Assembly: GCF_030219325.1 (NCBI RefSeq)
Contig: NZ_CP126625.1
Coordinates: 2,158,857-2,222,856, forward strand
DNA length: 64,000 nucleotides
Reading direction: 5' to 3'
Origin: Geothrix sp.
GTDB lineage: Bacteria > Acidobacteriota > Holophagae > Holophagales > Holophagaceae
Position 1 is the first letter of the stretch; each line of letters starts with the position of its first letter. Positions 1 through 64,000 of this stretch are shown in pieces. The notes beneath the pieces are model-generated. The model ran no database searches, was not told the DNA's origin, and saw only the letters and a program-made list of their open reading frames with translations. A program made the translations under genes and the position numbers.

Positions 1-516
1 GAGGCGGGCCAGCGCCTGGGCCTCATCCCCCGCGTCCACGCCGACGAGCTCACCTGGACCGGCGGCGCGGAGCTGGCCGCGGAGGTGGGCGCCGCCAGCG
101 CCGACCACCTGATGTTCTGCAGCGACGCAGGCATGCAGGCCATGGCCAAAGCCGACGTCACCCCCGTACTGCTGCCGGGCACCACGCTGTTCCTGGGCAT
201 GCGGGACTGGGCGCCGGCCCGGAAGATGATCGAGGCGGGCTGCCGCGTGGCCCTGGCCACGGACTTCAATCCCGGGTCGTGCCCCTGCGTGGATCCGCTC
301 ACCATCCTGCGCCTGGGCTGCCTGCAGCTGCGCATGACCTTCGAGGAGGCCTTCACGGCCATGACCCTCCACGCCGCCCGCAGCCTGCGCCACGGCGACC
401 TGGGTCACCTGCACCCCGGGGCCCGCGCAGAGGTGCTGCTGTGGGACGTGGAAGAGCTGCTGGAGCTGGTGTACTGGGTGGGAGAGCCCCATCGCCCGAG
501 GTGCCTGCCGGACTGA
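1..516 (+). CDS. hutI: Imidazolonepropionase, C-terminal part (hutI)
   Basis: The frame is open from base 1 and ends at a TGA at 514-516, leaving 171 residues of the C-terminal half. Imidazolonepropionase hydrolyses 4-imidazolone-5-propionate to N-formimino-glutamate in cytosolic histidine degradation. The segment RVHADELTWTGGAELAAEVG followed by SADHL matches the HutI region that carries a metal-ligand His, and ATDFNPGSCP contains the conserved metal-binding Asp. The start lies outside the window. No other hut gene is visible downstream, so the gene seems to end its operon here. Confidence 0.93.
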   Translation, partial: EAGQRLGLIPRVHADELTWTGGAELAAEVGAASADHLMFCSDAGMQAMAKADVTPVLLPGTTLFLGMRDWAPARKMIEAGCRVALATDFNPGSCPCVDPLTILRLGCLQLRMTFEEAFTAMTLHAARSLRHGDLGHLHPGARAEVLLWDVEELLELVYWVGEPHRPRCLPD

Positions 517-623
517 TTCCGCCCAAGCGCGGGCCAGCCCGCCCATGGAAACACCGGATCCAGGGCTTGTGATAGATGACCTCAAGCTCCCCGGCTAAGA
601 TGGTCGCTCTTCCTGGAGCACCC

Positions 624-1316
624 ATGCGGCTGACCCCCCTCGCCCTTCTCGCCACCCTCTGTTCCGCGCCCCTGGTGGCCGAAGACGCACCCCGGGCCAA
701 GGTCCAGCTGTTCGGCGAGCGGACCTCCTTCAACAAGAGCCCGGTGCTCTTCGTGGTCGAAGGGGGCCAGACCTACACCACGGAAGACCAGCCCAAGGAC
801 CAGACCTCCTGGGGCCTGCGCCTCTCCCTCGGCATCGACGAGGCGGCCACCTGGAACGTCGAGCTGGCGGTGCGGGCGAAGAAGAAGAGCGCCCTCACCT
901 ACAGCGGGCCGGTCAGCCCGACCCTGACCGCCGACTTCACCCAGGAGGGATTCGAGTACGGCTGGTGGGGACCCGGCGTCAGCTACGCGCTCAAGCTGGG
1001 CCCCGCCGTGGCCCTCAGCGCGGGCCTGGATCTCCGCGTCGAGCGGCTCACCGCCTTCATGCCCGCCGGCGTGGTGGTGGCGGAGGGCTACTCCGAGACC
1101 ACCATCTACGACCGCCCCTGGGCCCGGGCTGCGCTCACCTTCACGCTCCCCGTCTCGGCGCGCATCAAGCCGCAGGTCGGCGTCGAGGGCTCGGTGGCCC
1201 TGATCCGCAAGAAGGTGAAGACCTACTCGACCACCCAGTACGTGGATGCCGAGGACATGCGCCGCGGGCTGGCCCCGCAATCCGCTTTCAGTTTCTTCGC
1301 GGGCGTCACCTTCTAG
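624..1316 (+). CDS. Putative outer-membrane beta-barrel protein
   Basis: This 230-residue protein starts at the ATG at 624, preceded by GGAG at 614-617. The same frame is open upstream to 576, but the signal-peptide-like stretch MRLTPLALLATLCSAPLVA begins only here. The mature part has alternating polar and hydrophobic residues typical of amphipathic strands and ends in FSFFAGVTF. A terminal Phe of this kind is the usual outer-membrane insertion signal of beta-barrel proteins. I recognise no named family; a porin-like or surface barrel role is inferred from these features alone. It stands alone between hutI and a convergent terminator. Confidence 0.6.
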   Translation: MRLTPLALLATLCSAPLVAEDAPRAKVQLFGERTSFNKSPVLFVVEGGQTYTTEDQPKDQTSWGLRLSLGIDEAATWNVELAVRAKKKSALTYSGPVSPTLTADFTQEGFEYGWWGPGVSYALKLGPAVALSAGLDLRVERLTAFMPAGVVVAEGYSETTIYDRPWARAALTFTLPVSARIKPQVGVEGSVALIRKKVKTYSTTQYVDAEDMRRGLAPQSAFSFFAGVTF

Positions 1317-1340
1317 AGCGGACCCCGTTCCTGGAAAAAC

Positions 1341-1368
1341 GAAGCCCCGGGCCGATTCCCGGGGCTTC
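1341..1368 (-). terminator. Intrinsic terminator for the DUF465 gene
   Basis: A perfect 11-bp inverted repeat (1341-1351 and 1358-1368) encloses a 6-nt loop. Read on the minus strand, the GC-rich stem is followed by GTTTTTC, a fitting T-tract for the minus-strand gene ending at 1387. It may also serve the converging plus-strand gene, though that side has only a short T-poor tail. Confidence 0.75.
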
Positions 1369-1386
1369 TCCTGTGTGTGCGGTGGC

Positions 1387-1620
1387 CTACTGGTCGGCTC
1401 GCTTGGAGGCCTCCTGCACGATGTGATAGATGCGTTCCTTGGCGCGCAGCTTGATCTTCTTCAGCTCCACCTCTTCCAGGGATTCCTTGGCGGAGAGGCT
1501 GGGCTTCTTCTGGAGATCACCGAGCCGCGAGTCCGCGGACTTGTGTTCTTCCATGAGCTTGCGGAATTCGAAGTGTTCCTTCATCAGGCGCTCCTGAAGT
1601 TCTGGGCGCAGGAAATCCAT
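1387..1620 (-). CDS. DUF465 (YdcH-like) small helical protein
   Basis: The 77-residue product starts MDFLRPELQERLM, with a strong GGAGGAG ribosome site just upstream of the ATG at 1620. The open frame continues further upstream but that part is not family-like. The pattern of a short N-terminal helix (EHFEFRKLMEEH), an LDLQKKP-type turn and a long charged C-terminal helix (VELKKIKLRAKERIYHIV) is that of DUF465 proteins. These are small cytosolic coiled-coil proteins of unknown function. It is monocistronic with its own terminator downstream. Confidence 0.8.
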   Translation of the reverse strand: MDFLRPELQERLMKEHFEFRKLMEEHKSADSRLGDLQKKPSLSAKESLEEVELKKIKLRAKERIYHIVQEASKRADQ

Positions 1621-1769
1621 GACTCCTCCATGCCATGGCGGGACCGGTTCAGGTTCCGCGGGGTGATCGGGTGGACCAAGGGTAGGACCGCCCCGGAAGG
1701 CGTCAAGGCCTATCTGAAGGCACTTTGGAACTCCTTTGACAACCACTACTTCCATGCAATCCTCGGGGC

Positions 1770-2714
1770 ATGAGCCTGGTCGTCGAGGAACTGGTCCTGC
1801 AGCGGGCGGATGGGGTGCGCCTGCTGGGGCCCCTGAGCCTCGCCCTGGCCCCCGGAGAACGCCTGGGTCTGGCCGGGGAGAGCGGATCGGGCAAGAGCCT
1901 GCTGGCCCGGGCCCTGTTCGGCGTGCTGCCGCCGGGCGTGGTCCAGTCCGGCGGAGCCCTGAACGCCTTCGGGAGCCGCCTGGACCGGCCGGGCCCGGCC
2001 CGGGACGCCATCCGCGGCGCCCGCCTGGCCTGGGTGCCCCAGGACCCCCTGGGGGCCCTGAACCCGCTGCTCACCCTGGGGGAGCACCTGGCCCTGCTGC
2101 CGGGCATCCACCGGAAGGAGACCCCGGCCACGGCCCTGCGGCGGCTGGGTCCCCTGCTGGAGCGCCTGCGGCTGCCCGGCGACGGCGCCTTCCTGGCCCG
2201 CTTCCCCCACCAGCTCAGCGGCGGGCAGCGGCAGCGGCTCTGCCTGGCCATGGCCCTCTCCTGCGATCCGGAACTGCTGGTGCTGGACGAGCCCACCACG
2301 GCCCTGGATCCCCTGGTGCAGCGGGACTTCCTGGAACTGATGCAAGAGCTCCAGCGGGAGCGGGGCCTGGGCTTCCTGTGGATCACCCACGACCTGGCCG
2401 TGGCCTCGCAGGTCTGCGAGCGCCTGCTGGTGCTGTATGGCGGCGCGGCCATGGAGGCCGGCCCCGTGGGACGGCTGCTCACAGCGCCCCGGCATCCCTA
2501 CACGGCCCGCCTGCTGCAGGCCGCCCGGCACCTGCCCTCCCCGGATGCCGGCTTCCTGCCCGCGCCCCAGGAACGCCCGGCCGGCTGCCCCTTCCAGCTC
2601 CGCTGTGAGCGGACGCAGACCGACTGCGCCACCTGGGGGCCCTGGCAGGGCCCGGTGGCGGAGGGTTTGCGCTGCCGGCATCCCCTGAGGGTGGAAGCGG
2701 CCCCGGGGCCGTGA
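1770..2714 (+). CDS. Peptide/nickel-type ABC transporter ATP-binding protein
   Basis: A 314-residue ATPase with the full set of ABC motifs: Walker A GESGSGKS (36-43), Q-loop WVPQDP (88-93), signature LSGGQRQR (149-156), Walker B LLVLDEP (169-175) and H-loop His207. The C-terminal [14 protein letters not shown] segment is the cysteine-containing extension of OppD/DppD/OppF-type ATPases that energise oligopeptide or nickel import. No permease, binding protein or second ATPase lies next to it, so it must act with subunits encoded elsewhere or be an orphan. The substrate cannot be deduced. It ends 52 bp before guaB. Confidence 0.88.
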
Positions 2715-2766
2715 GACCATGGGCTGCAAGGTCCCGCAGGCCGCGGGTCCGGATCCTGGAATCCCC

Positions 2767-4227
<1,461 letters not shown>

Positions 4228-4245
4228 GGCCAAAAAGCAAAAAAC

Positions 4246-4286
4246 GGAACACCGATGAACACCGAAAAAAGCTGATGAACACTGAT
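4246..4286 (+). repeat. Left inverted repeat flanking the GxxExxY gene
   Basis: A 41-base segment that matches the reverse complement of 4691-4731 at about 37 positions. Its last bases include the ATG of the GxxExxY gene, so the first residues (MNTD) are encoded by the repeat. The motif AACACCGATGAACACCGA contains a tandemly repeated GAACACCGAT-like core. Confidence 0.75.
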
Positions 4287-4667
4287 CAAGATAAGAACTT
4301 GAGGCCGGATCATGATCCGCTGACGGAGGTCGTGATCGGGTTGGTGTTCAAGGTGGCCAATGGACTTGGATCGGGGTTCCTGGAAAAGGTGTACGAAAAT
4401 GCCTTGGCCATGGAACTGCAGGCGGCCGGGCTTACCTTCGAGCAGCAGGTCCCCATCACCGTTTCCTATGAGGGGCAGGTGGTGGGCAGCTACATCGCCG
4501 ATTTGGTTGTCGAGGGCCGGCTCCTTATCGAATTGAAGGCCTGCCAGGCCCTGGAGGCTGTCCACACCGCGCAGTGCCTCAACTACCTGAGAGCCACCGG
4601 TCTGTCTACCTGTCTGCTGATCAACTTTGGCCTGCCCAAGCCCCAGATCAAACGTATCTCCCGCTAG
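4275..4667 (+). CDS. GxxExxY family protein (PD-(D/E)XK-like)
   Basis: This 130-residue protein has the diagnostic GFLEKVYENAL segment (the GxxExxY motif) and a downstream YIADLVVEG...LLIELKA region. The Asp and the ExK there match a PD-(D/E)XK nuclease-like core. Family members are common in environmental genomes, often in several copies, and their function is not established. The gene interrupts the guaB-pyrC region and is bracketed by nearly identical inverted repeats, one of which supplies its start codon. Together these suggest a small mobile or repeat-spread unit, but no transposase is present. Confidence 0.85.
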   Translation: MNTDQDKNLRPDHDPLTEVVIGLVFKVANGLGSGFLEKVYENALAMELQAAGLTFEQQVPITVSYEGQVVGSYIADLVVEGRLLIELKACQALEAVHTAQCLNYLRATGLSTCLLINFGLPKPQIKRISR

Positions 4668-4690
4668 CCTTTTCACACGCTGTTGCTTTT

Positions 4691-4731
4691 TTCGGTGTTC
4701 ATCAGCTTTTATCGGTGTTCATCGGTGTTCT
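4691..4731 (-). repeat. Right inverted repeat flanking the GxxExxY gene
   Basis: Reverse-complement partner of 4246-4286, with about four mismatches over 41 bases. It lies 24 bases after the GxxExxY stop codon. No target-site duplication is obvious outside the two repeats. Confidence 0.75.
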
Positions 4732-4786
4732 TCTTTTATCTTGAAGCGTCAGTGGTCTGCCCGAGTTCCAGATCCCGGAGTCCCCC

Positions 4787-6079
4787 ATGTCCCTGCTCGT
4801 GAAGAATGTCCGTCTGGTCGACCCGGCCCAGAACCTCGATGGTCCTGGCGTGCTGCTCGTGGTGGACGGGAAGGTGGAGGCGATCGCGACGGACGCGGCG
4901 GCGATCCCGAAGCGCGAGGACATCGAGGTGCTCGACGGCGGCGGGGCGGTGTTGTGCCCGGGTTTCGTGGACCTGCACGTGCACTTCCGCGAGCCGGGCC
5001 AGACGCGCAAGGAGAGCATCGAGACCGGCAGCCGGGCGGCGGTGGCCGGGGGCTTCACCTCCGTCTGCGCCATGGCCAACACCAAGCCCGTGAACGACAG
5101 CGTGGCCATCACGGAGATGATGCTCACGCGGGCCGCCAAGGCCGACCTCTGCCGCTACTTCCCCATTGGCACGGTGAGCCGCGAGATGAAGGGCGAGGAG
5201 CTGGCGGACATGGGCACCCTCAAGGCCGCGGGCTGCGTGGCCTTCTCGGACGACGGCCTGCCCATCACGAACGCCTCCCTCATGCGCCGGGCCCTGGAAT
5301 ACACCCGCTGGCTGGAAGTGCCTGTGGTGGCCCACGAAGAGGACAAGGATCTGGCCGGCAAGGGCTACATGCACGAGGGGGCCGTGAGCGCCTCGCTGGG
5401 GTGCCTGGGCATTCCCGCGGCGGCCGAAGAAGCCATGGTGGCCCGGGACATCGTGCTGGCCGAGCACACGGGCGGCCACCTGCACCTGGCCCACCTCAGC
5501 ACGGCCGGCTCCATGCGCATGGTGCGCGAGGCCAAGGCCCGCGGCCTCGCCGTCACCTGCGAGGTCACGCCCCACCACTTCGCCCTGTCAGACAAGGAGC
5601 TGATGAAGTTCGACAGCGACTACAAGATGAACCCGCCCCTGCGCACCGAGACCGACATCCAGGCCTTGCTGGAAGCCATCGCGGACGGCACCGTGGACGC
5701 CATCGCCACGGACCACGCGCCCCATGGCTGGGATGACAAGGAGGTGGAGCTGCCCATCGCCGCCTTCGGCGTCATCGGCCTGGAGACCGCCCTGCCCCTC
5801 ACCCTGGAGCTGCTGGTGAACCGCCAGGTCATCAGCCTGGCCAAGGCCATCAGCCTGCTGGCCTGGGAGCCCGCCAGGGCCTTCCACCTCGACAGGCAGG
5901 GCCTCGGCAGCCTGAAGCCCGGCGCCCCCGCCGACTTCGTCCTCTTCGACCCGAACCAGAAGGTCCAGGTCGACCGCGCCTTCATCCAGTCCAAGTCCTT
6001 CAACACCCCCTTCAAGGGCTGGAACCTCCCCGGCCAGATCCTCGGCACCTGGGTCGCCGGCAAGCGTGTGTGGGGTTGA
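4787..6079 (+). CDS. pyrC: Dihydroorotase (pyrC)
   Basis: Dihydroorotase cyclises N-carbamoyl-aspartate to dihydroorotate in pyrimidine synthesis. The 430-residue length fits the type I (long) enzymes. The metal-binding HVHFREPG (His64, His66) and the late ATDHAPHG motif with its catalytic Asp are intact, and the C-terminal GSLKPGAPADFVLFDP segment is typical of the amidohydrolase fold. A CGGAG ribosome site lies 6 bases before the ATG. No pyrB is adjacent. It is the last core gene before the cassette array, and its integrity shows that no integrase gene sits directly upstream of the attI-like region. Confidence 0.95.
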   Translation: MSLLVKNVRLVDPAQNLDGPGVLLVVDGKVEAIATDAAAIPKREDIEVLDGGGAVLCPGFVDLHVHFREPGQTRKESIETGSRAAVAGGFTSVCAMANTKPVNDSVAITEMMLTRAAKADLCRYFPIGTVSREMKGEELADMGTLKAAGCVAFSDDGLPITNASLMRRALEYTRWLEVPVVAHEEDKDLAGKGYMHEGAVSASLGCLGIPAAAEEAMVARDIVLAEHTGGHLHLAHLSTAGSMRMVREAKARGLAVTCEVTPHHFALSDKELMKFDSDYKMNPPLRTETDIQALLEAIADGTVDAIATDHAPHGWDDKEVELPIAAFGVIGLETALPLTLELLVNRQVISLAKAISLLAWEPARAFHLDRQGLGSLKPGAPADFVLFDPNQKVQVDRAFIQSKSFNTPFKGWNLPGQILGTWVAGKRVWG

Positions 6080-6133
6080 CCGCAGTGGCCCACCGGCGTC
6101 TGGCCCCCACCCGCCCCTCGTCCGTCTTTTTTT

Positions 6134-6383
6134 AGTCTGCCTATCCAGGTTCAACCTGCCCCGGCGACCCGTCTCTGCAGTTCGCCTATTGCAGTAAACT
6201 GCGGACGGGCTCACCGTACCTATTCGAATGGGGTACATCACCTTAGCCATTTCCACCCCCCGCCAAACCCGCCCCCGCAGTTCGCCTAAACCCTCACGAA
6301 CCGAACTCGACCATCACCCACTTCCCCCCTGAATAGGCGAACTCACCCCCTCCCCAGCCAGTTCGTCTAATTACTAGTTAGGC
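6134..6383 (+). promoter_or_regulatory. attI-like recombination region at the head of the cassette array
   Basis: The first GTTAGGC box (6377-6383) is preceded by GTCTAAT (6364-6370), an imperfect inverted partner five of whose seven bases fit, forming a simple L/R site as in integron attI sites. The segment AGTTCGCCTAT/A is repeated upstream at 6177-6190 and 6277-6290, inverted at 6332-6344, and as AGTTCGTCTAATT at 6359-6372, overlapping the L box; a weaker copy is at 6134-6144. Such extra direct repeats resemble the DR1/DR2 integrase-binding repeats of attI. A palindrome (GTACC...GGTAC, 6216-6236) lies between. No gene is visible in 6080-6390. The attI assignment is inference. Confidence 0.5.
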
Positions 6384-6390
6384 GCTCTTC

Positions 6391-6603
6391 ATGTCGCCAA
6401 GCCCAACCGGTTTCCTTTTCATTTCGCTCGGACTCGCTGTTTTCGGTGGCGCTTATGTTCTATTCCCTAGCTCACCCTTCCTCCATGTGTGGAATCTAGG
6501 CAAACGCTACGGCAAAGTGAAGGACAATACGCGTTCTTTCGGGTTTGTCATTCTTGGCTTTGCTGCAATGTTTTTTGGTATGTGGCTTTTCCTAGTCCTA
6601 TGA
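6391..6603 (+). CDS. Cassette 1: small two-helix membrane protein
   Basis: A 70-residue protein with two hydrophobic segments (about residues 8-24 and 50-69) joined by a short basic loop (LGKRYGKVKDN). Both ends should face the same side of the inner membrane. The ATG lies seven bases after the cassette boundary box, leaving no room for a strong ribosome site. As the first cassette it is the most recently inserted if insertion occurs at the attI-like site. Family not recognised. Confidence 0.65.
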   Translation: MSPSPTGFLFISLGLAVFGGAYVLFPSSPFLHVWNLGKRYGKVKDNTRSFGFVILGFAAMFFGMWLFLVL

Positions 6604-6614
6604 TCCGTCTATGC

Positions 6615-6738
6615 GCCTAACCCTCCGCTCAACTCGGACCCCGCCTGCACTGTCTCCCGCTCTTTCTCTTGTCCTTGCTTCCTCGGCTCCGCTCGTCACC
6701 TCGGTGCAGGCGGGGCCGGTTAGCTTCCTTCGTTAGGC
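6615..6738 (+). repeat. attC site 1
   Basis: 124 bp from GCCTAAC to GTTAGGC. The inner stem triplet is AAC on the left arm and GTT on the right. GCCTGCA and TGCAGGC-type arms pair near the loop. Confidence 0.93.
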
Positions 6739-6776
6739 ATGCCTGTAAGGTAACTTAGTATTCAAAGGGAATCCCA

Positions 6777-7586
6777 ATGAGCGTTCTTCGTTCCATCTGC
6801 AAAGTATCCTCACTGGTCCTTCTAGCTCATTCCGGATTGGTAGTTGCTCAACCTCTCCCAAGCGACCGAATTCAAGCAACAGGTCATGGGTTCACCCTTA
6901 TCTATAACAAAGCCTACTATTCTGGCCACTCTGTTCAGGTAGAACCCAGACTGACGCATGAAGAAAACGGTACAGACTTCCCGGATGGCATTGCCCCCGA
7001 ACGGACCAAGTTCTCGCTAGTTCCGATTGCACCAGCATTCCTGAAAGCTTCGCCCAAATGGCGGCACGACGGGGCTTCAATCAGGTTCATTCCGTTGAAG
7101 GATAGAACGGTAAAGGATTACGCAGCGGCATATCCATATTTCTACAAAAACCGCCAGAGTCTCGAAACCATTCTGAAGACCAAGAATTTTAAGGTTTCAG
7201 TGAATCACGATCTCCCCGACTGGAATCAAGGAGACTGCATTCAGTCCATCCACGCCAAGGCGGCAATCATCGAGACACCTTGGTGTGTGGGCCTGCAGTA
7301 CATCTCGACCTGCCTCCAGGAGGCTACTCAACTAGATAACGACCGCCTCTACTATAAATTTGAAGGCATCAGTCGTGATCAACGGTTTTATATTTCAATC
7401 GAGGTCCCGATCACTCATGCGAGTTTGCCTTTGCCTGCTCCAGGGCTTGAATCAGCTGCCTCTCCAATCGTTGAATCGTATTTCACCCGAGCAGAGCAGA
7501 CACTCAATAAGTATTCTGATAACTCCTTTTTCCCTACGCTCCAATCATTCACAGAACTTATCCAATCACTGAAAACCGCGAAATGA
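6777..7586 (+). CDS. Cassette 2: exported protein of unknown function
   Basis: This 269-residue protein begins with a signal peptide (MSVLRSICKVSSLVLLAHSG then VVAQ, cleavage near residue 24). The mature part is soluble in character, with cysteines near residues 152, 165 and 174 that could form disulphides. It is the largest cassette product in the array. I do not recognise a family; periplasmic or surface location is the only supported inference. Confidence 0.7.
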   Translation: MSVLRSICKVSSLVLLAHSGLVVAQPLPSDRIQATGHGFTLIYNKAYYSGHSVQVEPRLTHEENGTDFPDGIAPERTKFSLVPIAPAFLKASPKWRHDGASIRFIPLKDRTVKDYAAAYPYFYKNRQSLETILKTKNFKVSVNHDLPDWNQGDCIQSIHAKAAIIETPWCVGLQYISTCLQEATQLDNDRLYYKFEGISRDQRFYISIEVPITHASLPLPAPGLESAASPIVESYFTRAEQTLNKYSDNSFFPTLQSFTELIQSLKTAK

Positions 7587-7602
7587 GCGCTATCCCTGTC
7601 AT

Positions 7603-7726
7603 GCCTAACCCTCCGCTCAAGTCGGACCCCGCCTGCATTGCCTTCCGTTCTCTCTCAGCATTTCGCTATCTCGGCTCCGCCCGTCGCCTCGATGCAGGCG
7701 TGGCCGCTTAGCTTCATTCGTTAGGC
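7603..7726 (+). repeat. attC site 2
   Basis: 124 bp, GCCTAAC to GTTAGGC, stem triplets AAG/CTT. Confidence 0.93.
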
Positions 7727-7746
7727 CGTTCCATTAGGAGTTCACT

Positions 7747-8211
7747 ATGGCGCTTGATACCTGGAAGGATATCGCCACGATTGGTGGAACAATCATAGCC
7801 CTTGGTACTCTTGTTAAGGCTGTGGCTGAATACACAATACAAGGGGCCCAAAAACGTGCTGAACACTTTATCGCCTTGCGAAAACGTTTCAAAGAGAATG
7901 AAGAATTTCTTGAACTATGTTCTTTAATTGACATGAATGATCCGAAGCTTGCTGAAATGGAGTTTAAATCAAAACGAGATTTACTTGGTTTTTTTGAAGA
8001 AATTGCATTATTTGTCAATTCCGGTTTAATTCGCAAACAGTTGGCTCATTACATGTTTGGTTACTACGCACTGCGATGTTGGGAGTGCAAATATTTTTGG
8101 ACTAACATTAATCGCGATAGCCACTATTGGGCATTATTTCGCGCATTCGTGATGGATATGAAAATTCGTGAACGCGAATTCAAATTCGACAACCGAGAGT
8201 TTAAATTTTGA
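7747..8211 (+). CDS. Cassette 3: hypothetical protein with N-terminal hydrophobic helix
   Basis: A 154-residue product with AGGAG eight bases before its ATG. A hydrophobic stretch near residues 8-28 (IATIGGTIIALGTLVKAVAE) is followed by a charged helical region rich in Phe, Glu and Lys and two aromatic segments (AHYMFGYYALRCWECKYFW). The DNA is clearly AT-richer than the surrounding chromosome. No family recognised; the layout suggests a membrane-anchored cytosolic helical protein. Confidence 0.65.
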   Translation: MALDTWKDIATIGGTIIALGTLVKAVAEYTIQGAQKRAEHFIALRKRFKENEEFLELCSLIDMNDPKLAEMEFKSKRDLLGFFEEIALFVNSGLIRKQLAHYMFGYYALRCWECKYFWTNINRDSHYWALFRAFVMDMKIREREFKFDNREFKF

Positions 8212-8221
8212 ACTTCTAACG

Positions 8222-8345
8222 GCCTAACCCCTCGCTCAAGTCGGACCCCGCCTGCATTGCCTTCCGTTCTCTCTCAGCAGCTCGCTATCTCGGCTCCGCT
8301 CATCGCCTCGGTGCAGGCGTGGCCGCTTAGCTTCTTTCGTTAGGC
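8222..8345 (+). repeat. attC site 3
   Basis: 124 bp, GCCTAAC to GTTAGGC, stem triplets AAG/CTT. Confidence 0.93.
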
Positions 8346-8378
8346 GCACCGAATGAGATCCGCTTCTTCGAGGTTGGC

Positions 8379-8900
8379 ATGAAGAAACCACCAATTTCGA
8401 TATTCAGGCTGCTGCCGATTACGGCCGCACTTGCATTTTCGAGTTGTTTCACAGGGTCCTGGCCACCCGCAGTCAGTACGAAAGCTCAGATCGAGAAACT
8501 ACCAGTCACACAGCAGGACATACGGGCAATCCACATCCACGATCAGGAGCTTCGACTGATTGCAGAACGCTTTCCAGACCTGGACTACCTGTTCGTAAGT
8601 CCATACGCTGATATTTCAGATGAGGGAATATCCTACCTATCGAAGCTACCAAAGCTTCGCCAGGTGGTTATTGATAACGGTAGTCGTCTTTCTGACCAGA
8701 GCATCCGAGTGCTCTCTGCTTTGCCGAGCCTCCGGGAATTGATGCTCAGCAATGCGCCCAGGCTTTCTGATACGTCTCTAGATCTGCTAAGCCAGCGCAA
8801 GAAGTTGACCTACCTATACTTACCACAATCCAAACAGTTCTCCGAATCAGCCAAAGCGACAATTAAGAAGTCACTCCCTGGTTGCAAGATCGATTTCTAG
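8379..8900 (+). CDS. Cassette 4: leucine-rich-repeat lipoprotein
   Basis: The 173-residue protein starts with a lipoprotein-like signal ending AALAFSSC (Cys about 23). At least three leucine-rich repeats follow, readable as LDYLFVSPYADISDEGISYL, LRQVVIDNGSRLSDQSIRVL and LRELMLSNAPRLSDTSLDLL, of the bacterial type with an LSD(T/Q)SL-like turn. LRR folds usually bind proteins. Location in the envelope is inferred from the signal; its partner is unknown. Confidence 0.75.
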   Translation: MKKPPISIFRLLPITAALAFSSCFTGSWPPAVSTKAQIEKLPVTQQDIRAIHIHDQELRLIAERFPDLDYLFVSPYADISDEGISYLSKLPKLRQVVIDNGSRLSDQSIRVLSALPSLRELMLSNAPRLSDTSLDLLSQRKKLTYLYLPQSKQFSESAKATIKKSLPGCKIDF

Positions 8901-8910
8901 TGGCCCGTGC

Positions 8911-9034
8911 GCCTAACCCTGCGCTCAAGTCGGACCCCGCCTGCATTGCCTTCCGCTCTCTCTCAGCATTTCGCTATCTCGGCTCCGCTAGTCGCCTCGG
9001 TGCAGGCGTGGCCGCTTAGCTTCATTCGTTAGGC
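8911..9034 (+). repeat. attC site 4
   Basis: 124 bp, GCCTAAC to GTTAGGC, stem triplets AAG/CTT. Confidence 0.93.
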
Positions 9035-9053
9035 CACCAATTAAAGGATCGCT

Positions 9054-9740
9054 ATGAGCATCGGATATTCGATTAAACAAGGGTTCTTAGCACTCCTGAG
9101 AGCCGCAGGTGGGACAGTGATAATCCACAAACACTGGGACACGCCCAGACAAAACTCAGCAGAAGTCAAAGGGCTTAAGAACAACGAGAAGGGAAAACCG
9201 CACATGGTGATGTTTCAATTTTCTGATCATCTCGATATCGAACCGAATGATGTCCTTCAACAGAAGGGTTCAAATGATCTCTGGCGAGTCGTGGAAACCG
9301 AAGATCACATCCATGGGGATCTACTCGCATACTTCGAGGCAAAGGTCGAAAAAATCACTGCCGCTCGCACAATTCATCCACCAACCCCAAGCACTGCTCA
9401 AGTGATCATCCATGGCCCGAACTATGGCGGTATTCAAGTGGCTTCCTCAAATAGTTCACAGTCAGTCTCAATAGGATCCATTGAAATTCATCAACAGCTC
9501 GGTCAATTGCGCGACCTGGCGGAGAAAATGGCTCTTGATGAGACTGACAAAGAGGAATTGTTACTGGCGATTGAACGCGTCGGTCAACTTGCCGAGAAAC
9601 CAAAATCAGAGGCAGTTCTGTCTCGGGTGAAAGAGAAAATCGATCTCATCAAATCAATGTTCGACCTGTCTCTAACAATCGGTCCAATCGCATTACCTTA
9701 TATTCAAGGCATTGCTCAATTCTTTGGTTTCTCTCTCTGA
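9054..9740 (+). CDS. Cassette 5: multidomain-looking hypothetical protein
   Basis: A 228-residue protein without a signal peptide. The N-terminal 100 residues look like a small beta-rich domain (DVLQQKGSNDLWRVVETED). A Pro/Ser/Asn linker with HGPNYGGIQVASSNSSQSV follows, then a charged helical bundle and a hydrophobic C-terminal segment (LSLTIGPIALPYIQGIAQFF). The linker plus helical domain resembles linker and helical parts seen near effectors of bacterial conflict systems, but this is impression only; no catalytic motif is visible. Confidence 0.65.
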   Translation: MSIGYSIKQGFLALLRAAGGTVIIHKHWDTPRQNSAEVKGLKNNEKGKPHMVMFQFSDHLDIEPNDVLQQKGSNDLWRVVETEDHIHGDLLAYFEAKVEKITAARTIHPPTPSTAQVIIHGPNYGGIQVASSNSSQSVSIGSIEIHQQLGQLRDLAEKMALDETDKEELLLAIERVGQLAEKPKSEAVLSRVKEKIDLIKSMFDLSLTIGPIALPYIQGIAQFFGFSL

Positions 9741-9756
9741 TCGCCTGCCCAGGCTG

Positions 9757-9880
9757 GCCTAACCCTCCGCTCAAGTCGGACCCCGCCTGCATTGCCCTCC
9801 GCTCTCTCTCAGCATTTCGCTATCCCGGCTCCGCTCATCGCCTCGGTGCAGGCGTGGCCGCTTAGCTTCATTCGTTAGGC
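9757..9880 (+). repeat. attC site 5
   Basis: 124 bp, GCCTAAC to GTTAGGC, stem triplets AAG/CTT. Confidence 0.93.
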
Positions 9881-9887
9881 CTCCCGC

Positions 9888-10175
9888 TTGAAACAGACAG
9901 CTGCACTCATTCCCGCCCTTATCCTCATCGCCTGTGCCGATGCCAAGCATGTCTCCTCCGATGAGTTCATGGCCCAATACAAATGGGTTGGCCAGCCCCA
10001 AAGCGTTAAAGCGATCTCCTACCTTGGGCAAAAGGATGGCAAGGCCTTTCTCAAAATTAGTTCCATGTCAGCAGTTACCCAGAAATGGTCTGATCAGGTG
10101 ATCTTCACTGAGCTTTCAGAGCTTCCTCAAGCATTCCGCAATACTCTTCCGGCAACGGCAAGTGCAACAAAATGA
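9888..10175 (+). CDS. Cassette 6: small lipoprotein, TTG start
   Basis: This 95-residue protein uses a TTG at 9888, only seven bases after the attC box. The start is supported by the lipoprotein signal that follows at once (KQTAALIPALILIAC, lipobox LIAC with Cys about 16). The mature domain (YKWVGQPQSVKAISYLGQKD) is short and beta-like. No family recognised. The next cassette also starts with TTG. Confidence 0.6.
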   Translation: MKQTAALIPALILIACADAKHVSSDEFMAQYKWVGQPQSVKAISYLGQKDGKAFLKISSMSAVTQKWSDQVIFTELSELPQAFRNTLPATASATK

Positions 10176-10181
10176 ACATCG

Positions 10182-10305
10182 GCCTAACCCTTGGCTCAAC
10201 TCGGACCCCGCCTGCATTGCCTTTCGTTCTCTCTCAGCATTTCGCTATCACGGCTTCGCTCAGCGCCTCGGTGCAGGCGGTGCCGGTTAGCCTGATTCGT
10301 TAGGC
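10182..10305 (+). repeat. attC site 6
   Basis: 124 bp, GCCTAAC to GTTAGGC, stem triplets AAC/GTT. Confidence 0.93.
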
Positions 10306-10314
10306 CCATCTCCG

Positions 10315-10659
10315 TTGAAACACGTCCTCTTCATCTGCAGCCAGAATCGACTCCGAAGCCCAACCGCGGAGAAAATCTTCTTTGGTCGACCTGGTGTCGA
10401 GGTTGCGTCAGCTGGATTGAACCCCGACGCCGTAAATCCGCTGTCGAGTGACCTCCTCGAATGGGCGGATGTTGTGTTCGTAATGGAAAAGTCTCACCGC
10501 AATAAGCTCTCCAAGAAATTCAAAACCTTTCTCACCGATCAACGTGTCATTTGTCTCGATATCCCGGATTTGTTCGAATACATGGATCCAATGCTGGTCC
10601 GTCTCCTTGAAGAGAAAGTCAGTCCATTCCTGGCGCGATATGGTGGTGAGCCGTCATGA
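10315..10659 (+). CDS. Cassette 7: low-molecular-weight protein tyrosine phosphatase-like protein
   Basis: The 114-residue protein starts at TTG 10315 with MKHVLFICSQNRLRSPTAE. It carries the CX5R(S) phosphate-binding loop of low-molecular-weight phosphatases (Cys8, Arg14, Ser15) directly after the first strand, as in the family. It is shorter than classical LMW-PTPs (about 150 residues), and the late DP pair is represented by DIPDLFEYMDP. Such short versions occur as stand-alone proteins of unclear substrate. It is only distantly like the Wzb-type phosphatase at 47136 in this window. Confidence 0.82.
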   Translation: MKHVLFICSQNRLRSPTAEKIFFGRPGVEVASAGLNPDAVNPLSSDLLEWADVVFVMEKSHRNKLSKKFKTFLTDQRVICLDIPDLFEYMDPMLVRLLEEKVSPFLARYGGEPS

Positions 10660-10662
10660 TGG

Positions 10663-10853
10663 GCCTAACCCCTCGCTCAAGTCGGACCCCGCCTGCATTG
10701 CCTTCCGCTCTCTCTCAGCATCTCGCTATCTCGGCTCCGCTCATCAACTCGGACCCCACCTGCATTGCCTCCCGTTCTCTCTCATCTCCCTGCTTTCTCG
10801 GCTTCGTTCATCGCCTCGGTGCAGGCGTGGCCGGTTAGCCACATTCGTTAGGT
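10663..10853 (+). repeat. attC site 7, fused (two left arms)
   Basis: 191 bp from GCCTAAC to GTTAGGT. A normal left arm (AAG type) and central segment run to about 10743. A second left arm (AACTCGGACCCCACCTGCA, AAC type) then begins and is completed by a GTT-type right arm. The second left arm, not the first, is complementary to the right arm. Confidence 0.88.
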
Positions 10854-10862
10854 GGCCCGCCC

Positions 10863-11255
10863 ATGCGGTTCGCAATCCTCTGTAATGGAACCGTGATCGG
10901 TCATTCCGATCTTGAGGGTGTCGATCTAGGAATGGGCATTCTCACTGGTGAATTTCATCCCTCTCCTGGGTACGAGGAAGTCCGTCCTATCTTTCAACTC
11001 TTTGGTGAAGCATCACCAGACACCAGCCAGCAGGCTCAGAAAGGTGTGGCTGATCTTACGAAACTGTCCACCTATCGCGAGGCCGTCCGAAAACTTCAGT
11101 TCGAGATCAGGCATGAGTCAGGCCAGGCGCTATCATTAAGCAACATCCACATCGTCGATTTCTCGTCTGACTTTGGCCCAGAGATCGACTACCAAGTTGA
11201 GGTCAAGATCCTTGATGCGCCTCACTGGTTAAACTTCCTGCCCGAGGCCACCTAA
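10863..11255 (+). CDS. Cassette 8: hypothetical cytosolic protein
   Basis: A 130-residue protein starting MRFAILCNGTVIGHSDLEG, with no signal peptide, ending in LDAPHWLNFLPE. Its stop codon TAA is part of the ACCTAAC box of the following attC, so the cassette carries no spacer after the gene. The domain is mixed alpha/beta. Its end faintly resembles that of cassette 13 (LDLPEWLQF), which may mean a shared small fold. Family not recognised. Confidence 0.65.
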   Translation: MRFAILCNGTVIGHSDLEGVDLGMGILTGEFHPSPGYEEVRPIFQLFGEASPDTSQQAQKGVADLTKLSTYREAVRKLQFEIRHESGQALSLSNIHIVDFSSDFGPEIDYQVEVKILDAPHWLNFLPEAT

Positions 11256-11373
11256 CCCTCCGCTGCACTCGGACCCCGCCTGCATTGCCTTTCGCTCTCT
11301 CTCAACATCTCGCTAACTCGGCTTCGTTCACCGTCTCGGTGCAGGCGTGGCCGGTGAGCTTCATTCGTTAGGC
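11250..11373 (+). repeat. attC site 8
   Basis: 124 bp, ACCTAAC to GTTAGGC, stem triplets CAC/GTG. The ACCTAAC box is the complement of the GTTAGGT that opens this same cassette. Confidence 0.93.
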
Positions 11374-11404
11374 AGCGCACTATCGCACATGAAAGGACGG
11401 ATGG

Positions 11405-11803
11405 ATGCGAACACCTAGATGTATTGCATTTTCATTCCTATTTTGTTGCCTTTCCCTCCATGGAATTACGCCTCCCGAGCCTATAACCCCTGACTTACAA
11501 ATCTGGGCTAGGGCTTTCAGAATGGCCTTGTCTGAAGTGAGTTCATGTGATCACGTCGGGATTAGTCTTTTCAGATCTGCTGACTTGGAATACATCTTTG
11601 AAATTCAATACGATAAGGATGGGAAGGAAGCGGTAGCTTACTTTCATTTAAACCGCGATCTGGCAAGCCATAAACTTACCTCCGAATCGATTCTGAGGAC
11701 CAAAGGCGAATTCCAACAAATTGTAATCAGTGAGAAACCGTACACATTCGCTAAGGCCCTTATTTGGTTTAGAAATTCAATCCCGGCAATCCCGGAACCA
11801 TGA
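11405..11803 (+). CDS. Cassette 9: small exported protein
   Basis: The 132-residue product begins with a signal peptide (MRTPRCIAFSFLFCCLSLHG). The ATG at 11401 in another frame reads only five codons, so 11405 is the start. The mature part is a single small domain (FEIQYDKDGKEAVAYFHLN) without recognised motifs. Periplasmic location inferred; function unknown. Confidence 0.62.
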   Translation: MRTPRCIAFSFLFCCLSLHGITPPEPITPDLQIWARAFRMALSEVSSCDHVGISLFRSADLEYIFEIQYDKDGKEAVAYFHLNRDLASHKLTSESILRTKGEFQQIVISEKPYTFAKALIWFRNSIPAIPEP

Positions 11804-11815
11804 GTCTTCGCCGCT

Positions 11816-11939
11816 GCCTAACCCTCCGCTCAAGTCGGACCCCGCCTGCATTACCTTTCGCTCTCTCTCAACATTTTGCTATCCCGGATCCGGCCGTCGC
11901 CTCGGCGCAGGCGGGGCCGCTTAGCTTCTTCCGTTAGGC
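11816..11939 (+). repeat. attC site 9
   Basis: 124 bp, GCCTAAC to GTTAGGC, stem triplets AAG/CTT. Confidence 0.93.
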
Positions 11940-12263
11940 CTCTGCCGTGGCCTCCTCTCAAACGGTTTCGCTTTGAATTCCGCCTCTCGGCTCTTTGATC
12001 GCCCCGTAAGGTTTCTTCTCAACGCAGTCGCTCATTCTGGCGCGCCGCAAAACACCATCCATCGTCTGCTCCGCCCAGCGGCTCTGGTTCAGTCCTGCCG
12101 GGGTGGGCACCCCGAATCCCGTTCAGCGGCATTTTCAATACGGTTCGGCCACTCCAAGGGCATTCTCCTTCAGCCCAACACCACCTGGCGGTATGCTTCG
12201 TCCCTACGCAAGCTACCAATGCCTCAGTTGCTCGTTTCCACGCTCAATCCAACGCTACGCCCT
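11940..12263 (+). other. Cassette 10: no convincing coding region
   Basis: The 324 bases between attC 9 and attC 10 hold only weak frames. One runs from TTG 11973 to a TAA inside the next attC (98 residues), but its Ser/Arg/Pro-rich translation looks non-coding and it lacks a ribosome site. No signal peptide or family match is seen on either strand. The unit may be a non-coding cassette or carry a regulatory RNA or promoter. Confidence 0.5.
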
Positions 12264-12389
12264 GCCTAACCTTCCGCTCAACCCGGACCCCGCCGCAAGC
12301 GGCCGGGTCCTTCTCCCTGGTAATTCCATCTAGCCGCTCCACCGAGCGTTTCAGCCGCGGCGGGATCCGGTTAGCTTCCTTCGTTAGGG
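12264..12389 (+). repeat. attC site 10 (divergent)
   Basis: 126 bp, GCCTAAC to GTTAGGG, stem triplets AAC/GTT. The inner arm (CGGACCCCGCCGC with GCGGCGGGATCCG) and the loop differ from all other sites, yet the pairing is preserved. Confidence 0.85.
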
Positions 12390-12414
12390 CTCACGTCATG
12401 CTTCAGAAAGCACC

Positions 12415-12999
12415 ATGCGAATTTTGATCACGCTTTTTCTGCTATCAGCCTGGTTCCATGTTGACCTACATGGATCACAGCCCTCGGCAGAACACATCAC
12501 ACCCTGGTTGATTAACCCTTCGGGGACGGCCAAATTGATTTCAACGATTCATGGTCGGAAGAAAACATTCATTATCGGCGTAGAAAACCCTGAAATGGGG
12601 CTTCACTTGAAGGAGTCTTTCGAGAATTCAAGCTACCTTTGTTTGAGCTTTATTGCTGACAGCGAAAGCGACGTCATCTTCGTTCTTGATAAGAATAGGA
12701 ATGCTCAAGTCAACTTGGGGCGGCGGTTCCAGAGCTACAGCCTTTTGGGGTTGATCAACCCAAATTTCTTGTTGATCACTTACTACGACATGGGAAGTGA
12801 TACCAGGGATCAATACGGTTTCGTCGTATTGAGACTGTCCGATTTGAAATATTCTAGAATTGGAACTGACTCAACAAACTATCAACTGCGAGTCGATGGA
12901 GACAGAATCCTTGGAACAAGAACTGTGGTCATCGATGGGCTGGAGAAGGATGTTCCATACTCGATTTCGATTACCCAAGCCTTATCACGGTTCAAATAG
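12415..12999 (+). CDS. Cassette 11: exported beta-rich protein
   Basis: A 194-residue protein with signal peptide MRILITLFLLSAWFHVDLHG. The mature part alternates strands such as KKTFIIGVENPEMG, SDVIFVLDKNRNAQVN and YGFVVLRLSDLKYSRIG, suggesting a beta-propeller- or sandwich-like fold. Family not recognised. The cassette opens with TTAGGG and its own attC opens with the complementary CCCTAAC. Confidence 0.65.
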   Translation: MRILITLFLLSAWFHVDLHGSQPSAEHITPWLINPSGTAKLISTIHGRKKTFIIGVENPEMGLHLKESFENSSYLCLSFIADSESDVIFVLDKNRNAQVNLGRRFQSYSLLGLINPNFLLITYYDMGSDTRDQYGFVVLRLSDLKYSRIGTDSTNYQLRVDGDRILGTRTVVIDGLEKDVPYSISITQALSRFK

Positions 13000-13008
13000 C
13001 CCGGTTCG

Positions 13009-13132
13009 CCCTAACCCTCCGCTCAAGTCGGACCCCGCCTGCATTGCCTTCCGCTCTCTCTCAACATTTTGCTATCACGGCTCCGCTCGTCTCCTCGGTG
13101 CAGGCGTGGCCGCTTAGCTTCATCCGTTAGGC
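13009..13132 (+). repeat. attC site 11
   Basis: 124 bp, CCCTAAC to GTTAGGC, stem triplets AAG/CTT. Confidence 0.93.
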
Positions 13133-13154
13133 CTTTCCATAGAATCGGTGTCCC

Positions 13155-13604
13155 ATGAAGTCATCCGGGCTATTCCTTCTTCTGATGTGTTGTTCAATCC
13201 TCCAGGTGAGCGCACAGTCGGTCGATCCCTGTCTGGCTGCAAACACCACAAAGGTTTCCACACCAGATTTTAAGGCATTCACTTTCCCTGAATACCCAAG
13301 CCTGGCTCGAATCGCTCATATTGAAAATACGGTCGAAATACTGATCAATACTGATTTTCAAGGCAATGTTAATAATGTCCATTTTTGTAAGGGTATGGAG
13401 CAGCTTCGCGCCTCTGTGCTCAAAGCAGCCGCACAATGGCGGTTCCCTGAAAAACTCCAAAAGAATATCCGGGTGGCAATCCAGTTCAAACTCTCTGAGA
13501 CATGCATTGAGACAACATACAAAGTCACCAATGATGATCAGCTTAGAATTGTCATTGAATCTAAGTTCACCTCGCCACCGATCACCTCGGATTCATTCAA
13601 ATGA
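13155..13604 (+). CDS. Cassette 12: exported TonB-C-terminal-like protein
   Basis: The 149-residue protein has a signal peptide (GLFLLLMCCSILQVSAQS). It is followed by FPEYPSLARIAHIENTVEI, NTDFQGNVNNVHFCKG and VLKAAAQWRFPE, the order and spacing of the TonB C-terminal domain (YPxxAR, GxV, AAxxWRF). There is no membrane anchor or Pro-rich spanner, so it cannot act as a normal TonB energy transducer. Proteins with an isolated TonB-C-like domain are found in the periplasm with unknown roles. Confidence 0.75.
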   Translation: MKSSGLFLLLMCCSILQVSAQSVDPCLAANTTKVSTPDFKAFTFPEYPSLARIAHIENTVEILINTDFQGNVNNVHFCKGMEQLRASVLKAAAQWRFPEKLQKNIRVAIQFKLSETCIETTYKVTNDDQLRIVIESKFTSPPITSDSFK

Positions 13605-13619
13605 AGAATATTCGGCACG

Positions 13620-13743
13620 GCCTAACCCTCCGCTGCACTCGGACCCCGCCTGCATTGCCTTTCGCTCTCTCTCAACTTTTTGCTAACTCGGCTTCGTTCA
13701 TCGTCTCGGTGCAGGCGGGGCCGGTGAGCTTCATTCGTTAGGC
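13620..13743 (+). repeat. attC site 12
   Basis: 124 bp, GCCTAAC to GTTAGGC, stem triplets CAC/GTG. Confidence 0.93.
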
Positions 13744-13750
13744 CTCCCGA

Positions 13751-14029
13751 ATGCCCATCCCGGTTTCATTCCAGCACGGCATCGTAATCCGGCAGGCCGC
13801 ACTGGCTGCCCACGGGCTCACTCGGAGCGATCTTTTCCGTGTCTTCGAGACCGACCAGCCTCTTGGCGAGAGCGATAGTCTAATCTCCTTTGGCCCCAGC
13901 TTCGGCCCTGAAGCCTGCAATGAATTCATCTCAAGGCTGCAAGGCCTCGGCCTGATCTACGTCGATGACTTCTTCGATTTGGCTCTAGATCTTCCAGAAT
14001 GGCTTCAATTCCAAGCCGTTCAATCATGA
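13751..14029 (+). CDS. Cassette 13: small hypothetical protein
   Basis: A 92-residue acidic protein (MPIPVSFQHGIVIRQAALAA) without a signal or membrane segment. The C-terminal IYVDDFFDLALDLPEWLQF is strongly acidic and aromatic. Small acidic single-domain proteins like this are often immunity or antitoxin-type proteins, but nothing here proves that. No family recognised. Confidence 0.62.
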   Translation: MPIPVSFQHGIVIRQAALAAHGLTRSDLFRVFETDQPLGESDSLISFGPSFGPEACNEFISRLQGLGLIYVDDFFDLALDLPEWLQFQAVQS

Positions 14030-14035
14030 GCATCG

Positions 14036-14159
14036 GCCTAACCCTCCGCTGCACTCGGACCCCGCCTGCATTACCTCCCGCTCTCTCTCAACTTCTTGCT
14101 AACTCGGCTTCGTTCACCGTCTCGGTGCAGGCGTGGCCGGTGAGCTTCATTCGTTAGGC
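14036..14159 (+). repeat. attC site 13
   Basis: 124 bp, GCCTAAC to GTTAGGC, stem triplets CAC/GTG. Confidence 0.93.
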
Positions 14160-14164
14160 ATTCC

Positions 14165-14776
14165 ATGAAGAGGCGTGACCGAAAATTGGAGCTGTTCCTT
14201 CTCGTATTGCTGGTGCTCCGATTTTCCGTATTTCTTCCACATGTGTTTTGGATTTATATCATTTCGACAGGCATCACAACCTACTTTGCGATCAAGTTGG
14301 TTTGGCCTGAACGAATCGCTTTCCATCTCGAAATTCCAAGTAGGTCTCATTTATGGATATGGGGCGGCGCATTAGGAGTCGCAGCTGCTGGGGCCAACAT
14401 CTGGATTCGATGGGAATTTCATGGGGTTGCGCCAGTATTGGATCAAGGATGGTACCTTCAGATTATTTTTCTGCCGATAATTCAATTTTTTGTTGCTGCC
14501 ACCGCTGAAGAACCCTTTTTTCGTGGACTGCTCTGGGGATATCTAAAACGGCAAGGTCGACCGGACTGGGTCATTCTAGTGGTTCAGGCTTTATTATTTT
14601 TTGTTTGCCACGCCTATTATGCTCGACCAGGGTTATATGCAAATTGGGGTAGCACTCTGTTCATGGGCTTTGTTTTCGGTATCGCTGCATGGAAAACCCG
14701 TTCAATTCTGCCAAGCATGATCGCTCACGCTCTCGTAAATGGCTTAACACAAGCATTCACTTCGTCATTAAAGTAA
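14165..14776 (+). CDS. Cassette 14: CPBP-family intramembrane metalloprotease
   Basis: The 203-residue, multi-span membrane protein has the three CPBP (CAAX protease/Abi) motifs: AEEPFFRG (Glu115-Glu116, Arg120), the second His in FFVCHA (His149), and the third His/Asn pair in IAHALVN (His188, Asn192). These residues build the metal-dependent active site inside the membrane. Bacterial members are linked to protein processing, bacteriocin self-immunity and phage abortive infection; which applies here is unknown. The start codon lies five bases after the attC box. Confidence 0.85.
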   Translation: MKRRDRKLELFLLVLLVLRFSVFLPHVFWIYIISTGITTYFAIKLVWPERIAFHLEIPSRSHLWIWGGALGVAAAGANIWIRWEFHGVAPVLDQGWYLQIIFLPIIQFFVAATAEEPFFRGLLWGYLKRQGRPDWVILVVQALLFFVCHAYYARPGLYANWGSTLFMGFVFGIAAWKTRSILPSMIAHALVNGLTQAFTSSLK

Positions 14777-14792
14777 GGAGCGTCCGGCCAAT

Positions 14793-14916
14793 GCCTAACC
14801 TCTCGCTCAACTCGGACCCCGCCTGCATTGTCCTTCGCTCTTTCTCTTCATTTCGCTTCCTCGGCTCCGCTCAGTGCCTCGGTGCAGGCGTGGCCGGTTA
14901 GCTTCTTTCGTTAGGT
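14793..14916 (+). repeat. attC site 14
   Basis: 124 bp, GCCTAAC to GTTAGGT, stem triplets AAC/GTT. Confidence 0.93.
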
Positions 14917-14939
14917 GGCCCGCCAATAGGAGTCTACAA

Positions 14940-15338
14940 ATGAGGGTTCAATACCTGATTCCGGCCTTGACCCTTTGCTGCTCTTTTCTAACGGCGCGTC
15001 CGAAGGCCGATGAATCAAATCCAAAGGAAACGCAAGCTGTCCTTCGATATCTCCTAGCCGCCTCGAATTCGGCTCTCCCACCTGGTTCCCATTGTTGCGG
15101 TAATTTCGGTCAGAAAGGGTCTGCCAAAATCCTAGATATTCTCAGCGTGCATCTAGCCTACTTTGGCGTAGGTCAGAATCGAATTGTTGGGCAAACCACG
15201 ATCACCAATGGCATTAAGCACTGTGAACTCAAAATCACTCGATCAAACGACGAAGATATTTCAAACTGCACGTTCAGGTTCACGGTCCAAAACGAGTTGC
15301 TCGTATTAGATTCGCTCCAGTGTTCTATGACTCCCTAG
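14940..15338 (+). CDS. Cassette 15: small exported cysteine-containing protein
   Basis: The ATG at 14940 follows TAGGAG and opens a signal peptide (MRVQYLIPALTLCCSFLTAR); the frame extends upstream only through the attC. The 132-residue product has mature cysteines in HCCGNF, HCEL, NCTF and QCSM, likely disulphide-bonded after export. No family recognised. The cassette opens with TTAGGT and ends with the complementary ACCTAAC. Confidence 0.62.
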   Translation: MRVQYLIPALTLCCSFLTARPKADESNPKETQAVLRYLLAASNSALPPGSHCCGNFGQKGSAKILDILSVHLAYFGVGQNRIVGQTTITNGIKHCELKITRSNDEDISNCTFRFTVQNELLVLDSLQCSMTP

Positions 15339-15358
15339 TTGTAGTCTGCGCGTGGGCC

Positions 15359-15482
15359 ACCTAACCCTCCGCTCAAGTCGGACCCCGCCTGCATTGCCTT
15401 CCGCTCTCTCTCAGCATTTCGCTATCCCGGCTCCGCTCATCGTCTCGGTGCAGGCGTGGCCGCTTAGCTTCATCCGTTAGGC
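15359..15482 (+). repeat. attC site 15
   Basis: 124 bp, ACCTAAC to GTTAGGC, stem triplets AAG/CTT. Confidence 0.93.
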
Positions 15483-15485
15483 CTC

Positions 15486-15911
15486 ATGCGCCATCCAGAC
15501 GAAAACCCTCTTCCGCTTCCAGCCACCATGTTTTTCAGCGTGGGTTGTAGTTTTATTGCCGGTGTTCTCTTCGTCGCATTGCTTTGGTTCTCTTTACCTG
15601 CGAGTGATGCATCTCGTAAAGGCCCGTTCCTTGAACCACTGGTCAATCCTTTTGTTCTCACGGTGCTGTGTCCTGTGGCAATGATCGTTGGTCTTGTAGT
15701 TGGCCCAATTGTCCATATTGCGATTTCCCATCGCCATTTCCGCCGGTCATTAGCCATCCTCATTGGGTCTGTCTTTGGCTGGATTGCGGTGCTAACCCCA
15801 CTCTCAGTCAAGGTCATGTTGATCGGGCTGGCACCAGTGCTGATCGGGGCACTAGTATTCTGTCGCTTATCGCCTCTCACCAGGCTTCCAGCAAACTCCT
15901 CCATCGTATGA
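15486..15911 (+). CDS. Cassette 16: four-helix membrane protein
   Basis: A 141-residue hydrophobic protein with about four membrane spans (near residues 14-36, 52-80, 87-104 and 107-126), separated by short loops including SHRHFRRS. The ATG is three bases after the attC box, so translation must rely on a leaderless or upstream-coupled start. No catalytic motif or family recognised. Confidence 0.62.
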   Translation: MRHPDENPLPLPATMFFSVGCSFIAGVLFVALLWFSLPASDASRKGPFLEPLVNPFVLTVLCPVAMIVGLVVGPIVHIAISHRHFRRSLAILIGSVFGWIAVLTPLSVKVMLIGLAPVLIGALVFCRLSPLTRLPANSSIV

Positions 15912-15914
15912 TCG

Positions 15915-16038
15915 GCCTAACCCTCCGCTGCACTCGGACCCCGCCTGCATTGTCTTCCGCTCTCTCTCATCTCCCTGCTTCCTCGGCTTCGTTCAGCGCC
16001 TCGGTGCAGGCGTGGCCGGTGAGCTTCATTCGTTAGGT
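15915..16038 (+). repeat. attC site 16
   Basis: 124 bp, GCCTAAC to GTTAGGT, stem triplets CAC/GTG. Confidence 0.93.
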
Positions 16039-16047
16039 GGCTTCCTG

Positions 16048-16383
16048 ATGATCCCAATCTCCCAACTGGAAGACATGTTCTCTGACATGCGTTCCAACCC
16101 GGCCTTGAATGCCGAGGGGGTTTTGCTTTGGGGCTACTTCTTCACGGACCGTGATGAAGAGAAATTGAATCAAGCAGCCTACGCACTCGAAGACCTAGGT
16201 TACAGGTTCGTCGAGATCTACCCATCTGATGGCGAGGATTCCTATTGGCTTCATGTGGAACGCGTCGAAGCACATACACCTGTAACCTTGTTTGATCGGA
16301 ATGTGTTTCTTGAAGCATTTGCCCAAAAATATGGATTGCTCACCTACGATGGCATGGATGTCGGGCCAGTCCCAGCCACCTAA
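16048..16383 (+). CDS. Cassette 17: RraB-like (ribonuclease E regulator B) family protein
   Basis: This 111-residue protein has the RraB-type single domain: VLLWGYFFTDRDEEKLNQA, LEDLGYRFVEIYP, YWLHVERVEAHTP and a terminal LLTYDGMDVGPV. Escherichia coli RraB binds RNase E and modulates RNA decay, but many short homologues in other bacteria have no tested function. The start is ATG 16048; the frame extends upstream only through the attC. The stop TAA is formed by the next ACCTAAC box. Confidence 0.8.
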   Translation: MIPISQLEDMFSDMRSNPALNAEGVLLWGYFFTDRDEEKLNQAAYALEDLGYRFVEIYPSDGEDSYWLHVERVEAHTPVTLFDRNVFLEAFAQKYGLLTYDGMDVGPVPAT

Positions 16384-16501
16384 CCCTCCGCTCAAGTCGG
16401 ACCCCGCCTGCATTGCTTTCCGCTCTCTCTCAACAATTTGCTATCTCGGCTCCGCTCATCGTCTCGGCGCAGGCGTGGCCGCTTAGCTTCATTCGTTAGG
16501 C
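16378..16501 (+). repeat. attC site 17
   Basis: 124 bp, ACCTAAC to GTTAGGC, stem triplets AAG/CTT. Its first box complements the GTTAGGT that opens cassette 17. Confidence 0.93.
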
Positions 16502-16507
16502 CTCTTC

Positions 16508-17020
16508 ATGCCCACCAATCACATACTTCTATCATTCCTCCTGTTCGCAACGGCCTTCACAGCTTGCAAGCCAAAGGCTGGTCAAATTGTCAAACGTAGC
16601 GGTGAACCTGATATGGCTTACGTCGCCCCTGATGATCAGGCGATGAATGCTGCCATTCTGAAAGCCCGATCCACACTCTCAACATTCAAACAGAATTTGG
16701 TCAAACCACCTGCAAACGCCACCGACTTCTCGGTCAAGGTTGCCTTCTCATATGGCCCCGAGAAATTTGAACACATCTGGCTCTCTAACCCCGAGTTCAA
16801 GGATGGACAAATTTACGGAAGTATTGGCAACGAGCCCGTGGATTTGAAGAATTTCAAATTGGGTCAGCGAGTCTCTGCCAATGAGTCGGCCATCTCAGAT
16901 TGGATGTTTCTTGAGAACGGTCTTCTTCGGGGCGGATTTACCTTGAGAGTATTATTAGACAAGCTTCCTCCATCCGAACGCGCAGCTCAGTTAAATTCCA
17001 TGCGCCTTCGACTTGATTAG
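16508..17020 (+). CDS. Cassette 18: DUF2314-domain lipoprotein
   Basis: A 170-residue protein with a lipoprotein signal (FLLFATAFTAC, Cys about 20). The following domain matches DUF2314 (YegJ-like): DDQAMNAAILKARSTLSTF, EHIWLSNPEF, GSIGNEPVDLKNFKLGQRVS and the closing ISDWMFLENGLLRGGFTLR. DUF2314 proteins are widespread and of unknown function; several are lipoproteins, and the family is common in integron cassettes and accessory DNA. Envelope location is inferred from the lipobox. Confidence 0.8.
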   Translation: MPTNHILLSFLLFATAFTACKPKAGQIVKRSGEPDMAYVAPDDQAMNAAILKARSTLSTFKQNLVKPPANATDFSVKVAFSYGPEKFEHIWLSNPEFKDGQIYGSIGNEPVDLKNFKLGQRVSANESAISDWMFLENGLLRGGFTLRVLLDKLPPSERAAQLNSMRLRLD

Positions 17021-17025
17021 CGTCG

Positions 17026-17149
17026 GCCTAACCCTCCGCTCAACTCGGACCCCGCCTGCATTGTCTTCCGTTCTCTCTCAGCATTTCGCTATCTCGGCTC
17101 CGCTCGTCTTCTCGGCGCAGGCGTGGCCGCTTAGCTTCCTTCGTTAGGC
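17026..17149 (+). repeat. attC site 18
   Basis: 124 bp, GCCTAAC to GTTAGGC. Stem triplets are AAC on the left and CTT on the right, one of the two full sites whose triplet does not pair perfectly. Confidence 0.92.
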
Positions 17150-17155
17150 CACCCA

Positions 17156-17530
17156 ATGAACAGTCACGCGCCCTTCCGAAAAATCGTGAATGCGTTCATT
17201 CCTAACGCCACACCATCACACCTTGTTGGAGGTGCGGCACTTCGGGAAGTGGGGCGCCTTTCTAAAATGTGGAGTGGGTTGTGGGTCGGTGGTTCCGTTG
17301 AATGCTCCGATTCTGCGTTGGTGTTTAGGGCAAACCAGCTGAACGAGGCATTCCACGATGGGCTTGAACCATTTGAAATCCCAGTCAATCAGATCCATTC
17401 CATACATCGAGAATTCGGTTGGTTCACTGGTATCGTAGTCGTTACCCATCAACATGGTTCTTTCCGCTTTCGCTGTTACGCCGCAAAACATGTGGCTGCA
17501 GAACTATCAGCCAGGCTCGGGCTGGCCTAA
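17156..17530 (+). CDS. Cassette 19: PH/GRAM-like hypothetical protein
   Basis: The 124-residue protein has no signal peptide. Its core reads as a beta-sandwich with SALVFRANQLNEAF, FEIPVNQIHSIHREFGWFTG and GSFRFRCYAAKHVAAEL, the strand-strand-helix order of bacterial PH-like or GRAM-like domains. The similarity is by pattern only. The gene ends on a TAA contributed by the attC box. Confidence 0.6.
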   Translation: MNSHAPFRKIVNAFIPNATPSHLVGGAALREVGRLSKMWSGLWVGGSVECSDSALVFRANQLNEAFHDGLEPFEIPVNQIHSIHREFGWFTGIVVVTHQHGSFRFRCYAAKHVAAELSARLGLA

Positions 17531-17648
17531 CCCTCCGCTCAAGTCGGACCCCGCCTGCATTGCCTTTCGCTCTCTCTCAACCACTCGCTTCCTCGGCTCC
17601 GCTCGTCGCCTCGGCGCGGGCGTGGCTGCTTAGCTTCTTCCGTTTGGC
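17525..17648 (+). repeat. attC site 19
   Basis: 124 bp, GCCTAAC to GTTTGGC, stem triplets AAG/CTT. The last box is slightly off consensus (GTTTGGC), the first sign of decay toward the right. Confidence 0.9.
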
Positions 17649-17655
17649 TTCCCAA

Positions 17656-18159
17656 ATGTTGGTCTGCTATTCCATCAGAGCTCTAATAACCGCAACCGTC
17701 GCCGTGACCGCTCTGGCGGGTGAAGATAATTTTAAGTTTATGCACTCTGAAAGAATTGGGGCATTAAGGATTGGCATGCCTCGAAAGGACGTTCTTCATG
17801 TTCTTGCTGGTACACCCGTTTCCGGTCCTATCGAACTATGGGAAGCCGATGGAAACTACTACCAGCTGCTAGATTTCCAATCGTTGGGCGTCAAGATCTA
17901 CCTCGTATCCCCATCCAAATCAGGTGCACAGATAATCGCGTCAATCCGCATTACAAGCCCATGTACCTTGGCTACGAAACGCGGTATTCACCTTGGAAGT
18001 AGTGAACAAGATGTAATCAAGCTATACAAAAGCCAACAGAACAAGGAGGATTCTGAGTTAGGAACCTCATTTGTTGCAGGTTCAGTTTATGGCGGTCTGA
18101 TTTTCCAATTCAGCAAAGGCAAAGTGAGTCAAATTTTCCTTGGTCCTGCGAGTGAGTAG
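17656..18159 (+). CDS. Cassette 20: exported protein with two BamE-like repeats
   Basis: Starting at ATG 17656 (the frame upstream passes through cassette 19 and the attC), the 167-residue protein has a signal peptide (SIRALITATVAVTALAG). It contains two copies of a pattern resembling SmpA/BamE-like units: GALRIGMPRKDVLHVLAGTP and RGIHLGSSEQDVIKLYK. The assignment to that superfamily is tentative. Periplasmic location is likely. Confidence 0.6.
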   Translation: MLVCYSIRALITATVAVTALAGEDNFKFMHSERIGALRIGMPRKDVLHVLAGTPVSGPIELWEADGNYYQLLDFQSLGVKIYLVSPSKSGAQIIASIRITSPCTLATKRGIHLGSSEQDVIKLYKSQQNKEDSELGTSFVAGSVYGGLIFQFSKGKVSQIFLGPASE

Positions 18160-18197
18160 CTCTTCTCAGGCATCACCTTCCTGTCGTGGCCAGGTCA

Positions 18198-18321
18198 GCC
18201 TAACCCTCCGCTGCACTCGGACCCCGCCTGCATTGCCTTCCGCTCTCTCTCATCTTCCCGCTTCCTCGGCTTCGTTCATCGCCTCGGTGCAGGCGTGGCC
18301 GATTAGCCACATTCGTTAGGC
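18198..18321 (+). repeat. attC site 20
   Basis: 124 bp, GCCTAAC to GTTAGGC. Stem triplets CAC and ATT no longer pair fully. It is the last full-length site from the left. Confidence 0.9.
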
Positions 18322-18364
18322 GTCACAAAGGCCGCATCTCCATCCCCTGTGTCGGAGACCACTC

Positions 18365-18754
18365 ATGACAATACTCCGGGCTGTCCATCCGGTCCTAATG
18401 TCTAGGAATGTTGCTACGTCAGTTCGGTTCTACGAAACACTGGGCTTCTCATTGGTCTTTCAAAACCTCATCGACAATCCAACATACGCAGTAGTCACCA
18501 AAGACAGTGTCGAACTTCACCTTCAATGGCAGGACGAAAGTCAGTGGGCTACCGCCGTAGATCGCCCGACATACAGATTCCTCGTCGAGGACGTTGATGG
18601 TTTCTACGAATACCTTTATAAGCGTGGTGTATTCAAATACCAGGCTTCAAGCGATAGCCCTTGGCTAATCCCTGGCAACACTGCGTGGGGTACTCGTGAA
18701 TTCCACCTCCTCGATCCAGATGGAAACGGGCTCCAGTTCTACCGCCCTATGTGA
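18365..18754 (+). CDS. Cassette 21: VOC-family (glyoxalase/bleomycin-resistance-like) protein
   Basis: A 129-residue vicinal-oxygen-chelate domain with the paired beta-alpha-beta-beta-beta layout. The first half has HPVLMSRNVATSVRFYETLG, and the second ends WGTREFHLLDPDGNGLQFYR, the usual Asp-Pro-(x)-Gly and terminal metal-ligand region. The latter form resembles bleomycin-resistance-like binding proteins rather than glyoxalase I. Substrate unknown. GGAGA lies before the ATG. Confidence 0.85.
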   Translation: MTILRAVHPVLMSRNVATSVRFYETLGFSLVFQNLIDNPTYAVVTKDSVELHLQWQDESQWATAVDRPTYRFLVEDVDGFYEYLYKRGVFKYQASSDSPWLIPGNTAWGTREFHLLDPDGNGLQFYRPM

Positions 18755-18795
18755 ATATCAGTTTGCCCTTCTAGTAATCTAAGCTTTTCGGAATC

Positions 18796-18816
18796 GCCTA
18801 ACTTCACTCGATAGGC
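18796..18816 (+). repeat. attC remnant (internal deletion)
   Basis: GCCTAAC, seven bases, then GATAGGC: the two outer boxes of an attC with the whole middle missing. Confidence 0.55.
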
Positions 18817-18869
18817 CATTCCCAAGAGCCCGAGACGAGGCTTCACTCCCCAAATCCATCAGCAGTAGA

Positions 18870-19418
18870 ATGGTTGGCATGAACCCATCCAAACCTTCTC
18901 TTGATGAAATTGTGGCGGTGCTTGATCGAACGCCAACCAGTCTCGCAACGCTACTCGAAGGGCTGTCTGAGACCTGGGTAACGGCCACCGAAGGGGACAA
19001 TACTTGGTCCCCATACGACGTCATCGGTCATCTCATCTACGGCGAACGAGTTAATTGGATTCCCCGAGCCCGGCACATCTTGTCGGGAGAGACACAACCA
19101 TTTGAGCCATTTGATCGAACTGCGCAATTCACCCAAAGCCGTGGCAAGCCTCTATCAGAGTTGCTCACGACCTTTGCCGAGCTTCGACGAGACAATGTTG
19201 CTGTTCTGCTCGGAATGAACCTTACGAACGCTGACCTTGATCGCGTTGGACTGCACCCGGAACTCGGTGACGTAACGTTGGCGCAGTTATTGGCAACGTG
19301 GGTTGTCCATGACCTCGACCACCTTGGGCAAATTGCGCGTACGATGGCAAAGGTTTGTGCCAGCTCTGTAGGACCTTGGGCGAATTACCTATCGATTTTG
19401 AAGGACCGTCAGCATTAA
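18870..19418 (+). CDS. Cassette 22: DinB-family protein
   Basis: The 182-residue protein has the DinB four-helix pattern with TWSPYDVIGHLIYGERVNW and VVHDLDHLGQIARTMAKV, whose histidines (IGHL, HDLDH) form the metal triad of DinB/YfiT-like proteins. These are metal-dependent hydrolase- or thiol-transferase-like enzymes; a specific reaction cannot be given. A start at ATG 18879 is equally possible. Confidence 0.85.
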   Translation: MVGMNPSKPSLDEIVAVLDRTPTSLATLLEGLSETWVTATEGDNTWSPYDVIGHLIYGERVNWIPRARHILSGETQPFEPFDRTAQFTQSRGKPLSELLTTFAELRRDNVAVLLGMNLTNADLDRVGLHPELGDVTLAQLLATWVVHDLDHLGQIARTMAKVCASSVGPWANYLSILKDRQH

Positions 19419-19448
19419 CCGACTCAATAACGGGCAAGGTCGATCTTG

Positions 19449-19518
19449 GCCTAACCCTCCGCTCAACTCGGACCCCGCCTGCACTGTCTCCCGCTCTTTC
19501 TCTTCGTTCCGCTTCCTG
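19449..19518 (+). repeat. Truncated attC (left arm only)
   Basis: GCCTAAC, the left arm and part of the centre are present; the right arm and GTTRRRY box are missing and replaced by unrelated sequence. Confidence 0.8.
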
Positions 19519-19589
19519 CAGTCATTGGGCCTCACCCAACACATCAGCTCCCGAGGAAACAAATCAACAGGCGTAGGGGAGGGCAGGAC

Positions 19590-19928
19590 ATGGAAACAGG
19601 CTCGTACGCCAAACGATTGTGGTTATTGTGGCTGGCTCTACCGCTGACTTCGCTGAATTACTCGCTTTGCTGGAAGCACCTACCGGCACAGATTGCCATG
19701 CACTACGACGTAAGTGGTCGTCCCAATAGTTGGGCGTCGCCAGACGGCGCCCGGACCTTCTCATTGGGCTTTCTCTTCTTCATGCTCTTGGTGTTCACAG
19801 CTGTTGGCTATCTTGTGGCCTACACGAGGCCAGATCGCGCGAAGCCAGCCGTCATTCTCTTGTTCATTTCCATGGGTCTCGTTTTTGCCTTCATTAACGG
19901 GTTCGTGTGGTTCAACTTGGTAGGCTAA
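19590..19928 (+). CDS. Cassette 23: DUF1648 membrane protein
   Basis: A 112-residue membrane protein. The segment LPAQIAMHYDVSGRPNSWAS is the DUF1648 signature found at the N-terminus of SdpI-like immunity proteins and in small stand-alone proteins. It is flanked by a first span (WLLWLALPLTSLNYSL) and two more (FLFFMLLVFTAVGYLVAY, AVILLFISMGLVFAFINGF). It lacks the second SdpI domain. Function unknown; immunity is only a possibility. Confidence 0.8.
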   Translation: METGSYAKRLWLLWLALPLTSLNYSLCWKHLPAQIAMHYDVSGRPNSWASPDGARTFSLGFLFFMLLVFTAVGYLVAYTRPDRAKPAVILLFISMGLVFAFINGFVWFNLVG

Positions 19929-19939
19929 GGTAATCCATG

Positions 19940-20021
19940 GCCTAACCCTTAGCTCAATGCGGACCCCGCCTGCATTGCCTTCCGTTCTCTCTCCGCTTCC
20001 CGCTTCCCTCCTTCGTTAGAC
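19940..20021 (+). repeat. attC with internal deletion
   Basis: 82 bp, GCCTAAC to GTTAGAC. The left arm is present, but the right inner arm (GTGCAGGCG region) is deleted. Confidence 0.75.
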
Positions 20022-20097
20022 TTCACATCTCGCAATGTCGCTGTCATCAACGATGCCCAAAACAGCACGAATGTGCTGCGTGAGAAAAGGGGGTGGC

Positions 20098-20661
20098 ATG
20101 GCCAGGCTTGTATTCGGAATGAACCAGTCTCTGGACGGCTACGTCGACCATTTGGCGTTTGCACCAGGCCCCACGCTCTTCCACCACTTCGTCGAGGAGG
20201 CCCGGAGACAGGCGGGCAGCGTTTACGGCCGCCGGATGTATGAGGTCATGCGGTACTGGGACGACGATCATCCTGAATGGGATGAAGAGGAACACGCCTT
20301 CGCGGCAGCATGGCGGGCTCAGCCGAAATGGGTCGTCTCGCGCTCGTTGAAGTCCGTCGGCCCCAACGCCAGGCTTGTCGGGAATGACCTTGAGGTCGCG
20401 ATCCGCGAGTTGAAGGCCGAGCGCGACGGGGAGATCGAAGTTGCCGGCCCGAACCTGGCGCACAGCCTCACCGAACTCGGCCTGATCGATGAGTATCGAA
20501 TCTACCTGCACCCCGTTGTGCTCGGTCACGGCAAGCCATTTTTCGCCGGGCCCCGGCCGCCGCTCCGCCTCATCACTCAGGACCTAATGGGCGAGGATGT
20601 CATCAGGTTGACCTACGTCCCTGCATCATCCCCCGACTCGCCGGACGGACATCACCGTTGA
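20098..20661 (+). CDS. Cassette 24: dihydrofolate-reductase/RibD-like family protein
   Basis: The 187-residue product starts at ATG 20098, after an AGGGGG ribosome site; the frame is open 63 bases upstream without family similarity. It shows the RibD C-terminal/DHFR-like fold: LVFGMNQSLDGYVDH, VYGRRMYEVM, and the GxGG-like binding turn replaced by VAGPNLAHSLTELGLIDEYR, then LHPVVLGHGKPFF. Stand-alone members are NADPH-dependent reductases with unknown substrates. The gene is GC-rich, unlike the left-hand cassettes. Confidence 0.82.
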   Translation: MARLVFGMNQSLDGYVDHLAFAPGPTLFHHFVEEARRQAGSVYGRRMYEVMRYWDDDHPEWDEEEHAFAAAWRAQPKWVVSRSLKSVGPNARLVGNDLEVAIRELKAERDGEIEVAGPNLAHSLTELGLIDEYRIYLHPVVLGHGKPFFAGPRPPLRLITQDLMGEDVIRLTYVPASSPDSPDGHHR

Positions 20662-20686
20662 CGTGTCCAAGCTGCAGCTCTGTACG

Positions 20687-20706
20687 GCCTAACCATGTCC
20701 GTTCGG
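20687..20706 (+). repeat. attC remnant (internal deletion)
   Basis: GCCTAAC, seven bases, then GTTCGGC. It has the same collapsed layout as the remnant at 18796. Confidence 0.45.
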
Positions 20707-20751
20707 CGATTCACCGAATATCCTGGACCCCCTGCGGGAAAGGAGTGCAAC

Positions 20752-21180
20752 ATGCCGGACATTCTTCATCGCGTTGGAATTGATGCCTCTCCTGCCAAGG
20801 TCTTCAGTGCGTTGACGACGATTGATGGGCTGCGACACTGGTGGGTCGGTGAGACCAAATGGAATACCGGACTTGGCGAACTGATCGACTTCGGCTTCTG
20901 CCAAATGAAGGTCATTGAGTCCACCGCAGACTCTCTTGTCCACTGGACATGCACGTCGGGTCCCGATGAATGGGTCAACACAGGCGTATTCTTCCGGCTG
21001 GAATGGAAGGAAGGGCAGACCTTCATCCTATTCACGCATTCTGGCTGGAAAGAGCCCGTTGAATTCATGCATCACTGCAGCACCAAATGGGCCACCTTCC
21101 TTTTGAGTCTGCGGGACTGGCTTGAATCCGGCAGCGGCAAGGCCACCCCTAATGACATCAAAATCCACGTCGGCGATTGA
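20752..21180 (+). CDS. Cassette 25: SRPBCC (AHSA1-like) protein
   Basis: From ATG 20752 (AAAGGAG upstream) the 142-residue protein reads as a START/Bet v1-like helix-grip fold: HRVGIDASPAKVFSALTTID, GLRHWW, a central GELIDFGF strand, and a long C-terminal helix (WATFLLSLRDWLESG). This is the activator-of-Hsp90/polyketide-cyclase-like SRPBCC group, which binds hydrophobic ligands. Ligand unknown. Confidence 0.85.
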   Translation: MPDILHRVGIDASPAKVFSALTTIDGLRHWWVGETKWNTGLGELIDFGFCQMKVIESTADSLVHWTCTSGPDEWVNTGVFFRLEWKEGQTFILFTHSGWKEPVEFMHHCSTKWATFLLSLRDWLESGSGKATPNDIKIHVGD

Positions 21181-21199
21181 TCAATCCGGGTCTGTCATC

Positions 21200-21322
21200 G
21201 CCGAACCCTCCGCTCAACCCGGACCGCGCCTGCATTGCCCCGCTCTTCCTCAACATCTCACTATCCCGGCTTCGCCCATCATCTCGGCGCAGGCGTGGCC
21301 ACTTGGCTGTTTTCCTCAAGCC
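21200..21322 (+). repeat. Degenerate attC
   Basis: It begins GCCGAAC and retains both arms (GCCTGCATTGCCCCGC, GCGCAGGCGTGGCC), but the final box has mutated beyond the GTTRRRY consensus; the end coordinate is approximate. Confidence 0.7.
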
Positions 21323-21346
21323 TCAGATCCATGGAAAGGAGACATC

Positions 21347-21760
21347 GTGAGTGATGCCACTGAGAATTTGATGGCGGCCCAGCAGCGAGGAATGGCTGGA
21401 CGCCCGAGCATAGGAGGGTTCCCTTATTTGGCCGAAACCCTCCGAAGGGCTGGAGTAACAAGAAACCTCTGGTATTTGCCAGCATGCCAAAGCGTCTACC
21501 TGACCAAGCTGGGTCCCGTCACGGTTCTGGGAACACCGCTGATCGAGGGCATGGCCGATGTGCCTCCGTTCAACCGCGAAGCGCTGGTTGCGGCTTTGCG
21601 GACGGATCAATCTGGTCGCAGCACCTTCCCGGAGTTTTTGCAGGCCAGTTGGAACGCCGGCGTCGTCAAGTATGACGTCGACCTTATTGGACGAACCTGC
21701 ACCTACCATGGTGTTGGTGATGAAGCGTACGTTGAAACCTACCCTGAAGTCGAGATCTAG
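21347..21760 (+). CDS. Cassette 26: DUF1398 family protein
   Basis: A GTG at 21347, preceded by AAAGGAGA, gives a 137-residue protein. The second half (FPEFLQASWNAGVVKYDVDL, RTCTYHGVGDEAYVETYPEV) matches DUF1398 (YbcV-like), whose members are small cytosolic proteins of unknown function found in prophages and accessory DNA. An upstream open stretch crosses the previous attC and is not part of the gene. Confidence 0.8.
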   Translation: MSDATENLMAAQQRGMAGRPSIGGFPYLAETLRRAGVTRNLWYLPACQSVYLTKLGPVTVLGTPLIEGMADVPPFNREALVAALRTDQSGRSTFPEFLQASWNAGVVKYDVDLIGRTCTYHGVGDEAYVETYPEVEI

Positions 21761-21784
21761 CCCGGGCGACAGAAGCTGAGGTCG

Positions 21785-21889
21785 TACCCCAAGCCTGCCT
21801 TGCCTTCTGCTCTCTCTCAGCTTCCTGCTTCTTCAGCTATGCTCATCGCCTCGGCTCAGGCGGCGCCGGTCAGCCTTGCCCGGTTGGCA
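21785..21889 (+). repeat. Degenerate attC
   Basis: The centre and right arm (CTCTCTCAGCTTCCTGCTTC, CTCAGGCGGCGCCGG) remain; the first box is not recognisable and the last reads near GGTTGGCA. Boundaries approximate. Confidence 0.6.
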
Positions 21890-22026
21890 CCAACACTCAA
21901 CCAAGAAGCATAGACGTAGCCTCCCTCTCTTGTGTATGGATGTGCAACTCGGCTGTACCACGTCACTTTCCCATTGCTCAACCGCGGCTGCTGACAGTAC
22001 AGGCTGCAGCCGGAAAAGGAGGCTTC

Positions 22027-22533
22027 ATGCCTGGATTCACGACTCGTGCATTTCTCGCCGCTGTGCTCCTGGTTGGCCCGATCTCCGCCGGCACTGGGGC
22101 CACCATCGCGCCCCCCCGGCGGCAGAAAACGGCGACGTTGCCCAAGGACCCCGAGGCTGCCTACAAGCTCGCCGCAACGGCCCTACTGGCTGCAAACTAT
22201 GCCAAGGCGGTGGATCTCTTCCTCGCCAACATGAAGAAGTTCCCGAAGCACCCGCGAATGGAGGATCTCCAGTGGGGCCTGGCCGAGTCGTATCGCGGCA
22301 AGGGAGACACCGAGATGGCACTCGCTGAGTACAGCCGCTTCTACCAGGACTACGGCGATGCCCCCCGCGCTGCAGAGGCGCTGTATAAGGCGGGTGGATG
22401 CTATGAGGTTCTCGGCGATAAGATGACCGCCAAGCTGTCCTACACGGTCATCAGCAGGAAATTCCCAACATCAGCATTTGCTGAACAGGCGAGGACGCGA
22501 TTGAGCGAACTACAGTCCGAACCTGCGAAATAG
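22027..22533 (+). CDS. Cassette 27: exported TPR protein
   Basis: ATG 22027 follows AAAGGAGG. The 168-residue protein has a signal peptide (RAFLAAVLLVGPISAGTGA) and three tetratricopeptide-like repeats: AAYKLAATALLAANYAKAVD, WGLAESYRGKGDTEMALAEY and YKAGGCYEVLGDKMTAKLSY. These resemble the C-terminal half of the Tol-Pal coordinator YbgF/CpoB. Without the YbgF N-terminal coiled coil, a Tol-Pal role is not supported. It sits between two degenerate attC sites and so belongs to the old end of the array. Confidence 0.75.
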   Translation: MPGFTTRAFLAAVLLVGPISAGTGATIAPPRRQKTATLPKDPEAAYKLAATALLAANYAKAVDLFLANMKKFPKHPRMEDLQWGLAESYRGKGDTEMALAEYSRFYQDYGDAPRAAEALYKAGGCYEVLGDKMTAKLSYTVISRKFPTSAFAEQARTRLSELQSEPAK

Positions 22534-22660
22534 CTCGGCGTGGCGACTTTTCCAGCCCTGCTGCCATCGACCTTCTTGCTCGCATTCCGGTCGCTTCGAT
22601 TGCCTTAGCACCCTTTCCCCGGTGTTCCATCTCGACAGCACCCACATGGTTTTCCAATGG

Positions 22661-22773
22661 GCCATCTGCCCGACACCGCCTGCCATGCCTTTCGCTCTCT
22701 CTCAGCTTCCCGCTTCCCCGACTCCGCTCACGGTCTCGGTGCCGGCCTCGCCGGTGGGCTTCTTTCGTCGGGC
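22661..22773 (+). repeat. Degenerate attC
   Basis: Recognisable centre (CTTTCGCTCTCTCTCAGCTT) and right arm (CTCGGTGCCGGCCTCGCCGG), ending in GTCGGGC; GC-shifted compared with intact sites. Confidence 0.65.
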
Positions 22774-22817
22774 CTCACGACTCATCCGCGACGACCACCA
22801 GTGGACCGGAGGTTCCT

Positions 22818-23321
22818 TTGAGCACCGTGAACGGGTGCGGCACCATGTTCTACGGCTGGCGCGGACGGGCCACACCAGCGTCGACCGCAACCAAGTGGAT
22901 CACGCTCTTCTTCCTTCCGATCGCACCGCTTGGACGCTACCGCCTGACGCCCATCACCGACTTCGATCGCGAGATGCTCACGGCCTCGGCAAAGGAGGTT
23001 GCCGCGGCCCTGGTGGGCCATGGCGCGCGGACGGACATCTCCCTGATCAGCGCGAGGTTGCCGATCCGGTTTCCCGAAGTCCTCAGCACCTACTTCACGG
23101 CATTTGTCGCCGTGCCGTTTCTCATGGTGTGGCCATGGCTTCTCTTGTACCTGGGGAAGAGGCTCTTCGGGATACCTCCCGAGTGGGAGGAGCGGGCTTG
23201 GTTCATGCCCGCAGTCGTGGTTTATGCCTGCGTCTCTCTGCTCAATGCGGTCGCTGTTCCGGCGTGGGCCATTCAGTTGGCGCGCGGCATCCGGCCTGGC
23301 CTGTTTCGAAGCCGGAAGTGA
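22818..23321 (+). CDS. Cassette 28: membrane protein with GTMFYG motif
   Basis: A TTG start at 22818 is favoured by the GGAGG seven bases upstream. The 167-residue protein opens with CGTMFYGWRGRA and TKWITLFFLPIAPLGRYRL, a pattern seen in small membrane-associated proteins of unknown function. Two later spans follow (FVAVPFLMVWPWLLLYLG and WFMPAVVVYACVSLLNAVAV). It is the last cassette gene before the final attC remnant. Confidence 0.65.
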   Translation: MSTVNGCGTMFYGWRGRATPASTATKWITLFFLPIAPLGRYRLTPITDFDREMLTASAKEVAAALVGHGARTDISLISARLPIRFPEVLSTYFTAFVAVPFLMVWPWLLLYLGKRLFGIPPEWEERAWFMPAVVVYACVSLLNAVAVPAWAIQLARGIRPGLFRSRK

Positions 23322-23322
23322 G

Positions 23323-23442
23323 GCCGGGCCCTCCGCCCAGCTCGGACCCCGCCGGCATTGCCTTCCGTTCCCACTCGGCACCTCGCCATCCCGGCTTCGC
23401 CCAGTGCCCCGGAGCAGGCAAGCCCGGCCAGCTTCGTCAGGC
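23323..23442 (+). repeat. Degenerate attC, last visible site
   Basis: The right-most attC-like sequence: CTCGGACCCCGCC GGCATTG on the left side and a right end at GTCAGGC (23436-23442). Many bases have changed to G or C. Confidence 0.6.
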
Positions 23443-23552
23443 CAGCGGATGCTCTCCAAAGCCTCAGGGCATCAAATCAATCTTCAACGCAGACTCAGGC
23501 TCAACCAGTTAACCTGTCCTCCTTCAGCAACGCCCACCCACAAGGAGCACGG

Positions 23553-24263
23553 ATGAACGTCTTCGGGAAAGGCAGCCATGCATGGAAGGTGATGACCTTC
23601 GCCCTGGTCGTGGTGCCCTGGTTCCTGAAAGACCAGCTGGCGACCAGTCTGGAGGAGCGCTCCCGGAATGCGCGGAAGGTCCTGATCGAGGAGAATCACC
23701 AGGAGCAGCGGGAAGAGCAGGAGATCGAGCAGCGGCAGGTGGTCGATCGCCTGGCCCGGATCGAGCTCCGCCAGATCCAGACCACGGGGGAGCTTTCCGA
23801 GGCCCAGATCGCCAGGGCGGTGGCGGATGACCTGTCCCGCAGCTTCGCAGCGGAAGGCAAGGCACTGCACGGCAGCATGCTGAAATTCAACGAGCTGCTG
23901 CCGAAGATTCCCATGGAGGCCGCCACCAGGCGGGCCCTGGAAGCCAAGGCCCACCAGGTGGAGGCGGTGACCCAGGAGCTGGAGAAATCCAGGCCGGAGA
24001 CACCTCAGCAGGACAACCAGGCGCTGCTGGAGCGCTGGGCCCAGGCCGAGGTGGCCCTGGGGGAGGCCTATGAACAGCTGTCCCTGGAAGCCGAACGGGA
24101 CCGGGATTCCAGCGCGAACCAGGCCTTCTGGTCCCGCATCGCCGCCTGGGTCTTCACGGCCCTGGCGGCCTTCATGATGGGAGACTGGACGAAGTCCATC
24201 CAAGAGGTCCAACGGGGCGTGAAGGACGTTTCGTCCCACCCGGCCCCTGGCGCCAACGCCTGA
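23553..24263 (+). CDS. Coiled-coil membrane protein of unknown function
   Basis: The ATG at 23553 has AAGGAG upstream and opens a 236-residue protein. A hydrophobic N-terminal segment (VMTFALVVVPWFLKD) is followed by a long charged coiled-coil region (about residues 28-190, with EENHQEQREEQEIEQRQVV) and a second membrane span near the C-terminus (RIAAWVFTALAAFMMGDW). Such hairpin-like layouts are found in envelope scaffold proteins. It is GC-rich and appears to be host chromosome beyond the array. Confidence 0.65.
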   Translation: MNVFGKGSHAWKVMTFALVVVPWFLKDQLATSLEERSRNARKVLIEENHQEQREEQEIEQRQVVDRLARIELRQIQTTGELSEAQIARAVADDLSRSFAAEGKALHGSMLKFNELLPKIPMEAATRRALEAKAHQVEAVTQELEKSRPETPQQDNQALLERWAQAEVALGEAYEQLSLEAERDRDSSANQAFWSRIAAWVFTALAAFMMGDWTKSIQEVQRGVKDVSSHPAPGANA

Positions 24264-24371
24264 TCCCGATCTCCTGGCCTGAAACAGCGCTTCTTCACAT
24301 CCTGGCCGGGGCCTCGCGTTCCTATACTTGAGCGTCGCCTGCACCCGGGCCGAGGAGAGGAAAGGCGCGTC

Positions 24372-25040
24372 GTGGATCGCTCATCCCGCAATCGGCTCAC
24401 CGAGACCCTCCTCCCCCAGTTCGGGGGAGACACCCTGTTCGACGCCATCGCCCGGGCGGTGTGCCGGGCCGGATGCCTGCCGCGCAAGGAGCTGTTCGAG
24501 GCCTGGGAAGTCGCCCGCAGGGTGCGGCGCCGGTTCAGGGGGGGCCGGATCGTGGATCTGGCCTGCGGCCACGGCCTGCTGGCCCAGGTCCTCCTCCTGC
24601 TCGACGATGGCTCGCCCGGGGCGTTGGCCGTGGATCAGCGGATCCCGAAGAGCGCCGCGGCTCTGGAGGCTTCGCTATGCGCGGCGTGGCCGCGTCTGCA
24701 GGGGCGGGTCAGCTACCTCGAGGCGGACCTGAGGGCGGTGCCGCTCGATCGGGAGGATCTGGTCGTCTCGGTGCACGCCTGCGGTGCACTGACCGACCTG
24801 GTCCTGGAACGGGCGGTGGCAGCCGGGGCGCGCGTGGCGGTACTGCCCTGCTGCCACGATCTCAAGGCGGCCGATCTCGGCGGCCTTGAGGGTTGGCTGG
24901 AAGGTACCCTGGCCATGGACGCGGCCCGGGCGGCCCGACTGCGAGCCCAGGGATACCGCGTGTTCACGCAGCTGATCCCGGGGGACATCACGCCGAAAAA
25001 CAGGCTGCTGATGGCCGAACCGGAAGCGGCCCGGCCCTGA
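24372..25040 (+). CDS. SAM-dependent methyltransferase
   Basis: A GTG start with GAGGAGAGG upstream gives a 222-residue class I methyltransferase. Motif I is IVDLACGHGLLAQVLL (about 60-75), followed by an acidic AVDQRI at the end of strand 2. HACGALTD and LPCCHD are features of the Methyltransf_32 group, related to the methyltransferase domain of GSTCD-like proteins. The substrate is unknown. It appears monocistronic. Confidence 0.8.
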   Translation: MDRSSRNRLTETLLPQFGGDTLFDAIARAVCRAGCLPRKELFEAWEVARRVRRRFRGGRIVDLACGHGLLAQVLLLLDDGSPGALAVDQRIPKSAAALEASLCAAWPRLQGRVSYLEADLRAVPLDREDLVVSVHACGALTDLVLERAVAAGARVAVLPCCHDLKAADLGGLEGWLEGTLAMDAARAARLRAQGYRVFTQLIPGDITPKNRLLMAEPEAARP

Positions 25041-25161
25041 GGGATCCAGGGCCCACATCGCCCACCCCGGAGTCAACTGACAGGGACTTCCCCTCACTTC
25101 CAGCACTCCGCCTTCCCCGGTTAACCTCGTTCGTCCGGTCGTCCTTCCCCAAAAGGCACCC

Positions 25162-25404
25162 ATGTTCCAGCCGACCCAATCCCAGAGCGCCCTGGTCCTG
25201 TTCCTCATCGTCGGAGTGCCCCTGCTCCTCGGCTGGCTGGGCCTGATCGTCCAGTGCGCCAATGCCTCCTTCAAATCCGATGGCGACAAGGTCGCGTGGA
25301 TCCTCATCCTGGTCCTGCTTGGCCCGGTCGGCGCCGCGCTCTATCTCATCGCCGGCCGCACCCGCCAGACCCGGCCGGCGGACCGTGAGAAGTGGGTGGT
25401 GTGA
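25162..25404 (+). CDS. PLDc_N-domain small membrane protein
   Basis: An 80-residue protein with two membrane spans (ALVLFLIVGVPLLLGWLGLI and AWILILVLLGPVGAALYLIA). The second carries the DKVAWILILVLLGPVGA pattern of the phospholipase-D N-terminal (PLDc_N) domain, which on its own is a membrane anchor without catalysis. Function unknown. Confidence 0.8.
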   Translation: MFQPTQSQSALVLFLIVGVPLLLGWLGLIVQCANASFKSDGDKVAWILILVLLGPVGAALYLIAGRTRQTRPADREKWVV

Positions 25405-25475
25405 GCCGCCGGGCCCACCGTCCACCCCGGGTCCGGCCCCGCTTCCCCTAGCCTTCCCGGCCGAGGAGTCTTCTC

Positions 25476-26438
25476 ATGGATCCCAGGGCGATCGTGACGA
25501 GCCTGCTGGTGGCGCTGGCCTCCCACACCCCCGGCTGCGCGCAGGGGCTGGCCGTGGACGCGGGCTTCGCCGAGGAAGCCCTGCGGCTCCTGGAAGGACC
25601 GGCGGGCCCGGCCTCCCCGCGCCTGCTGGCTTCGCCGGCGCTGGCCCACCTGCTCCGGCACGCGCGGCACTGGGATTACGACGTGCCGAAGGCCTCGCCC
25701 GAGGCGCTCGCCTCCCACCTGCTGAAGAAGGTGGGAAGTCAACCGGACGGGGTGGCCACGCTGCGGGCGAGCCTCACCCACTTCCGCCAGGTCCTCCAGG
25801 CCGACGACGGTTGGACGCGGGACGCGCTGGATTGCCTCCCGGCGGGTTTCCGCTTCCAGGGCTCCGCGCTCTACCTCACCTGCGGGTACGACATCGGCGT
25901 CGCCACCCCCGGCTGCGCATCCTTGAACGGCGCCCATCCGCACTTCAAGGGGCACCCGCGGGAGCTCACCTACTACGCCATCCACGAGCTGCACCACGTG
26001 GGCTACATGGCCCACCACCCGCCGTTGCGCCTGGAGGACCTGAAGACCTGCGGCGACCTGCTCCGCTTCGTCGAGTACTCCACGCACATGGAGGGCATGG
26101 CCGTGTGGGCCGCCCATGGCAGGCGGGAACGGGATGGCGCCCTGGCCGAGGATGCGGACTATGTGGCCCTGGGCGACGCAGCCACCCTCGCCCGACTGGC
26201 GCGGGCCTTCCGCGCCATCCACGACGACCTCAGCGCCCGGAAGCGCCAGGTCCTGACGCCGGGGGACTGGGCCCTCCTGGACCAGCTCGCGGGGAAGGAG
26301 CGCCTCTGGTACCGGGTCGGGGCCATGATGGCACGGGACATCGAGCGATCCCGGGGCCGGGGGGCCCTCGCGAGCCTGGTCCGCGAAGGCCCGGCGGAGT
26401 TCTTCAAGGCCCATCGGGCGTTGGCGGAGCGCCCCTGA
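25476..26438 (+). CDS. Putative zinc-dependent peptidase (HExxH)
   Basis: The 320-residue protein contains TYYAIHELHHVGY, an HExxH motif with His170, Glu171 and His174, and a downstream STHMEGMAVW whose Glu206 could be the third zinc ligand (gluzincin-like). This arrangement resembles DUF5700-like putative peptidases. The N-terminus (IVTSLLVALASHTPGCAQG) may be a weak signal peptide or lipoprotein signal. No substrate can be named. GAGGAG precedes the start. Confidence 0.7.
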   Translation: MDPRAIVTSLLVALASHTPGCAQGLAVDAGFAEEALRLLEGPAGPASPRLLASPALAHLLRHARHWDYDVPKASPEALASHLLKKVGSQPDGVATLRASLTHFRQVLQADDGWTRDALDCLPAGFRFQGSALYLTCGYDIGVATPGCASLNGAHPHFKGHPRELTYYAIHELHHVGYMAHHPPLRLEDLKTCGDLLRFVEYSTHMEGMAVWAAHGRRERDGALAEDADYVALGDAATLARLARAFRAIHDDLSARKRQVLTPGDWALLDQLAGKERLWYRVGAMMARDIERSRGRGALASLVREGPAEFFKAHRALAERP

Positions 26439-26502
26439 ACGCCCCCACCCCGGGCGCCCGATCCCGTACACTGCTTCCTGAAACCACCACTGGAGGTTCG
26501 AC

Positions 26503-26781
26503 ATGGAGCGGTTGTTCCCTGACGCGGGGCATCCCTACGGAGTGAGCCCCTCCGCCTTCTTCTCCCTGCGGGACGGCAAGCTGTACCCCGACGTGGGCCA
26601 CCCCGAGGGTACGGGAACGGCGCCCTGGTTCTCGGTCCGCGGCGACAAGGTGTACCCCGACGAGGGGCACCCGCACGGGGTCGGCAACACGCCCTGGTTC
26701 CGGATCCAGGCGGGACGGCTCTACCCCGAGCCGGGCAATCCGGACGGCTCCGGGGGCCTGCCCTGGTATTCCATCCGCTGA
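26503..26781 (+). CDS. Small protein of four tandem GHP repeats
   Basis: The 92-residue protein is almost entirely four 23-residue repeats (residues 4-26, 27-49, 50-72, 73-92) of the form LYPDxGHPxGxxxxPWFxIRxGK. Aromatic and Gly-His-Pro positions are conserved, while the variable turn differs in each copy. A GGAGG ribosome site precedes the ATG. There is no signal peptide or membrane segment. Proteins built of such repeats are known only as hypotheticals to me; a compact beta-repeat fold is likely. Confidence 0.75.
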   Translation: MERLFPDAGHPYGVSPSAFFSLRDGKLYPDVGHPEGTGTAPWFSVRGDKVYPDEGHPHGVGNTPWFRIQAGRLYPEPGNPDGSGGLPWYSIR

Positions 26782-26842
26782 TCCCCGCTCATCAGAGCCA
26801 CACCGGCCCGCCGCCCCGGGCCGTTCGAAAGGTCTTCCCAGA

Positions 26843-27352
26843 ATGCGCATGACCTTCAAGCCCATGACCTACCTCGTCAGCTTCACGCTGTTCGTCCTGA
26901 TCTTCACGGCGCTGGGCGCCTACGTGGGCTACGGCAGGATCGCCGACCAGCTGCTGACCCAGGCCTTCCTGGACGCCGCCCCCCTGCAGGTGCAGGTCCG
27001 GCCGGATCCGCAGGGCCCTGCGCTGGGCTGGGATGAGCGGGTGGCCCTGCCGCAGGGGGGCTTCGCCCGCGTGGTGGCGGGCCCTGGCGTACCGGCCGTG
27101 AGCATCGAGGAGGTGGACGCAGCCGGCACCCGGACCCAGGCCGCGGCAGGCATCCCCCTGGCCGCGCGGGAACACGCCGACGACCTGCGGGTGGATCGGA
27201 ACGGCCGCTATCTCTATGCCCGCATCCTCACTGCCGCCAAGGTCAAGGCCGAGGAGACCACCTGGATCTGCAAGTACGACTTGAAGCGCCGCCGCCTGGT
27301 GCGGCGCACCTCCGTCAACCCCATCCTGCTCCCGGCACCCTTCCGGCCCTAA
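26843..27352 (+). CDS. Membrane-anchored hypothetical protein
   Basis: A 169-residue protein with one N-terminal membrane span (YLVSFTLFVLIFTALGAYVG) and a soluble extracytoplasmic or cytosolic domain rich in short beta-segments. DDLRVDRNGRYLYARILTA and WICKYDLKRRRLV look like the strands of a WD/propeller-like blade. No family is recognised. A start two codons later (MTFKP) is also possible. Confidence 0.6.
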   Translation: MRMTFKPMTYLVSFTLFVLIFTALGAYVGYGRIADQLLTQAFLDAAPLQVQVRPDPQGPALGWDERVALPQGGFARVVAGPGVPAVSIEEVDAAGTRTQAAAGIPLAAREHADDLRVDRNGRYLYARILTAAKVKAEETTWICKYDLKRRRLVRRTSVNPILLPAPFRP

Positions 27353-27403
27353 ACCGTCCCGCCGCGCAGCCGTACCTCAGGGAACCACCCGCCGGAGGTC
27401 CCC

Positions 27404-27574
27404 ATGAACCGGAACCACCTCATCGCCAATGCCATCCTCTGGGCGGCGGCCATCCTCGCCTCGGCCCTGGTGGGGGCGCCGTCGGTCCTCTCGGCCCTGC
27501 TGCTGCCGACCCTGGCCATCGCCTCCCTGCTGTTCATGGGGCCCCGGCTCACGAAGTGCGGCGCCGGCCGGTGA
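27404..27574 (+). CDS. Small two-span membrane protein
   Basis: A 56-codon reading frame beginning MNRNHLIANAILWAAAILAS, with GGAGG six bases before the ATG, ends at TGA 27572-27574. It has two hydrophobic helices and a short basic tail (RLTKCGAGR). Short length and a good ribosome site support it as a real small gene; no family recognised. Confidence 0.6.
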   Translation: MNRNHLIANAILWAAAILASALVGAPSVLSALLLPTLAIASLLFMGPRLTKCGAGR

Positions 27575-27637
27575 AGGGGCCCACGAACCCGGAGAAGCCT
27601 GCTACCTTCGACCACCCCTTCCCTCCCGGAGGCTGAG

Positions 27638-28015
27638 ATGAGTGGCAATCCCGTCGCGTGGTTCGAGATCTACGTGCAGGACATGGCCCGGGCCCGGGCC
27701 TTCTACCAGGCCGTGTTCCAGGTAGCCTTCCGGCAGCTGAGCGCCCCGCTGGACGAGCTGGAGATGTGGGCCTTCCCTTCCGACATGGACCGCTACGGCA
27801 GCGCCGGGACGCTCGTGAAGATGGCGGGCGTCCCCTCCGGCGGCATGGGCACCCTGGTCTACTTCCACTGCGAGGACTGCGCCGTGGAAGAGGCCCGCGT
27901 GGTTCCGGCCGGCGGGCGCGTGCACCGGCCCAAGATGGCCATCGGCGAGTTCGGCTTCATCTCCCTGCTGCACGACACGGAGGGGAACATGATCGGCCTG
28001 CACTCCATGCAGTAG
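27638..28015 (+). CDS. VOC-family protein
   Basis: The 125-residue protein has the VOC/glyoxalase layout. The first module reads WFEIYVQDMARARAFYQAVF and the second has TLVYFHCEDCAVEEARVV, then GFISLLHDTEGNMIGLHSM. The final EGNMIGLHS segment carries the usual Glu/Gly turn and terminal residues of the predicted-lactoylglutathione-lyase-like group. GGAGG precedes the ATG. Substrate unknown. Confidence 0.85.
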   Translation: MSGNPVAWFEIYVQDMARARAFYQAVFQVAFRQLSAPLDELEMWAFPSDMDRYGSAGTLVKMAGVPSGGMGTLVYFHCEDCAVEEARVVPAGGRVHRPKMAIGEFGFISLLHDTEGNMIGLHSMQ

Positions 28016-28035
28016 GTCCCACGAAGGAGGCGTTC

Positions 28036-28107
28036 ATGGTCCTGCGCGAGTTCCTGGTGGCAGCCGGGGCCCAGCTGGCTCCACCCTGGCCGGCCAAGGA
28101 GCCTTGA
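28036..28107 (+). CDS. Possible 23-residue leader ORF
   Basis: GAAGGAGG lies seven bases before ATG 28036, and the 23-codon frame ends in TGA that overlaps the ATG of the next gene (TGATG at 28105-28109). This may translationally couple the DHFR-like gene. The short peptide has no recognisable feature, so it could also be a remnant. Confidence 0.3.
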   Translation: MVLREFLVAAGAQLAPPWPAKEP

Positions 28108-28625
28108 TGCCCCTGCTCCGCACCAATGTCGCCATGAGCCTGGACGGGTTCATCGCCCGGGCCGACGGCTCGTACGACTGGATCCCCGCCGATCCCGGCG
28201 TGGACTTCGTGGCGCTCTTCGCCCAGTTCGACCACTTCGTCATGGGCCGCAGGACCTTCGAGGTGGTGCAGGCCCTGGGCGAGCAGGACCCCACCCGGGG
28301 CCGGTCCATCCTGGTGGCCTCGCGCACCCTGCCGCCCTCGACCATCCCGGGGGTGGAGGTGGTGGGGGCGGGCCTTGCGGAGCGCCTCCGCGCCCTGAAG
28401 GCGACCCCCGGCCGGGACCTCTGGCTGTTCGGCGGCGCCAGCCTCTTCCGCGAGCTGCTGGACCTGGGGCTGGTGGACCAGGTGGAGGTCTCGGTGATCC
28501 CCATCCTCCTGGGGGGCGGCATCCCGCTGGTGTCCCCGGGCCGGTCCCGCGCTCTGCGGCTCCTCAGCCAGCACGCGCTGCCCAACGGCATCCTGCAGCT
28601 GGTCTACGCGGTGGCGCCGGACTGA
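28107..28625 (+). CDS. Dihydrofolate reductase/RibD-like family protein
   Basis: A 172-residue protein with the DHFR-like pattern: NVAMSLDGFIARADGSYDW near the N-terminus, FVMGRRTFEVV, a nucleotide-binding LWLFGGASLFRELLDLGLVD (GGA at about residues 110-112) and VIPILLGGGIPL. Stand-alone members use NADPH, but their substrates are unknown. The ATG overlaps the stop of a tiny upstream frame and has AAGGAG in front of it. Confidence 0.87.
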   Translation: MPLLRTNVAMSLDGFIARADGSYDWIPADPGVDFVALFAQFDHFVMGRRTFEVVQALGEQDPTRGRSILVASRTLPPSTIPGVEVVGAGLAERLRALKATPGRDLWLFGGASLFRELLDLGLVDQVEVSVIPILLGGGIPLVSPGRSRALRLLSQHALPNGILQLVYAVAPD

Positions 28626-28661
28626 GCCTGGGGGCCCGAGGCAAGCCGGTGGCGGCCACGT

Positions 28662-29441
28662 TCAGGGTGTGGCGAGGATGGCCTGCCGCAGCTCGGGACG
28701 GACGGCGATGCGGGCGGCCTCGGCCCGCTGCAGGTCGGCGCGGGCCTGGACCGGATCCTTCGCCTCGAGGTGCAGGGCCAGCAGGTTGTTCCAGGCGTTC
28801 GCATGGGTGGGATCGGTGGCCACGGCCTGCCGGAACTGCGCCCGGGCCTCCTCACGGCGGCCCAGGCGGTAGAGGGCGTTGCCGCGCAGGAACAGGTAGT
28901 CTGCCGGCAGGGCGAAGGGATTCTCCGACTGGTACAGGTGGCCCTTCTTGGATTCCAGGAACTCGATGGCGCTCCGTTTGACCCGGTATAGGAAGCCCGA
29001 GCAGCCCGTGGGATCCACGCCCCGGGCCGCCAGGTTGTCCAGCCCGGACCGCATGATGAGCTCCTCGGCCTCATCCTGGGCCTTCAGGTCCGCCAGTTCC
29101 TCCCTGTAGCATCGATCCAGGTCCGCCAGGGCCCGCAGGGAGATGTCCAGGTGGGCGAGGGTGCCGGTGTAGTCGCGTCCCTCGTAGGCCATGCGGGCCA
29201 GCAGGTAGTGGGCCTCGAAATGATCCGGGACCTTTTGGAGGCAGGTCTCGAGCAGCCGAGAGGCCTCGCCGAAACGGCGCTCCTGCACGGCCCGGCCCGC
29301 CTGGTCGATGCAGGCGTTCTGGGCGATGTAGCGCTGGAAGAGGGCAATGTCGCCAGCCGGGAGTGCCCCCGCCTGGACCACCAGACAGAACCCGACCAGC
29401 ATGCGTGCCATGGGGCTGAGAGACCGCAGCAGGGGAGACAT
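28662..29441 (-). CDS. Exported TPR protein
   Basis: The ATG at 29441 has GGAGG in front; an upstream GTG in frame is less likely. The 259-residue protein has a hydrophobic signal (MARMLVGFCLVVQAGALPAG) and TPR-like repeats at both ends: RFGEASRLLETCLQKVPDHF, AHYLLARMAYEGRDYTGTLA, and later YLFLRGNALYRLGRREEARA, NAWNNLLALHLEAKDPVQAR. It is probably a periplasmic scaffold. It is convergent with the DHFR-like gene. Confidence 0.72.
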   Translation of the reverse strand: MSPLLRSLSPMARMLVGFCLVVQAGALPAGDIALFQRYIAQNACIDQAGRAVQERRFGEASRLLETCLQKVPDHFEAHYLLARMAYEGRDYTGTLAHLDISLRALADLDRCYREELADLKAQDEAEELIMRSGLDNLAARGVDPTGCSGFLYRVKRSAIEFLESKKGHLYQSENPFALPADYLFLRGNALYRLGRREEARAQFRQAVATDPTHANAWNNLLALHLEAKDPVQARADLQRAEAARIAVRPELRQAILATP

Positions 29442-29515
29442 GGCCACCTCCACCACGACCAGGCATCGTGGAGTGGTACCAGGATACGCCTGGTGATCCA
29501 GGCCGTGAGAGCCGA

Positions 29516-30559
29516 TCAGAGCGTCTTCATGTCCAGCACGAAGCGGTAGCGCACGTCGTTCTTCAGCATGCGCTCGTAGGCCTCGTTGACCTGCTGGACG
29601 GGGATCAGCTCGATGTCGGAGACGATGTTGTGCTCGGCGCAGAAGTCGAGCATCTCCTGGGTTTCCGCGATGCCGCCGATGAGCGAGCCGCTGAGGCTGC
29701 GGCGGCCCATGATCAGGGGGAAGGCGGATACCGGCGTGGGCTCGGGCGGCACGCCCAGCAGCACCATGGAGCCCTCCACGCGGAGCAGGCCCAGGTACTT
29801 GTTGTAGTCGTGGGGGGCGGAGATGGTGTCGATGATGAGGTCGAAGTGGCCCGCCAGCTTCTTGAACGTGGCGTCGTCCGAGGTGAGCCCGAAGTGGTGG
29901 GCGCCCAGCTTGCGGGCATCGGCCTCCTTGGACTTGGAGGTGCTCAGCATGGTGACCTCGGCGCCCATGGCCGCGGCGATCTTCACGGCCATGTGGCCCA
30001 GGCCGCCCAGGCCCACCACGCCCACCTTGTCGCCCGCCTTGGTCTTCCAGTGGCGCAGGGGCGAGTAGGTGGTGATGCCCGCGCAGAGCAGGGGCGCGGC
30101 GGCGGCCAGGTCGAGCTTGGGCGAGATCTTCAGGGTGAAGGCCTCGTCCGTCACGATGCTGGACGAATACCCGCCCTGGGTGATGGTCTTGCGGTCCATC
30201 TCGGTGCTGTTGTAGCTGAAGGCGGCACCCTTCTCGCAGAACTGCTCGAGCTGGCGCTGGCAGCTGGGGCAGGTGCGGCAGCTGTCCACCAGGCAGCCCA
30301 CGCCGGCCAGATCACCGACCTTGAAGCCCTTCACGTGAGCGCCGATGGCCGTGACCTTGCCCACGATCTCGTGGCCGGGAACCATGGGATAGGCGCTGTT
30401 GCCCCACTCGTTGCGCACCTGGTGCAGGTCCGAGTGGCAGATGCCGCAGTAGGCGATCTCGATCTGGACATCGTGCGGGCCCACGGCCCGGCGCTCGAAC
30501 TGGTAGGGTCCCAGGGGCGCGGTCGCGGAGGTGGCGGCGTAGGCTTTGGCGAGGGTCAT
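29516..30559 (-). CDS. Zinc-dependent NAD(P) alcohol dehydrogenase
   Basis: This 347-residue MDR-family enzyme shows the catalytic zinc site YCGICHSDLH and GHEIVGKV, the structural-zinc cysteines CRTCPSCQRQLEQFC, and the cofactor loop VGVVGLGGLGHMAVKIA. The TSKSKEADARKLGAH segment is typical of the cinnamyl-alcohol-dehydrogenase/YahK-like group that reduces aldehydes with NADPH. The start at 30559 has AAGGAG upstream; the longer open frame is not family-like. It is divergent from the GNAT gene. Confidence 0.93.
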   Translation of the reverse strand: MTLAKAYAATSATAPLGPYQFERRAVGPHDVQIEIAYCGICHSDLHQVRNEWGNSAYPMVPGHEIVGKVTAIGAHVKGFKVGDLAGVGCLVDSCRTCPSCQRQLEQFCEKGAAFSYNSTEMDRKTITQGGYSSSIVTDEAFTLKISPKLDLAAAAPLLCAGITTYSPLRHWKTKAGDKVGVVGLGGLGHMAVKIAAAMGAEVTMLSTSKSKEADARKLGAHHFGLTSDDATFKKLAGHFDLIIDTISAPHDYNKYLGLLRVEGSMVLLGVPPEPTPVSAFPLIMGRRSLSGSLIGGIAETQEMLDFCAEHNIVSDIELIPVQQVNEAYERMLKNDVRYRFVLDMKTL

Positions 30560-30665
30560 GGGGGCTCCTTGGTGCTGGACGTACCACTGTAGACCAGCAG
30601 GCCAGAAGGCACCTCCAGGTGCGTGGGCGGTTGGCAGCTCCGGGCTCCCAGGACATCCTGGAGGG

Positions 30666-31190
30666 ATGGATCCCATCCTGACCGAGCGACTGATCATCCG
30701 GCCCTTCGTGCTCGACGACGCGCCCTTCGTCCTGCGGCTGCTGAACGAGCCCTCTTTCATCGAGAACATCACGGACAAGGGCGTGCGTACCCTGGAACAG
30801 GCGGCGGACTACCTGACCCAGGGCCCGCTGGCCAGCTACGCCACCCACGGCCACGGGCTGTGGCTGGTGCAGCACCGGGGCACGGGCAACCCCATGGGCA
30901 TGTGCGGTCTCATCAAGCGCGACACCCTCGAGGAAGTGGACCTGGGTTATGCCCTCTGCCCGGAGTTCTGGGGCCTGGGCTATGCGCGGGAGGCCGCCGG
31001 AGCCTGCGTGGCCTGGGGGCGCGAACGCCTGGGTCTGGGCGGGCTGCTGGCCATCGTGTCACCGGGCAACGCGGCGTCCATCCGCCTGCTGGAATCCCTG
31101 GCCTTCCGCCGCACCGGCACCATGACCCACGCGCCGGGCGACGAGGTGGAGGTCTTCCGCCTGGACCTCGGTGGCCGGAACGCCGGCTGA
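30666..31190 (+). CDS. GNAT acetyltransferase (RimJ/RimL-like)
   Basis: The 174-residue protein starts at ATG 30666 with GGAGGG upstream. It has the RimJ/RimL-type GNAT pattern: LTERLIIRPFVLDDAPFVLR, MGMCGLIKRDTLEEVDLGYA, then EFWGLGYAREAA (acetyl-CoA loop, Q/RxxGxG variant GLGYA) and SPGNAASIRLLESLAFRRTG. It likely acetylates an amine on a small molecule or protein N-terminus; the substrate is unknown. Confidence 0.9.
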   Translation: MDPILTERLIIRPFVLDDAPFVLRLLNEPSFIENITDKGVRTLEQAADYLTQGPLASYATHGHGLWLVQHRGTGNPMGMCGLIKRDTLEEVDLGYALCPEFWGLGYAREAAGACVAWGRERLGLGGLLAIVSPGNAASIRLLESLAFRRTGTMTHAPGDEVEVFRLDLGGRNAG

Positions 31191-31223
31191 TCCCGCAGCA
31201 TCCAACCCATCCCCGGAGGTCCC

Positions 31224-31793
31224 ATGCCCCGCCCCGCCACTCTGCCCGTCATCGACTGGAAGGCCGTGTTCGACTCCGGCCTGGACTACACCGCCTGGCT
31301 GGCGGCCGCAGAAGCCGCCGAACAGCGGGACAAGCTGGTGGCCCAGCACCAGGCGCTGAGCCTGGAGCCCGCCGTGGCGGGCTACCTGGCGGCCCTGCCC
31401 CGGCCCGTCCACGTGGTGGCCATCGCCGAGGACTGGTGCGGCGACGTGGTGCGCCACGCGCCCGTGCTGCAGCGCATGGCCGAGGCCGCGCCCCTGCTGA
31501 AGGTGCGCTACATCAGCCGCGAGCAGCATCCGCAGGTGTTCCTGCGCTTCCTCACCAACGGGGGCGAGGCCATCCCCAAGTTCATCTTCCTGAGCGACAA
31601 GTTCGTGGAGTGCGGCAGCTGGGGCCCCATGCCCGAGGGCTGCCGGGAGCTCATCGCCCGGGGCAAGGCCTGCGGCGACGTGGCCGCGGCCCGGAAGAAG
31701 GTCTCCGCCCGGTACGAGCAGGACACCATGCGCCGCGAGGTGGTGGCTGAATTGCTGAAGCTCGTGGACATCGCAGTGAGCCGCGAACCCTAG
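31224..31793 (+). CDS. Thioredoxin-like family protein
   Basis: The 189-residue protein matches the Thioredoxin_9-type family: a helical N-terminal part, then HVVAIAEDWCGDVVRHAPVL at the active-site position and AIPKFIFLSDKF with the cis-Pro. The active-site motif keeps only one cysteine (WCGDV), so a normal dithiol exchange is unlikely. It overlaps the convergent methyltransferase gene by four bases. GGAGG precedes the ATG. Confidence 0.8.
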   Translation: MPRPATLPVIDWKAVFDSGLDYTAWLAAAEAAEQRDKLVAQHQALSLEPAVAGYLAALPRPVHVVAIAEDWCGDVVRHAPVLQRMAEAAPLLKVRYISREQHPQVFLRFLTNGGEAIPKFIFLSDKFVECGSWGPMPEGCRELIARGKACGDVAAARKKVSARYEQDTMRREVVAELLKLVDIAVSREP

Positions 31794-32572
31794 CGGAACT
31801 CGGTCATCCGGAACATCAGGATCGCGCCCGCCGCGGCCACGTTCAGGCTGTCCATGCCGGAGGCCATGGCGATGGCCACGGCGCGGTCGCAGCGGGCCAG
31901 CTGCGCCGGCTCCAGGCCCGTGTCCTCGGGCCCCATCACCAGGGCGCAGCGGGCCGCAGGCTGCCAGAGGCGTGCATCTTCGGCGGCCTCGGTGAGGGCC
32001 GCCGCCACGACCTCCGAACCCGGCTCCGCGGTCTTCCAGTCCGCCAGGCGCTCCCAGGGATCCTCCACGCGCCACACGGGGATGCGCCACACGGCCCCCA
32101 TGGAGACGCGCACCGTGCGCCGCGTCCACTGGCCCGGCCCCGGTCCCGCCAGCACGCCATCCAGGCCCAGGGCGGCGGCGCTGCGCAGCAGCAGGCCCAG
32201 GTTCTCGCTGTCGTAGAGGCGCGGCAACACCAGCAGGCGCCGGGCGGCGTGCAGGGCCTCGGCCGGCGGCGGCGCGGGCACCTGGGCGCAGGCCATGAGG
32301 CCGCGGTGGAAGGGAAAGCCCGCCAGCTCCGACAGGGCGGCGGGCTCCATGGTCAGCAGCTCCGTGTCCGCCGGCAGCCGCCCCTGAAGGTCCAGGGCCG
32401 CGGTCGTGGTCGCAGCCACCGAGACCACCTTCAACTGCCCGGCACGGCCAGCCGCCAGCAGATCCTCCACCAGGATGCGCCCCTCGGCGATGAAGCAGGT
32501 CCCGTACGCCGGGTGCTCCCGCGTGCCGGCGAAGCGCAGGTCGCGGTAGGGGTCCCAGGGATCGAAGGCCAT
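31790..32572 (-). CDS. TrmH/SpoU-family RNA 2'-O-methyltransferase
   Basis: A 260-residue SPOUT methyltransferase. Motif 1 is LPRLYDSENLGLLLRSAAAL, motif 2 CALVMGPEDTGL and motif 3 AIAMASGMDSLNVAAAGAIL, which form the trefoil knot that binds SAM. An N-terminal substrate-binding part (CFIAEGRILVEDLLAAG) resembles L30e-like extensions. It should methylate a ribose in rRNA or tRNA; the site cannot be deduced. Confidence 0.92.
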   Translation of the reverse strand: MAFDPWDPYRDLRFAGTREHPAYGTCFIAEGRILVEDLLAAGRAGQLKVVSVAATTTAALDLQGRLPADTELLTMEPAALSELAGFPFHRGLMACAQVPAPPPAEALHAARRLLVLPRLYDSENLGLLLRSAAALGLDGVLAGPGPGQWTRRTVRVSMGAVWRIPVWRVEDPWERLADWKTAEPGSEVVAAALTEAAEDARLWQPAARCALVMGPEDTGLEPAQLARCDRAVAIAMASGMDSLNVAAAGAILMFRMTEFR

Positions 32573-33061
32573 GGCACCAGCCTAGCCGCCGCCGGGTCCC
32601 ACCCCCAGTCCAGGCCCCCACCCTTGGCCGCGGGTCCCCCCGGACATGGGTCGGACCAGGCCCAGGTACGGGTCACATCAAGGAAGATCAATGCCAATCA
32701 CAACCTATTAATTTCATTAACATTCATTGACACACGCATCGCTGACTACACTCTGGTATTCCTAACTTGCACTTGTCTAAAGAAGACATTCCCTCGTGCT
32801 CACGGATCTATAACCCCCCTCCTGGACACCCTTCCACTCACCACGAAGCACGGCCGAAACCTATGGGTATCACCTCACCAGCTCCCTGGGCGTTTCCAGC
32901 CCTGCTGCCTGCCCCTGACTTCCCCTCTCGGGAACCGCAAGGAACCGCCCGGACAAGCGCCCCTGAGGAGGGGACAGGCAGCCCCAATCTCCCCATGGGG
33001 AACCGGAAGGTCGCCCCTCCCCCGGCTCCCCACGAACGCCCATCCCCCTACGGAACCGCCC
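32573..33061 (+). promoter_or_regulatory. Long upstream region of the polysaccharide locus
   Basis: No convincing gene lies in these 489 bases. An AT-rich patch at about 32690-32780 contains TTGACA (32727-32732) followed by TACACT (32747-32752), a possible promoter although the 14-base spacing is short. The rest is C-rich and has short repeats of GGGAACCG(C/G)AAGG (near 32930 and 32997). A long 5' leader for the dehydratase gene is plausible. Confidence 0.35.
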
Positions 33062-35137
<2,076 letters not shown>

Positions 35138-35256
35138 TGGGCGGCCCCGCCCCCGCCGGTGTGGGATGGACGAGGATCCTTCCCCGTATCCGGCTGCCGC
35201 CCCCGATTCGCTCTCCATGGGCGGTCCGAAGCCATGTACGGAAAAAAGGGAGGGAG

Positions 35257-35285
35257 TTGCACAGGTATTTTTCCGTTACTCTTTA
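35257..35285 (+). promoter_or_regulatory. Possible promoter before the GNAT gene
   Basis: TTGCAC (35257-35262) and TCTTTA (35280-35285) are 17 bases apart. If used, transcription would start near 35292, which favours the ATG at 35353 over the GTG at 35296 as the start of the next gene. A hairpin (ACGGAAAAA with its complement, 35238-35276) overlaps it. Confidence 0.3.
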
Positions 35286-35352
35286 AGCCTATCACGTGGT
35301 TTTATCCGAGATCGACTGGCGCGACCAAAGTAATATCGGAGCCTGGCACGCG

Positions 35353-36018
35353 ATGGGTAACAGCAACGGCAGGGATTTTCAGATCCGGAAAGTTCAGCCA
35401 GACGACATCCCCTTTGTCGTCGATGTGCACTTGGCCAGTTTCCAGAACTTCTTCCTCACCTTTCTGGGCCGCGCCTTCCTGGAGCTCCTCTACCGCGAAA
35501 TCGCACGGGAACGCGGAGGCGCCTTCCTCGTGGCCACGTCCCCTGAAGGTGCGGTCGTCGGGTTCGCGGCCGGAGTTCCCCATCTGTCCCGCTTCTACCG
35601 GAAGCTGGCCAGGGAGCGGTGGTTCAGCTTCGGGCTGGCTTCCATCCAGGCTGCCGTCCGGCGCCCTGCGATCATTCCGAGGCTGTGGCGGGCTCTGCGC
35701 GCCTCCGAGGCCTCCGGCCTGTCCCCCTGCCCCGCAGTCCTGATGTCCATCGCGGTGGCCCCCGGCACGAAGCGGTCAGGCATCGGCAAGGCCCTGGTCC
35801 GGCACTTCCTGGCTTGCATGGCCCGGAACGGCGCCCCGCACATCTGCCTGACGACCGACCGGGACGACAATGCCCCGACCCTCGGCTTCTACGAGGCTCT
35901 CGGGTTCTGGCGGGTCCGCGAATTCCAGACCCCGGAAGGAAGGTGGATCTGCGAATTCATGATCGACACCCCATCGGAACCTCCAGAGCTCGACTTCGCC
36001 ACGCTTCCGAATCCATGA
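35353..36018 (+). CDS. GNAT acyltransferase of the polysaccharide locus
   Basis: A 221-residue GNAT domain: FQIRKVQPDDIPFVVDVHLA, the substrate-side FLGRAFLELLYREIA, LMSIAVAPGTKRSGIGKALV (acetyl-CoA loop RSGIGKA) and APTLGFYEALGFWRV. Its LGRAFLELLY and VVGFA segments resemble the C-terminal domains of the two fusion proteins at 39214 and 44112, so all three may be one subfamily. It could N-acylate the amino sugar made by the neighbouring dehydratase and aminotransferase, as PglD does (though PglD itself is a hexapeptide enzyme); this is inference. Confidence 0.82.
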   Translation: MGNSNGRDFQIRKVQPDDIPFVVDVHLASFQNFFLTFLGRAFLELLYREIARERGGAFLVATSPEGAVVGFAAGVPHLSRFYRKLARERWFSFGLASIQAAVRRPAIIPRLWRALRASEASGLSPCPAVLMSIAVAPGTKRSGIGKALVRHFLACMARNGAPHICLTTDRDDNAPTLGFYEALGFWRVREFQTPEGRWICEFMIDTPSEPPELDFATLPNP

Positions 36019-36083
36019 AGAGCCGCCATGACCTACGAACGCGATGAACCGGTCGGCCCGCCCCCGGTCCAGGTGAGGCGCGC

Positions 36084-37346
36084 ATGAGCGCCGCCTCTGC
36101 GCCAGCCCGCGCCGGGAATCACCGTGGGCCCTTCCACGTCGTGATCATCACGCCCTACTTCTGGCCGATCCTGGCTTCCTCGACCCACCTCATGAAGGAC
36201 CTGGCGGAGGGGCTGGCCGGAGAGGGGTGTCGGGTGACGGTCCTGTCCAACGGACCGAACACCGCCACCCGCGAGGCGGACGGCCCCCTGCTGGCCGGCA
36301 GCGTCCACCGGGCCTGGAATCCCTTCCTGCGGCGCCTGGGCGTGCTCTCCAAGTTCTGCGAGTACCTGTGGTTCATGGCCTACTTCCTGCTCCGGGGCCT
36401 GGCCATCCCGGGAATCGACGTCATCTTCGTGGCCTCCACCCCTCCCCTTGCGGGGCTGCCGGCGGCCCTGCTGGCCCGGCTCAAGGGGGCCAAGATGGTC
36501 TACAACCTGCAGGACATCTTCCCGGATTCCGCCGTGGTGGCCGGGATGCTGCCGGCCGGCGGGTGGATCTACCGCTGTCTCCGCAAGGCCGAGGAGGCCA
36601 CCTACCGGAGCTCCGATCTCGTCTCCTCCATCAGCCCGGCCTTCTCCGAGTATGTCCAGCGCCTCGTCCCCGGCACGCCGGTGGCCACGATCCCGAACTG
36701 GGTGGACACGGACCACATCCGACCCCGCGAGTCCGCCGAGGACCCGGACATCGCGGCGTTCCGCCGGGGCGGGGCCTTCGTCGTGCAGTACGCCGGGAAC
36801 ATCGGGTTCATGCAGAACCTCGAGACGCTGGTGGAGGCCGCCGAGCAGTTGAAGGGCGTGCCTGGCATCCGGTTCATCTTCATCGGCGATGGCAATGCCA
36901 AGCAGACGCTCCAGGAGCTGGCCCGCCAGCGGGGACTGGCCAACTGCGAGTTCCTGCCGCTGCAGCCGCTCGACCGGGTCCCCTCGGTGTACAACGCCTG
37001 CGACCTCGGAGTGATCCCCCTGAAGCCGGGCGCGGCCCACATCGCCGTTCCCAGCAAGACCTGGAACTACCTGGCGGCGGCCCGGCCCGTCATCGGCTGC
37101 GTGGAAGAGGACAGCCCCCTGGCCCAGGTGATCCGGGAAAGCGGGTCGGGCTCCGTCGTGCCCCCTGACGATCCCGGCCGGCTGGTCCAGGTGATCCTGG
37201 AATACCAGAATGCCCCCGGGCGCGCCCGGGCGGAGGGCCTGCAGGGACGGACCTACGTGGAGGCCAACCTCTCCCGGCGCACCGCCATCAAGCGCTACTT
37301 CCAGATGTTCAACCACGTGCTGGGCCGACCTGCGGAAACCCCCTAA
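36084..37346 (+). CDS. Glycosyltransferase family 4 (WbuB-like)
   Basis: The 420-residue protein starts with FHVVIITPYFWPILASSTHL, the N-terminal Rossmann domain of WbuB-like GT4 enzymes. The C-terminal donor domain contains FVVQYAGNIGFMQNLETLVE, FIFIGDGNAKQTL and PSKTWNYLAAARPVIG. WbuB of E. coli O26 transfers N-acetyl-L-fucosamine, and UDP-L-FucNAc genes lie at the right end of this locus, so it may add FucNAc to the second position. A 19-codon frame at 36027 overlaps its start. Confidence 0.9.
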   Translation: MSAASAPARAGNHRGPFHVVIITPYFWPILASSTHLMKDLAEGLAGEGCRVTVLSNGPNTATREADGPLLAGSVHRAWNPFLRRLGVLSKFCEYLWFMAYFLLRGLAIPGIDVIFVASTPPLAGLPAALLARLKGAKMVYNLQDIFPDSAVVAGMLPAGGWIYRCLRKAEEATYRSSDLVSSISPAFSEYVQRLVPGTPVATIPNWVDTDHIRPRESAEDPDIAAFRRGGAFVVQYAGNIGFMQNLETLVEAAEQLKGVPGIRFIFIGDGNAKQTLQELARQRGLANCEFLPLQPLDRVPSVYNACDLGVIPLKPGAAHIAVPSKTWNYLAAARPVIGCVEEDSPLAQVIRESGSGSVVPPDDPGRLVQVILEYQNAPGRARAEGLQGRTYVEANLSRRTAIKRYFQMFNHVLGRPAETP

Positions 37347-37416
37347 TGGACCGCCCATTCCACCCCGAGACCATGGCCGCGAAGCGGACCTGGCCGTCCG
37401 TCGCGAAGGAATCGAG

Positions 37417-38574
37417 ATGAGGCAGGAATTCCTCTCCTACAACCCCCCCACCATCGGCGACGGCGAGCGCGCAGAGGTGATGGAGACCCTCCTGTCCCCC
37501 TGGGTGACCACCGGCCCGAAGACCAAGGCCTTCGAGGCCGCACTCGGGACCTACCTCGAGGCCCCGGCCGTGGTCGCCCTCAACTCCTGCACCGCGGGCC
37601 TCCACGTGGGCCTGGTCGCGCTGGGCGTGGGTCCGGGGGACGAGGTGATCGTCCCCGCCATGACCTTCTGCGCCACCGCCAACGTCGTCGAGCACGTGGG
37701 CGCGAAGCCGGTCCTGGTCGATGTCTGCGCCGACACGCTGACGCTCTCCCCCGAGGCAGTGAGGGCCGCCATCACCCCGCGCACGAAGGTCATCCTGCCC
37801 GTCCACTACGCGGGCCACCCCGCGCAGATGGACGAGCTGGACCAGCTCGCGGGCCAGCACGGCCTCGCCATCATGGAGGACGCGGCCCACGCGATTTCCA
37901 CCCGGTACAAGGGGCGCCTCATCGGTTCGCGGGCCAACCTCGCGGCCTTCAGCTTCTACGCCACGAAGAATCTCACGACGGTGGAGGGCGGCTGCCTCAC
38001 GGGCAGCCAGGAGCTGATCGACAGATCCCGGATCATCGGCCATCACGGCATGAACCGGGATGCCTGGAAGCGCTTCGACCGCTCAGGCTCCTGGTACTAC
38101 GAGGTGGTCCTCCCCGGCTTCAAATACAACATGACGGACATGCAGGCGGCCATCGGCCTGGTGCAGCTCAAGCGGATCGAGGCGTTCCAGAGGCGCCGCC
38201 GGGAGGTGGTGGCCCGCTACGCCGCGGGGTTCCAGGACCTGGCCGCCCTGGAACTTCCGGTCGAGCGGCCCTGGGCCGCGTCGAGCTGGCATCTCTACGT
38301 GCTCCGCCTCCGCGCCGGGCAGCTGAGGATCGACCGCAACGCCTTCATCGACGAACTGAAGGACCGGAACATCGGCACCTCGGTCCACTACCTCCCGGTG
38401 CACATGCATCCCTTCTACCGGGACAAGTACGGCTACCGCCCCGGGGACATCCCCGTCGCGGCCGACGCCTACAGCCGGATGCTCAGCCTGCCCCTCCACG
38501 CGGGGCTGTCCGACGGCGACGTCGACGACGTGATCGAGGCCGTGCGGGAGCTCGTCCTTTCCAACCCGGCCTGA
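37417..38574 (+). CDS. DegT/DnrJ/EryC1/StrS-family sugar aminotransferase
   Basis: From ATG 37417 (AAGGAA upstream) the 385-residue enzyme has the PLP-binding FSFYATKNLTTVEGG with Lys184, the EDAAHA motif (Asp155) and the SCTAGLHVGL phosphate cup. Family members transaminate keto-sugar nucleotides using glutamate. With the FlaA1/WbpM-type dehydratase upstream and a phosphoglycosyl transferase two bases downstream, it likely makes a 4-amino-6-deoxy-HexNAc (bacillosamine-like) nucleotide. Confidence 0.92.
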   Translation: MRQEFLSYNPPTIGDGERAEVMETLLSPWVTTGPKTKAFEAALGTYLEAPAVVALNSCTAGLHVGLVALGVGPGDEVIVPAMTFCATANVVEHVGAKPVLVDVCADTLTLSPEAVRAAITPRTKVILPVHYAGHPAQMDELDQLAGQHGLAIMEDAAHAISTRYKGRLIGSRANLAAFSFYATKNLTTVEGGCLTGSQELIDRSRIIGHHGMNRDAWKRFDRSGSWYYEVVLPGFKYNMTDMQAAIGLVQLKRIEAFQRRRREVVARYAAGFQDLAALELPVERPWAASSWHLYVLRLRAGQLRIDRNAFIDELKDRNIGTSVHYLPVHMHPFYRDKYGYRPGDIPVAADAYSRMLSLPLHAGLSDGDVDDVIEAVRELVLSNPA

Positions 38575-38576
38575 TC

Positions 38577-39188
38577 ATGGCGAAACGGGCCTTCGATCTG
38601 TTCTGGTCGATCCTGGGGCTGGTGATCCTGTCACCCCTGCTGGTGCTGGCCGCCCTCCTGGTGAAGCTGGAGGATGGCGGCCCGGTCTTCTTCCGGCAGG
38701 TCCGCATCGGCCGCGAGGGCCGGCCCTTCCGCATCTGGAAGTTCCGGACCATGGTGGTGGACGCGGAACGCATGGGCCGGTCCATCACGGTGGGGCAGGA
38801 TGCGCGCATCACGCGCGTCGGCGCCAGGCTCAGGGACACCAAGCTCGATGAGCTTCCCCAGCTGCTGAACGTGGTGGCCGGCGACATGAGCCTGGTGGGC
38901 CCCCGACCCGAGGTGCCACGGTACGTCGAACTCTACTCAGAGGCTCAGCGGGCCATCCTCGCCCTGCTTCCCGGCATCACCGACCTGGCCTCGATCAAGT
39001 ACCGGCACGAGAGCGAGCTGCTCGCCGGAGCCGAGAATCCCGACGAAACCTACGTCCAGGTCCTGCTCCCCGACAAGATCCGCATCAACCTCGCCTATGC
39101 GGCCCGGGCCGGGGTCTGGTCCGACTTCCTCGTCATTCTCGCCACCCTCGGCCTCTTCCCCCCGGGGCGCATCCGCACGGAGCCCTGA
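38577..39188 (+). CDS. Initiating phosphoglycosyl transferase (bacterial sugar transferase)
   Basis: A 203-residue small monotopic phosphoglycosyl transferase of the PglC/WecP-like size. It has one N-terminal membrane helix (FDLFWSILGLVILSPLLVLA), KFRTM (55-59), the catalytic Asp-Glu in TKLDELPQLLNV (Asp91-Glu92) and VGPRPEVP. It transfers a sugar 1-phosphate from UDP-sugar to undecaprenyl phosphate on the inner membrane, starting the repeat unit. It directly follows the aminotransferase gene and is convergent with the next gene. Confidence 0.93.
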   Translation: MAKRAFDLFWSILGLVILSPLLVLAALLVKLEDGGPVFFRQVRIGREGRPFRIWKFRTMVVDAERMGRSITVGQDARITRVGARLRDTKLDELPQLLNVVAGDMSLVGPRPEVPRYVELYSEAQRAILALLPGITDLASIKYRHESELLAGAENPDETYVQVLLPDKIRINLAYAARAGVWSDFLVILATLGLFPPGRIRTEP

Positions 39189-39213
39189 AGCCGCGTTTCC
39201 TCCCCTTAGCCCG

Positions 39214-40815
39214 TCACGTCCTCCCGCGGCCCTCCTGGGGGTCGAGGGTGAGGCGCAGGTGGACCAGGCGCTCCGAACTCAGCTCGGGCACTTCCACGAA
39301 CCCCGCCTGCTCGTTCAGGGCCCGTGCCCGGGCGTTCTCGCGCCGCACGCCGGTGTTGATGCTCTCGGCGCCCCATTCCAGACAGGCCCGGATCGAGGCC
39401 TGCTTGAGGCCCCGGCCGATGCCGCAGCCCCGGACCTCTGCCGCGACGCAGGTGAAGGCGATCTGGGCGGCGCCCCCGCAAGGCCTCGCCGCGGATGGAA
39501 CCGACGGTCCCAGCCTGCTCCACCAGTCCGGACGGGCCGCCAGCCAGGGGCGACGGAGGAACCCCAGCATCGCCTGCCACCGGCACGCCCGGAGCAGGGG
39601 CCGGCCATAGGGCCGGTCCGAAAGGGCCGTGAGACCCACGAGCCGGTCCCCGCTGCGGGCCACCAGGACCAGGGTCCCCGGCGAGGTGAGGAACCAGCGG
39701 TAGGCCGCCCGGATGAATCCACGCCCGAACCCCAGCAGGGCGCCCTCCTCCGCGGAGGAACAAGCCAGGTGCAGGGCGACCACCTCTGCGAGATCAGCGG
39801 GGGTGCCGGGGGAGATCTGGATGTTCAGCCCCTGTGGCGCCGGGGTTTCGAGCTCCCGGAACAGGGGGGAACCGAGCCGCCGGCAGATGTCCTCCCGCTC
39901 GGAAGCGAGGAGTTCCGGGAACGGCTGCCGTGCCAGCGGCAGCTTCCCGTTGGCGTGGAACCTCACCAGCCCTTCCGCCTTCTGCAGGTAGTCGCTCTTC
40001 GGGTAGAGGGCCGCCAGACCCCCAAAGCACCTGGAGACACCGTCGCCAACCCATGGGGCCAGACGGGGATGGAACACCACGCGCTGGCGGACGGGCCGGA
40101 CCGAATAGCCGAGCCGCGCCTTGAACTGATCGACGCTGGGGGGGGCGTCCAGGGAGTGGAGGCCGTTGTGGATCAGGCGGACGCCCGCGTCCGCCGCGAG
40201 GGCCCGGGTGACCTCGAACAGGAGGGCGTTGTTCACCCGCTGCGGAAGGAATTCGGTGAGCGACTGCTGGTAGAGCATGTCGATGCAGTCGTCGATCCGC
40301 ACGAACAGGAGGGAGGCCGCCAGCCGGCCTCCCACTTCCGCCCCCCAGGCCTCGAATCCATCGAGGTCCGCCGCCGCCCGGACCATGCGATCCCAGTGGG
40401 GGCGCCTGTGGCGGGAATGCCGCTGCTGGCGCGACCGCGTATCCCGCTCAAGGGGCCAGCCCTCGCTGGCGTAGCGCTCCAGTGGAATGGGCCCGACCTG
40501 ACAGGCTTCGAGCCCCCGCCGGACCTTGGCGCGGATGGAGGCGTCCACGTCCTGGATTCCGTAGGCGAGCCGCTCGAAGACGATGTGGTAGCTGCAGGCG
40601 CCCTCGTCCGCCTCCAGATCCGTGGAGTAGCGGAGCCCGATGGCGTTCTCTTCGAAGAAGAAGTCGCGGAGCTCGTCCTCGGTGGGGCGGATCACCCAGT
40701 GGTAGGGAAAGGCCTGGAAGACCCGTGGCCCCGAATCGAACCAGTAGGAGCTCCGCGTGCGGACCACGCGATGACCCTGGCGCCGCAGCCATTCCGCAAA
40801 AATGTCCGGGGTCAT
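39214..40815 (-). CDS. FemAB-like/GNAT fusion acyltransferase, paralogue A
   Basis: A 533-residue two-domain protein. The first ~330 residues look like a FemAB-type GNAT (VRRGLEACQVGPIPLERYAS, DGFEAWGAEVGGRLAASLLF, then VNNALLFEV and LDAPPSVDQFKARLGY). The C-terminal part is a second GNAT (GDRLVGLTALSDRPY, RGCGIGRGLKQASI, NARARALNEQAGFVEVP). Its N-terminus FAEWLRRQGHRVVRT closely matches paralogue B at 44112. FemAB-type enzymes transfer aminoacyl or acyl groups; the acceptor here is likely a locus sugar. It ends a three-gene minus-strand operon. Confidence 0.78.
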   Translation of the reverse strand: MTPDIFAEWLRRQGHRVVRTRSSYWFDSGPRVFQAFPYHWVIRPTEDELRDFFFEENAIGLRYSTDLEADEGACSYHIVFERLAYGIQDVDASIRAKVRRGLEACQVGPIPLERYASEGWPLERDTRSRQQRHSRHRRPHWDRMVRAAADLDGFEAWGAEVGGRLAASLLFVRIDDCIDMLYQQSLTEFLPQRVNNALLFEVTRALAADAGVRLIHNGLHSLDAPPSVDQFKARLGYSVRPVRQRVVFHPRLAPWVGDGVSRCFGGLAALYPKSDYLQKAEGLVRFHANGKLPLARQPFPELLASEREDICRRLGSPLFRELETPAPQGLNIQISPGTPADLAEVVALHLACSSAEEGALLGFGRGFIRAAYRWFLTSPGTLVLVARSGDRLVGLTALSDRPYGRPLLRACRWQAMLGFLRRPWLAARPDWWSRLGPSVPSAARPCGGAAQIAFTCVAAEVRGCGIGRGLKQASIRACLEWGAESINTGVRRENARARALNEQAGFVEVPELSSERLVHLRLTLDPQEGRGRT

Positions 40816-40851
40816 CGCAGCCGATTCCGGGGAAGGTCCATGTCCGGTTCC

Positions 40852-41772
40852 TCAGGATAGGTGGAGGGAGTGCCTGAAGCGCGTCAGGGCCCCGGCGGGG
40901 ATGCGGCGCAGGCATCCCACCGCGTGGGTCGCCCAGTCGCCGCCGTAGGGGATGTAGCAGCGCACGGTGCAGCCGTCGGCCAGGAGCCGTTCCTGCAGAT
41001 CGGGCCTGACGCCGTACAGCATCTGGAACTCGAAGGCCTCCCTTCCGAGCCCTAGTCGCGCCTGCACGGCCAGGGTCCAGGCGATGGCAGCCTCGTCGTG
41101 TGTGGCGATGGCGGGCGAGACTCCCCGCAAGAGCAGCCGCTCGATGTCGCGGTTGAAGGCGGCGTCGACCTCCGCCTTGCTTCGGAAGACCTGGCTTGCG
41201 GGTTCCCGGTAGCCGCCCTTCACCAGCCGGATGCTCGCCTTCCGGTCCAGCAGGCGGTCCAGGTCGCCCGCCCGGTGCCGCAGGTAGGACTGGATGACCA
41301 GACCGACCGTCCCGTTCCCAAAGCGATCCTGCATCTCCTCGAACACCCGGAGGGTCGTCTCCACATAGTTCGATTCCTCCATGTCGATCCGCACGAACCC
41401 CCCGGTTCCCGCGGCGCATTCCAGGATCCGCCGGAGCTGGAGCTGGCAGTAGGCCGGGTCCAGGTCGAGGCCGATCTTCGTGAGCTTGATCGAGACATTC
41501 GAATCGAGGCCTTCCTCGCGGATCCGCACCAGGGCGTCCATGGCCTGCTGGGCCGCCCCCTCCGCTTCCGCCAGGTCCAGCACATGCATCCCGTGGAAAT
41601 TCAGCGTGGTCTTGAGCCCCCGGGCGTTCGCACCGCGAGCCGCGGCCAGGGCGGAGGCCAGATCCTCCCCGCCCACGAAGCGGCCCGCCAGCTCCCTGAC
41701 GATCGGGGTGCTCATGACGAGCTTCCTGAACCAGGCCTGCCTGGCGAGGATCTGGGCGGCTTTCCGGATCAT
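40852..41772 (-). CDS. Proline-dehydrogenase-like FAD enzyme
   Basis: The 306-residue beta-alpha barrel matches bacterial monofunctional PRODH in length and motifs: VSIKLTKIG (93-101), RIDME (128-132), IQSYLR (160-165), RLVKGGY (182-188), ATHD (223-226), EFQMLYGVRP (248-257) and RCYIPYGGDW (271-280) with the Arg289-Arg290 pair. PRODH oxidises proline to pyrroline-5-carboxylate using FAD. Its place between a carbamoyltransferase and an acyltransferase inside a polysaccharide locus, with no P5C dehydrogenase nearby, is unusual and suggests a tailoring rather than a catabolic role. Confidence 0.88.
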   Translation of the reverse strand: MIRKAAQILARQAWFRKLVMSTPIVRELAGRFVGGEDLASALAAARGANARGLKTTLNFHGMHVLDLAEAEGAAQQAMDALVRIREEGLDSNVSIKLTKIGLDLDPAYCQLQLRRILECAAGTGGFVRIDMEESNYVETTLRVFEEMQDRFGNGTVGLVIQSYLRHRAGDLDRLLDRKASIRLVKGGYREPASQVFRSKAEVDAAFNRDIERLLLRGVSPAIATHDEAAIAWTLAVQARLGLGREAFEFQMLYGVRPDLQERLLADGCTVRCYIPYGGDWATHAVGCLRRIPAGALTRFRHSLHLS

Positions 41773-41805
41773 GGTGCCTCAGAGGGGCGGATCGCCCAGG
41801 GGGCG

Positions 41806-43518
41806 TCAGTTCGGGATGGGCTTGGAAATGAGGAAGGGACCGAGGGCCAGGTGGAGCAGGCCCGATCGCTGCATCACGTCGATGGCGTCAGCCGGGGAGG
41901 AGACGATGGGCTCGCCGTGGATGTTGAAGGAGGTGTTCATGATCGCCCCCCGTCCCGTCCTCTCCCGGAACCGTTCCAGGATGCGGTGGTAGGGGCGGTT
42001 CTGCGCCGATGTCACCACCTGGGGGCGGATGGTCCCGTCCTCGGGATGGCAGGCGGCCTTGACCTCCTGCGTGTTCCGGGAGTCGAAGGCCAGGATCATG
42101 TAGGGGGCCGTGAAGCCCTTGGGGTTGTGGATGTAGCGGTCGGCGCATTCGGCCATCACCGAGGGCGCGAAAGGCATCCAAAAATCGCGACACTTGATGG
42201 CGTTGTTCACGGTGCGAACCACCTCGGGGGAAGTCGGGTCCGCCAGGATCGAGCGGTTGCCCAGGGCGCGGGCGCCGAACTCCTCGCGGCCCTGGGCGCG
42301 GGCCACCACCTGGCCGCGGCTCAGGAGCTCCGCGATGGCGTCCTCCAGGTCCTCCGGCCGCGCCACGGTCCAGCCCAGCGCATGGGCCCGGTCGGCGGAC
42401 GCCTGATACTCGGCTGCGGAGGGCTCGGGCCCGAGGTAGAGCGATTCGAGGGGTTGGATGGTATCGGCCTGGCCGAGGTCCGAAAGGTGGGCCCAGGCGG
42501 CGCCCAGGGCGTTGGTCTCGTCGCCGCAGGAGGGGAACACGAACAGGTCATCCACCTCGGGCAGTTCGCCGATGGCCTTGTTCAGCTTCACGTTCATGAA
42601 GACGCCGCCGGAGAGGTGCAGCTTCCTGCGCCCTGTCTTCTTCAGCCAGCCGCGCACCCACGCCGTGAGGAACTCCTCCGTGAAGCTCTGGAGTCCGGCG
42701 CAGACGTAGTCGAAGCGGGTGAACTCCAGGCGTTTGCGCCAGTACTCGTAGGAGTGGGTCGTGTCGGGCACGCCCGGTGCCCGCCGCCAGGAACCGTCTG
42801 TGAGTTCGAAGGCGCTGGCGAACACCCGCTTGATCTTCTCCACGCGGTCGCCGCTGGCATAGGGCGCCATGCCCATGAGCTTGTACTCGTGTTCCATGGG
42901 CACCATGCCCATGTAGGCCGTGATGACCTCCCAGAGGTTTCCGATGGATTCATCCTCGTGGATGGTGGCGAGCCGCTCCAGCCGTCCTCCGGGCCCGGGC
43001 AGGGAGACCGTGGCACAGAGCGAATCCCCCGCGCCATCGACCGTGATGACCAGGGCCTCCTCGTCCACGCCCCGACCGAAGTGGGCCGTGGCAGCATGGC
43101 AGCGGTGATGCTCGATGGTGAAGACCGCCTTGCGGTCCACGCCATGCGCGACGAGGCGCTCGATCTGGCGCTCGCGACGCCAGCGGTGGACCATTCCGCG
43201 CACCGGGGTCTTCTGGAGCAGGCGCTTCACCTGCCCGGCGAACGTCGCAGCCTCTTTGTAGCCCCGGATGCGATTCGCCGCCTCGTTGCTGCTGGAGGTC
43301 GTGTCGGCGTAGGATCCGTAGCCTCCGAAGACATAGGCGTCGACCTCCTGCCAGGAGAACCCGTGGCTCTCCAGCAGCCGGCCGATCGCCTGCTCCGGGA
43401 ATCCGCGCCGGTTCTTCTCCCGGGTCGGGCGCTCCTCCTGCAGGGCGCCGAGAAGGCGACCATCACACAGCAGCGCGGCGGAAGCTGTATGGCTCGGATT
43501 GATTCCACAGATCAACAT
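41806..43518 (-). CDS. Carbamoyltransferase (NodU/CmcH family)
   Basis: The 570-residue protein has the two-part carbamoyltransferase layout. The N-terminal ASKHA-like Kae1/HSP70-fold part includes MLICGINPSHTASAALL, TIEHHRCHAATAH and ITVDGAGD. The C-terminal part carries EEFGARALGNRSILADP and IMNTSFNIHGEPI. NodU and CmcH transfer the carbamoyl group of carbamoyl phosphate to a hydroxyl of a sugar or antibiotic via carbamoyl-AMP. Here it probably carbamoylates a hexose of the exported glycan. It is the first gene of a minus-strand operon with PRODH and paralogue A. Confidence 0.92.
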   Translation of the reverse strand: MLICGINPSHTASAALLCDGRLLGALQEERPTREKNRRGFPEQAIGRLLESHGFSWQEVDAYVFGGYGSYADTTSSSNEAANRIRGYKEAATFAGQVKRLLQKTPVRGMVHRWRRERQIERLVAHGVDRKAVFTIEHHRCHAATAHFGRGVDEEALVITVDGAGDSLCATVSLPGPGGRLERLATIHEDESIGNLWEVITAYMGMVPMEHEYKLMGMAPYASGDRVEKIKRVFASAFELTDGSWRRAPGVPDTTHSYEYWRKRLEFTRFDYVCAGLQSFTEEFLTAWVRGWLKKTGRRKLHLSGGVFMNVKLNKAIGELPEVDDLFVFPSCGDETNALGAAWAHLSDLGQADTIQPLESLYLGPEPSAAEYQASADRAHALGWTVARPEDLEDAIAELLSRGQVVARAQGREEFGARALGNRSILADPTSPEVVRTVNNAIKCRDFWMPFAPSVMAECADRYIHNPKGFTAPYMILAFDSRNTQEVKAACHPEDGTIRPQVVTSAQNRPYHRILERFRERTGRGAIMNTSFNIHGEPIVSSPADAIDVMQRSGLLHLALGPFLISKPIPN

Positions 43519-44111
43519 GCCTGGGCTCCCGGTTGGCTGAAGTTGCAGCTGGGTCGGAGGGGGATCGGTCTCCGCGGCGGTTGAGGAAGGCGGGGTTCAT
43601 CGCGACGAAGGACTTTGGGAAGGAGCGGCCTGAGGATGGCTATGATGACATCAGCGGATTGCGAGAAGAGTGATGTTTTTTCGCGATTAATTACACTCAG
43701 AAATGATGTCTGCTGTAAAAGAATCAGGATGAACCAAGACGACGCCCGCCCACCCCTGGCCCACGCCTCCGAGGCCTCCGGCAGGCTTCATCCCGGCCTG
43801 GGCCACCAAACCGGGCCGGGAATCCGGGACCGGTCCATTCTTTCCCCGGGGACTACCGCCCAGCGGAGACTCCAACCTGGAGTTGACAGGCCCCGTGGTA
43901 TGGCGGGAAGAATGGACACCCTTCATCGGACACCCCGGTCCAGACTCAGCGGATTCCCCTTGCGCCAGCCTTCCCGCCAGTCCCCCGGCCCCCCGTCCTC
44001 CGGGCCCCGCGCCGTCGGCCGGTGGCCCGGGGAGATCCAGTCGGCTGGTCGCCCCGACGGCCGGGGATGGCGCAGGTGGAGATCCGTGGCAGGCCCTTGC
44101 AGGGAGGGCCG
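43519..44111 (-). promoter_or_regulatory. Divergent intergenic region; minus-strand promoter at 43690-43719
   Basis: No convincing gene is present in these 593 bases. On the minus strand, TTTACA (43714-43719) and TGTAAT (43690-43695) are 18 bases apart and would start transcription near 43683, giving a leader of about 165 nt for the carbamoyltransferase operon. The patch at 43660-43730 is AT-rich. No matching plus-strand promoter was found for paralogue B. Confidence 0.45.
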
Positions 44112-45665
44112 ATGAACGCGGACGTCTTCGCCGAGTGGATGCGCCGCCAGGGCTACCGCGTCGTGCGGACCGAGAGCAGCTACTGGTACAACGCGGCCCC
44201 GGGCGTGCTCCAGGCCTTTCCCTACCATTGGGTGATCACCCCCTCCGCCTCGGAGATCCGCCCCCTGATGATGCGGCACGGCATCCTCGCGGTCCGCTAC
44301 TCGACCCCCTTCGAGTTCACGCATGGCGTGGCGAGCTATCACATCACCCTCCGCGAGCCCTACTCCCTCGACCAGCTGAAGGCCCAGGCCCGCAATGGCG
44401 TGAAGACCGGCCTGGACCACTTCCAGATCGAGCGGATCCCCTTCGAACGGCTGGCCACGGAGGGATGGCTTCTGCAGCAGGACACCCTTGACCGGCAGGG
44501 GCGGCTCCGGAGCATGACCCGCGAAACCTGGGAACGCCTCTGCCGGTCGGCCTCCGATCTCGATGGCTTCGAAGCCTGGGCCGCCACCTCCGACGGCGAG
44601 CTCGCGGCCGCGGTCATCGTCGCGCGCCAGCAGTCCATCTTCTCCGTCCCCTTCGCCATGAGCCACCGGCGCTTCCTGGGGAACCACGTGAACAACGCCC
44701 TGTTCTACGCCGTCAGCAAGGAGCTGCTTGGCCGCGAGGGCATCGAGAGCCTGTTCTACACCGTGCAGTCCCTGGATGCGCCGGCCAATGTGGATGAGTT
44801 CAAGTTCCGCATGGGCCTGCAGATCAAGTTCGTCCGCCAGTGCGTGGACTTCAATCCGCTCATCCGTCCGTTCGCCACCCCGATGGCGCACCGGTTCGCC
44901 CGGAAGCTGCTCCAGCAGGACCCTTCGAACCCCCACATCGCCAAGGCGGAAGGCATGCTCAGGTTCCACCTCGAGGGCCGGAAGCCGATCGGGGAACAGG
45001 CCTGGCCGGAACGGCTCCTGGCGGAACGGTCCATGTTCCTGCCGCCCTCGAAGTGCTTCAGGAAGCTGAAGGACATCCTGGTGACGTCGGCCACGCCCTT
45101 CGACATCAATGCCCTGGTGGATCTCCATGGCGTCTGCTTTTCGAAGCACGAGCACATCCCCGTACGGCTGGGCAGGCCCTTCCTCATGGCGGTCTACCGA
45201 TGGTTCGTCTCCTCGCCCGACACCTCCGTGCTGGTGGCACGACAGGGCGGTCGGCTGGTCGGATTCACGACGCTCTCGGACCACCCCTACAACCTGCCCA
45301 TGCTGTGGGCCTGCCGGCGGGAAATGTTCAGGAGCTACCTCCGACATCCTTCGGCCCTCTTCGACCTGGAGCTGTTCCAGCGCCTGGGGGGGATCCTCGC
45401 CAACCGGCTGGGGGGCTCGGCCGAGAAGGTGGCCCAGATCGCCTTCACCGGGGTGGATCCGGCCTTCCAGGGCCAGGGCATCGGGAAGGCCCTGAAGGCA
45501 GCCTCCATCAGCGTCTGCCGCGAGCGGGGCATGGTGGCGATCTCCACCGGCGTCCGCAGGCAGAACCAGCGGGCCCGGAGGCTGAACGAACAGGCGGGGT
45601 TCGTCGAGGTGCCGTCCCTGAGCACTCGACGCCTGGTCTACTTGAGGCTGGACCTCAGGGACTGA
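44112..45665 (+). CDS. FemAB-like/GNAT fusion acyltransferase, paralogue B
   Basis: From ATG 44112 (GGGAGGG upstream) the 517-residue protein aligns along its whole length with paralogue A: FAEWMRRQGYRVVRTESSYW, QAFPYHWVI, DGFEAWAATSDGELAAAVIV, LDAPANVDEFKFRMGL, then the C-terminal GNAT with GRLVGFTTLSDHPY, FQGQGIGKALKAASI and NQRARRLNEQAGFVEVP. The second domain keeps a better acetyl-CoA loop (QGQGIGKA) than paralogue A (RGCGIGRG). The two genes diverge around the carbamoyltransferase/PRODH pair, so they may act on two positions or donors. Confidence 0.78.
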   Translation: MNADVFAEWMRRQGYRVVRTESSYWYNAAPGVLQAFPYHWVITPSASEIRPLMMRHGILAVRYSTPFEFTHGVASYHITLREPYSLDQLKAQARNGVKTGLDHFQIERIPFERLATEGWLLQQDTLDRQGRLRSMTRETWERLCRSASDLDGFEAWAATSDGELAAAVIVARQQSIFSVPFAMSHRRFLGNHVNNALFYAVSKELLGREGIESLFYTVQSLDAPANVDEFKFRMGLQIKFVRQCVDFNPLIRPFATPMAHRFARKLLQQDPSNPHIAKAEGMLRFHLEGRKPIGEQAWPERLLAERSMFLPPSKCFRKLKDILVTSATPFDINALVDLHGVCFSKHEHIPVRLGRPFLMAVYRWFVSSPDTSVLVARQGGRLVGFTTLSDHPYNLPMLWACRREMFRSYLRHPSALFDLELFQRLGGILANRLGGSAEKVAQIAFTGVDPAFQGQGIGKALKAASISVCRERGMVAISTGVRRQNQRARRLNEQAGFVEVPSLSTRRLVYLRLDLRD

Positions 45666-45688
45666 ATTGTTTCGATACGAAACAATTC
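45664..45688 (+). terminator. Perfect hairpin at the end of paralogue B
   Basis: GAATTGTTTCG (45664-45674) and CGAAACAATTC (45678-45688) form a perfect 11-bp stem with a three-base loop, starting inside the stop codon. The stem is AT-rich and no T-tract follows, so it may instead be a protein-binding site or RNA-stability element. Confidence 0.4.
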
Positions 45689-45896
45689 GAGGCCGAGGGG
45701 GCGGTTCTTGAGACGGCCAGATGCAGCCGTGGCGCGTGTTCGGGCCATCCTCGCGATCTCCATGCAAGATTTTGATCGAGCTTCGATATCACGACGAATT
45801 GTCTGGATTTCATTTGGAAAATAGGGATAAATAACCTTCACCACAGCTGCTTTTCGTGATGCACGAACAACGCTGTTCGCTCCATCGGAGGCCAAC

Positions 45897-47081
45897 ATGT
45901 TCTGCGAACATCACACCGCGCCGTGGATCCTGGGATGCCCCCAGGCGGCGTCCGGCCCCTGGGTCCAGGCCCATCTCCGCCGAATCCAAGCGGGCGCCGC
46001 CCTCGCGGCGACGCTGCTGCTGGCGGCCTGCACCGCCCCTGGGATGAAGCTGAATTCCCACCCGAGCCGGCCAGAGAGGTCCGAGGTCGCCGGCCTCGCG
46101 GTGACGCTCCGTCCCATGACGCCCGACGTGGTGGCGACCCAGCGTGCGCCCCAGCCCCCGGCCCTCGACGGCCTGTTCGTCGAGAAGCTGCCTTCCTACC
46201 GCGTGGGAGCCCAGGATGTCCTCCTGGTCACGGTCTGGGACCATCCCGAGATCACCCTTCCCCTGGGCCAGTACCGGACGGATTCGGCCTCGGGGACCGT
46301 GGTGGACGATGACGGCACCATCTTCTTCCCGTACATCGGGCACGTGGCCGTGGCCGGATCGACCATCCCGGAGGTGCGCGCCAGAATCACCACCCAGCTT
46401 GCGAAGGTGCTTCAACGGCCCCAGGCCGACGTCAAGGTGCTGGCCTACCGCTCCCAGAAGGTGTATGTGGGCGGCGAGGTGCGCAATCCCGCCGCCTACA
46501 ACGTCACGGACATCCCCCTCACCCTTTCCGAGGCCATCGCCCGGGCCGGTGGGTTCCTGCCCACCGCCGATGACAGCCATCTGGTCCTGACGCGGGGAAA
46601 CCAGTCCTGGACCCTCAACTTCCAGGTCCTGATGGCCGCCGGAAACCGGCTCGGCCAGATCCTCCTCAAGGATGGCGATTCGCTCTACGTGCCCAGCGGG
46701 AAGGAGAATCCCGTCTATGTGATGGGAGAGGTCACGAGGCCGGGAACCCTGCCCCTGGTCCACGGAAGCCTCTCCCTGGCCCAGGCACTCTCTGAATCAG
46801 GCGGCATCCAGGGGAACAGCGCCGATGCGCGTTCCATCTACGTGATCCGCCAGGGCAGCGCCGTGAACTCGGTGGATGTCTTCCACCTGGACGCGCGCAA
46901 CCCCACGGCCATGGTGCTGGCGGATCGCTTCATCCTGGGCCCTCGCGATATCGTCTACGTGGATGCCGGCACCCTCACGCGCTTCAGCCGGGTCATGACC
47001 ACGCTGGTGCCCACCGTGACCGCCGTCTCCACCACCACCCTCGCCGCCGCAGAGGCCTGGTACTTCAGGAACCGGCGTTGA
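45897..47081 (+). CDS. wza: Polysaccharide export lipoprotein (Wza-like)
   Basis: A 394-residue outer-membrane export protein with a long N-terminal part ending in a lipobox (TLLLAAC, Cys45). A Poly_export domain follows (YRVGAQDVLLVTVWDHPEIT, VDDDGTIFFPYIGHVAVAG), then SLBB repeats (KVYVGGEVRNPAAYNV and VYVMGEVTRPGTLPLVHG). The C-terminal helix (WYFRNRR end) would form the alpha-helical pore ring. GGAGG precedes the ATG. It begins the wza-wzb-wzc and sugar-synthesis operon. Confidence 0.93.
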   Translation: MFCEHHTAPWILGCPQAASGPWVQAHLRRIQAGAALAATLLLAACTAPGMKLNSHPSRPERSEVAGLAVTLRPMTPDVVATQRAPQPPALDGLFVEKLPSYRVGAQDVLLVTVWDHPEITLPLGQYRTDSASGTVVDDDGTIFFPYIGHVAVAGSTIPEVRARITTQLAKVLQRPQADVKVLAYRSQKVYVGGEVRNPAAYNVTDIPLTLSEAIARAGGFLPTADDSHLVLTRGNQSWTLNFQVLMAAGNRLGQILLKDGDSLYVPSGKENPVYVMGEVTRPGTLPLVHGSLSLAQALSESGGIQGNSADARSIYVIRQGSAVNSVDVFHLDARNPTAMVLADRFILGPRDIVYVDAGTLTRFSRVMTTLVPTVTAVSTTTLAAAEAWYFRNRR

Positions 47082-47135
47082 CGGCCACCTTCCAAGCCCC
47101 TCCCCCTGCGTTCCCTTCCCGATCCAAGGCGACCC

Positions 47136-47591
47136 TTGAAATCCATTCTCGTCCTTTGTGAAGGCAACCACTGCCGCAGTCCCATCGCCGAAGCCCTGCT
47201 CCAGGCCGCCCTGGGTCCTGAGGTCCGGGTGGCCTCCGCCGGGCTCAACGCGCTCGAAGGACAGCCTCCGGATCCCGAGGCCATGAACATCTCCCTTCAG
47301 AACGGCCTCGACATCGGCGGACACCGCGGGCGGCAGTGGACCAGCGACATGGCCCTCGGCGCGGATCTGGTCCTGGTGATGGACGAGGGGCAGAAGGCTC
47401 TCTGTGAAGCCCTGGTGCCGAGTGCCCGTGGGCGGGTGTTCCTGCTCGCGCATTGGCTCGCCACCCCGCCGCCGGGGATCCCTGACCCCTACCTCCAGGG
47501 CCCCGAGGCCACTCGGCGGGCCTTCGAACTCATTCATCAATCCGTGGCGGGCTGGCTACCCCGGCTCAAGACGAAGCAAAGGTCGGTATGA
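47136..47591 (+). CDS. wzb: Low-molecular-weight protein tyrosine phosphatase (Wzb-like)
   Basis: A 151-residue phosphatase from a TTG start, with MKSILVLCEGNHCRSPIAEA: the CX5R(S) loop has Cys8, Arg14 and Ser15. The general-acid Asp lies in GIPDPYLQG. Wzb enzymes dephosphorylate the tyrosine tail of the Wzc kinase to cycle polymer assembly. The stop overlaps the start of wzc by four bases (ATGA), so the pair is translationally coupled. Confidence 0.92.
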   Translation: MKSILVLCEGNHCRSPIAEALLQAALGPEVRVASAGLNALEGQPPDPEAMNISLQNGLDIGGHRGRQWTSDMALGADLVLVMDEGQKALCEALVPSARGRVFLLAHWLATPPPGIPDPYLQGPEATRRAFELIHQSVAGWLPRLKTKQRSV

Positions 47592-49804
47592 ACGCCTCCC
47601 ACCCATCGGACCCGCGCTCCCCATCGGGGACTCCAGAGCCCCTCCCCCGGCGGACCAAGCTGTCTGAAGACGGGGAGGACACGGAGATCTTCCCCTGGCT
47701 GGCGGACCTGTGGGAGGGACGGACCCTCGTCTTCGCGTCGGTGGCGATCTTCTTCTTGGCGGGACTGTTCTACGTCTGGTGGGCGCCCCCCCTCTACCAG
47801 AACGAGGCCATGCTCCAGATCCAGGCCAAGAAGGAACGGTCCTCCGACACGGCGTTCACGAAGATGGAGAGCATCTTCTCGGAACCGGTCGAAGCCGCCG
47901 CGGAGATCGAGATCATCCGGAGCAACCTCGTCCTCGGACGCACCGTCGAGGCCCTGGCCCTTGACGTGGTGGCCGAGCCCGAGGTGATGCCCCTGATCGG
48001 CGCGGCCCTGGAGCGCCGGAAGGCCAACCCGGCCCGGCTCGAGATCGAGTCCTTCGAGGTTCCCAAGCCCATCCGCGGCGTGGCCTTCCGCGTCACGTCC
48101 CTCCCCGACGGGGCCTTCCAATGGAGCGCCCCGGACGGGACCATCCTCGGAAAGGGAAGGCAGGGGGAGGAACTCAAGGCGACCTACGCCGGTGAGGCCC
48201 TGAAACTCAAAGTCCGTGAGCTTGTGGCGAACCCGGGCCAGAAATTCCTCCTCTCGGCGAGGCCGATGCAGGATGTCATCGACGGGCTCCGGCAGGACCT
48301 CGACGTCTCCGAACGGGGCAAGCTCACGAACATCCTGGGGCTGACGCTCCGTGGTCCGAACCCGACGAAGTGCCCGGTCATCCTGAACCAGATCATGGAC
48401 CAGTACGTCAGCCACAAACTGGAGCGGAGGCTGGGGACGATTTCCAAGGCCCAGGCGATCCTGCAGGGGAAAATGCCCGAACTGAAGGCCCAGGTGGAAG
48501 CCGCCGAAAGCCGGTTGAACCAGTTCCGGAGCCGGTCCGGCTCCGTCGACCTGTCCAGGGAGGCCGATGTCTACCTCTCGCAAAGCGCCTCCCTGTCCTC
48601 CCAGGTCTCGGCCCTGAAACAGAAGCGGGAGGAGCTGCTCCGCACCTACAAAGAGAACTCGGACGTGGTGGTCACGCTCGACCAGCAGATCGGCAAGCTC
48701 CAGGCGGAGCTGACCCACATCGACTCGAAGGTCCGCGTGATGCCCGGCCTCCAGCAGGAGGTGGTGCGCCTCTCCCGGGACGTGCAGGTCGCGACCGAGC
48801 TGTACACGGCGCTGCTCAACAATGCGCAGCAGCTCCAGATCGCCAGCGCGGGCGACATGGGCAACGTCGTCGTCGTGGACCGGGCCACGGTCAACCTCGA
48901 TCCCATCGCCCCGAAAAAGAACGTCATCCTGCTGCTCTCCCTGCTGCTGGGCTTGGCGGCCGGCAGCGGCTCGGCCATACTCCGGCGGGCGATCCGCCGC
49001 GGGGTCGAGGACCACCGGATCATCGAGACCAAGCTCGGCCTTCCCGTCTTCGTCACGGTGCCGCACAGCAAGGCCCAGCGCGTCCACGACGAAACCATCC
49101 AGCGGAGCACCGGCGGCCTGCACCTGCTCGCGGCCCTGGACCCGGGTGACCTCGCGGTGGAGAGCCTGCGCAGCCTGCGGACGATGCTGAACTTCTACAT
49201 GAAGGATGCCCCGAACCCCGTGATCCTCATCTCGGGCCCGTCTCCGATGATCGGCAAATCCTTCATCAGCGCCAATTTCGCCTGTGTCCTCGCCCAGGCG
49301 GGCTCGAGCGTGCTTCTGATCGACGGCGATCTCCGGCGGGGGAAGCTTCACAAGTATTTCGGGCTGAAGAATCGGCTCAATGGATTCTCCAACGTGGTGT
49401 CCGGGCAGCAGGAGTGGGAGACCATGGTCCAGGCCAGCGGGATCGACGGCCTGGACCTCGTCAGCACGGGCCTGCTCCCACCGAACCCCTCTGACCTGCT
49501 GATGGCACCGCGATTGGCATCCATCTTCGAGCAAGTATCCAAAAAGTACGACTACATCATCGTGGATGCCCCACCCGTGCTTCCCGTCACGGATGCCACG
49601 ATCCTCGGTTCCCACGCCGCGACAGTCCTCATGGTTGCCAAGTTCGGCCAACATCCCCTCGACGAGCTCCGGGCAGCCCAGAAGCGCTTTGAAAGCCACG
49701 GCATTCGTGTTAAAGGTTGTATTTTTAATGACATTAAGCCTGTCGGATGGGGTGGAAATTATCGTCACTATAATTACATCTATAACTATGATCTGAAGAA
49801 ATAG
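47588..49804 (+). CDS. wzc: Polysaccharide co-polymerase/BY-kinase (Wzc-like)
   Basis: The 738-residue protein has a first membrane span (residues 46-64), a periplasmic coiled-coil PCP domain, and a second span (NVILLLSLLLGLAAGSGSA). The cytosolic tyrosine autokinase has Walker A SGPSPMIGKSFIS (about 548-560), Walker A' VLLIDGDLRRG and Walker B YIIVDAPP. The tail (GGNYRHYNYIYNYDLKK) is the Tyr cluster that is autophosphorylated. It controls chain length and export together with Wza and Wzb. Confidence 0.94.
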   Translation: MNASHPSDPRSPSGTPEPLPRRTKLSEDGEDTEIFPWLADLWEGRTLVFASVAIFFLAGLFYVWWAPPLYQNEAMLQIQAKKERSSDTAFTKMESIFSEPVEAAAEIEIIRSNLVLGRTVEALALDVVAEPEVMPLIGAALERRKANPARLEIESFEVPKPIRGVAFRVTSLPDGAFQWSAPDGTILGKGRQGEELKATYAGEALKLKVRELVANPGQKFLLSARPMQDVIDGLRQDLDVSERGKLTNILGLTLRGPNPTKCPVILNQIMDQYVSHKLERRLGTISKAQAILQGKMPELKAQVEAAESRLNQFRSRSGSVDLSREADVYLSQSASLSSQVSALKQKREELLRTYKENSDVVVTLDQQIGKLQAELTHIDSKVRVMPGLQQEVVRLSRDVQVATELYTALLNNAQQLQIASAGDMGNVVVVDRATVNLDPIAPKKNVILLLSLLLGLAAGSGSAILRRAIRRGVEDHRIIETKLGLPVFVTVPHSKAQRVHDETIQRSTGGLHLLAALDPGDLAVESLRSLRTMLNFYMKDAPNPVILISGPSPMIGKSFISANFACVLAQAGSSVLLIDGDLRRGKLHKYFGLKNRLNGFSNVVSGQQEWETMVQASGIDGLDLVSTGLLPPNPSDLLMAPRLASIFEQVSKKYDYIIVDAPPVLPVTDATILGSHAATVLMVAKFGQHPLDELRAAQKRFESHGIRVKGCIFNDIKPVGWGGNYRHYNYIYNYDLKK

Positions 49805-49872
49805 TCGCGACCGGGTGCCCCAAGGCCCCCTTCGGATCCCGCCTTCGCCCGCCCGCGCCAATGGAGGACTTG

Positions 49873-50925
49873 ATGAAAACGATCGCACTCGTCGGATGCG
49901 GACGGATCTCCGCCCGCCACATCCAGGTCCTGACGCAGACGCCCGGCATCCGCCTGGTGGGGGTCTGCGACGTCGTCGAGGAGCGGGCCCGCAAGGCCGC
50001 CGGACCGATCGGCCTGCCCTTCTACACCGATGCGATGGAGATGGTGAAGGCCGAGAAGCCCGACATCATCTCCATCCTGACGGAATCCGGTTCCCACGCC
50101 CGGGTGGCCATCGCCCTGGCTCCGCACGTCTCCGCCGTGGTCGTCGAGAAGCCCATGGCCCTGACCCTCGAGGACGCCGACGAGCTGATCGAGACCTGCG
50201 ACCGGAATGCCACCCGTCTCTTCGTCGTCAAGCAGAACCGGTACAACCCGCCCGTGGTCAAGCTCAGGAAGGCGGTGGATCGCGGCGCCTTCGGCAAGAT
50301 GGTCATGGGCACGGTCCGCGTGCGCTGGTGCCGTGACCAGAGCTACTACGACCAGGATCCCTGGCGGGGGACCTGGCGGGACGATGGCGGGGTATTCACG
50401 AACCAGGCGAGCCATCACATCGACCTGCTCCAGTGGATGATGGGTCCCGTGGAGTCCGTCAAGGCCTATACCGCGACCCGGCTCGTGAAGATCGAATCCG
50501 AGGATACCGGCGTGGCCATCCTGCGATTCAAGAGCGGGGCCCTCGGCGTCATCGAGGCCACGACCGGGTCCCGGCCGAAGGACCTGGAGGGGAGCCTGTC
50601 GGTCCTCGGCGAGAAGGGCTCCGTGGTCATCGGGGGCTTCGCGGTGAACAAGCTGGAGACCTGGAACTTCTCCGATCCCGAGATGATGAAGGAGGTCGCC
50701 GAGGATCCATCACAGGCGGTCCCCAATGTGTACGGCCTCGGCCACCAGGCCTTCTACAACGAGGTGCTGGAATGCATGGAGACCGGCCGGAATCCCATGC
50801 TGGCGGGCCTCGAAGGCAGGAAGTCCCTGGAGATCATCAACGCCCTCTACGAATCCGCGGCCACCGGCCATGAGGTGTTCCTCAGGTTCGTCCCCCATTC
50901 CGTGCTGCTGGGGAGGGGCCGATGA
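49873..50925 (+). CDS. wbpB: UDP-GlcNAcA 3-dehydrogenase-like oxidoreductase (WbpB/WlbA)
   Basis: Gfo/Idh/MocA-family enzyme of 350 residues. GGAGG at 49863-49867 lies between two in-frame ATGs and supports the second at 49873. The NAD site is IALVGCGRISARHI, the VVVEKPMALT motif has the catalytic Lys, and WRGTWRDDGGVFTNQASHHI with LEGSLSVLGEKGSVVIGG is specific for WlbA/WbpB. These oxidise C3 of UDP-GlcNAc uronic acid. The next two genes continue the same path; a WbpA-like dehydrogenase is not in the window. Confidence 0.9.
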   Translation: MKTIALVGCGRISARHIQVLTQTPGIRLVGVCDVVEERARKAAGPIGLPFYTDAMEMVKAEKPDIISILTESGSHARVAIALAPHVSAVVVEKPMALTLEDADELIETCDRNATRLFVVKQNRYNPPVVKLRKAVDRGAFGKMVMGTVRVRWCRDQSYYDQDPWRGTWRDDGGVFTNQASHHIDLLQWMMGPVESVKAYTATRLVKIESEDTGVAILRFKSGALGVIEATTGSRPKDLEGSLSVLGEKGSVVIGGFAVNKLETWNFSDPEMMKEVAEDPSQAVPNVYGLGHQAFYNEVLECMETGRNPMLAGLEGRKSLEIINALYESAATGHEVFLRFVPHSVLLGRGR

Positions 50926-51560
50926 CGGAGACCTGCATCCAGTTCCCCAATGTCCTCCTCGGCGAGGGCGCGGCCATCGATGACTTCGTGATCCTCGGGC
51001 GGGCGCCGAAAGGGGCCCAGCCCGGTTCGCTGGAGCTGGCCATCGGTCCCGGCGCGGTGCTCCGATCCCACTCCGTCCTCTACGCGGGGAGCAGGATCGG
51101 CGCACGGTTCCAGTGTGGACACGGCACCCTCGTCCGCGAACAGTGCACCATCGGCGACGATTGTTCCATCGGATCAGGGACCGTCCTGGAGTTCCTCGTC
51201 ACCCTCGGCGACCGCGTCCGGATCCACTCCAACTGCTTCATTCCAGAACATTCTGTCCTGGAGGACGACTGCTGGATCGGCCCCAACGTCGTGATCACGA
51301 ATGCCAAGTTCCCCCAGACGCCCCGGACGAAGGAACTGCTGGCCGGCGTCCGGATCTGCCAAGGCGCGAAGGTCGGCGCCAACTGCACCCTGCTCCCGGG
51401 CGTCACCATTGGCCGGCATGCCCTGGTGGGCGCCGGCAGCGTCGTCACCAAGGACGTCCCCGAAGGCATGGTCGTGGCCGGCAACCCGGCCCGCGCCCTC
51501 TGCAGGGCCTCGGAGCTCCGCTATCCCGACACCCACGAACCCGTCTATCCAGGAGCCTGA
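50922..51560 (+). CDS. wbpD: UDP-sugar 3-N-acetyltransferase (WbpD/WlbB-like)
   Basis: A 212-residue left-handed beta-helix acyltransferase: hexapeptide turns ([40 protein letters not shown]) and the closing [10 protein letters not shown]. WbpD acetylates UDP-3-amino-GlcNAcA to the 2,3-diacetamido sugar. The assignment depends on context, being coupled by a 4-base overlap (ATGA) to the wbpB-like gene and by 1 base to the wbpE-like aminotransferase. Confidence 0.88.
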
Positions 51561-51561
51561 C

Positions 51562-52662
51562 ATGGCCGACTCCACCATCCCGCTGGTCGATCTGAAGGGC
51601 CAATACCAGGGCATCAAGCCCGAGATCGACGCGGCGATCCAGTCGGTCCTCGATACCACCGGCTTCATCCTGGGCCCCCAGGTGGAGGCCTTCGAGAAGG
51701 CCTTCGCCGCATTCTGCGGCGCGGGCCATTGCGTCGCCATGGGGAACGGCACGGATGCCGGGGTGCTGGCCCTGGAGGCGCTCGGGGTCGGTCGGGGCGA
51801 CGAGGTCATCACCGTCTCCCACACGTTCATCGCCACGGCCGAGGCCATCTCCGAGCTGGGCGCCGTGCCCGTCTTCGTGGACGTGCGGAAGGACAGCCTG
51901 CTCATGGACGTCGCGAAGATCGAGGCCGCCATCACGCCGCGGACGCGGGCCATCGTGCCCGTGCACCTCTACGGCCAGACCGTGGACATGGATCCGCTGC
52001 TGCTGATCGCCCGCAGGCACGGCCTGAAGGTCATGGAGGACGCCTGCCAGGCCCATGGCGCAGAGTACAAAGGCCGGCGGGCCGGCTCCATGGGTGACGC
52101 CGCGACCTTCAGCTTCTATCCCGGGAAGAACCTCGGTGCCTATGGCGACGCCGGCGCCGTCGTGACCAACCGGGCCGACCTGGCCGACTGGATCCACCGC
52201 AAGCGCAATCACGGACGGGCAACCAAGTACACCCATGATTTCGTGGGACGGAACTCGCGCATGGACGGCATCCAGGGCGCGGTCCTGAACGTCAAGCTCC
52301 CCCGCCTGGAGGCCTGGAACGCCGACCGGCGCAGGATCGCCGCCCAGTACGACAGCCTGCTGGCCCCGCTCGGCATCCGGCGCGTGGCGACCCAGGAGGA
52401 CTGCCTGCCCGTCTTCCACCTGTACGTCGTCCGCGTGACCGACCGGGCCAGGAAGCTGGAGAACCTCAAGGCCGCGGGCATCGAAGCCGGCATCCACTAC
52501 CCGGTGCCGCTCCACCTGCAGAAGGCCTACCAGCACCTGGGGCTGGCCAAGGGCCACCTGCCCGTCACCGAGACGGCCGCGGATGAGATCCTGTCCCTCC
52601 CCATCTGGCCGGGAATGGGGCTGGACCTGGTGGAACGGGTCGTGGCCGTGCTCAAGGGCTAG
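51562..52662 (+). CDS. wbpE: UDP-3-keto-GlcNAcA aminotransferase-like (WbpE/WlbC)
   Basis: From ATG 51562 (AGGAG upstream) the 366-residue DegT-family PLP enzyme has [16 protein letters not shown] with Lys189, EDACQAHGA (Asp160) and the N-terminal [18 protein letters not shown] of the WbpE/WlbC type. It transaminates the 3-keto sugar made by the upstream WbpB-like enzyme. The gene order (oxidoreductase, acetyltransferase, aminotransferase) is the common wbpB-D-E cluster. Confidence 0.92.
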
Positions 52663-52687
52663 CTTCCGCCACCGATCCCGGTGCCGG

Positions 52688-54058
52688 TCATCCGCGCTCC
52701 GATCCATCGAGAGCGGGGGATGTCTGCGCGTCGCGCGCCCGCTCGAGCATGAACTGGGCGCGGTCGAAACCGAAGGTGGCGATCCCGAGCCACATGACTG
52801 TGTCCACGAAGGTGAGGCTGCCTTTCTTGCTGAGCACGATCAGCTGGTAGATGAAGAGGGAGAGCATGAGGGCGGCGAAGATGACCGTCGGCTGCTGGGC
52901 CTGCTGCCTGGCCAGGGCCAGAGTCCTGAAGCCGAACCGGAAGGCGAGGAGGCAGGCGAGGCAGAGCATGCCGAAGCCGATGATGCCCGTCTCGCCGAAG
53001 GCCTGCACGAAGTGGTTGTGCGGGTAGATGCCCAGCCGCTTCTCGCACCCCCGCGCGCCGATTCCGACCAGGAGGTTCCGGGGCGAGGACAGCGCCATCT
53101 CGATGGTCTTGGCGCTGAGGCCCATGCGATCGTTGGAGGCCTCCGCCATGGAACTGGCCGAGTACCTCCAGGAGAGCTCGGCGATCTTGTTCTTCGGCAG
53201 GATGCTGAAGAAGACGATGGCGGACAGGGCGGCGAGGAATGCAACCTGGTAGACCATCCACTTGGCGTACTGGGCGAGGTCCCTTCCCTTCACCAGCGAG
53301 ACCAGCACGCATGCGCAGGCGATGCCGGTGAAGGTCTCGCCTCGGGACGTGTTGAACGTCAGCCATAGACCCATGACCAGGCCGGTGGCGCCGGCCAGGA
53401 GCCAGAGGGTCTTGGGCAGTCCGCGGTTCTCGCGCTGGGTGGTCTGCATCAAGAGGATGCAGGTGCTCAGGATGATCAGGTAGGCCCCCATGTCCGCGAT
53501 GGCCAGGGGATTGCCCTCATCGTACTGGCCGACCTGGAAGTGCACGACCAGGCGGCCGATGTCCGGCGACAGGTGGAAGGCCGGGGAGACCATGAGCCCC
53601 AGGGTCGCGAGAAGCGTCAGGGCCCACACGGCGATGTAGGCCCGGAGCATGAGCTCGGGGCTTTCGGTGAGTGACGGCAGCATGGCGAAGTAGACAAGGA
53701 AATAAGGGAGGAAGCGCCACGAGTCCGCTCCGTAGTACGGAGACCACATGATGGAAATCCAGAAGAATCCCAGGAACGCCCAGGTCAGCACCTGGAGGGT
53801 CTTCCCGCTCTTCGTCCAGCAGTTCACACCCGGATTCCGGACGATGATGTTGTACAGGTAAATGACGGCGATCATCGCGGCCATCATGTAGTTGAACAGG
53901 GGCCCCCTCGTCTGGAACGTCGGCACGGCCAGGGAGGCGATCTGCTTGTAGGCGTAGGTCATGATGCCCAGGGGAATCGCCAGGGCCGGGAACCGGATCG
54001 CGAAGACGAACATGATCACGAGGGACAGGAAGAAGCCTGCGAGCACCGCGCTTGACAT
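52688..54058 (-). CDS. O-antigen polymerase/ligase-like membrane protein (Wzy candidate)
   Basis: The 456-residue protein has about ten to twelve membrane spans and a periplasmic loop. Motifs reminiscent of the Wzy_C/WaaL group are TFNTSRGETFTGIA and, later, YPHNHFVQAFGETGIIGFG, where the Pro-His-Asn-His-Phe stretch is the hallmark of that superfamily. In a Wzx/Wzy locus it is the likely repeat-unit polymerase. It starts just after the flippase gene on the same strand. Confidence 0.82.
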   Translation of the reverse strand: MSSAVLAGFFLSLVIMFVFAIRFPALAIPLGIMTYAYKQIASLAVPTFQTRGPLFNYMMAAMIAVIYLYNIIVRNPGVNCWTKSGKTLQVLTWAFLGFFWISIMWSPYYGADSWRFLPYFLVYFAMLPSLTESPELMLRAYIAVWALTLLATLGLMVSPAFHLSPDIGRLVVHFQVGQYDEGNPLAIADMGAYLIILSTCILLMQTTQRENRGLPKTLWLLAGATGLVMGLWLTFNTSRGETFTGIACACVLVSLVKGRDLAQYAKWMVYQVAFLAALSAIVFFSILPKNKIAELSWRYSASSMAEASNDRMGLSAKTIEMALSSPRNLLVGIGARGCEKRLGIYPHNHFVQAFGETGIIGFGMLCLACLLAFRFGFRTLALARQQAQQPTVIFAALMLSLFIYQLIVLSKKGSLTFVDTVMWLGIATFGFDRAQFMLERARDAQTSPALDGSERG

Positions 54059-54061
54059 GGG

Positions 54062-55558
54062 TCACTCTGTGGATTCGGACGGGGGCGTGGGGCGCGGGAC
54101 GGGCGCCTCGGCAAGTTTCGGCGATTTCGAGAACAGGTCCCGGAAGGAGGCGACCTTCCGGAGGGAGAACGCCAAGAAGAGGCCGATCAGCCCCAGCCCA
54201 AGCAGGACCGTCCAGCCGTGGAGCTCCCGATGCTGCCAGGTCATGGCCGAAAGCACCAGGATCAGTCCGGCCCCGAGCGCGATCCTGTATGCTTCGCCGG
54301 ACCGGATGACGAATCCGTGGGAGACGTAGGCGTAGTAGACCATGACAGCCGTATAGCAGAGGTAGAGCGCCAGGAACATGATTCCCAACCACTCGACCCC
54401 CCCTCCGGCGGCGAGGACCGCCCATCCCGATCCGGCCAGCCCCAGCGTGAACGCCACCTCGGTCCAGAAGAACCAGCGGAGCTCGTGGAAGGCCAGCATG
54501 GGGAAGGAGAGCACCCAGGACACCCCCTTGAAGAAGTCCCCGATGAGCATCCAGCGCATGACGCTCAGGGCGGGAAGGAGGGAGGCGGAGAACATGACCC
54601 GCACCACCAGCGGTTTGAACAGGATGGCGAGGGAGACGAGGACGGGCATCGCCACCACCGCCATCTGGAGGTACGACCGCATGAGCGCCCGACGGTCCTC
54701 GGGGTCCTGCAGGCGGCTCAGGCTGGGCATGTAGTAGTTCCCGAACGAGCCCAGGGCCAGCGTCACGTAGGCCATGGAGAGGGTCCAGGCCACCCAGTAG
54801 TAGCCGGCCATCGACAGGCCGATCCGCGCAGCCACGATGCGGTTCATGAAGTACTGGGCCCCGGTGTTCAGCAGTCCCGTCATCAGGAGGACCGAGGACA
54901 TCCGGAAGAAGTAGGCGGCATCCTTCCCGTCGATGGCTGTGCGGAAGGCCGGAAGCCGCCCGGCCTTCCGCGTGGCCCAGAATGCGGCCAGAGCCACGGC
55001 CGCCGGCGGCAGGCCGAGCATGAGCACGAATCCCGAAGAGGCACCGGCCCGCACGAGGACTACCATGGGGAGGACCAGGAGCAGCGCGCAGACCGGGCCC
55101 ACCAGCTGGGAGATCACCAGCTGGTCCAGGAGCCGGTAGGCCGTGAGGACGCTGGTGTAGAGCGTCTGGGCCGCCATGCAGAGGGCCGCCAGCGCGAGCC
55201 ACCTCAGGAGCAGGATGGCCTGGGGATGCGGGATCAGGCTGGGGGCAATGACGGGCGCCCCGAGGATCAGGACGAGGGCGACTCCGGCGGCCATCAGGAC
55301 CATGAGGGTCTGGACGCTTTCCGCGAACCGCCGTTGGGCCTCGTCCACCCGGCTGGCGATGCCCTGGATCAGGGCCGTGTGGCCGGCGAAAGTGGCCACC
55401 ACCACCAGGTACTGGAGCAGCTGGCGCAGGATGCCGAACAGACCGACGCCGGCCGCACCAAGCTGGACCGAGATGATCTTGACCGCCAGCATCCAGCCCA
55501 GGAGGTTGGCCAGAGTGGCGGCGGCGACCTTCAGGGCAGCCAGGAGGATGTCACGCAT
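54062..55558 (-). CDS. Lipid-linked repeat flippase (Wzx/WzxE-like)
   Basis: A 498-residue polysaccharide translocase of the MOP superfamily with about 12 to 14 membrane spans (for example ANLLGWMLAVKIISVQLGAA and VVATFAGHTALIQGIASRV). The amphipathic N-terminus and RQLLQYLVVVATF pattern are like WzxE-type O-antigen translocases. It would flip the undecaprenyl-pyrophosphate repeat to the periplasm for polymerisation by the neighbouring Wzy-like protein. The C-terminal tail (SKSPKLAEAPVPRPTPPSES) is Pro-rich. Confidence 0.88.
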   Translation of the reverse strand: MRDILLAALKVAAATLANLLGWMLAVKIISVQLGAAGVGLFGILRQLLQYLVVVATFAGHTALIQGIASRVDEAQRRFAESVQTLMVLMAAGVALVLILGAPVIAPSLIPHPQAILLLRWLALAALCMAAQTLYTSVLTAYRLLDQLVISQLVGPVCALLLVLPMVVLVRAGASSGFVLMLGLPPAAVALAAFWATRKAGRLPAFRTAIDGKDAAYFFRMSSVLLMTGLLNTGAQYFMNRIVAARIGLSMAGYYWVAWTLSMAYVTLALGSFGNYYMPSLSRLQDPEDRRALMRSYLQMAVVAMPVLVSLAILFKPLVVRVMFSASLLPALSVMRWMLIGDFFKGVSWVLSFPMLAFHELRWFFWTEVAFTLGLAGSGWAVLAAGGGVEWLGIMFLALYLCYTAVMVYYAYVSHGFVIRSGEAYRIALGAGLILVLSAMTWQHRELHGWTVLLGLGLIGLFLAFSLRKVASFRDLFSKSPKLAEAPVPRPTPPSESTE

Positions 55559-55855
55559 GGGGCCATTCCGGCCCCGGAGGCCAGGCGCCAGGCAGTGGGC
55601 CCTTCGGTGGCTTGCGTTTCATGGGTACCAGGAGGACGGGATTCCGGAATGGATGATAGCCGCGGGGCGAGGGGAGGCCGATTCCGAAGCCGCAGGAGGG
55701 CGACTTGGTTACGGGTCATCATGGCGGAGGCTGCGTCTCATGCTACCATCCTTTGTGAAATCATCGACAATGGGCTGGGATCGATGCCTTTTCTTACAGG
55801 CCCGCCCCACCTGAGCCCCTTACGACAAATCGCTCCCAGTTCGCGGTGGACGCTC

Positions 55856-57817
55856 ATGTGCGGAATCTTTGGTGAAATCAACCTCGCCGGCCCTGGATTC
55901 GACCTGGGTTCGGCGCGCCGTGCGCTGGACTCGATCCGCCACCGCGGGCCAGACGACGAGGGCTGGGTCTGCATCAATACGGGCCGAGGGGCCGCGGTCC
56001 CCTTCGCCGGACCCGACACCATGCCGGAGCTCCAGCTGCCTTCCATTGGTCAGGCCGACCCGGCCGCCTTTGACGTCTGTCTGGGCTTCCGCCGTCTCTC
56101 GATCCTGGATCTCAGCTCCGCGGGACACCAGCCCATGCGCAGCGCAGACGGGACCTGCTGGATCGTGTTCAACGGCGAGGTCTACAACTTCATCGAGCTG
56201 CGTCGCGAGCTGGAGGCCCTGGGCCACGTCTTCCGCAGCCAGGGCGACACGGAAGTCCTGCTGGCGGGCTACCAGGCCTGGGGGCGCGGCGTCTTCTCCC
56301 GGCTGGAGGGCATGTTCGCCTTCTGCCTCGTGGACCTCCAGCGGGGCGACGTGCTCCTGGGCCGGGACCACTTCGGCATCAAGCCCCTCTACTACACGTT
56401 CGCGAACGGCCGGCTCCTGTTCGCCTCCGAGATCCGCTGCCTGCTCTGCTACCCGGACGTGGCGCGGCGGCTCAACCCCGAGGCGCTGTTCCGCTACCTT
56501 CGCCTCGGAAGCTCGGACGGCCATCCGGAAACCATGATTCGCGGCATCTGGCAGGTGCCGCCCGGATCCTACGGCCTGCTGAACCGGGGGGGGAAGTCGC
56601 TGGATCTGACACGCTACTGGGCCCTGGATCCGGACCGCACCGCCGCCTGCAGCCTGGAGGAAGCCAGCCGGGCCGTCCGCAGCAGGCTCGAAGAGAGCGT
56701 GCTCCTGCACCTGCGGAGCGACGTCCCCCTGGGTTCCTGCCTCTCGGGGGGCCTGGATTCGACAACCCTTGTCATGTTGATGAAGGGCCTGCTGGAGCCC
56801 GGCCACCCCGTGGACTGCTTCACCTTCATCACCGATGATCCCGTCCTCAGCGAGCAGCGCTTCGTCGACGTGGCCTCCGCCGCCGCCCAGGTGAACCTGC
56901 ACACGGTGGCGCCGACCCCCCAGGAGTTCTCCCGGGACATGGCCGATCTCATCCGGACCCAGGAGCTCCCCTTCGGAGGCCCGACGGTGTATGCCCAGTA
57001 CCGGGTGTTCCGCCTGGCCCGGGAGTCGGGCATGACGGTGATGCTGGACGGCCAGGGCGCAGACGAGTTGTTCGGGGGCTACTACACCTACCTGGGCGCC
57101 AGGATCGCCGAAGACCTCTGCCGGCTCTCCTTCGGGAAGGTGGCTGGGGTCCTGAGGAACACACCGGGCAATCAGCGGCAGTACTTCTTCCGGATGCTGG
57201 CCTTCGCCTTCGCGCGGCTCCTTCCATCCGGCCTGCGTCCCCTGATCCGGCCCCTGGCCGGCGAGCCCCTGTTCCCGGACTGGCTGCGGAAGTCCTGGTT
57301 CCTCGAGCGGGGCTTCCCAGGCGTGGAACGGACCGCGGGCTCGGGGGCCAACGCCCTCAAGCGGGAACTGGCGCTCTCGGTCCAGGAGGGCTCCCTGCCT
57401 GCCCTGCTCCGCTACGAGGATCGCAATTCCATGCGCTTCTCCATCGAAAGCCGGGTGCCCTTCTGCAACCACCGGCTGGCCGAACTCGCCTTCTCCCTGC
57501 CGTCGGACCACCTGATCTCCGGAAGGGGCGTCACCAAGAGCGTGCTCCGGGAAGCCGCCCGCGGCCTGGTTCCGGACTTCATCATCGACCGGGAGAAGGT
57601 GGGATTCGGGACGCCTGACCGGACCTGGCTGTCCGCCATCCGCGGGCACGTGGATGCCGTGGTCTCAGAGGGGGAGGCCATGGACCTGCCCTTCCTCACC
57701 CACATCCGGCGCGAGACCGCCCACGCCCTCGACGCCTCCGGCGTCTGGCCGGCCCATGCCTGGCGGATCTTCAACCTCATCGAATGGATGAAGGCCTTCG
57801 ACATCCAGGTCGAATGA
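55856..57817 (+). CDS. Asparagine-synthase-like glutamine amidotransferase
   Basis: The 653-residue protein begins MCGIFGEINLAG, so Cys2 becomes the N-terminal glutaminase nucleophile. RHRGPDDEGW and FNGEVYNFIELRREL complete that domain, and the synthetase domain has CLSGGLDSTTLVML (about residue 297) for ATP pyrophosphorolysis. The family makes asparagine or amidates uronic acids in polysaccharide loci (e.g. WbpS). With the UDP-diacetamido-uronic-acid genes nearby, amidation of that sugar is likely, but plain asparagine synthesis is not excluded. A long upstream open frame is not coding. Confidence 0.88.
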   Translation: MCGIFGEINLAGPGFDLGSARRALDSIRHRGPDDEGWVCINTGRGAAVPFAGPDTMPELQLPSIGQADPAAFDVCLGFRRLSILDLSSAGHQPMRSADGTCWIVFNGEVYNFIELRRELEALGHVFRSQGDTEVLLAGYQAWGRGVFSRLEGMFAFCLVDLQRGDVLLGRDHFGIKPLYYTFANGRLLFASEIRCLLCYPDVARRLNPEALFRYLRLGSSDGHPETMIRGIWQVPPGSYGLLNRGGKSLDLTRYWALDPDRTAACSLEEASRAVRSRLEESVLLHLRSDVPLGSCLSGGLDSTTLVMLMKGLLEPGHPVDCFTFITDDPVLSEQRFVDVASAAAQVNLHTVAPTPQEFSRDMADLIRTQELPFGGPTVYAQYRVFRLARESGMTVMLDGQGADELFGGYYTYLGARIAEDLCRLSFGKVAGVLRNTPGNQRQYFFRMLAFAFARLLPSGLRPLIRPLAGEPLFPDWLRKSWFLERGFPGVERTAGSGANALKRELALSVQEGSLPALLRYEDRNSMRFSIESRVPFCNHRLAELAFSLPSDHLISGRGVTKSVLREAARGLVPDFIIDREKVGFGTPDRTWLSAIRGHVDAVVSEGEAMDLPFLTHIRRETAHALDASGVWPAHAWRIFNLIEWMKAFDIQVE

Positions 57818-57890
57818 GCGCGGCCTGAACCAGACCCCGCCCCGCTTCGGCGTCCTCCCCTTCCCACTGCGCAGTGTCATCAGGTGCCCC

Positions 57891-59108
57891 ATGCCCCCCT
57901 TGATCCACAGGCCACGGCTGCTCCACCTGTTCCTGGCCGGGGCCCTGTCCCTGCTGGTCGGATGCGGGAGTGGCGGGGCGGCCGGAACCGGCTCCGCCTC
58001 GGCTTCCCGCAGTTTCTACGGCTCGGGGATCAACGCGGACGATCTGGCGAACATCGTCATCGGATGGGACACGGCCAACGACACGTGCAACCGCGTCGTG
58101 AGCCACCGCTGGCGCGCCGGCCACACGGGGGCCCTGAGGTCCATCCGGCCCTTCTTCCAGTGGAGCACCGTCAAACCGGGCTATGCCATGGGCGACGGGG
58201 GAACCATCCAGATCCAGCTCCAGACCGACGATGGGAGCGCCAACCACCTCCCCTCCGGAACCGCGCTCGCGGCCCTCGTGTGCGACCACCCCGTCACCAC
58301 CGGCGACCACTGGCCCCTGCTGACCTTCCCCACTCCCGCCAGCGTGGTCGAGGGCCAGCTGTACCACCTCGTCTACACCAACGTGGCCGCCGACCCCAAG
58401 GCCAACTGGGTCTCCCTGGACCACCTGCTGCTGTGGGATGCCGGTGCCTCCGTGCAGCCCACCCTTCTCAACACGGACTGGGCTGTCCTCGAGCGCGGAT
58501 GTGGCGGGGCCTGGGCCGTGTACAACCGGGGGGGAGGGCACGGCTACACACCCATCCTCGAGCTGGACTACGGAGACGGAGCCTCCCAGGGACAGGGCTA
58601 CGTCCAGGGCTACGGGCAGACGGTCACCACGCCCTGGGTGAATCCGAAGCCCATCACCGGAGCCCAGGGGGTCCGGGAGACCTTCACCCCCTCCGGCGCC
58701 GATCGGACCGTGACCGCAGTGTCGGTGCGGGTGAATCGGATCGGCGGCACCGGCGCGCTGACGGTGCGGGTGGAGAAGGTGGACGGGACCCTGGTGGGCC
58801 AGGGGAGCGTGATCGTCGCGCAGGGCGTGGTGAGCCCCATCCACAACGGCGCCTCCTGGGCCAGGGTGGCCTTCCCGGGCCCTCTGCCCCTCGCAGCCGG
58901 CCAGGGCTACCGGCTCGTGCTCAGCTCCCCGGCGGACACCACCCACACGACGCACGTCCTCGAGAAGGGCGGCAGCTCCGGCTACCGGTCCACGACCTAC
59001 TTCGCCGACGGCCATGCGGAGTTCAACAGCGGAACGGGGTGGCAGGGATGGGACCTCTGGGGCCTGCCGAACCAGAGCGACACGGACCTCCAGTTCTATT
59101 TCGAGTAG
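57891..59108 (+). CDS. Lipoprotein with beta-sandwich repeats, locus-specific
   Basis: A 405-residue lipoprotein with a lipobox LLVGC (Cys25) followed by a Gly/Ser linker. The rest is all-beta with many Trp, Thr and Gly residues (GYAMGDGGTIQIQLQTDDGS, DLQFYFE end) and two sandwich-like halves (about 40-230 and 245-405). The second contains VTAVSVRVNRIGGTGALTVR. It looks like a carbohydrate-binding or surface-attachment protein. No catalytic motif is visible. Its location in the export locus suggests it binds or tethers the polymer. Confidence 0.68.
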   Translation: MPPLIHRPRLLHLFLAGALSLLVGCGSGGAAGTGSASASRSFYGSGINADDLANIVIGWDTANDTCNRVVSHRWRAGHTGALRSIRPFFQWSTVKPGYAMGDGGTIQIQLQTDDGSANHLPSGTALAALVCDHPVTTGDHWPLLTFPTPASVVEGQLYHLVYTNVAADPKANWVSLDHLLLWDAGASVQPTLLNTDWAVLERGCGGAWAVYNRGGGHGYTPILELDYGDGASQGQGYVQGYGQTVTTPWVNPKPITGAQGVRETFTPSGADRTVTAVSVRVNRIGGTGALTVRVEKVDGTLVGQGSVIVAQGVVSPIHNGASWARVAFPGPLPLAAGQGYRLVLSSPADTTHTTHVLEKGGSSGYRSTTYFADGHAEFNSGTGWQGWDLWGLPNQSDTDLQFYFE

Positions 59109-59203
59109 GGCCCGGAAGCTTGATTTCAGGCAAAGCGTTTTTCATTTGAATTTCCTATACACATCATCGTTTTAAAACTAAATTAACGCCATGATCCAAG
59201 AAC

Positions 59204-60442
59204 ATGTCGCAGGAATCGCCACCATCCGTGGAACAGGAGCCCAAGCTCATGGGTGAGCCGAAAAGGGATGTCCCCATCCACGTCTGCATCGTCACCACGG
59301 CCCACCCCATCGACGATGTGCGCGTGAACAACAAGATCGCGCACGCCTTCAAGTCCGCGGGCTTCAAGGTCACCTGGGTGGGCCCCGGGCACGCCTTCTT
59401 CGACCAGGACAACTACAACCGGGATGGCATCGAGTTCCTGCTCACGCCTCCGATCCGGGGTCGCCTGGACCGGCTGGTCTCCCGCTTCCGCGTCCGCAGG
59501 CTGGCCGCCACCGTGCCGGGCGTGGATGTCTACTACTCCCCGGATCCTGATTCGGGGCCCATCTCCGTAGACTTGGCCAGGCGGAACGGGGCGCGATCCG
59601 TCTTCGACATCCACGAGATCTACCACGGGACCAATCTGGACAAGTGGCTGTTCGGTTTCCGCCTGCAGCCCATCAGGGATTTCGTGCGGAGGGGCATCGC
59701 CCGGACCTGTTCGCGGGCCGACCTGGTCATGGGTGTCAGCGATGCGGTCCTCGACCCGGTCTTCCCCGACCGGGCGAAGCGCCTCGTCGTCCGCAGCTGC
59801 GCCCCGGCCTGGTTCGCGAACGGCCCCACGGCGGATGTCTGCGGCGAGGGACGGACGCAGCTCCGCCTCATGCACGGCAAGGGCCACCTCGCCTACGGCA
59901 CGGGCAAGGTGCTCGAGGCGCTCCGGCTCGTGAAACAGCAGGGCCCCCACCCCAGCGTGGTCGTGATGGCCGCCGGAGATCCCTCGGCGGATCCCACCAT
60001 CCAGACCCTGGCCCCCATCGCCAGGGACCTCGGGGTGACGGATGCCCTGGATATCCGGAAGGGGGTCCCCCTCCAGGAGATGCCCGACATCCTCCGTTCC
60101 TGCGACGCGGGGATGATCTCGTATGGCCGGGGGCTCGGCATCGACATCCTCCCGAACCGGCTCTTCGAGTACCTGGCGCTGGGCCTGCCGGTCATCGCGC
60201 CCTCCTATGCCGTGGAAGTGGCGAAGATCCTCGACGCCGAGCAGTGCGGGTTGCTGGTGGACTTCGAAGATCCTGGGGCCATCGCCGAGGCCATCATCCG
60301 GCTCCAGAACGACCGGACCCTTTGCCGCGACATGGGGAGGCGGGGCAAGGAGGGTTTCCTTGCCCGGCACAACTGGGAGGTCGAGGTCGAGCCCCTGCTG
60401 CAGACGATCCGCGCCTGGGGTCCCGCCAGGGGGAGGGCTTGA
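59204..60442 (+). CDS. Glycosyltransferase family 4
   Basis: A 412-residue GT-B enzyme. The N-terminal domain has [20 protein letters not shown] and [13 protein letters not shown]. The C-terminal domain has [20 protein letters not shown] and [20 protein letters not shown], the acidic donor-binding EX7E-like region of GT4. The sugar it transfers is unknown. A later in-frame ATG (MGEPKRDVP) is also possible. An AT-rich gap precedes it (59120-59190). The next gene overlaps its stop. Confidence 0.88.
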
Positions 60443-60951
60443 TGATCAAGTCGGGCTTGAACGCCATCCGGAACCTGCTGCTGTTCAGGCTCCGCTATCC
60501 CTGGGTGAAGAAGGGGCGGGGCATCCACTGCCAGTGGACCACGCTCTTCCTGGCCCCCCACAAGCACGTGATCCTGGGAAACCAGGTCGGCATCGGGGGC
60601 CATTGCCTGATCCAGGCCGACACCGAGATCGGGAACAAGGTCATGATCGCCTCCAGCATCGCGTTCCTGAACCGGGACGAGCACAACTACGACATCCTCG
60701 GCAAGGCGATGTGGGATTCAGGGAAGGCGCAACGATCCAAGATCATCATCGAGGATGACGTGTGGATCGGACACGGGGCGATCCTCCTGGCCCCCCTCCG
60801 GATCGGACGGGGTGCGATCGTGGCCGCCGGGAGCGTGGTCGTGAAGGATGTCCCACCCTACGCCATCGTGGCCGGCAATCCCTCGAAGCTCATCAAGATG
60901 CGGTTCACGCCCGAGCAGATCGAGGTCCATGACCGGATCCTCTATGGTTAG
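60442..60951 (+). CDS. Hexapeptide acyltransferase (WcaF/VatB-like)
   Basis: The 169-residue protein has left-handed beta-helix turns ([40 protein letters not shown]) and the terminal [20 protein letters not shown]. The [10 protein letters not shown] loop carries the catalytic-type His of sugar O-acetyltransferases. It likely O-acetylates a sugar of the repeat. Its ATG overlaps the stop of the glycosyltransferase (TGATG). Confidence 0.9.
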
Positions 60952-61016
60952 GTAGGATGGTCAGGCGGAAGCCGCCTGCGGATCCCAGCTTCAACCAACC
61001 GAAGGGAGACGGACTC

Positions 61017-62144
61017 GTGACGGGACAAGACGCACGCATCGCGATCACGGGAGCCGACGGCTTCCTGGGATGGCACGTGCGCTGTTCGATGAAGATTGCC
61101 GGGGACCCCGAACCACGGCAGGCGGTCGAGGCCGACTTCCGGTCCGTGGAGGCGCTTCACCAGGCCATCGGCTCCGTGGATGCCGTCCTCCACCTGGCCG
61201 GCATGAACCGCGGCTCGGAGGAGGAGGTCTTCGAGACCAACCTCCGCCTGGCCGACACCCTGACCGCCGCCCTGGACCGGGCCGGCCCGGCGCCGACCAT
61301 CCTCTTCGCCAACTCCACCCACAGCTTCAACGACAGCGCCTTCGGCCGGTCCAAGCGGGAAGCCTCGGCACGGCTGTCGAGGTGGGCCGCCGCTCGCGGC
61401 TCCCGGTACGTGGACGTGATCCTGCCGCACCTCTTCGGCGAGGGCGGCCGGCCCTTCTACAACAGCGGCTTCGCCACCTTCTGCCACCAGCTGGCCACCG
61501 GCGGGGAGCCCCAGATCCACCAGGACGGCCAGGTCGAGCTCTTCCATGCGCAACGGGCGGCCCTTGCCTTCCAGGGCCTCCTGGCCGATGGCGGTGCCTC
61601 CGGCACCGTCCGGCTGGAAGGGGCGCCGATGCGCGTTTCCGAGGCCCTCGAGCGCCTCCGGGCCATCCATGCGACCTACCAGGGCGGGATCATCCCCCCG
61701 CTTGCCGATCCCCTGGCGCTGGAATTCTTCAACACCTACCGCAGCTACCTGTACCCCGCCCAGGTTCCGATCCCCCTGCTGCTCCGAACCGATCCCCGCG
61801 GGAGCCTGTTCGAGGCGGTGAAGACCCAGCACGGCGGGCAGGCCTTCCTCTCCACGACCCACCCAGGCATCACCCGCGGAAGGCATTTCCACCGGCACAA
61901 GGTGGAGCGCTTCCTGGTGATCTCAGGCCAGGCGGAGATCCGGATCCGCCGGCTCTTCGATGGGAAGGTCTTGGTCTTCCCCGTGTCCGGGGAGGCTCCC
62001 TGCTTCATCGACATCCCGACCCTGCACACGCACGAGATCACCAACGTGGGCAGCCGGGATCTGCTGACCCTGTTCTGGAGCCACGAGATTTTCGATCCCT
62101 CCAATCCGGACACCTACTCCGAGCCTGTCATCCTGGAATCATGA
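61017..62144 (+). CDS. fnlB: UDP-2-acetamido-2,6-dideoxy-hexose reductase (FnlB/WbjC/CapF-type)
   Basis: The GTG at 61017 (AGGGAG upstream) gives a 375-residue protein beginning near the NAD site IAITGADGFLGWHV; an ATG at 60957 would add 20 unrelated residues. The N-terminal SDR domain lacks a Tyr-x3-Lys (GRSKREA is present), as known for CapF. The C-terminal cupin has THPGITRGRHFHRHKVERF and IDIPTLHTHEITNVG. It reduces the 4-keto intermediate in the synthesis of UDP-N-acetyl-L-fucosamine, with fnlC downstream and fnlA next. Confidence 0.9.
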   Translation: MTGQDARIAITGADGFLGWHVRCSMKIAGDPEPRQAVEADFRSVEALHQAIGSVDAVLHLAGMNRGSEEEVFETNLRLADTLTAALDRAGPAPTILFANSTHSFNDSAFGRSKREASARLSRWAAARGSRYVDVILPHLFGEGGRPFYNSGFATFCHQLATGGEPQIHQDGQVELFHAQRAALAFQGLLADGGASGTVRLEGAPMRVSEALERLRAIHATYQGGIIPPLADPLALEFFNTYRSYLYPAQVPIPLLLRTDPRGSLFEAVKTQHGGQAFLSTTHPGITRGRHFHRHKVERFLVISGQAEIRIRRLFDGKVLVFPVSGEAPCFIDIPTLHTHEITNVGSRDLLTLFWSHEIFDPSNPDTYSEPVILES

Positions 62145-63268
62145 ATAAACTACGAGTCCTCACAGTGGTTGGAACACGGCCGGAGATCATACGGCTCTCG
62201 CGGGTGATCGCGCGGCTGGAGCAGGATTTCGAGCACCGGCTCGCCCACACGGGCCAGAACTATGACTTCGAGTTGAACCAGGTCTTCTTCGAGGACCTGG
62301 AGCTGCGCAAGCCTGACTACTTCCTGGACGCCGTGGCCGGCTCCCTGGCGGAGACCATCGGGAACATCATCACCCGCATCGATCAGGTGCTCGCCGAATT
62401 CAAGCCCGACGCGCTGCTGGTACTCGGAGACACCAACAGCTGCCTGGCAGTCATCGCCGCCAAGCGACGCAAGATCCCCATCTTCCACATGGAGGCCGGC
62501 AACCGGTGCTTCGACCAGCGGGTGCCCGAGGAGACCAACCGGAAGATCGTGGACCACACCAGCGACATCAACCTCCCCTACAGCCGGCTGGCCCGCGAGA
62601 ACCTGCTGAGGGAAGGCCTCCCCACGGACCGGATCATCCAGACCGGCAGCCCCATGTACGAGGTGCTCCACCACGCCATGCCCCGCATCGAGGCCTCCAC
62701 CGTGCTGTCCCGCCTGGGCCTCGTGCCCGGGGAGTACTACGTGGTGAGCTGCCACCGGGAGGAGAACGTGGACGCCGAGTCCAACCTCCGCCTCCTGGTG
62801 GGCACCCTGAACCAGCTCGCCGCCAGCCGAGGCCGGCGGATCATCGTCTCCACCCATCCCCGCACCCGGGCGCGGCTGGACGCACTCGGGCTCACCCTCG
62901 ACCCGCTTGTGGAGCTCCTGAAGCCCCTCGGCTTCCTGGACTACATCAAGCTCCAGACCTCCGCCGCCGCCGTGCTGTCGGACAGCGGCACCATCACCGA
63001 GGAGTCCTCCATCCTCGACTTCCCGGCCCTGAACATCCGCGAGGCCCACGAGCGCCCCGAGGGCATGGAGGAGGGGGCGGTGATGATGACCGGGCTGGGC
63101 TGGGAGCGGGTCGAGCAGGGGCTGGCCATGCTGGAAGGCGGGACCCCTGAGGGGCGCCGGACCTGCATCGTCCGGGACTACGTGGCCCCGAACGTGAGCC
63201 AGACCGTCTCCAGGTTGATCCTGAGCTACACCGACTTCGTCAACCGCGTCGTATGGCGCCGCCCCTGA
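62141..63268 (+). CDS. fnlC: UDP-N-acetyl-L-fucosamine-forming 2-epimerase (FnlC/WbjD/CapG-type)
   Basis: A 375-residue non-hydrolysing 2-epimerase: VLTVVGTRPEIIRLSRVIAR, AHTGQNYDFELN, LLVLGDTNSCLAVIAAK, HMEAGNRCFDQRVPEETNRK (catalytic region) and SDSGTITEESSILDFPALN. The RCFDQRVPEETNRK form is that of WbjD/FnlC rather than WecB. It yields UDP-L-FucNAc from the talose epimer. The ATG overlaps the fnlB stop by 4 bases (ATGA). Confidence 0.91.
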   Translation: MNKLRVLTVVGTRPEIIRLSRVIARLEQDFEHRLAHTGQNYDFELNQVFFEDLELRKPDYFLDAVAGSLAETIGNIITRIDQVLAEFKPDALLVLGDTNSCLAVIAAKRRKIPIFHMEAGNRCFDQRVPEETNRKIVDHTSDINLPYSRLARENLLREGLPTDRIIQTGSPMYEVLHHAMPRIEASTVLSRLGLVPGEYYVVSCHREENVDAESNLRLLVGTLNQLAASRGRRIIVSTHPRTRARLDALGLTLDPLVELLKPLGFLDYIKLQTSAAAVLSDSGTITEESSILDFPALNIREAHERPEGMEEGAVMMTGLGWERVEQGLAMLEGGTPEGRRTCIVRDYVAPNVSQTVSRLILSYTDFVNRVVWRRP

Positions 63269-63380
63269 GCCGGTACCGCCCATTGAAAGGCCCCATCCAC
63301 CACCGTCCCGCGAACCACCAGCGCCACCGGCCCAGGCGGGCCCGGCCCACGAAGGCGAACCAAGATCGATGAGGTCAACC

Positions 63381-64000
63381 ATGGCGCTCCTTGCCGACCT
63401 TTCCAAGAAGAAGCTCCTGATATCCGGTGGCACCGGCTCCTTCGGCAATGCAGTCCTCCGCAGGTACCTGTGCTCCGACATCGGGGAGATCCGCATCTTC
63501 AGCCGCGACGAGAAGAAGCAGGACGACATGCGGCACGAGTACCGCGATGGCCGAATCAAGTACTACATCGGGGACGTGCGGAATCCACGCAGCATCGCCT
63601 CCGCCCTGCGGGGCGTGGACTACGTGTTCCATGCCGCCGCCCTGAAACAGGTCCCCTCCTGCGAGTTCTATCCGGTGGAGTCCGTGCTCACCAACGTGCT
63701 GGGCACCCACAACATGCTGACCGCCTGCATCCAGGAGGGCGTGCGGAAGGTGGTCTGCCTCAGCACCGACAAGGCGGTCTACCCCATCAACGCCATGGGC
63801 ATCTCCAAGGCACTCATGGAGAAGGTGGTCGTTTCCGAATCCCGCAACCTGGACGAGGCCAGGACCACGATCGTCGTCACGCGCTACGGCAACGTCATGG
63901 CCTCCCGCGGGTCGGTGATTCCCCTCTTCCTGGACCAGATCCGGACCGGCAAGCCCATCACGGTCACGGACCCGGCCATGACCCGCTTCCTGATGCACCT
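63381..64000 (+). CDS. fnlA: UDP-GlcNAc inverting 4,6-dehydratase (FnlA/WbjB/CapE-type), truncated by window end
   Basis: The frame runs off the window after about 206 codons. KLLISGGTGSFGNAVLRRYL is the NAD site. EIRIFSRDEKKQDDMRHEY, DVRNPRSIASALRGVDYVFH and STDKAVYPINAMGISKALME (with the Met-containing M-x3-K active-site motif of CapE/FlaA1) match the inverting 4,6-dehydratases. It makes the 2-acetamido-2,6-dideoxy-4-keto intermediate used by fnlB and fnlC upstream. ATG 63381 has GAGG in front; ATG 63369 is also in frame. Confidence 0.92.
   Translation, partial: MALLADLSKKKLLISGGTGSFGNAVLRRYLCSDIGEIRIFSRDEKKQDDMRHEYRDGRIKYYIGDVRNPRSIASALRGVDYVFHAAALKQVPSCEFYPVESVLTNVLGTHNMLTACIQEGVRKVVCLSTDKAVYPINAMGISKALMEKVVVSESRNLDEARTTIVVTRYGNVMASRGSVIPLFLDQIRTGKPITVTDPAMTRFLMH

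Follow-up and report, generated by a model that had tools for sequence, protein, structure and literature searches.

The analysis points to a two-gene glycan-tailoring unit in Geothrix sp., in which a PRODH-like flavoprotein with an altered substrate side would oxidise an amino-acid group attached by a FemAB-type transferase, rather than free proline. We give this reading a probability of about 40%. Its computed support consists of a clade-wide residue swap with the flavin-side residues kept, purifying selection, the pairing with FemAB, and fold matches. The window, i.e., the whole 64,000-nucleotide stretch of DNA analysed, contains the features presented in Table 1.

Table 1. Features of the locus, with positions in the window.
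Feature	Position	Strand	Evidence or remark
FlaA1/PglF-type membrane sugar-nucleotide 4,6-dehydratase, Polysacc_synt_2	33062-35137	+	start codon inferred
Stand-alone GNAT, 240 aa	35296-36018	+	
WcaI-like GT4 glycosyltransferase	36084-37346	+	
DegT/PseC-type sugar aminotransferase	37417-38574	+	
Initiating bacterial sugar transferase, PglC-type Bac_transf	38577-39188	+	
Fusion A: FemAB-like double-GNAT + C-terminal GNAT	39214-40815	-	PF13480+PF00583
PRODH-like flavoprotein, "GC" clade, 306 aa	40852-41772	-	ORF; PF01619 (9e-31)
Carbamoyltransferase	41806-43518	-	ORF; PF02543+PF16861
Divergent intergenic region, 593 bases	43519-44111	.	
Fusion B: FemAB-like domain + C-terminal GNAT	44112-45665	+	PF13480+PF00583
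Wza-type export protein	45897-47081	+	
Wzc-type tyrosine autokinase + chain-length regulator	47588-49804	+	

An earlier note on this DNA had described four genes, i.e., the carbamoyltransferase, the PRODH-like gene and fusions A and B, in a glycan locus. The open reading frames were confirmed at these positions with Pfam matches for each, and Pfam also identifies the Wza and Wzc genes downstream, at 45897 and 47588. The gaps of 33, 36 and 593 bases given for these genes are exact if fusion B starts at the ATG at 44112; an alternative upstream GTG start at 44022 is possible. The stretch TTGAC...GG(A)AAAAATGG, located 5' of fusion B and partly conserved in four genomes, is promoter-like and looks like a candidate promoter of this gene. 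Orthologues of the genes occur in other Geothrix genomes at 63-80% identity, with dN/dS of about 0.2-0.4, which indicates they are not chance open reading frames; given the frames are also intact, pseudogene status was ruled out. The conserved core of the locus comprises GT4, aminotransferase and glycosylphosphotransferase genes, and the WcaI-like GT4 belongs to it. The DegT/PseC-type aminotransferase, which presents 85-87% identity among the Geothrix relatives with the core, is the likely source of an amino-sugar acceptor. The Geothrix that carry the PRODH come from soil and subsurface.

The PRODH-like protein falls in a single monophyletic clade of eight genomes from two Holophagaceae genera, with support of 100/100. 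The eight clade members were compared with 56 other PRODHs, including the second PRODH of the same genome. The positions of R288 and R289 in Thermus thermophilus (Tt) numbering hold glycine and cysteine in 8/8 clade members, whereas both arginines are kept in 56/56 comparison proteins. Likewise, the gate glutamate (Tt E65) is replaced by methionine in five members and by threonine in three, and is kept in all 56 others. The flavin-side and active-site residues K99, D133, Y190 and Y275, however, are invariant in both sets (8/8 in the clade). In the protein studied here, G286 and C287 stand for R288 and R289, and M62 for E65, with K96, D130, Y188 and Y273 retained. R288 and R289 bind proline, and the R288-E65 pair forms a gate (PMC6017737). 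The equivalent arginines and a lysine form ion pairs with the carboxylate of the substrate, and every known PRODH structure has the gate pair (PMC12398946).

The PF01619 barrel fold is nevertheless present (Pfam, 9e-31), all top Foldseek matches of the AlphaFold model are PRODHs, and the model aligns with the Deinococcus and Thermus enzymes with a TM-score of 0.84-0.87 on the query and about 36% identity. This good Pfam match and close overall fold speak for an ordinary second proline dehydrogenase, present by chance in a capsule locus. Yet no clade member retains either of the proline-binding arginines or the gate glutamate, and a second, canonical PRODH lies elsewhere in the same genome and occurs across the genus Geothrix, so this protein is not the sole catabolic PRODH, in keeping with the earlier note. 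A catabolic role was rejected on these two grounds. Service to free proline is unlikely judging by the replaced residues, and we consider the ordinary-enzyme reading very improbable.

The clade also has specific invariant residues (N58, H63, E133, G187, C287 and R289), of which R289 lies one helical turn further, at the position of Tt A291, and its PRODH genes are under purifying selection. R289 and H63 could form a different carboxylate site, in which case the substrate could be a free amino acid or another acid. A rebuilt site, as opposed to mere loss, favours a reading in which the PRODH acts before FemAB, oxidising a small soluble amine or a non-proline amino acid via R289/H63, and FemAB then attaches the unusual residue. 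This reading also draws on the retained K96, whose equivalent in PutA ion-pairs with the carboxylate (PMC12398946). FemAB-type transferases of known chemistry, however, use standard aminoacyl-tRNAs (PMC12945691), and the neighbours inspected around the pair include no dedicated aminoacyl-tRNA synthetase or adenylation gene, except for a cysteinyl-tRNA synthetase-like gene farther on the contig in genome G005. We regard this order of events as a serious possibility, albeit a doubtful one. A rebuilt substrate side with a kept flavin side would also suit a PRODH fold that is now a non-catalytic partner, or a flavin enzyme of different chemistry (e.g., MTHFR-like folate/methyl chemistry, or an electron carrier for sugar oxidation). 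The PRODH fold is related to that of methylenetetrahydrofolate reductase. Nonetheless, the four residues around the PRODH active site (K96, D130, Y188 and Y273) are all kept and no gene linked to folate was noticed next to the PRODH. We hold this reading to be unlikely.

The FemAB-like + GNAT fusions of the earlier note are backed by Pfam, an AlphaFold model and Foldseek. Fusions A and B are paralogues, with 45% identity. In fusion A, an N-terminal FemAB-like double-GNAT domain (residues ~1-310) with an invariant FK motif precedes a C-terminal GNAT with the acetyl-CoA motif RGCGIG; in fusion B, the FemAB-like domain carries F230-K231 and the C-terminal GNAT, which is RimI/Ard1-like, has the motif QGQGIG. 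The best PDB matches of the fusion B model (pLDDT 85.7) are the aminoacyl-tRNA-dependent peptide synthases Sba18/Sbb17, followed by FemX; these take Foldseek ranks 1-4 over ~273-316 aligned columns and support the double-GNAT fold. Streptothrisamine, the amino sugar on which these synthases act, is bound in two of the three Sba18/Sbb17 entries matched. When the whole of fusion B was submitted to VIA-align, only the C-terminal GNAT domain was aligned, with RimI/Ard1 first, tied with other GNATs.

A second FemAB type matches the same Sba18/Sbb17 synthases by sequence (5.6e-7), its only significant match among PDB sequences, and scores 34.1 against the Pfam FemAB family PF02388 (cut-off 24). Fusions A and B match PF13480 only, and the type 1 profile found no match among PDB sequences. 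The catalytic lysine of FemX and DhpH-C is K305 and K329, respectively (PMC12945691). Its position corresponds to the FK motif, with K298 invariant in type 2 and K231 of fusion B invariant in the closest type 1 rows; the type 2 FK was aligned to that of Sbb17. By analogy with these enzymes, the FemAB-type domain would most likely use aminoacyl-tRNA. FemAB-fold proteins also include non-tRNA transferases.

Conservation of the neighbourhood in relatives, which the earlier note had named as a check, was found for PRODH and FemAB, which co-occur in all eight clade genomes, a small sample. A FemAB gene lies directly 3' of the PRODH in six of these, four of which present a 4-nt overlap of the two genes (GTGA/TTGA); in the remaining two, FemAB is either convergent, 10 nt off, or elsewhere in the same locus. 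The partner comes from either of two FemAB subfamilies, according to the side of the deep split among the PRODHs, hence the pairing has survived the replacement of one subfamily by the other. No GC-clade PRODH without FemAB was found in the eight genomes, while FemAB occurs without this PRODH in three others (G007, G140 and G365), in line with an accessory role of the PRODH. The contig of the G005 pair is too short to tell its glycan context.

Capsule loci often exchange genes, and fusion A and the carbamoyltransferase are found elsewhere in some genomes, as would suit a fast-shuffling locus that had brought PRODH and FemAB together by chance, the two being functionally unrelated. Given the pairing holds across two genera and two FemAB subfamilies, with overlapping start and stop codons in four genomes, this is hardly credible. 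It is further opposed by the co-occurrence of the GC-clade PRODH with strong type-1 FemAB matches across 47 Geothrix genomes (Fisher p = 4e-6, phylogeny ignored), and by G434, where the pair is kept together outside any recognised glycan locus.

The four-gene module proposed earlier stood only in part: PRODH with FemAB is conserved, but the presence and place of the carbamoyltransferase and of the GNAT half vary among genomes, so the four genes are not a fixed unit. The carbamoyltransferase is of NodU/TobZ type, with both domains at full length (PF02543 2-345/346, PF16861 1-170/170) and an HHRCHAATAHF motif; G067 lacks the gene, which in G015 lies at a distance of 580 kb. Fusion A is on another contig in G001, where a different open reading frame occupies the site 3' of the PRODH, and a search of that site for a decayed fusion A yielded no clear remnant, only a weak tblastn match (22 aa, E 0.03). 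The FemAB and GNAT halves are separate in some genomes, and the GNAT half is also fused to a glycosyltransferase. The stand-alone GNAT in Table 1, which shares 31% identity with the GNAT part of fusion A, lies 5' of a glycosyltransferase, at the site of fusion B or of a GNAT-GT fusion in other genomes. A fixed four-gene unit was rejected, and the sequences suggest the unit that matters is the PRODH-like protein plus FemAB.

According to our preferred reading, the FemAB-type domain would load an amino sugar at its free amine with an amino acid, for which aminoacyl-tRNA is the most likely donor; the acceptor could be, e.g., a 4-amino-dideoxy sugar from the adjacent dehydratase and DegT aminotransferase. 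The PRODH-like flavoprotein, its arginine pair and ion-pair gate for the free proline carboxylate dismantled, would then oxidise an aminoacyl group resembling proline, with its carboxyl tied in an amide or ester, and the product would be a substituent of pyrroline/semialdehyde or dehydro-aminoacyl type. An amine in the pathway, either that of the sugar or the alpha-amine of the residue joined to it, would be acetylated by the GNAT half or partner, and the polymer could optionally also receive O-carbamoyl groups from the NodU-type enzyme. Here we infer the aminoacyl-tRNA donor, the amino-sugar acceptor, the proline residue and the order of steps. A bolder version, which we hold to be improbable, is that FemAB first attaches proline, or a similar residue, to a glycan amino sugar in a tRNA-dependent reaction, that the PRODH-family flavoenzyme oxidises it there, and that the pyrroline or semialdehyde on the surface polysaccharide could cross-link the polymer. 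If true, glycan decoration would include a flavin-dependent step of a new sort.

To our knowledge, PRODHs are generally taken to have the arginine pair and the gate without exception. Here, a clade swaps exactly these residues, keeps the flavin side and is tied to FemAB, which suggests, in a testable way, that an enzyme of catabolism was taken over for the tailoring of surface glycans, and hints at tRNA-dependent aminoacylation of polysaccharide amino sugars. Moreover, "proline dehydrogenase" annotations of proteins without the arginine pair should not be taken as proline catabolism.

Among the open-access papers searched, none described a PRODH in a capsule or O-antigen system, and none dealt with a homologue of PRODH that dehydrogenates prolyl groups in biosynthetic clusters; we also know of no PRODH partner of streptothricin-type FemABX synthases. 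Although the carbamoyltransferase resembles NodU/TobZ O-carbamoyltransferases in having both domains at full length, it scores far below the NodU equivalog cut-off. The second FemAB type shows a weak profile likeness to XrtA/PEP-CTERM FemAB (TIGR03019) and FemX (NF047883), far under the curated cut-offs, and no exosortase context was seen for it. The streptothricin-type synthases Sba18, Sbb17 and Orf11 of BD-12, the last of which glycylates streptothrisamine (PMC12945691), share the FK catalytic-lysine motif, the structure match of fusion B and the sequence match of type 2. They belong, however, to small-molecule antibiotic clusters, whereas the type 1 proteins are usually fused to an extra GNAT. 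Finally, the PRODHs of Thermus thermophilus and Deinococcus radiodurans share with the clade the barrel fold and K99, D133, Y190 and Y275, yet they have R288/R289 and E65, all of which are replaced in the Holophagaceae proteins, which occur with FemAB and mostly in glycan loci.

All four open reading frames match the earlier note, both in strand and in spacing (33, 36 and 593 bases between them). The Geothrix genome (Acidobacteriota, Holophagaceae) comprises 3.73 Mb in one contig. Upstream of the four-gene group lie genes for a PglF-type dehydratase, a stand-alone GNAT, a GT4 glycosyltransferase, a PseC-type aminotransferase and a PglC-type initiating transferase. Downstream are found Wza, a small phosphatase-like ORF and Wzc, then amino-uronic-acid-type genes (Gfo/Idh/MocA, hexapeptide acyltransferase, DegT), Wzy-like and Wzx-like proteins and an asparagine-synthase-like amidotransferase; the last sugar genes are tentatively named as L-FucNAc type on partial family matches. 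Given this sugar-gene set, amino sugars are plausible acceptors. Elsewhere, the window holds a chromosomal integron-like cassette array, in which about 20 to 24 repeats of ~141 nt bearing attC-like ends (GCCTAAC ... GTTAGGC) lie between short ORFs, all on the plus strand and most of them without a known function; its G+C content is 51%, versus 65-70% around it.

Features of the window and of loci (L) in relatives' genomes (G)
Feature	Position	Strand	Pfam
Cassette array	window 6600-21900		
Stand-alone GNAT	window 35296-36018		
Fusion A	window 39214-40815	-	PF13480 + PF00583
PRODH-like protein	window 40852-41772	-	PF01619
Carbamoyltransferase	window 41806-43518	-	PF02543/PF16861
Fusion B	window 44112-45665	+	PF13480 + PF00583
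Enolase-superfamily protein (G015)	L076:16384-17652		
TupA-like ATP-grasp protein (G015)	L076:18263-19213		
GNAT-GT4 fusion (G061)	L080:8732-10720		
Carbamoyltransferase (G015)	L082:8998-10707		
Second FemAB-like protein (G152)	L131:6797-7942		PF13480

The C-terminal helix of the PRODH-like protein aligns without gaps to Thermus PRODH, with G-C in place of the helix-8 pair R288/R289 and methionine at the E65 position. R288/R289 bind proline, and R288-E65 is a suggested active-site gate (PMC6017737); the equivalent Arg and Lys form ion pairs with the carboxylate of the substrate, and all PutA and PRODH structures contain both gate residues (PMC12398946). Eight proteins make up the GC-PRODH clade, six of them from Geothrix and two from genomes of a sister genus; they were compared with 56 homologues spread over Acidobacteriota and other phyla. 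All 56 have R288, R289, E65 and L63, and all eight differ at each of these positions, whereas neither set varies at K99, D133, Y190 or Y275; N58, H63, E133, G187, C287 and R289 (window numbering) are clade-specific invariants, which may take part in binding. The eight form a single group in the tree (100/100 support, long stem). A second, canonical PRODH with the RR pair is encoded elsewhere in the same genome, as in nearly all members of the genus. The clade is under purifying selection, and the AlphaFold model is a confident PRODH fold, with a low-confidence N-terminal arm and C-terminal tail. Taken with the residue pattern, these results point to a candidate functioning flavoprotein whose substrate side has been rebuilt, rather than to decay of the gene.

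A FemAB gene directly follows PRODH in the window and in G024, G067, G005, G152 and G434, with gaps of 36 nt in the window and 70 nt in G024; in the other four, the FemAB start overlaps the PRODH stop (GTGA or TTGA). In G015 the two are convergent, ~10 nt apart, and in G001 PRODH follows the carbamoyltransferase, with fusion B divergent in the same cluster. The FemAB of G005, G152 and G434 belongs to a different subfamily (type 2, ~350 aa; the G152 member passes Pfam FemAB), whose profile shows only a weak relationship to that of the fusions (type 1), and this partner switch coincides with a deep split in the PRODH tree. Since FemAB of either type occurs without GC-PRODH (type 2 in G007, type 1 in G140 and G365), it seems that PRODH serves FemAB as an accessory rather than the reverse. 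In G434 the pair stays together outside any obvious capsule locus.

Some further neighbours were observed. The G152 locus holds a second FemAB-like protein, with DegT and HAD genes nearby. In three other Geothrix capsule loci, without PRODH (L132, L133, L134), distant FemAB-like proteins (~30% identity) adjoin a right-handed beta-helix-like protein and Wza. Beside PRODH, G015 encodes a divergent enolase-superfamily protein and a TupA-like ATP-grasp protein, from the family to which a teichuronopeptide gene belongs.

The GNAT half and the carbamoyltransferase are accessories outside the conserved PRODH-FemAB pair. The GNAT is a separate gene in G015, has the stand-alone GNAT as its counterpart in the window, and stands by itself next to a decayed FemAB in G004. 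In G061 one ORF of 662 aa fuses it to a WcaI-like GT4 glycosyltransferase, an arrangement that ties it to the amino-sugar operon; the GNAT goes with the GT4-aminotransferase-PglC core (65-87% identity across the genomes compared). The carbamoyltransferase is absent from G067, and in G015 it lies 580 kb away among housekeeping genes, a 79% identical copy standing alone, far from any recognised glycan locus.

The fusion B model (pLDDT 85.7) best matches Sba18 and Sbb17, aminoacyl-tRNA-dependent peptide synthases solved with streptothrisamine, followed by FemX and MprF-type aminoacyl-phosphatidylglycerol synthases, both families that use aminoacyl-tRNA. Type 2 FemAB matches Sba18/Sbb17 by sequence (5.6e-7). 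An FK motif is invariant across type 2 and the closest type 1 rows, and every type 1 row has its lysine. In the BD-12 pathway, Orf11 uses Gly-tRNA to glycylate streptothrisamine, a double-GNAT architecture is common to FemX and Orf11-type enzymes, and the key lysine is K305 in FemX and K329 in DhpH-C (2026 review, PMC12945691). These matches and the kept lysine make a predicted transfer from aminoacyl-tRNA to an amino sugar well motivated.

In the proposed mechanism, FemAB would aminoacylate an amino sugar, and the altered PRODH would then oxidise, via its flavin, a carboxyl-blocked, proline-like residue; an enzyme whose substrate has its carboxyl already bound as an amide would be expected to lose the carboxylate clamp. 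The earlier note's idea of a pyrroline-like group is kept in this altered form. The main doubt is twofold: R289 (window numbering), one helical turn on, could create another site for an anion, and the residue oxidised need not be proline. Neither the tools used nor the open-access literature searched yielded a description of the PRODH residue replacements and their link with FemAB; the fold families of both proteins are already known.
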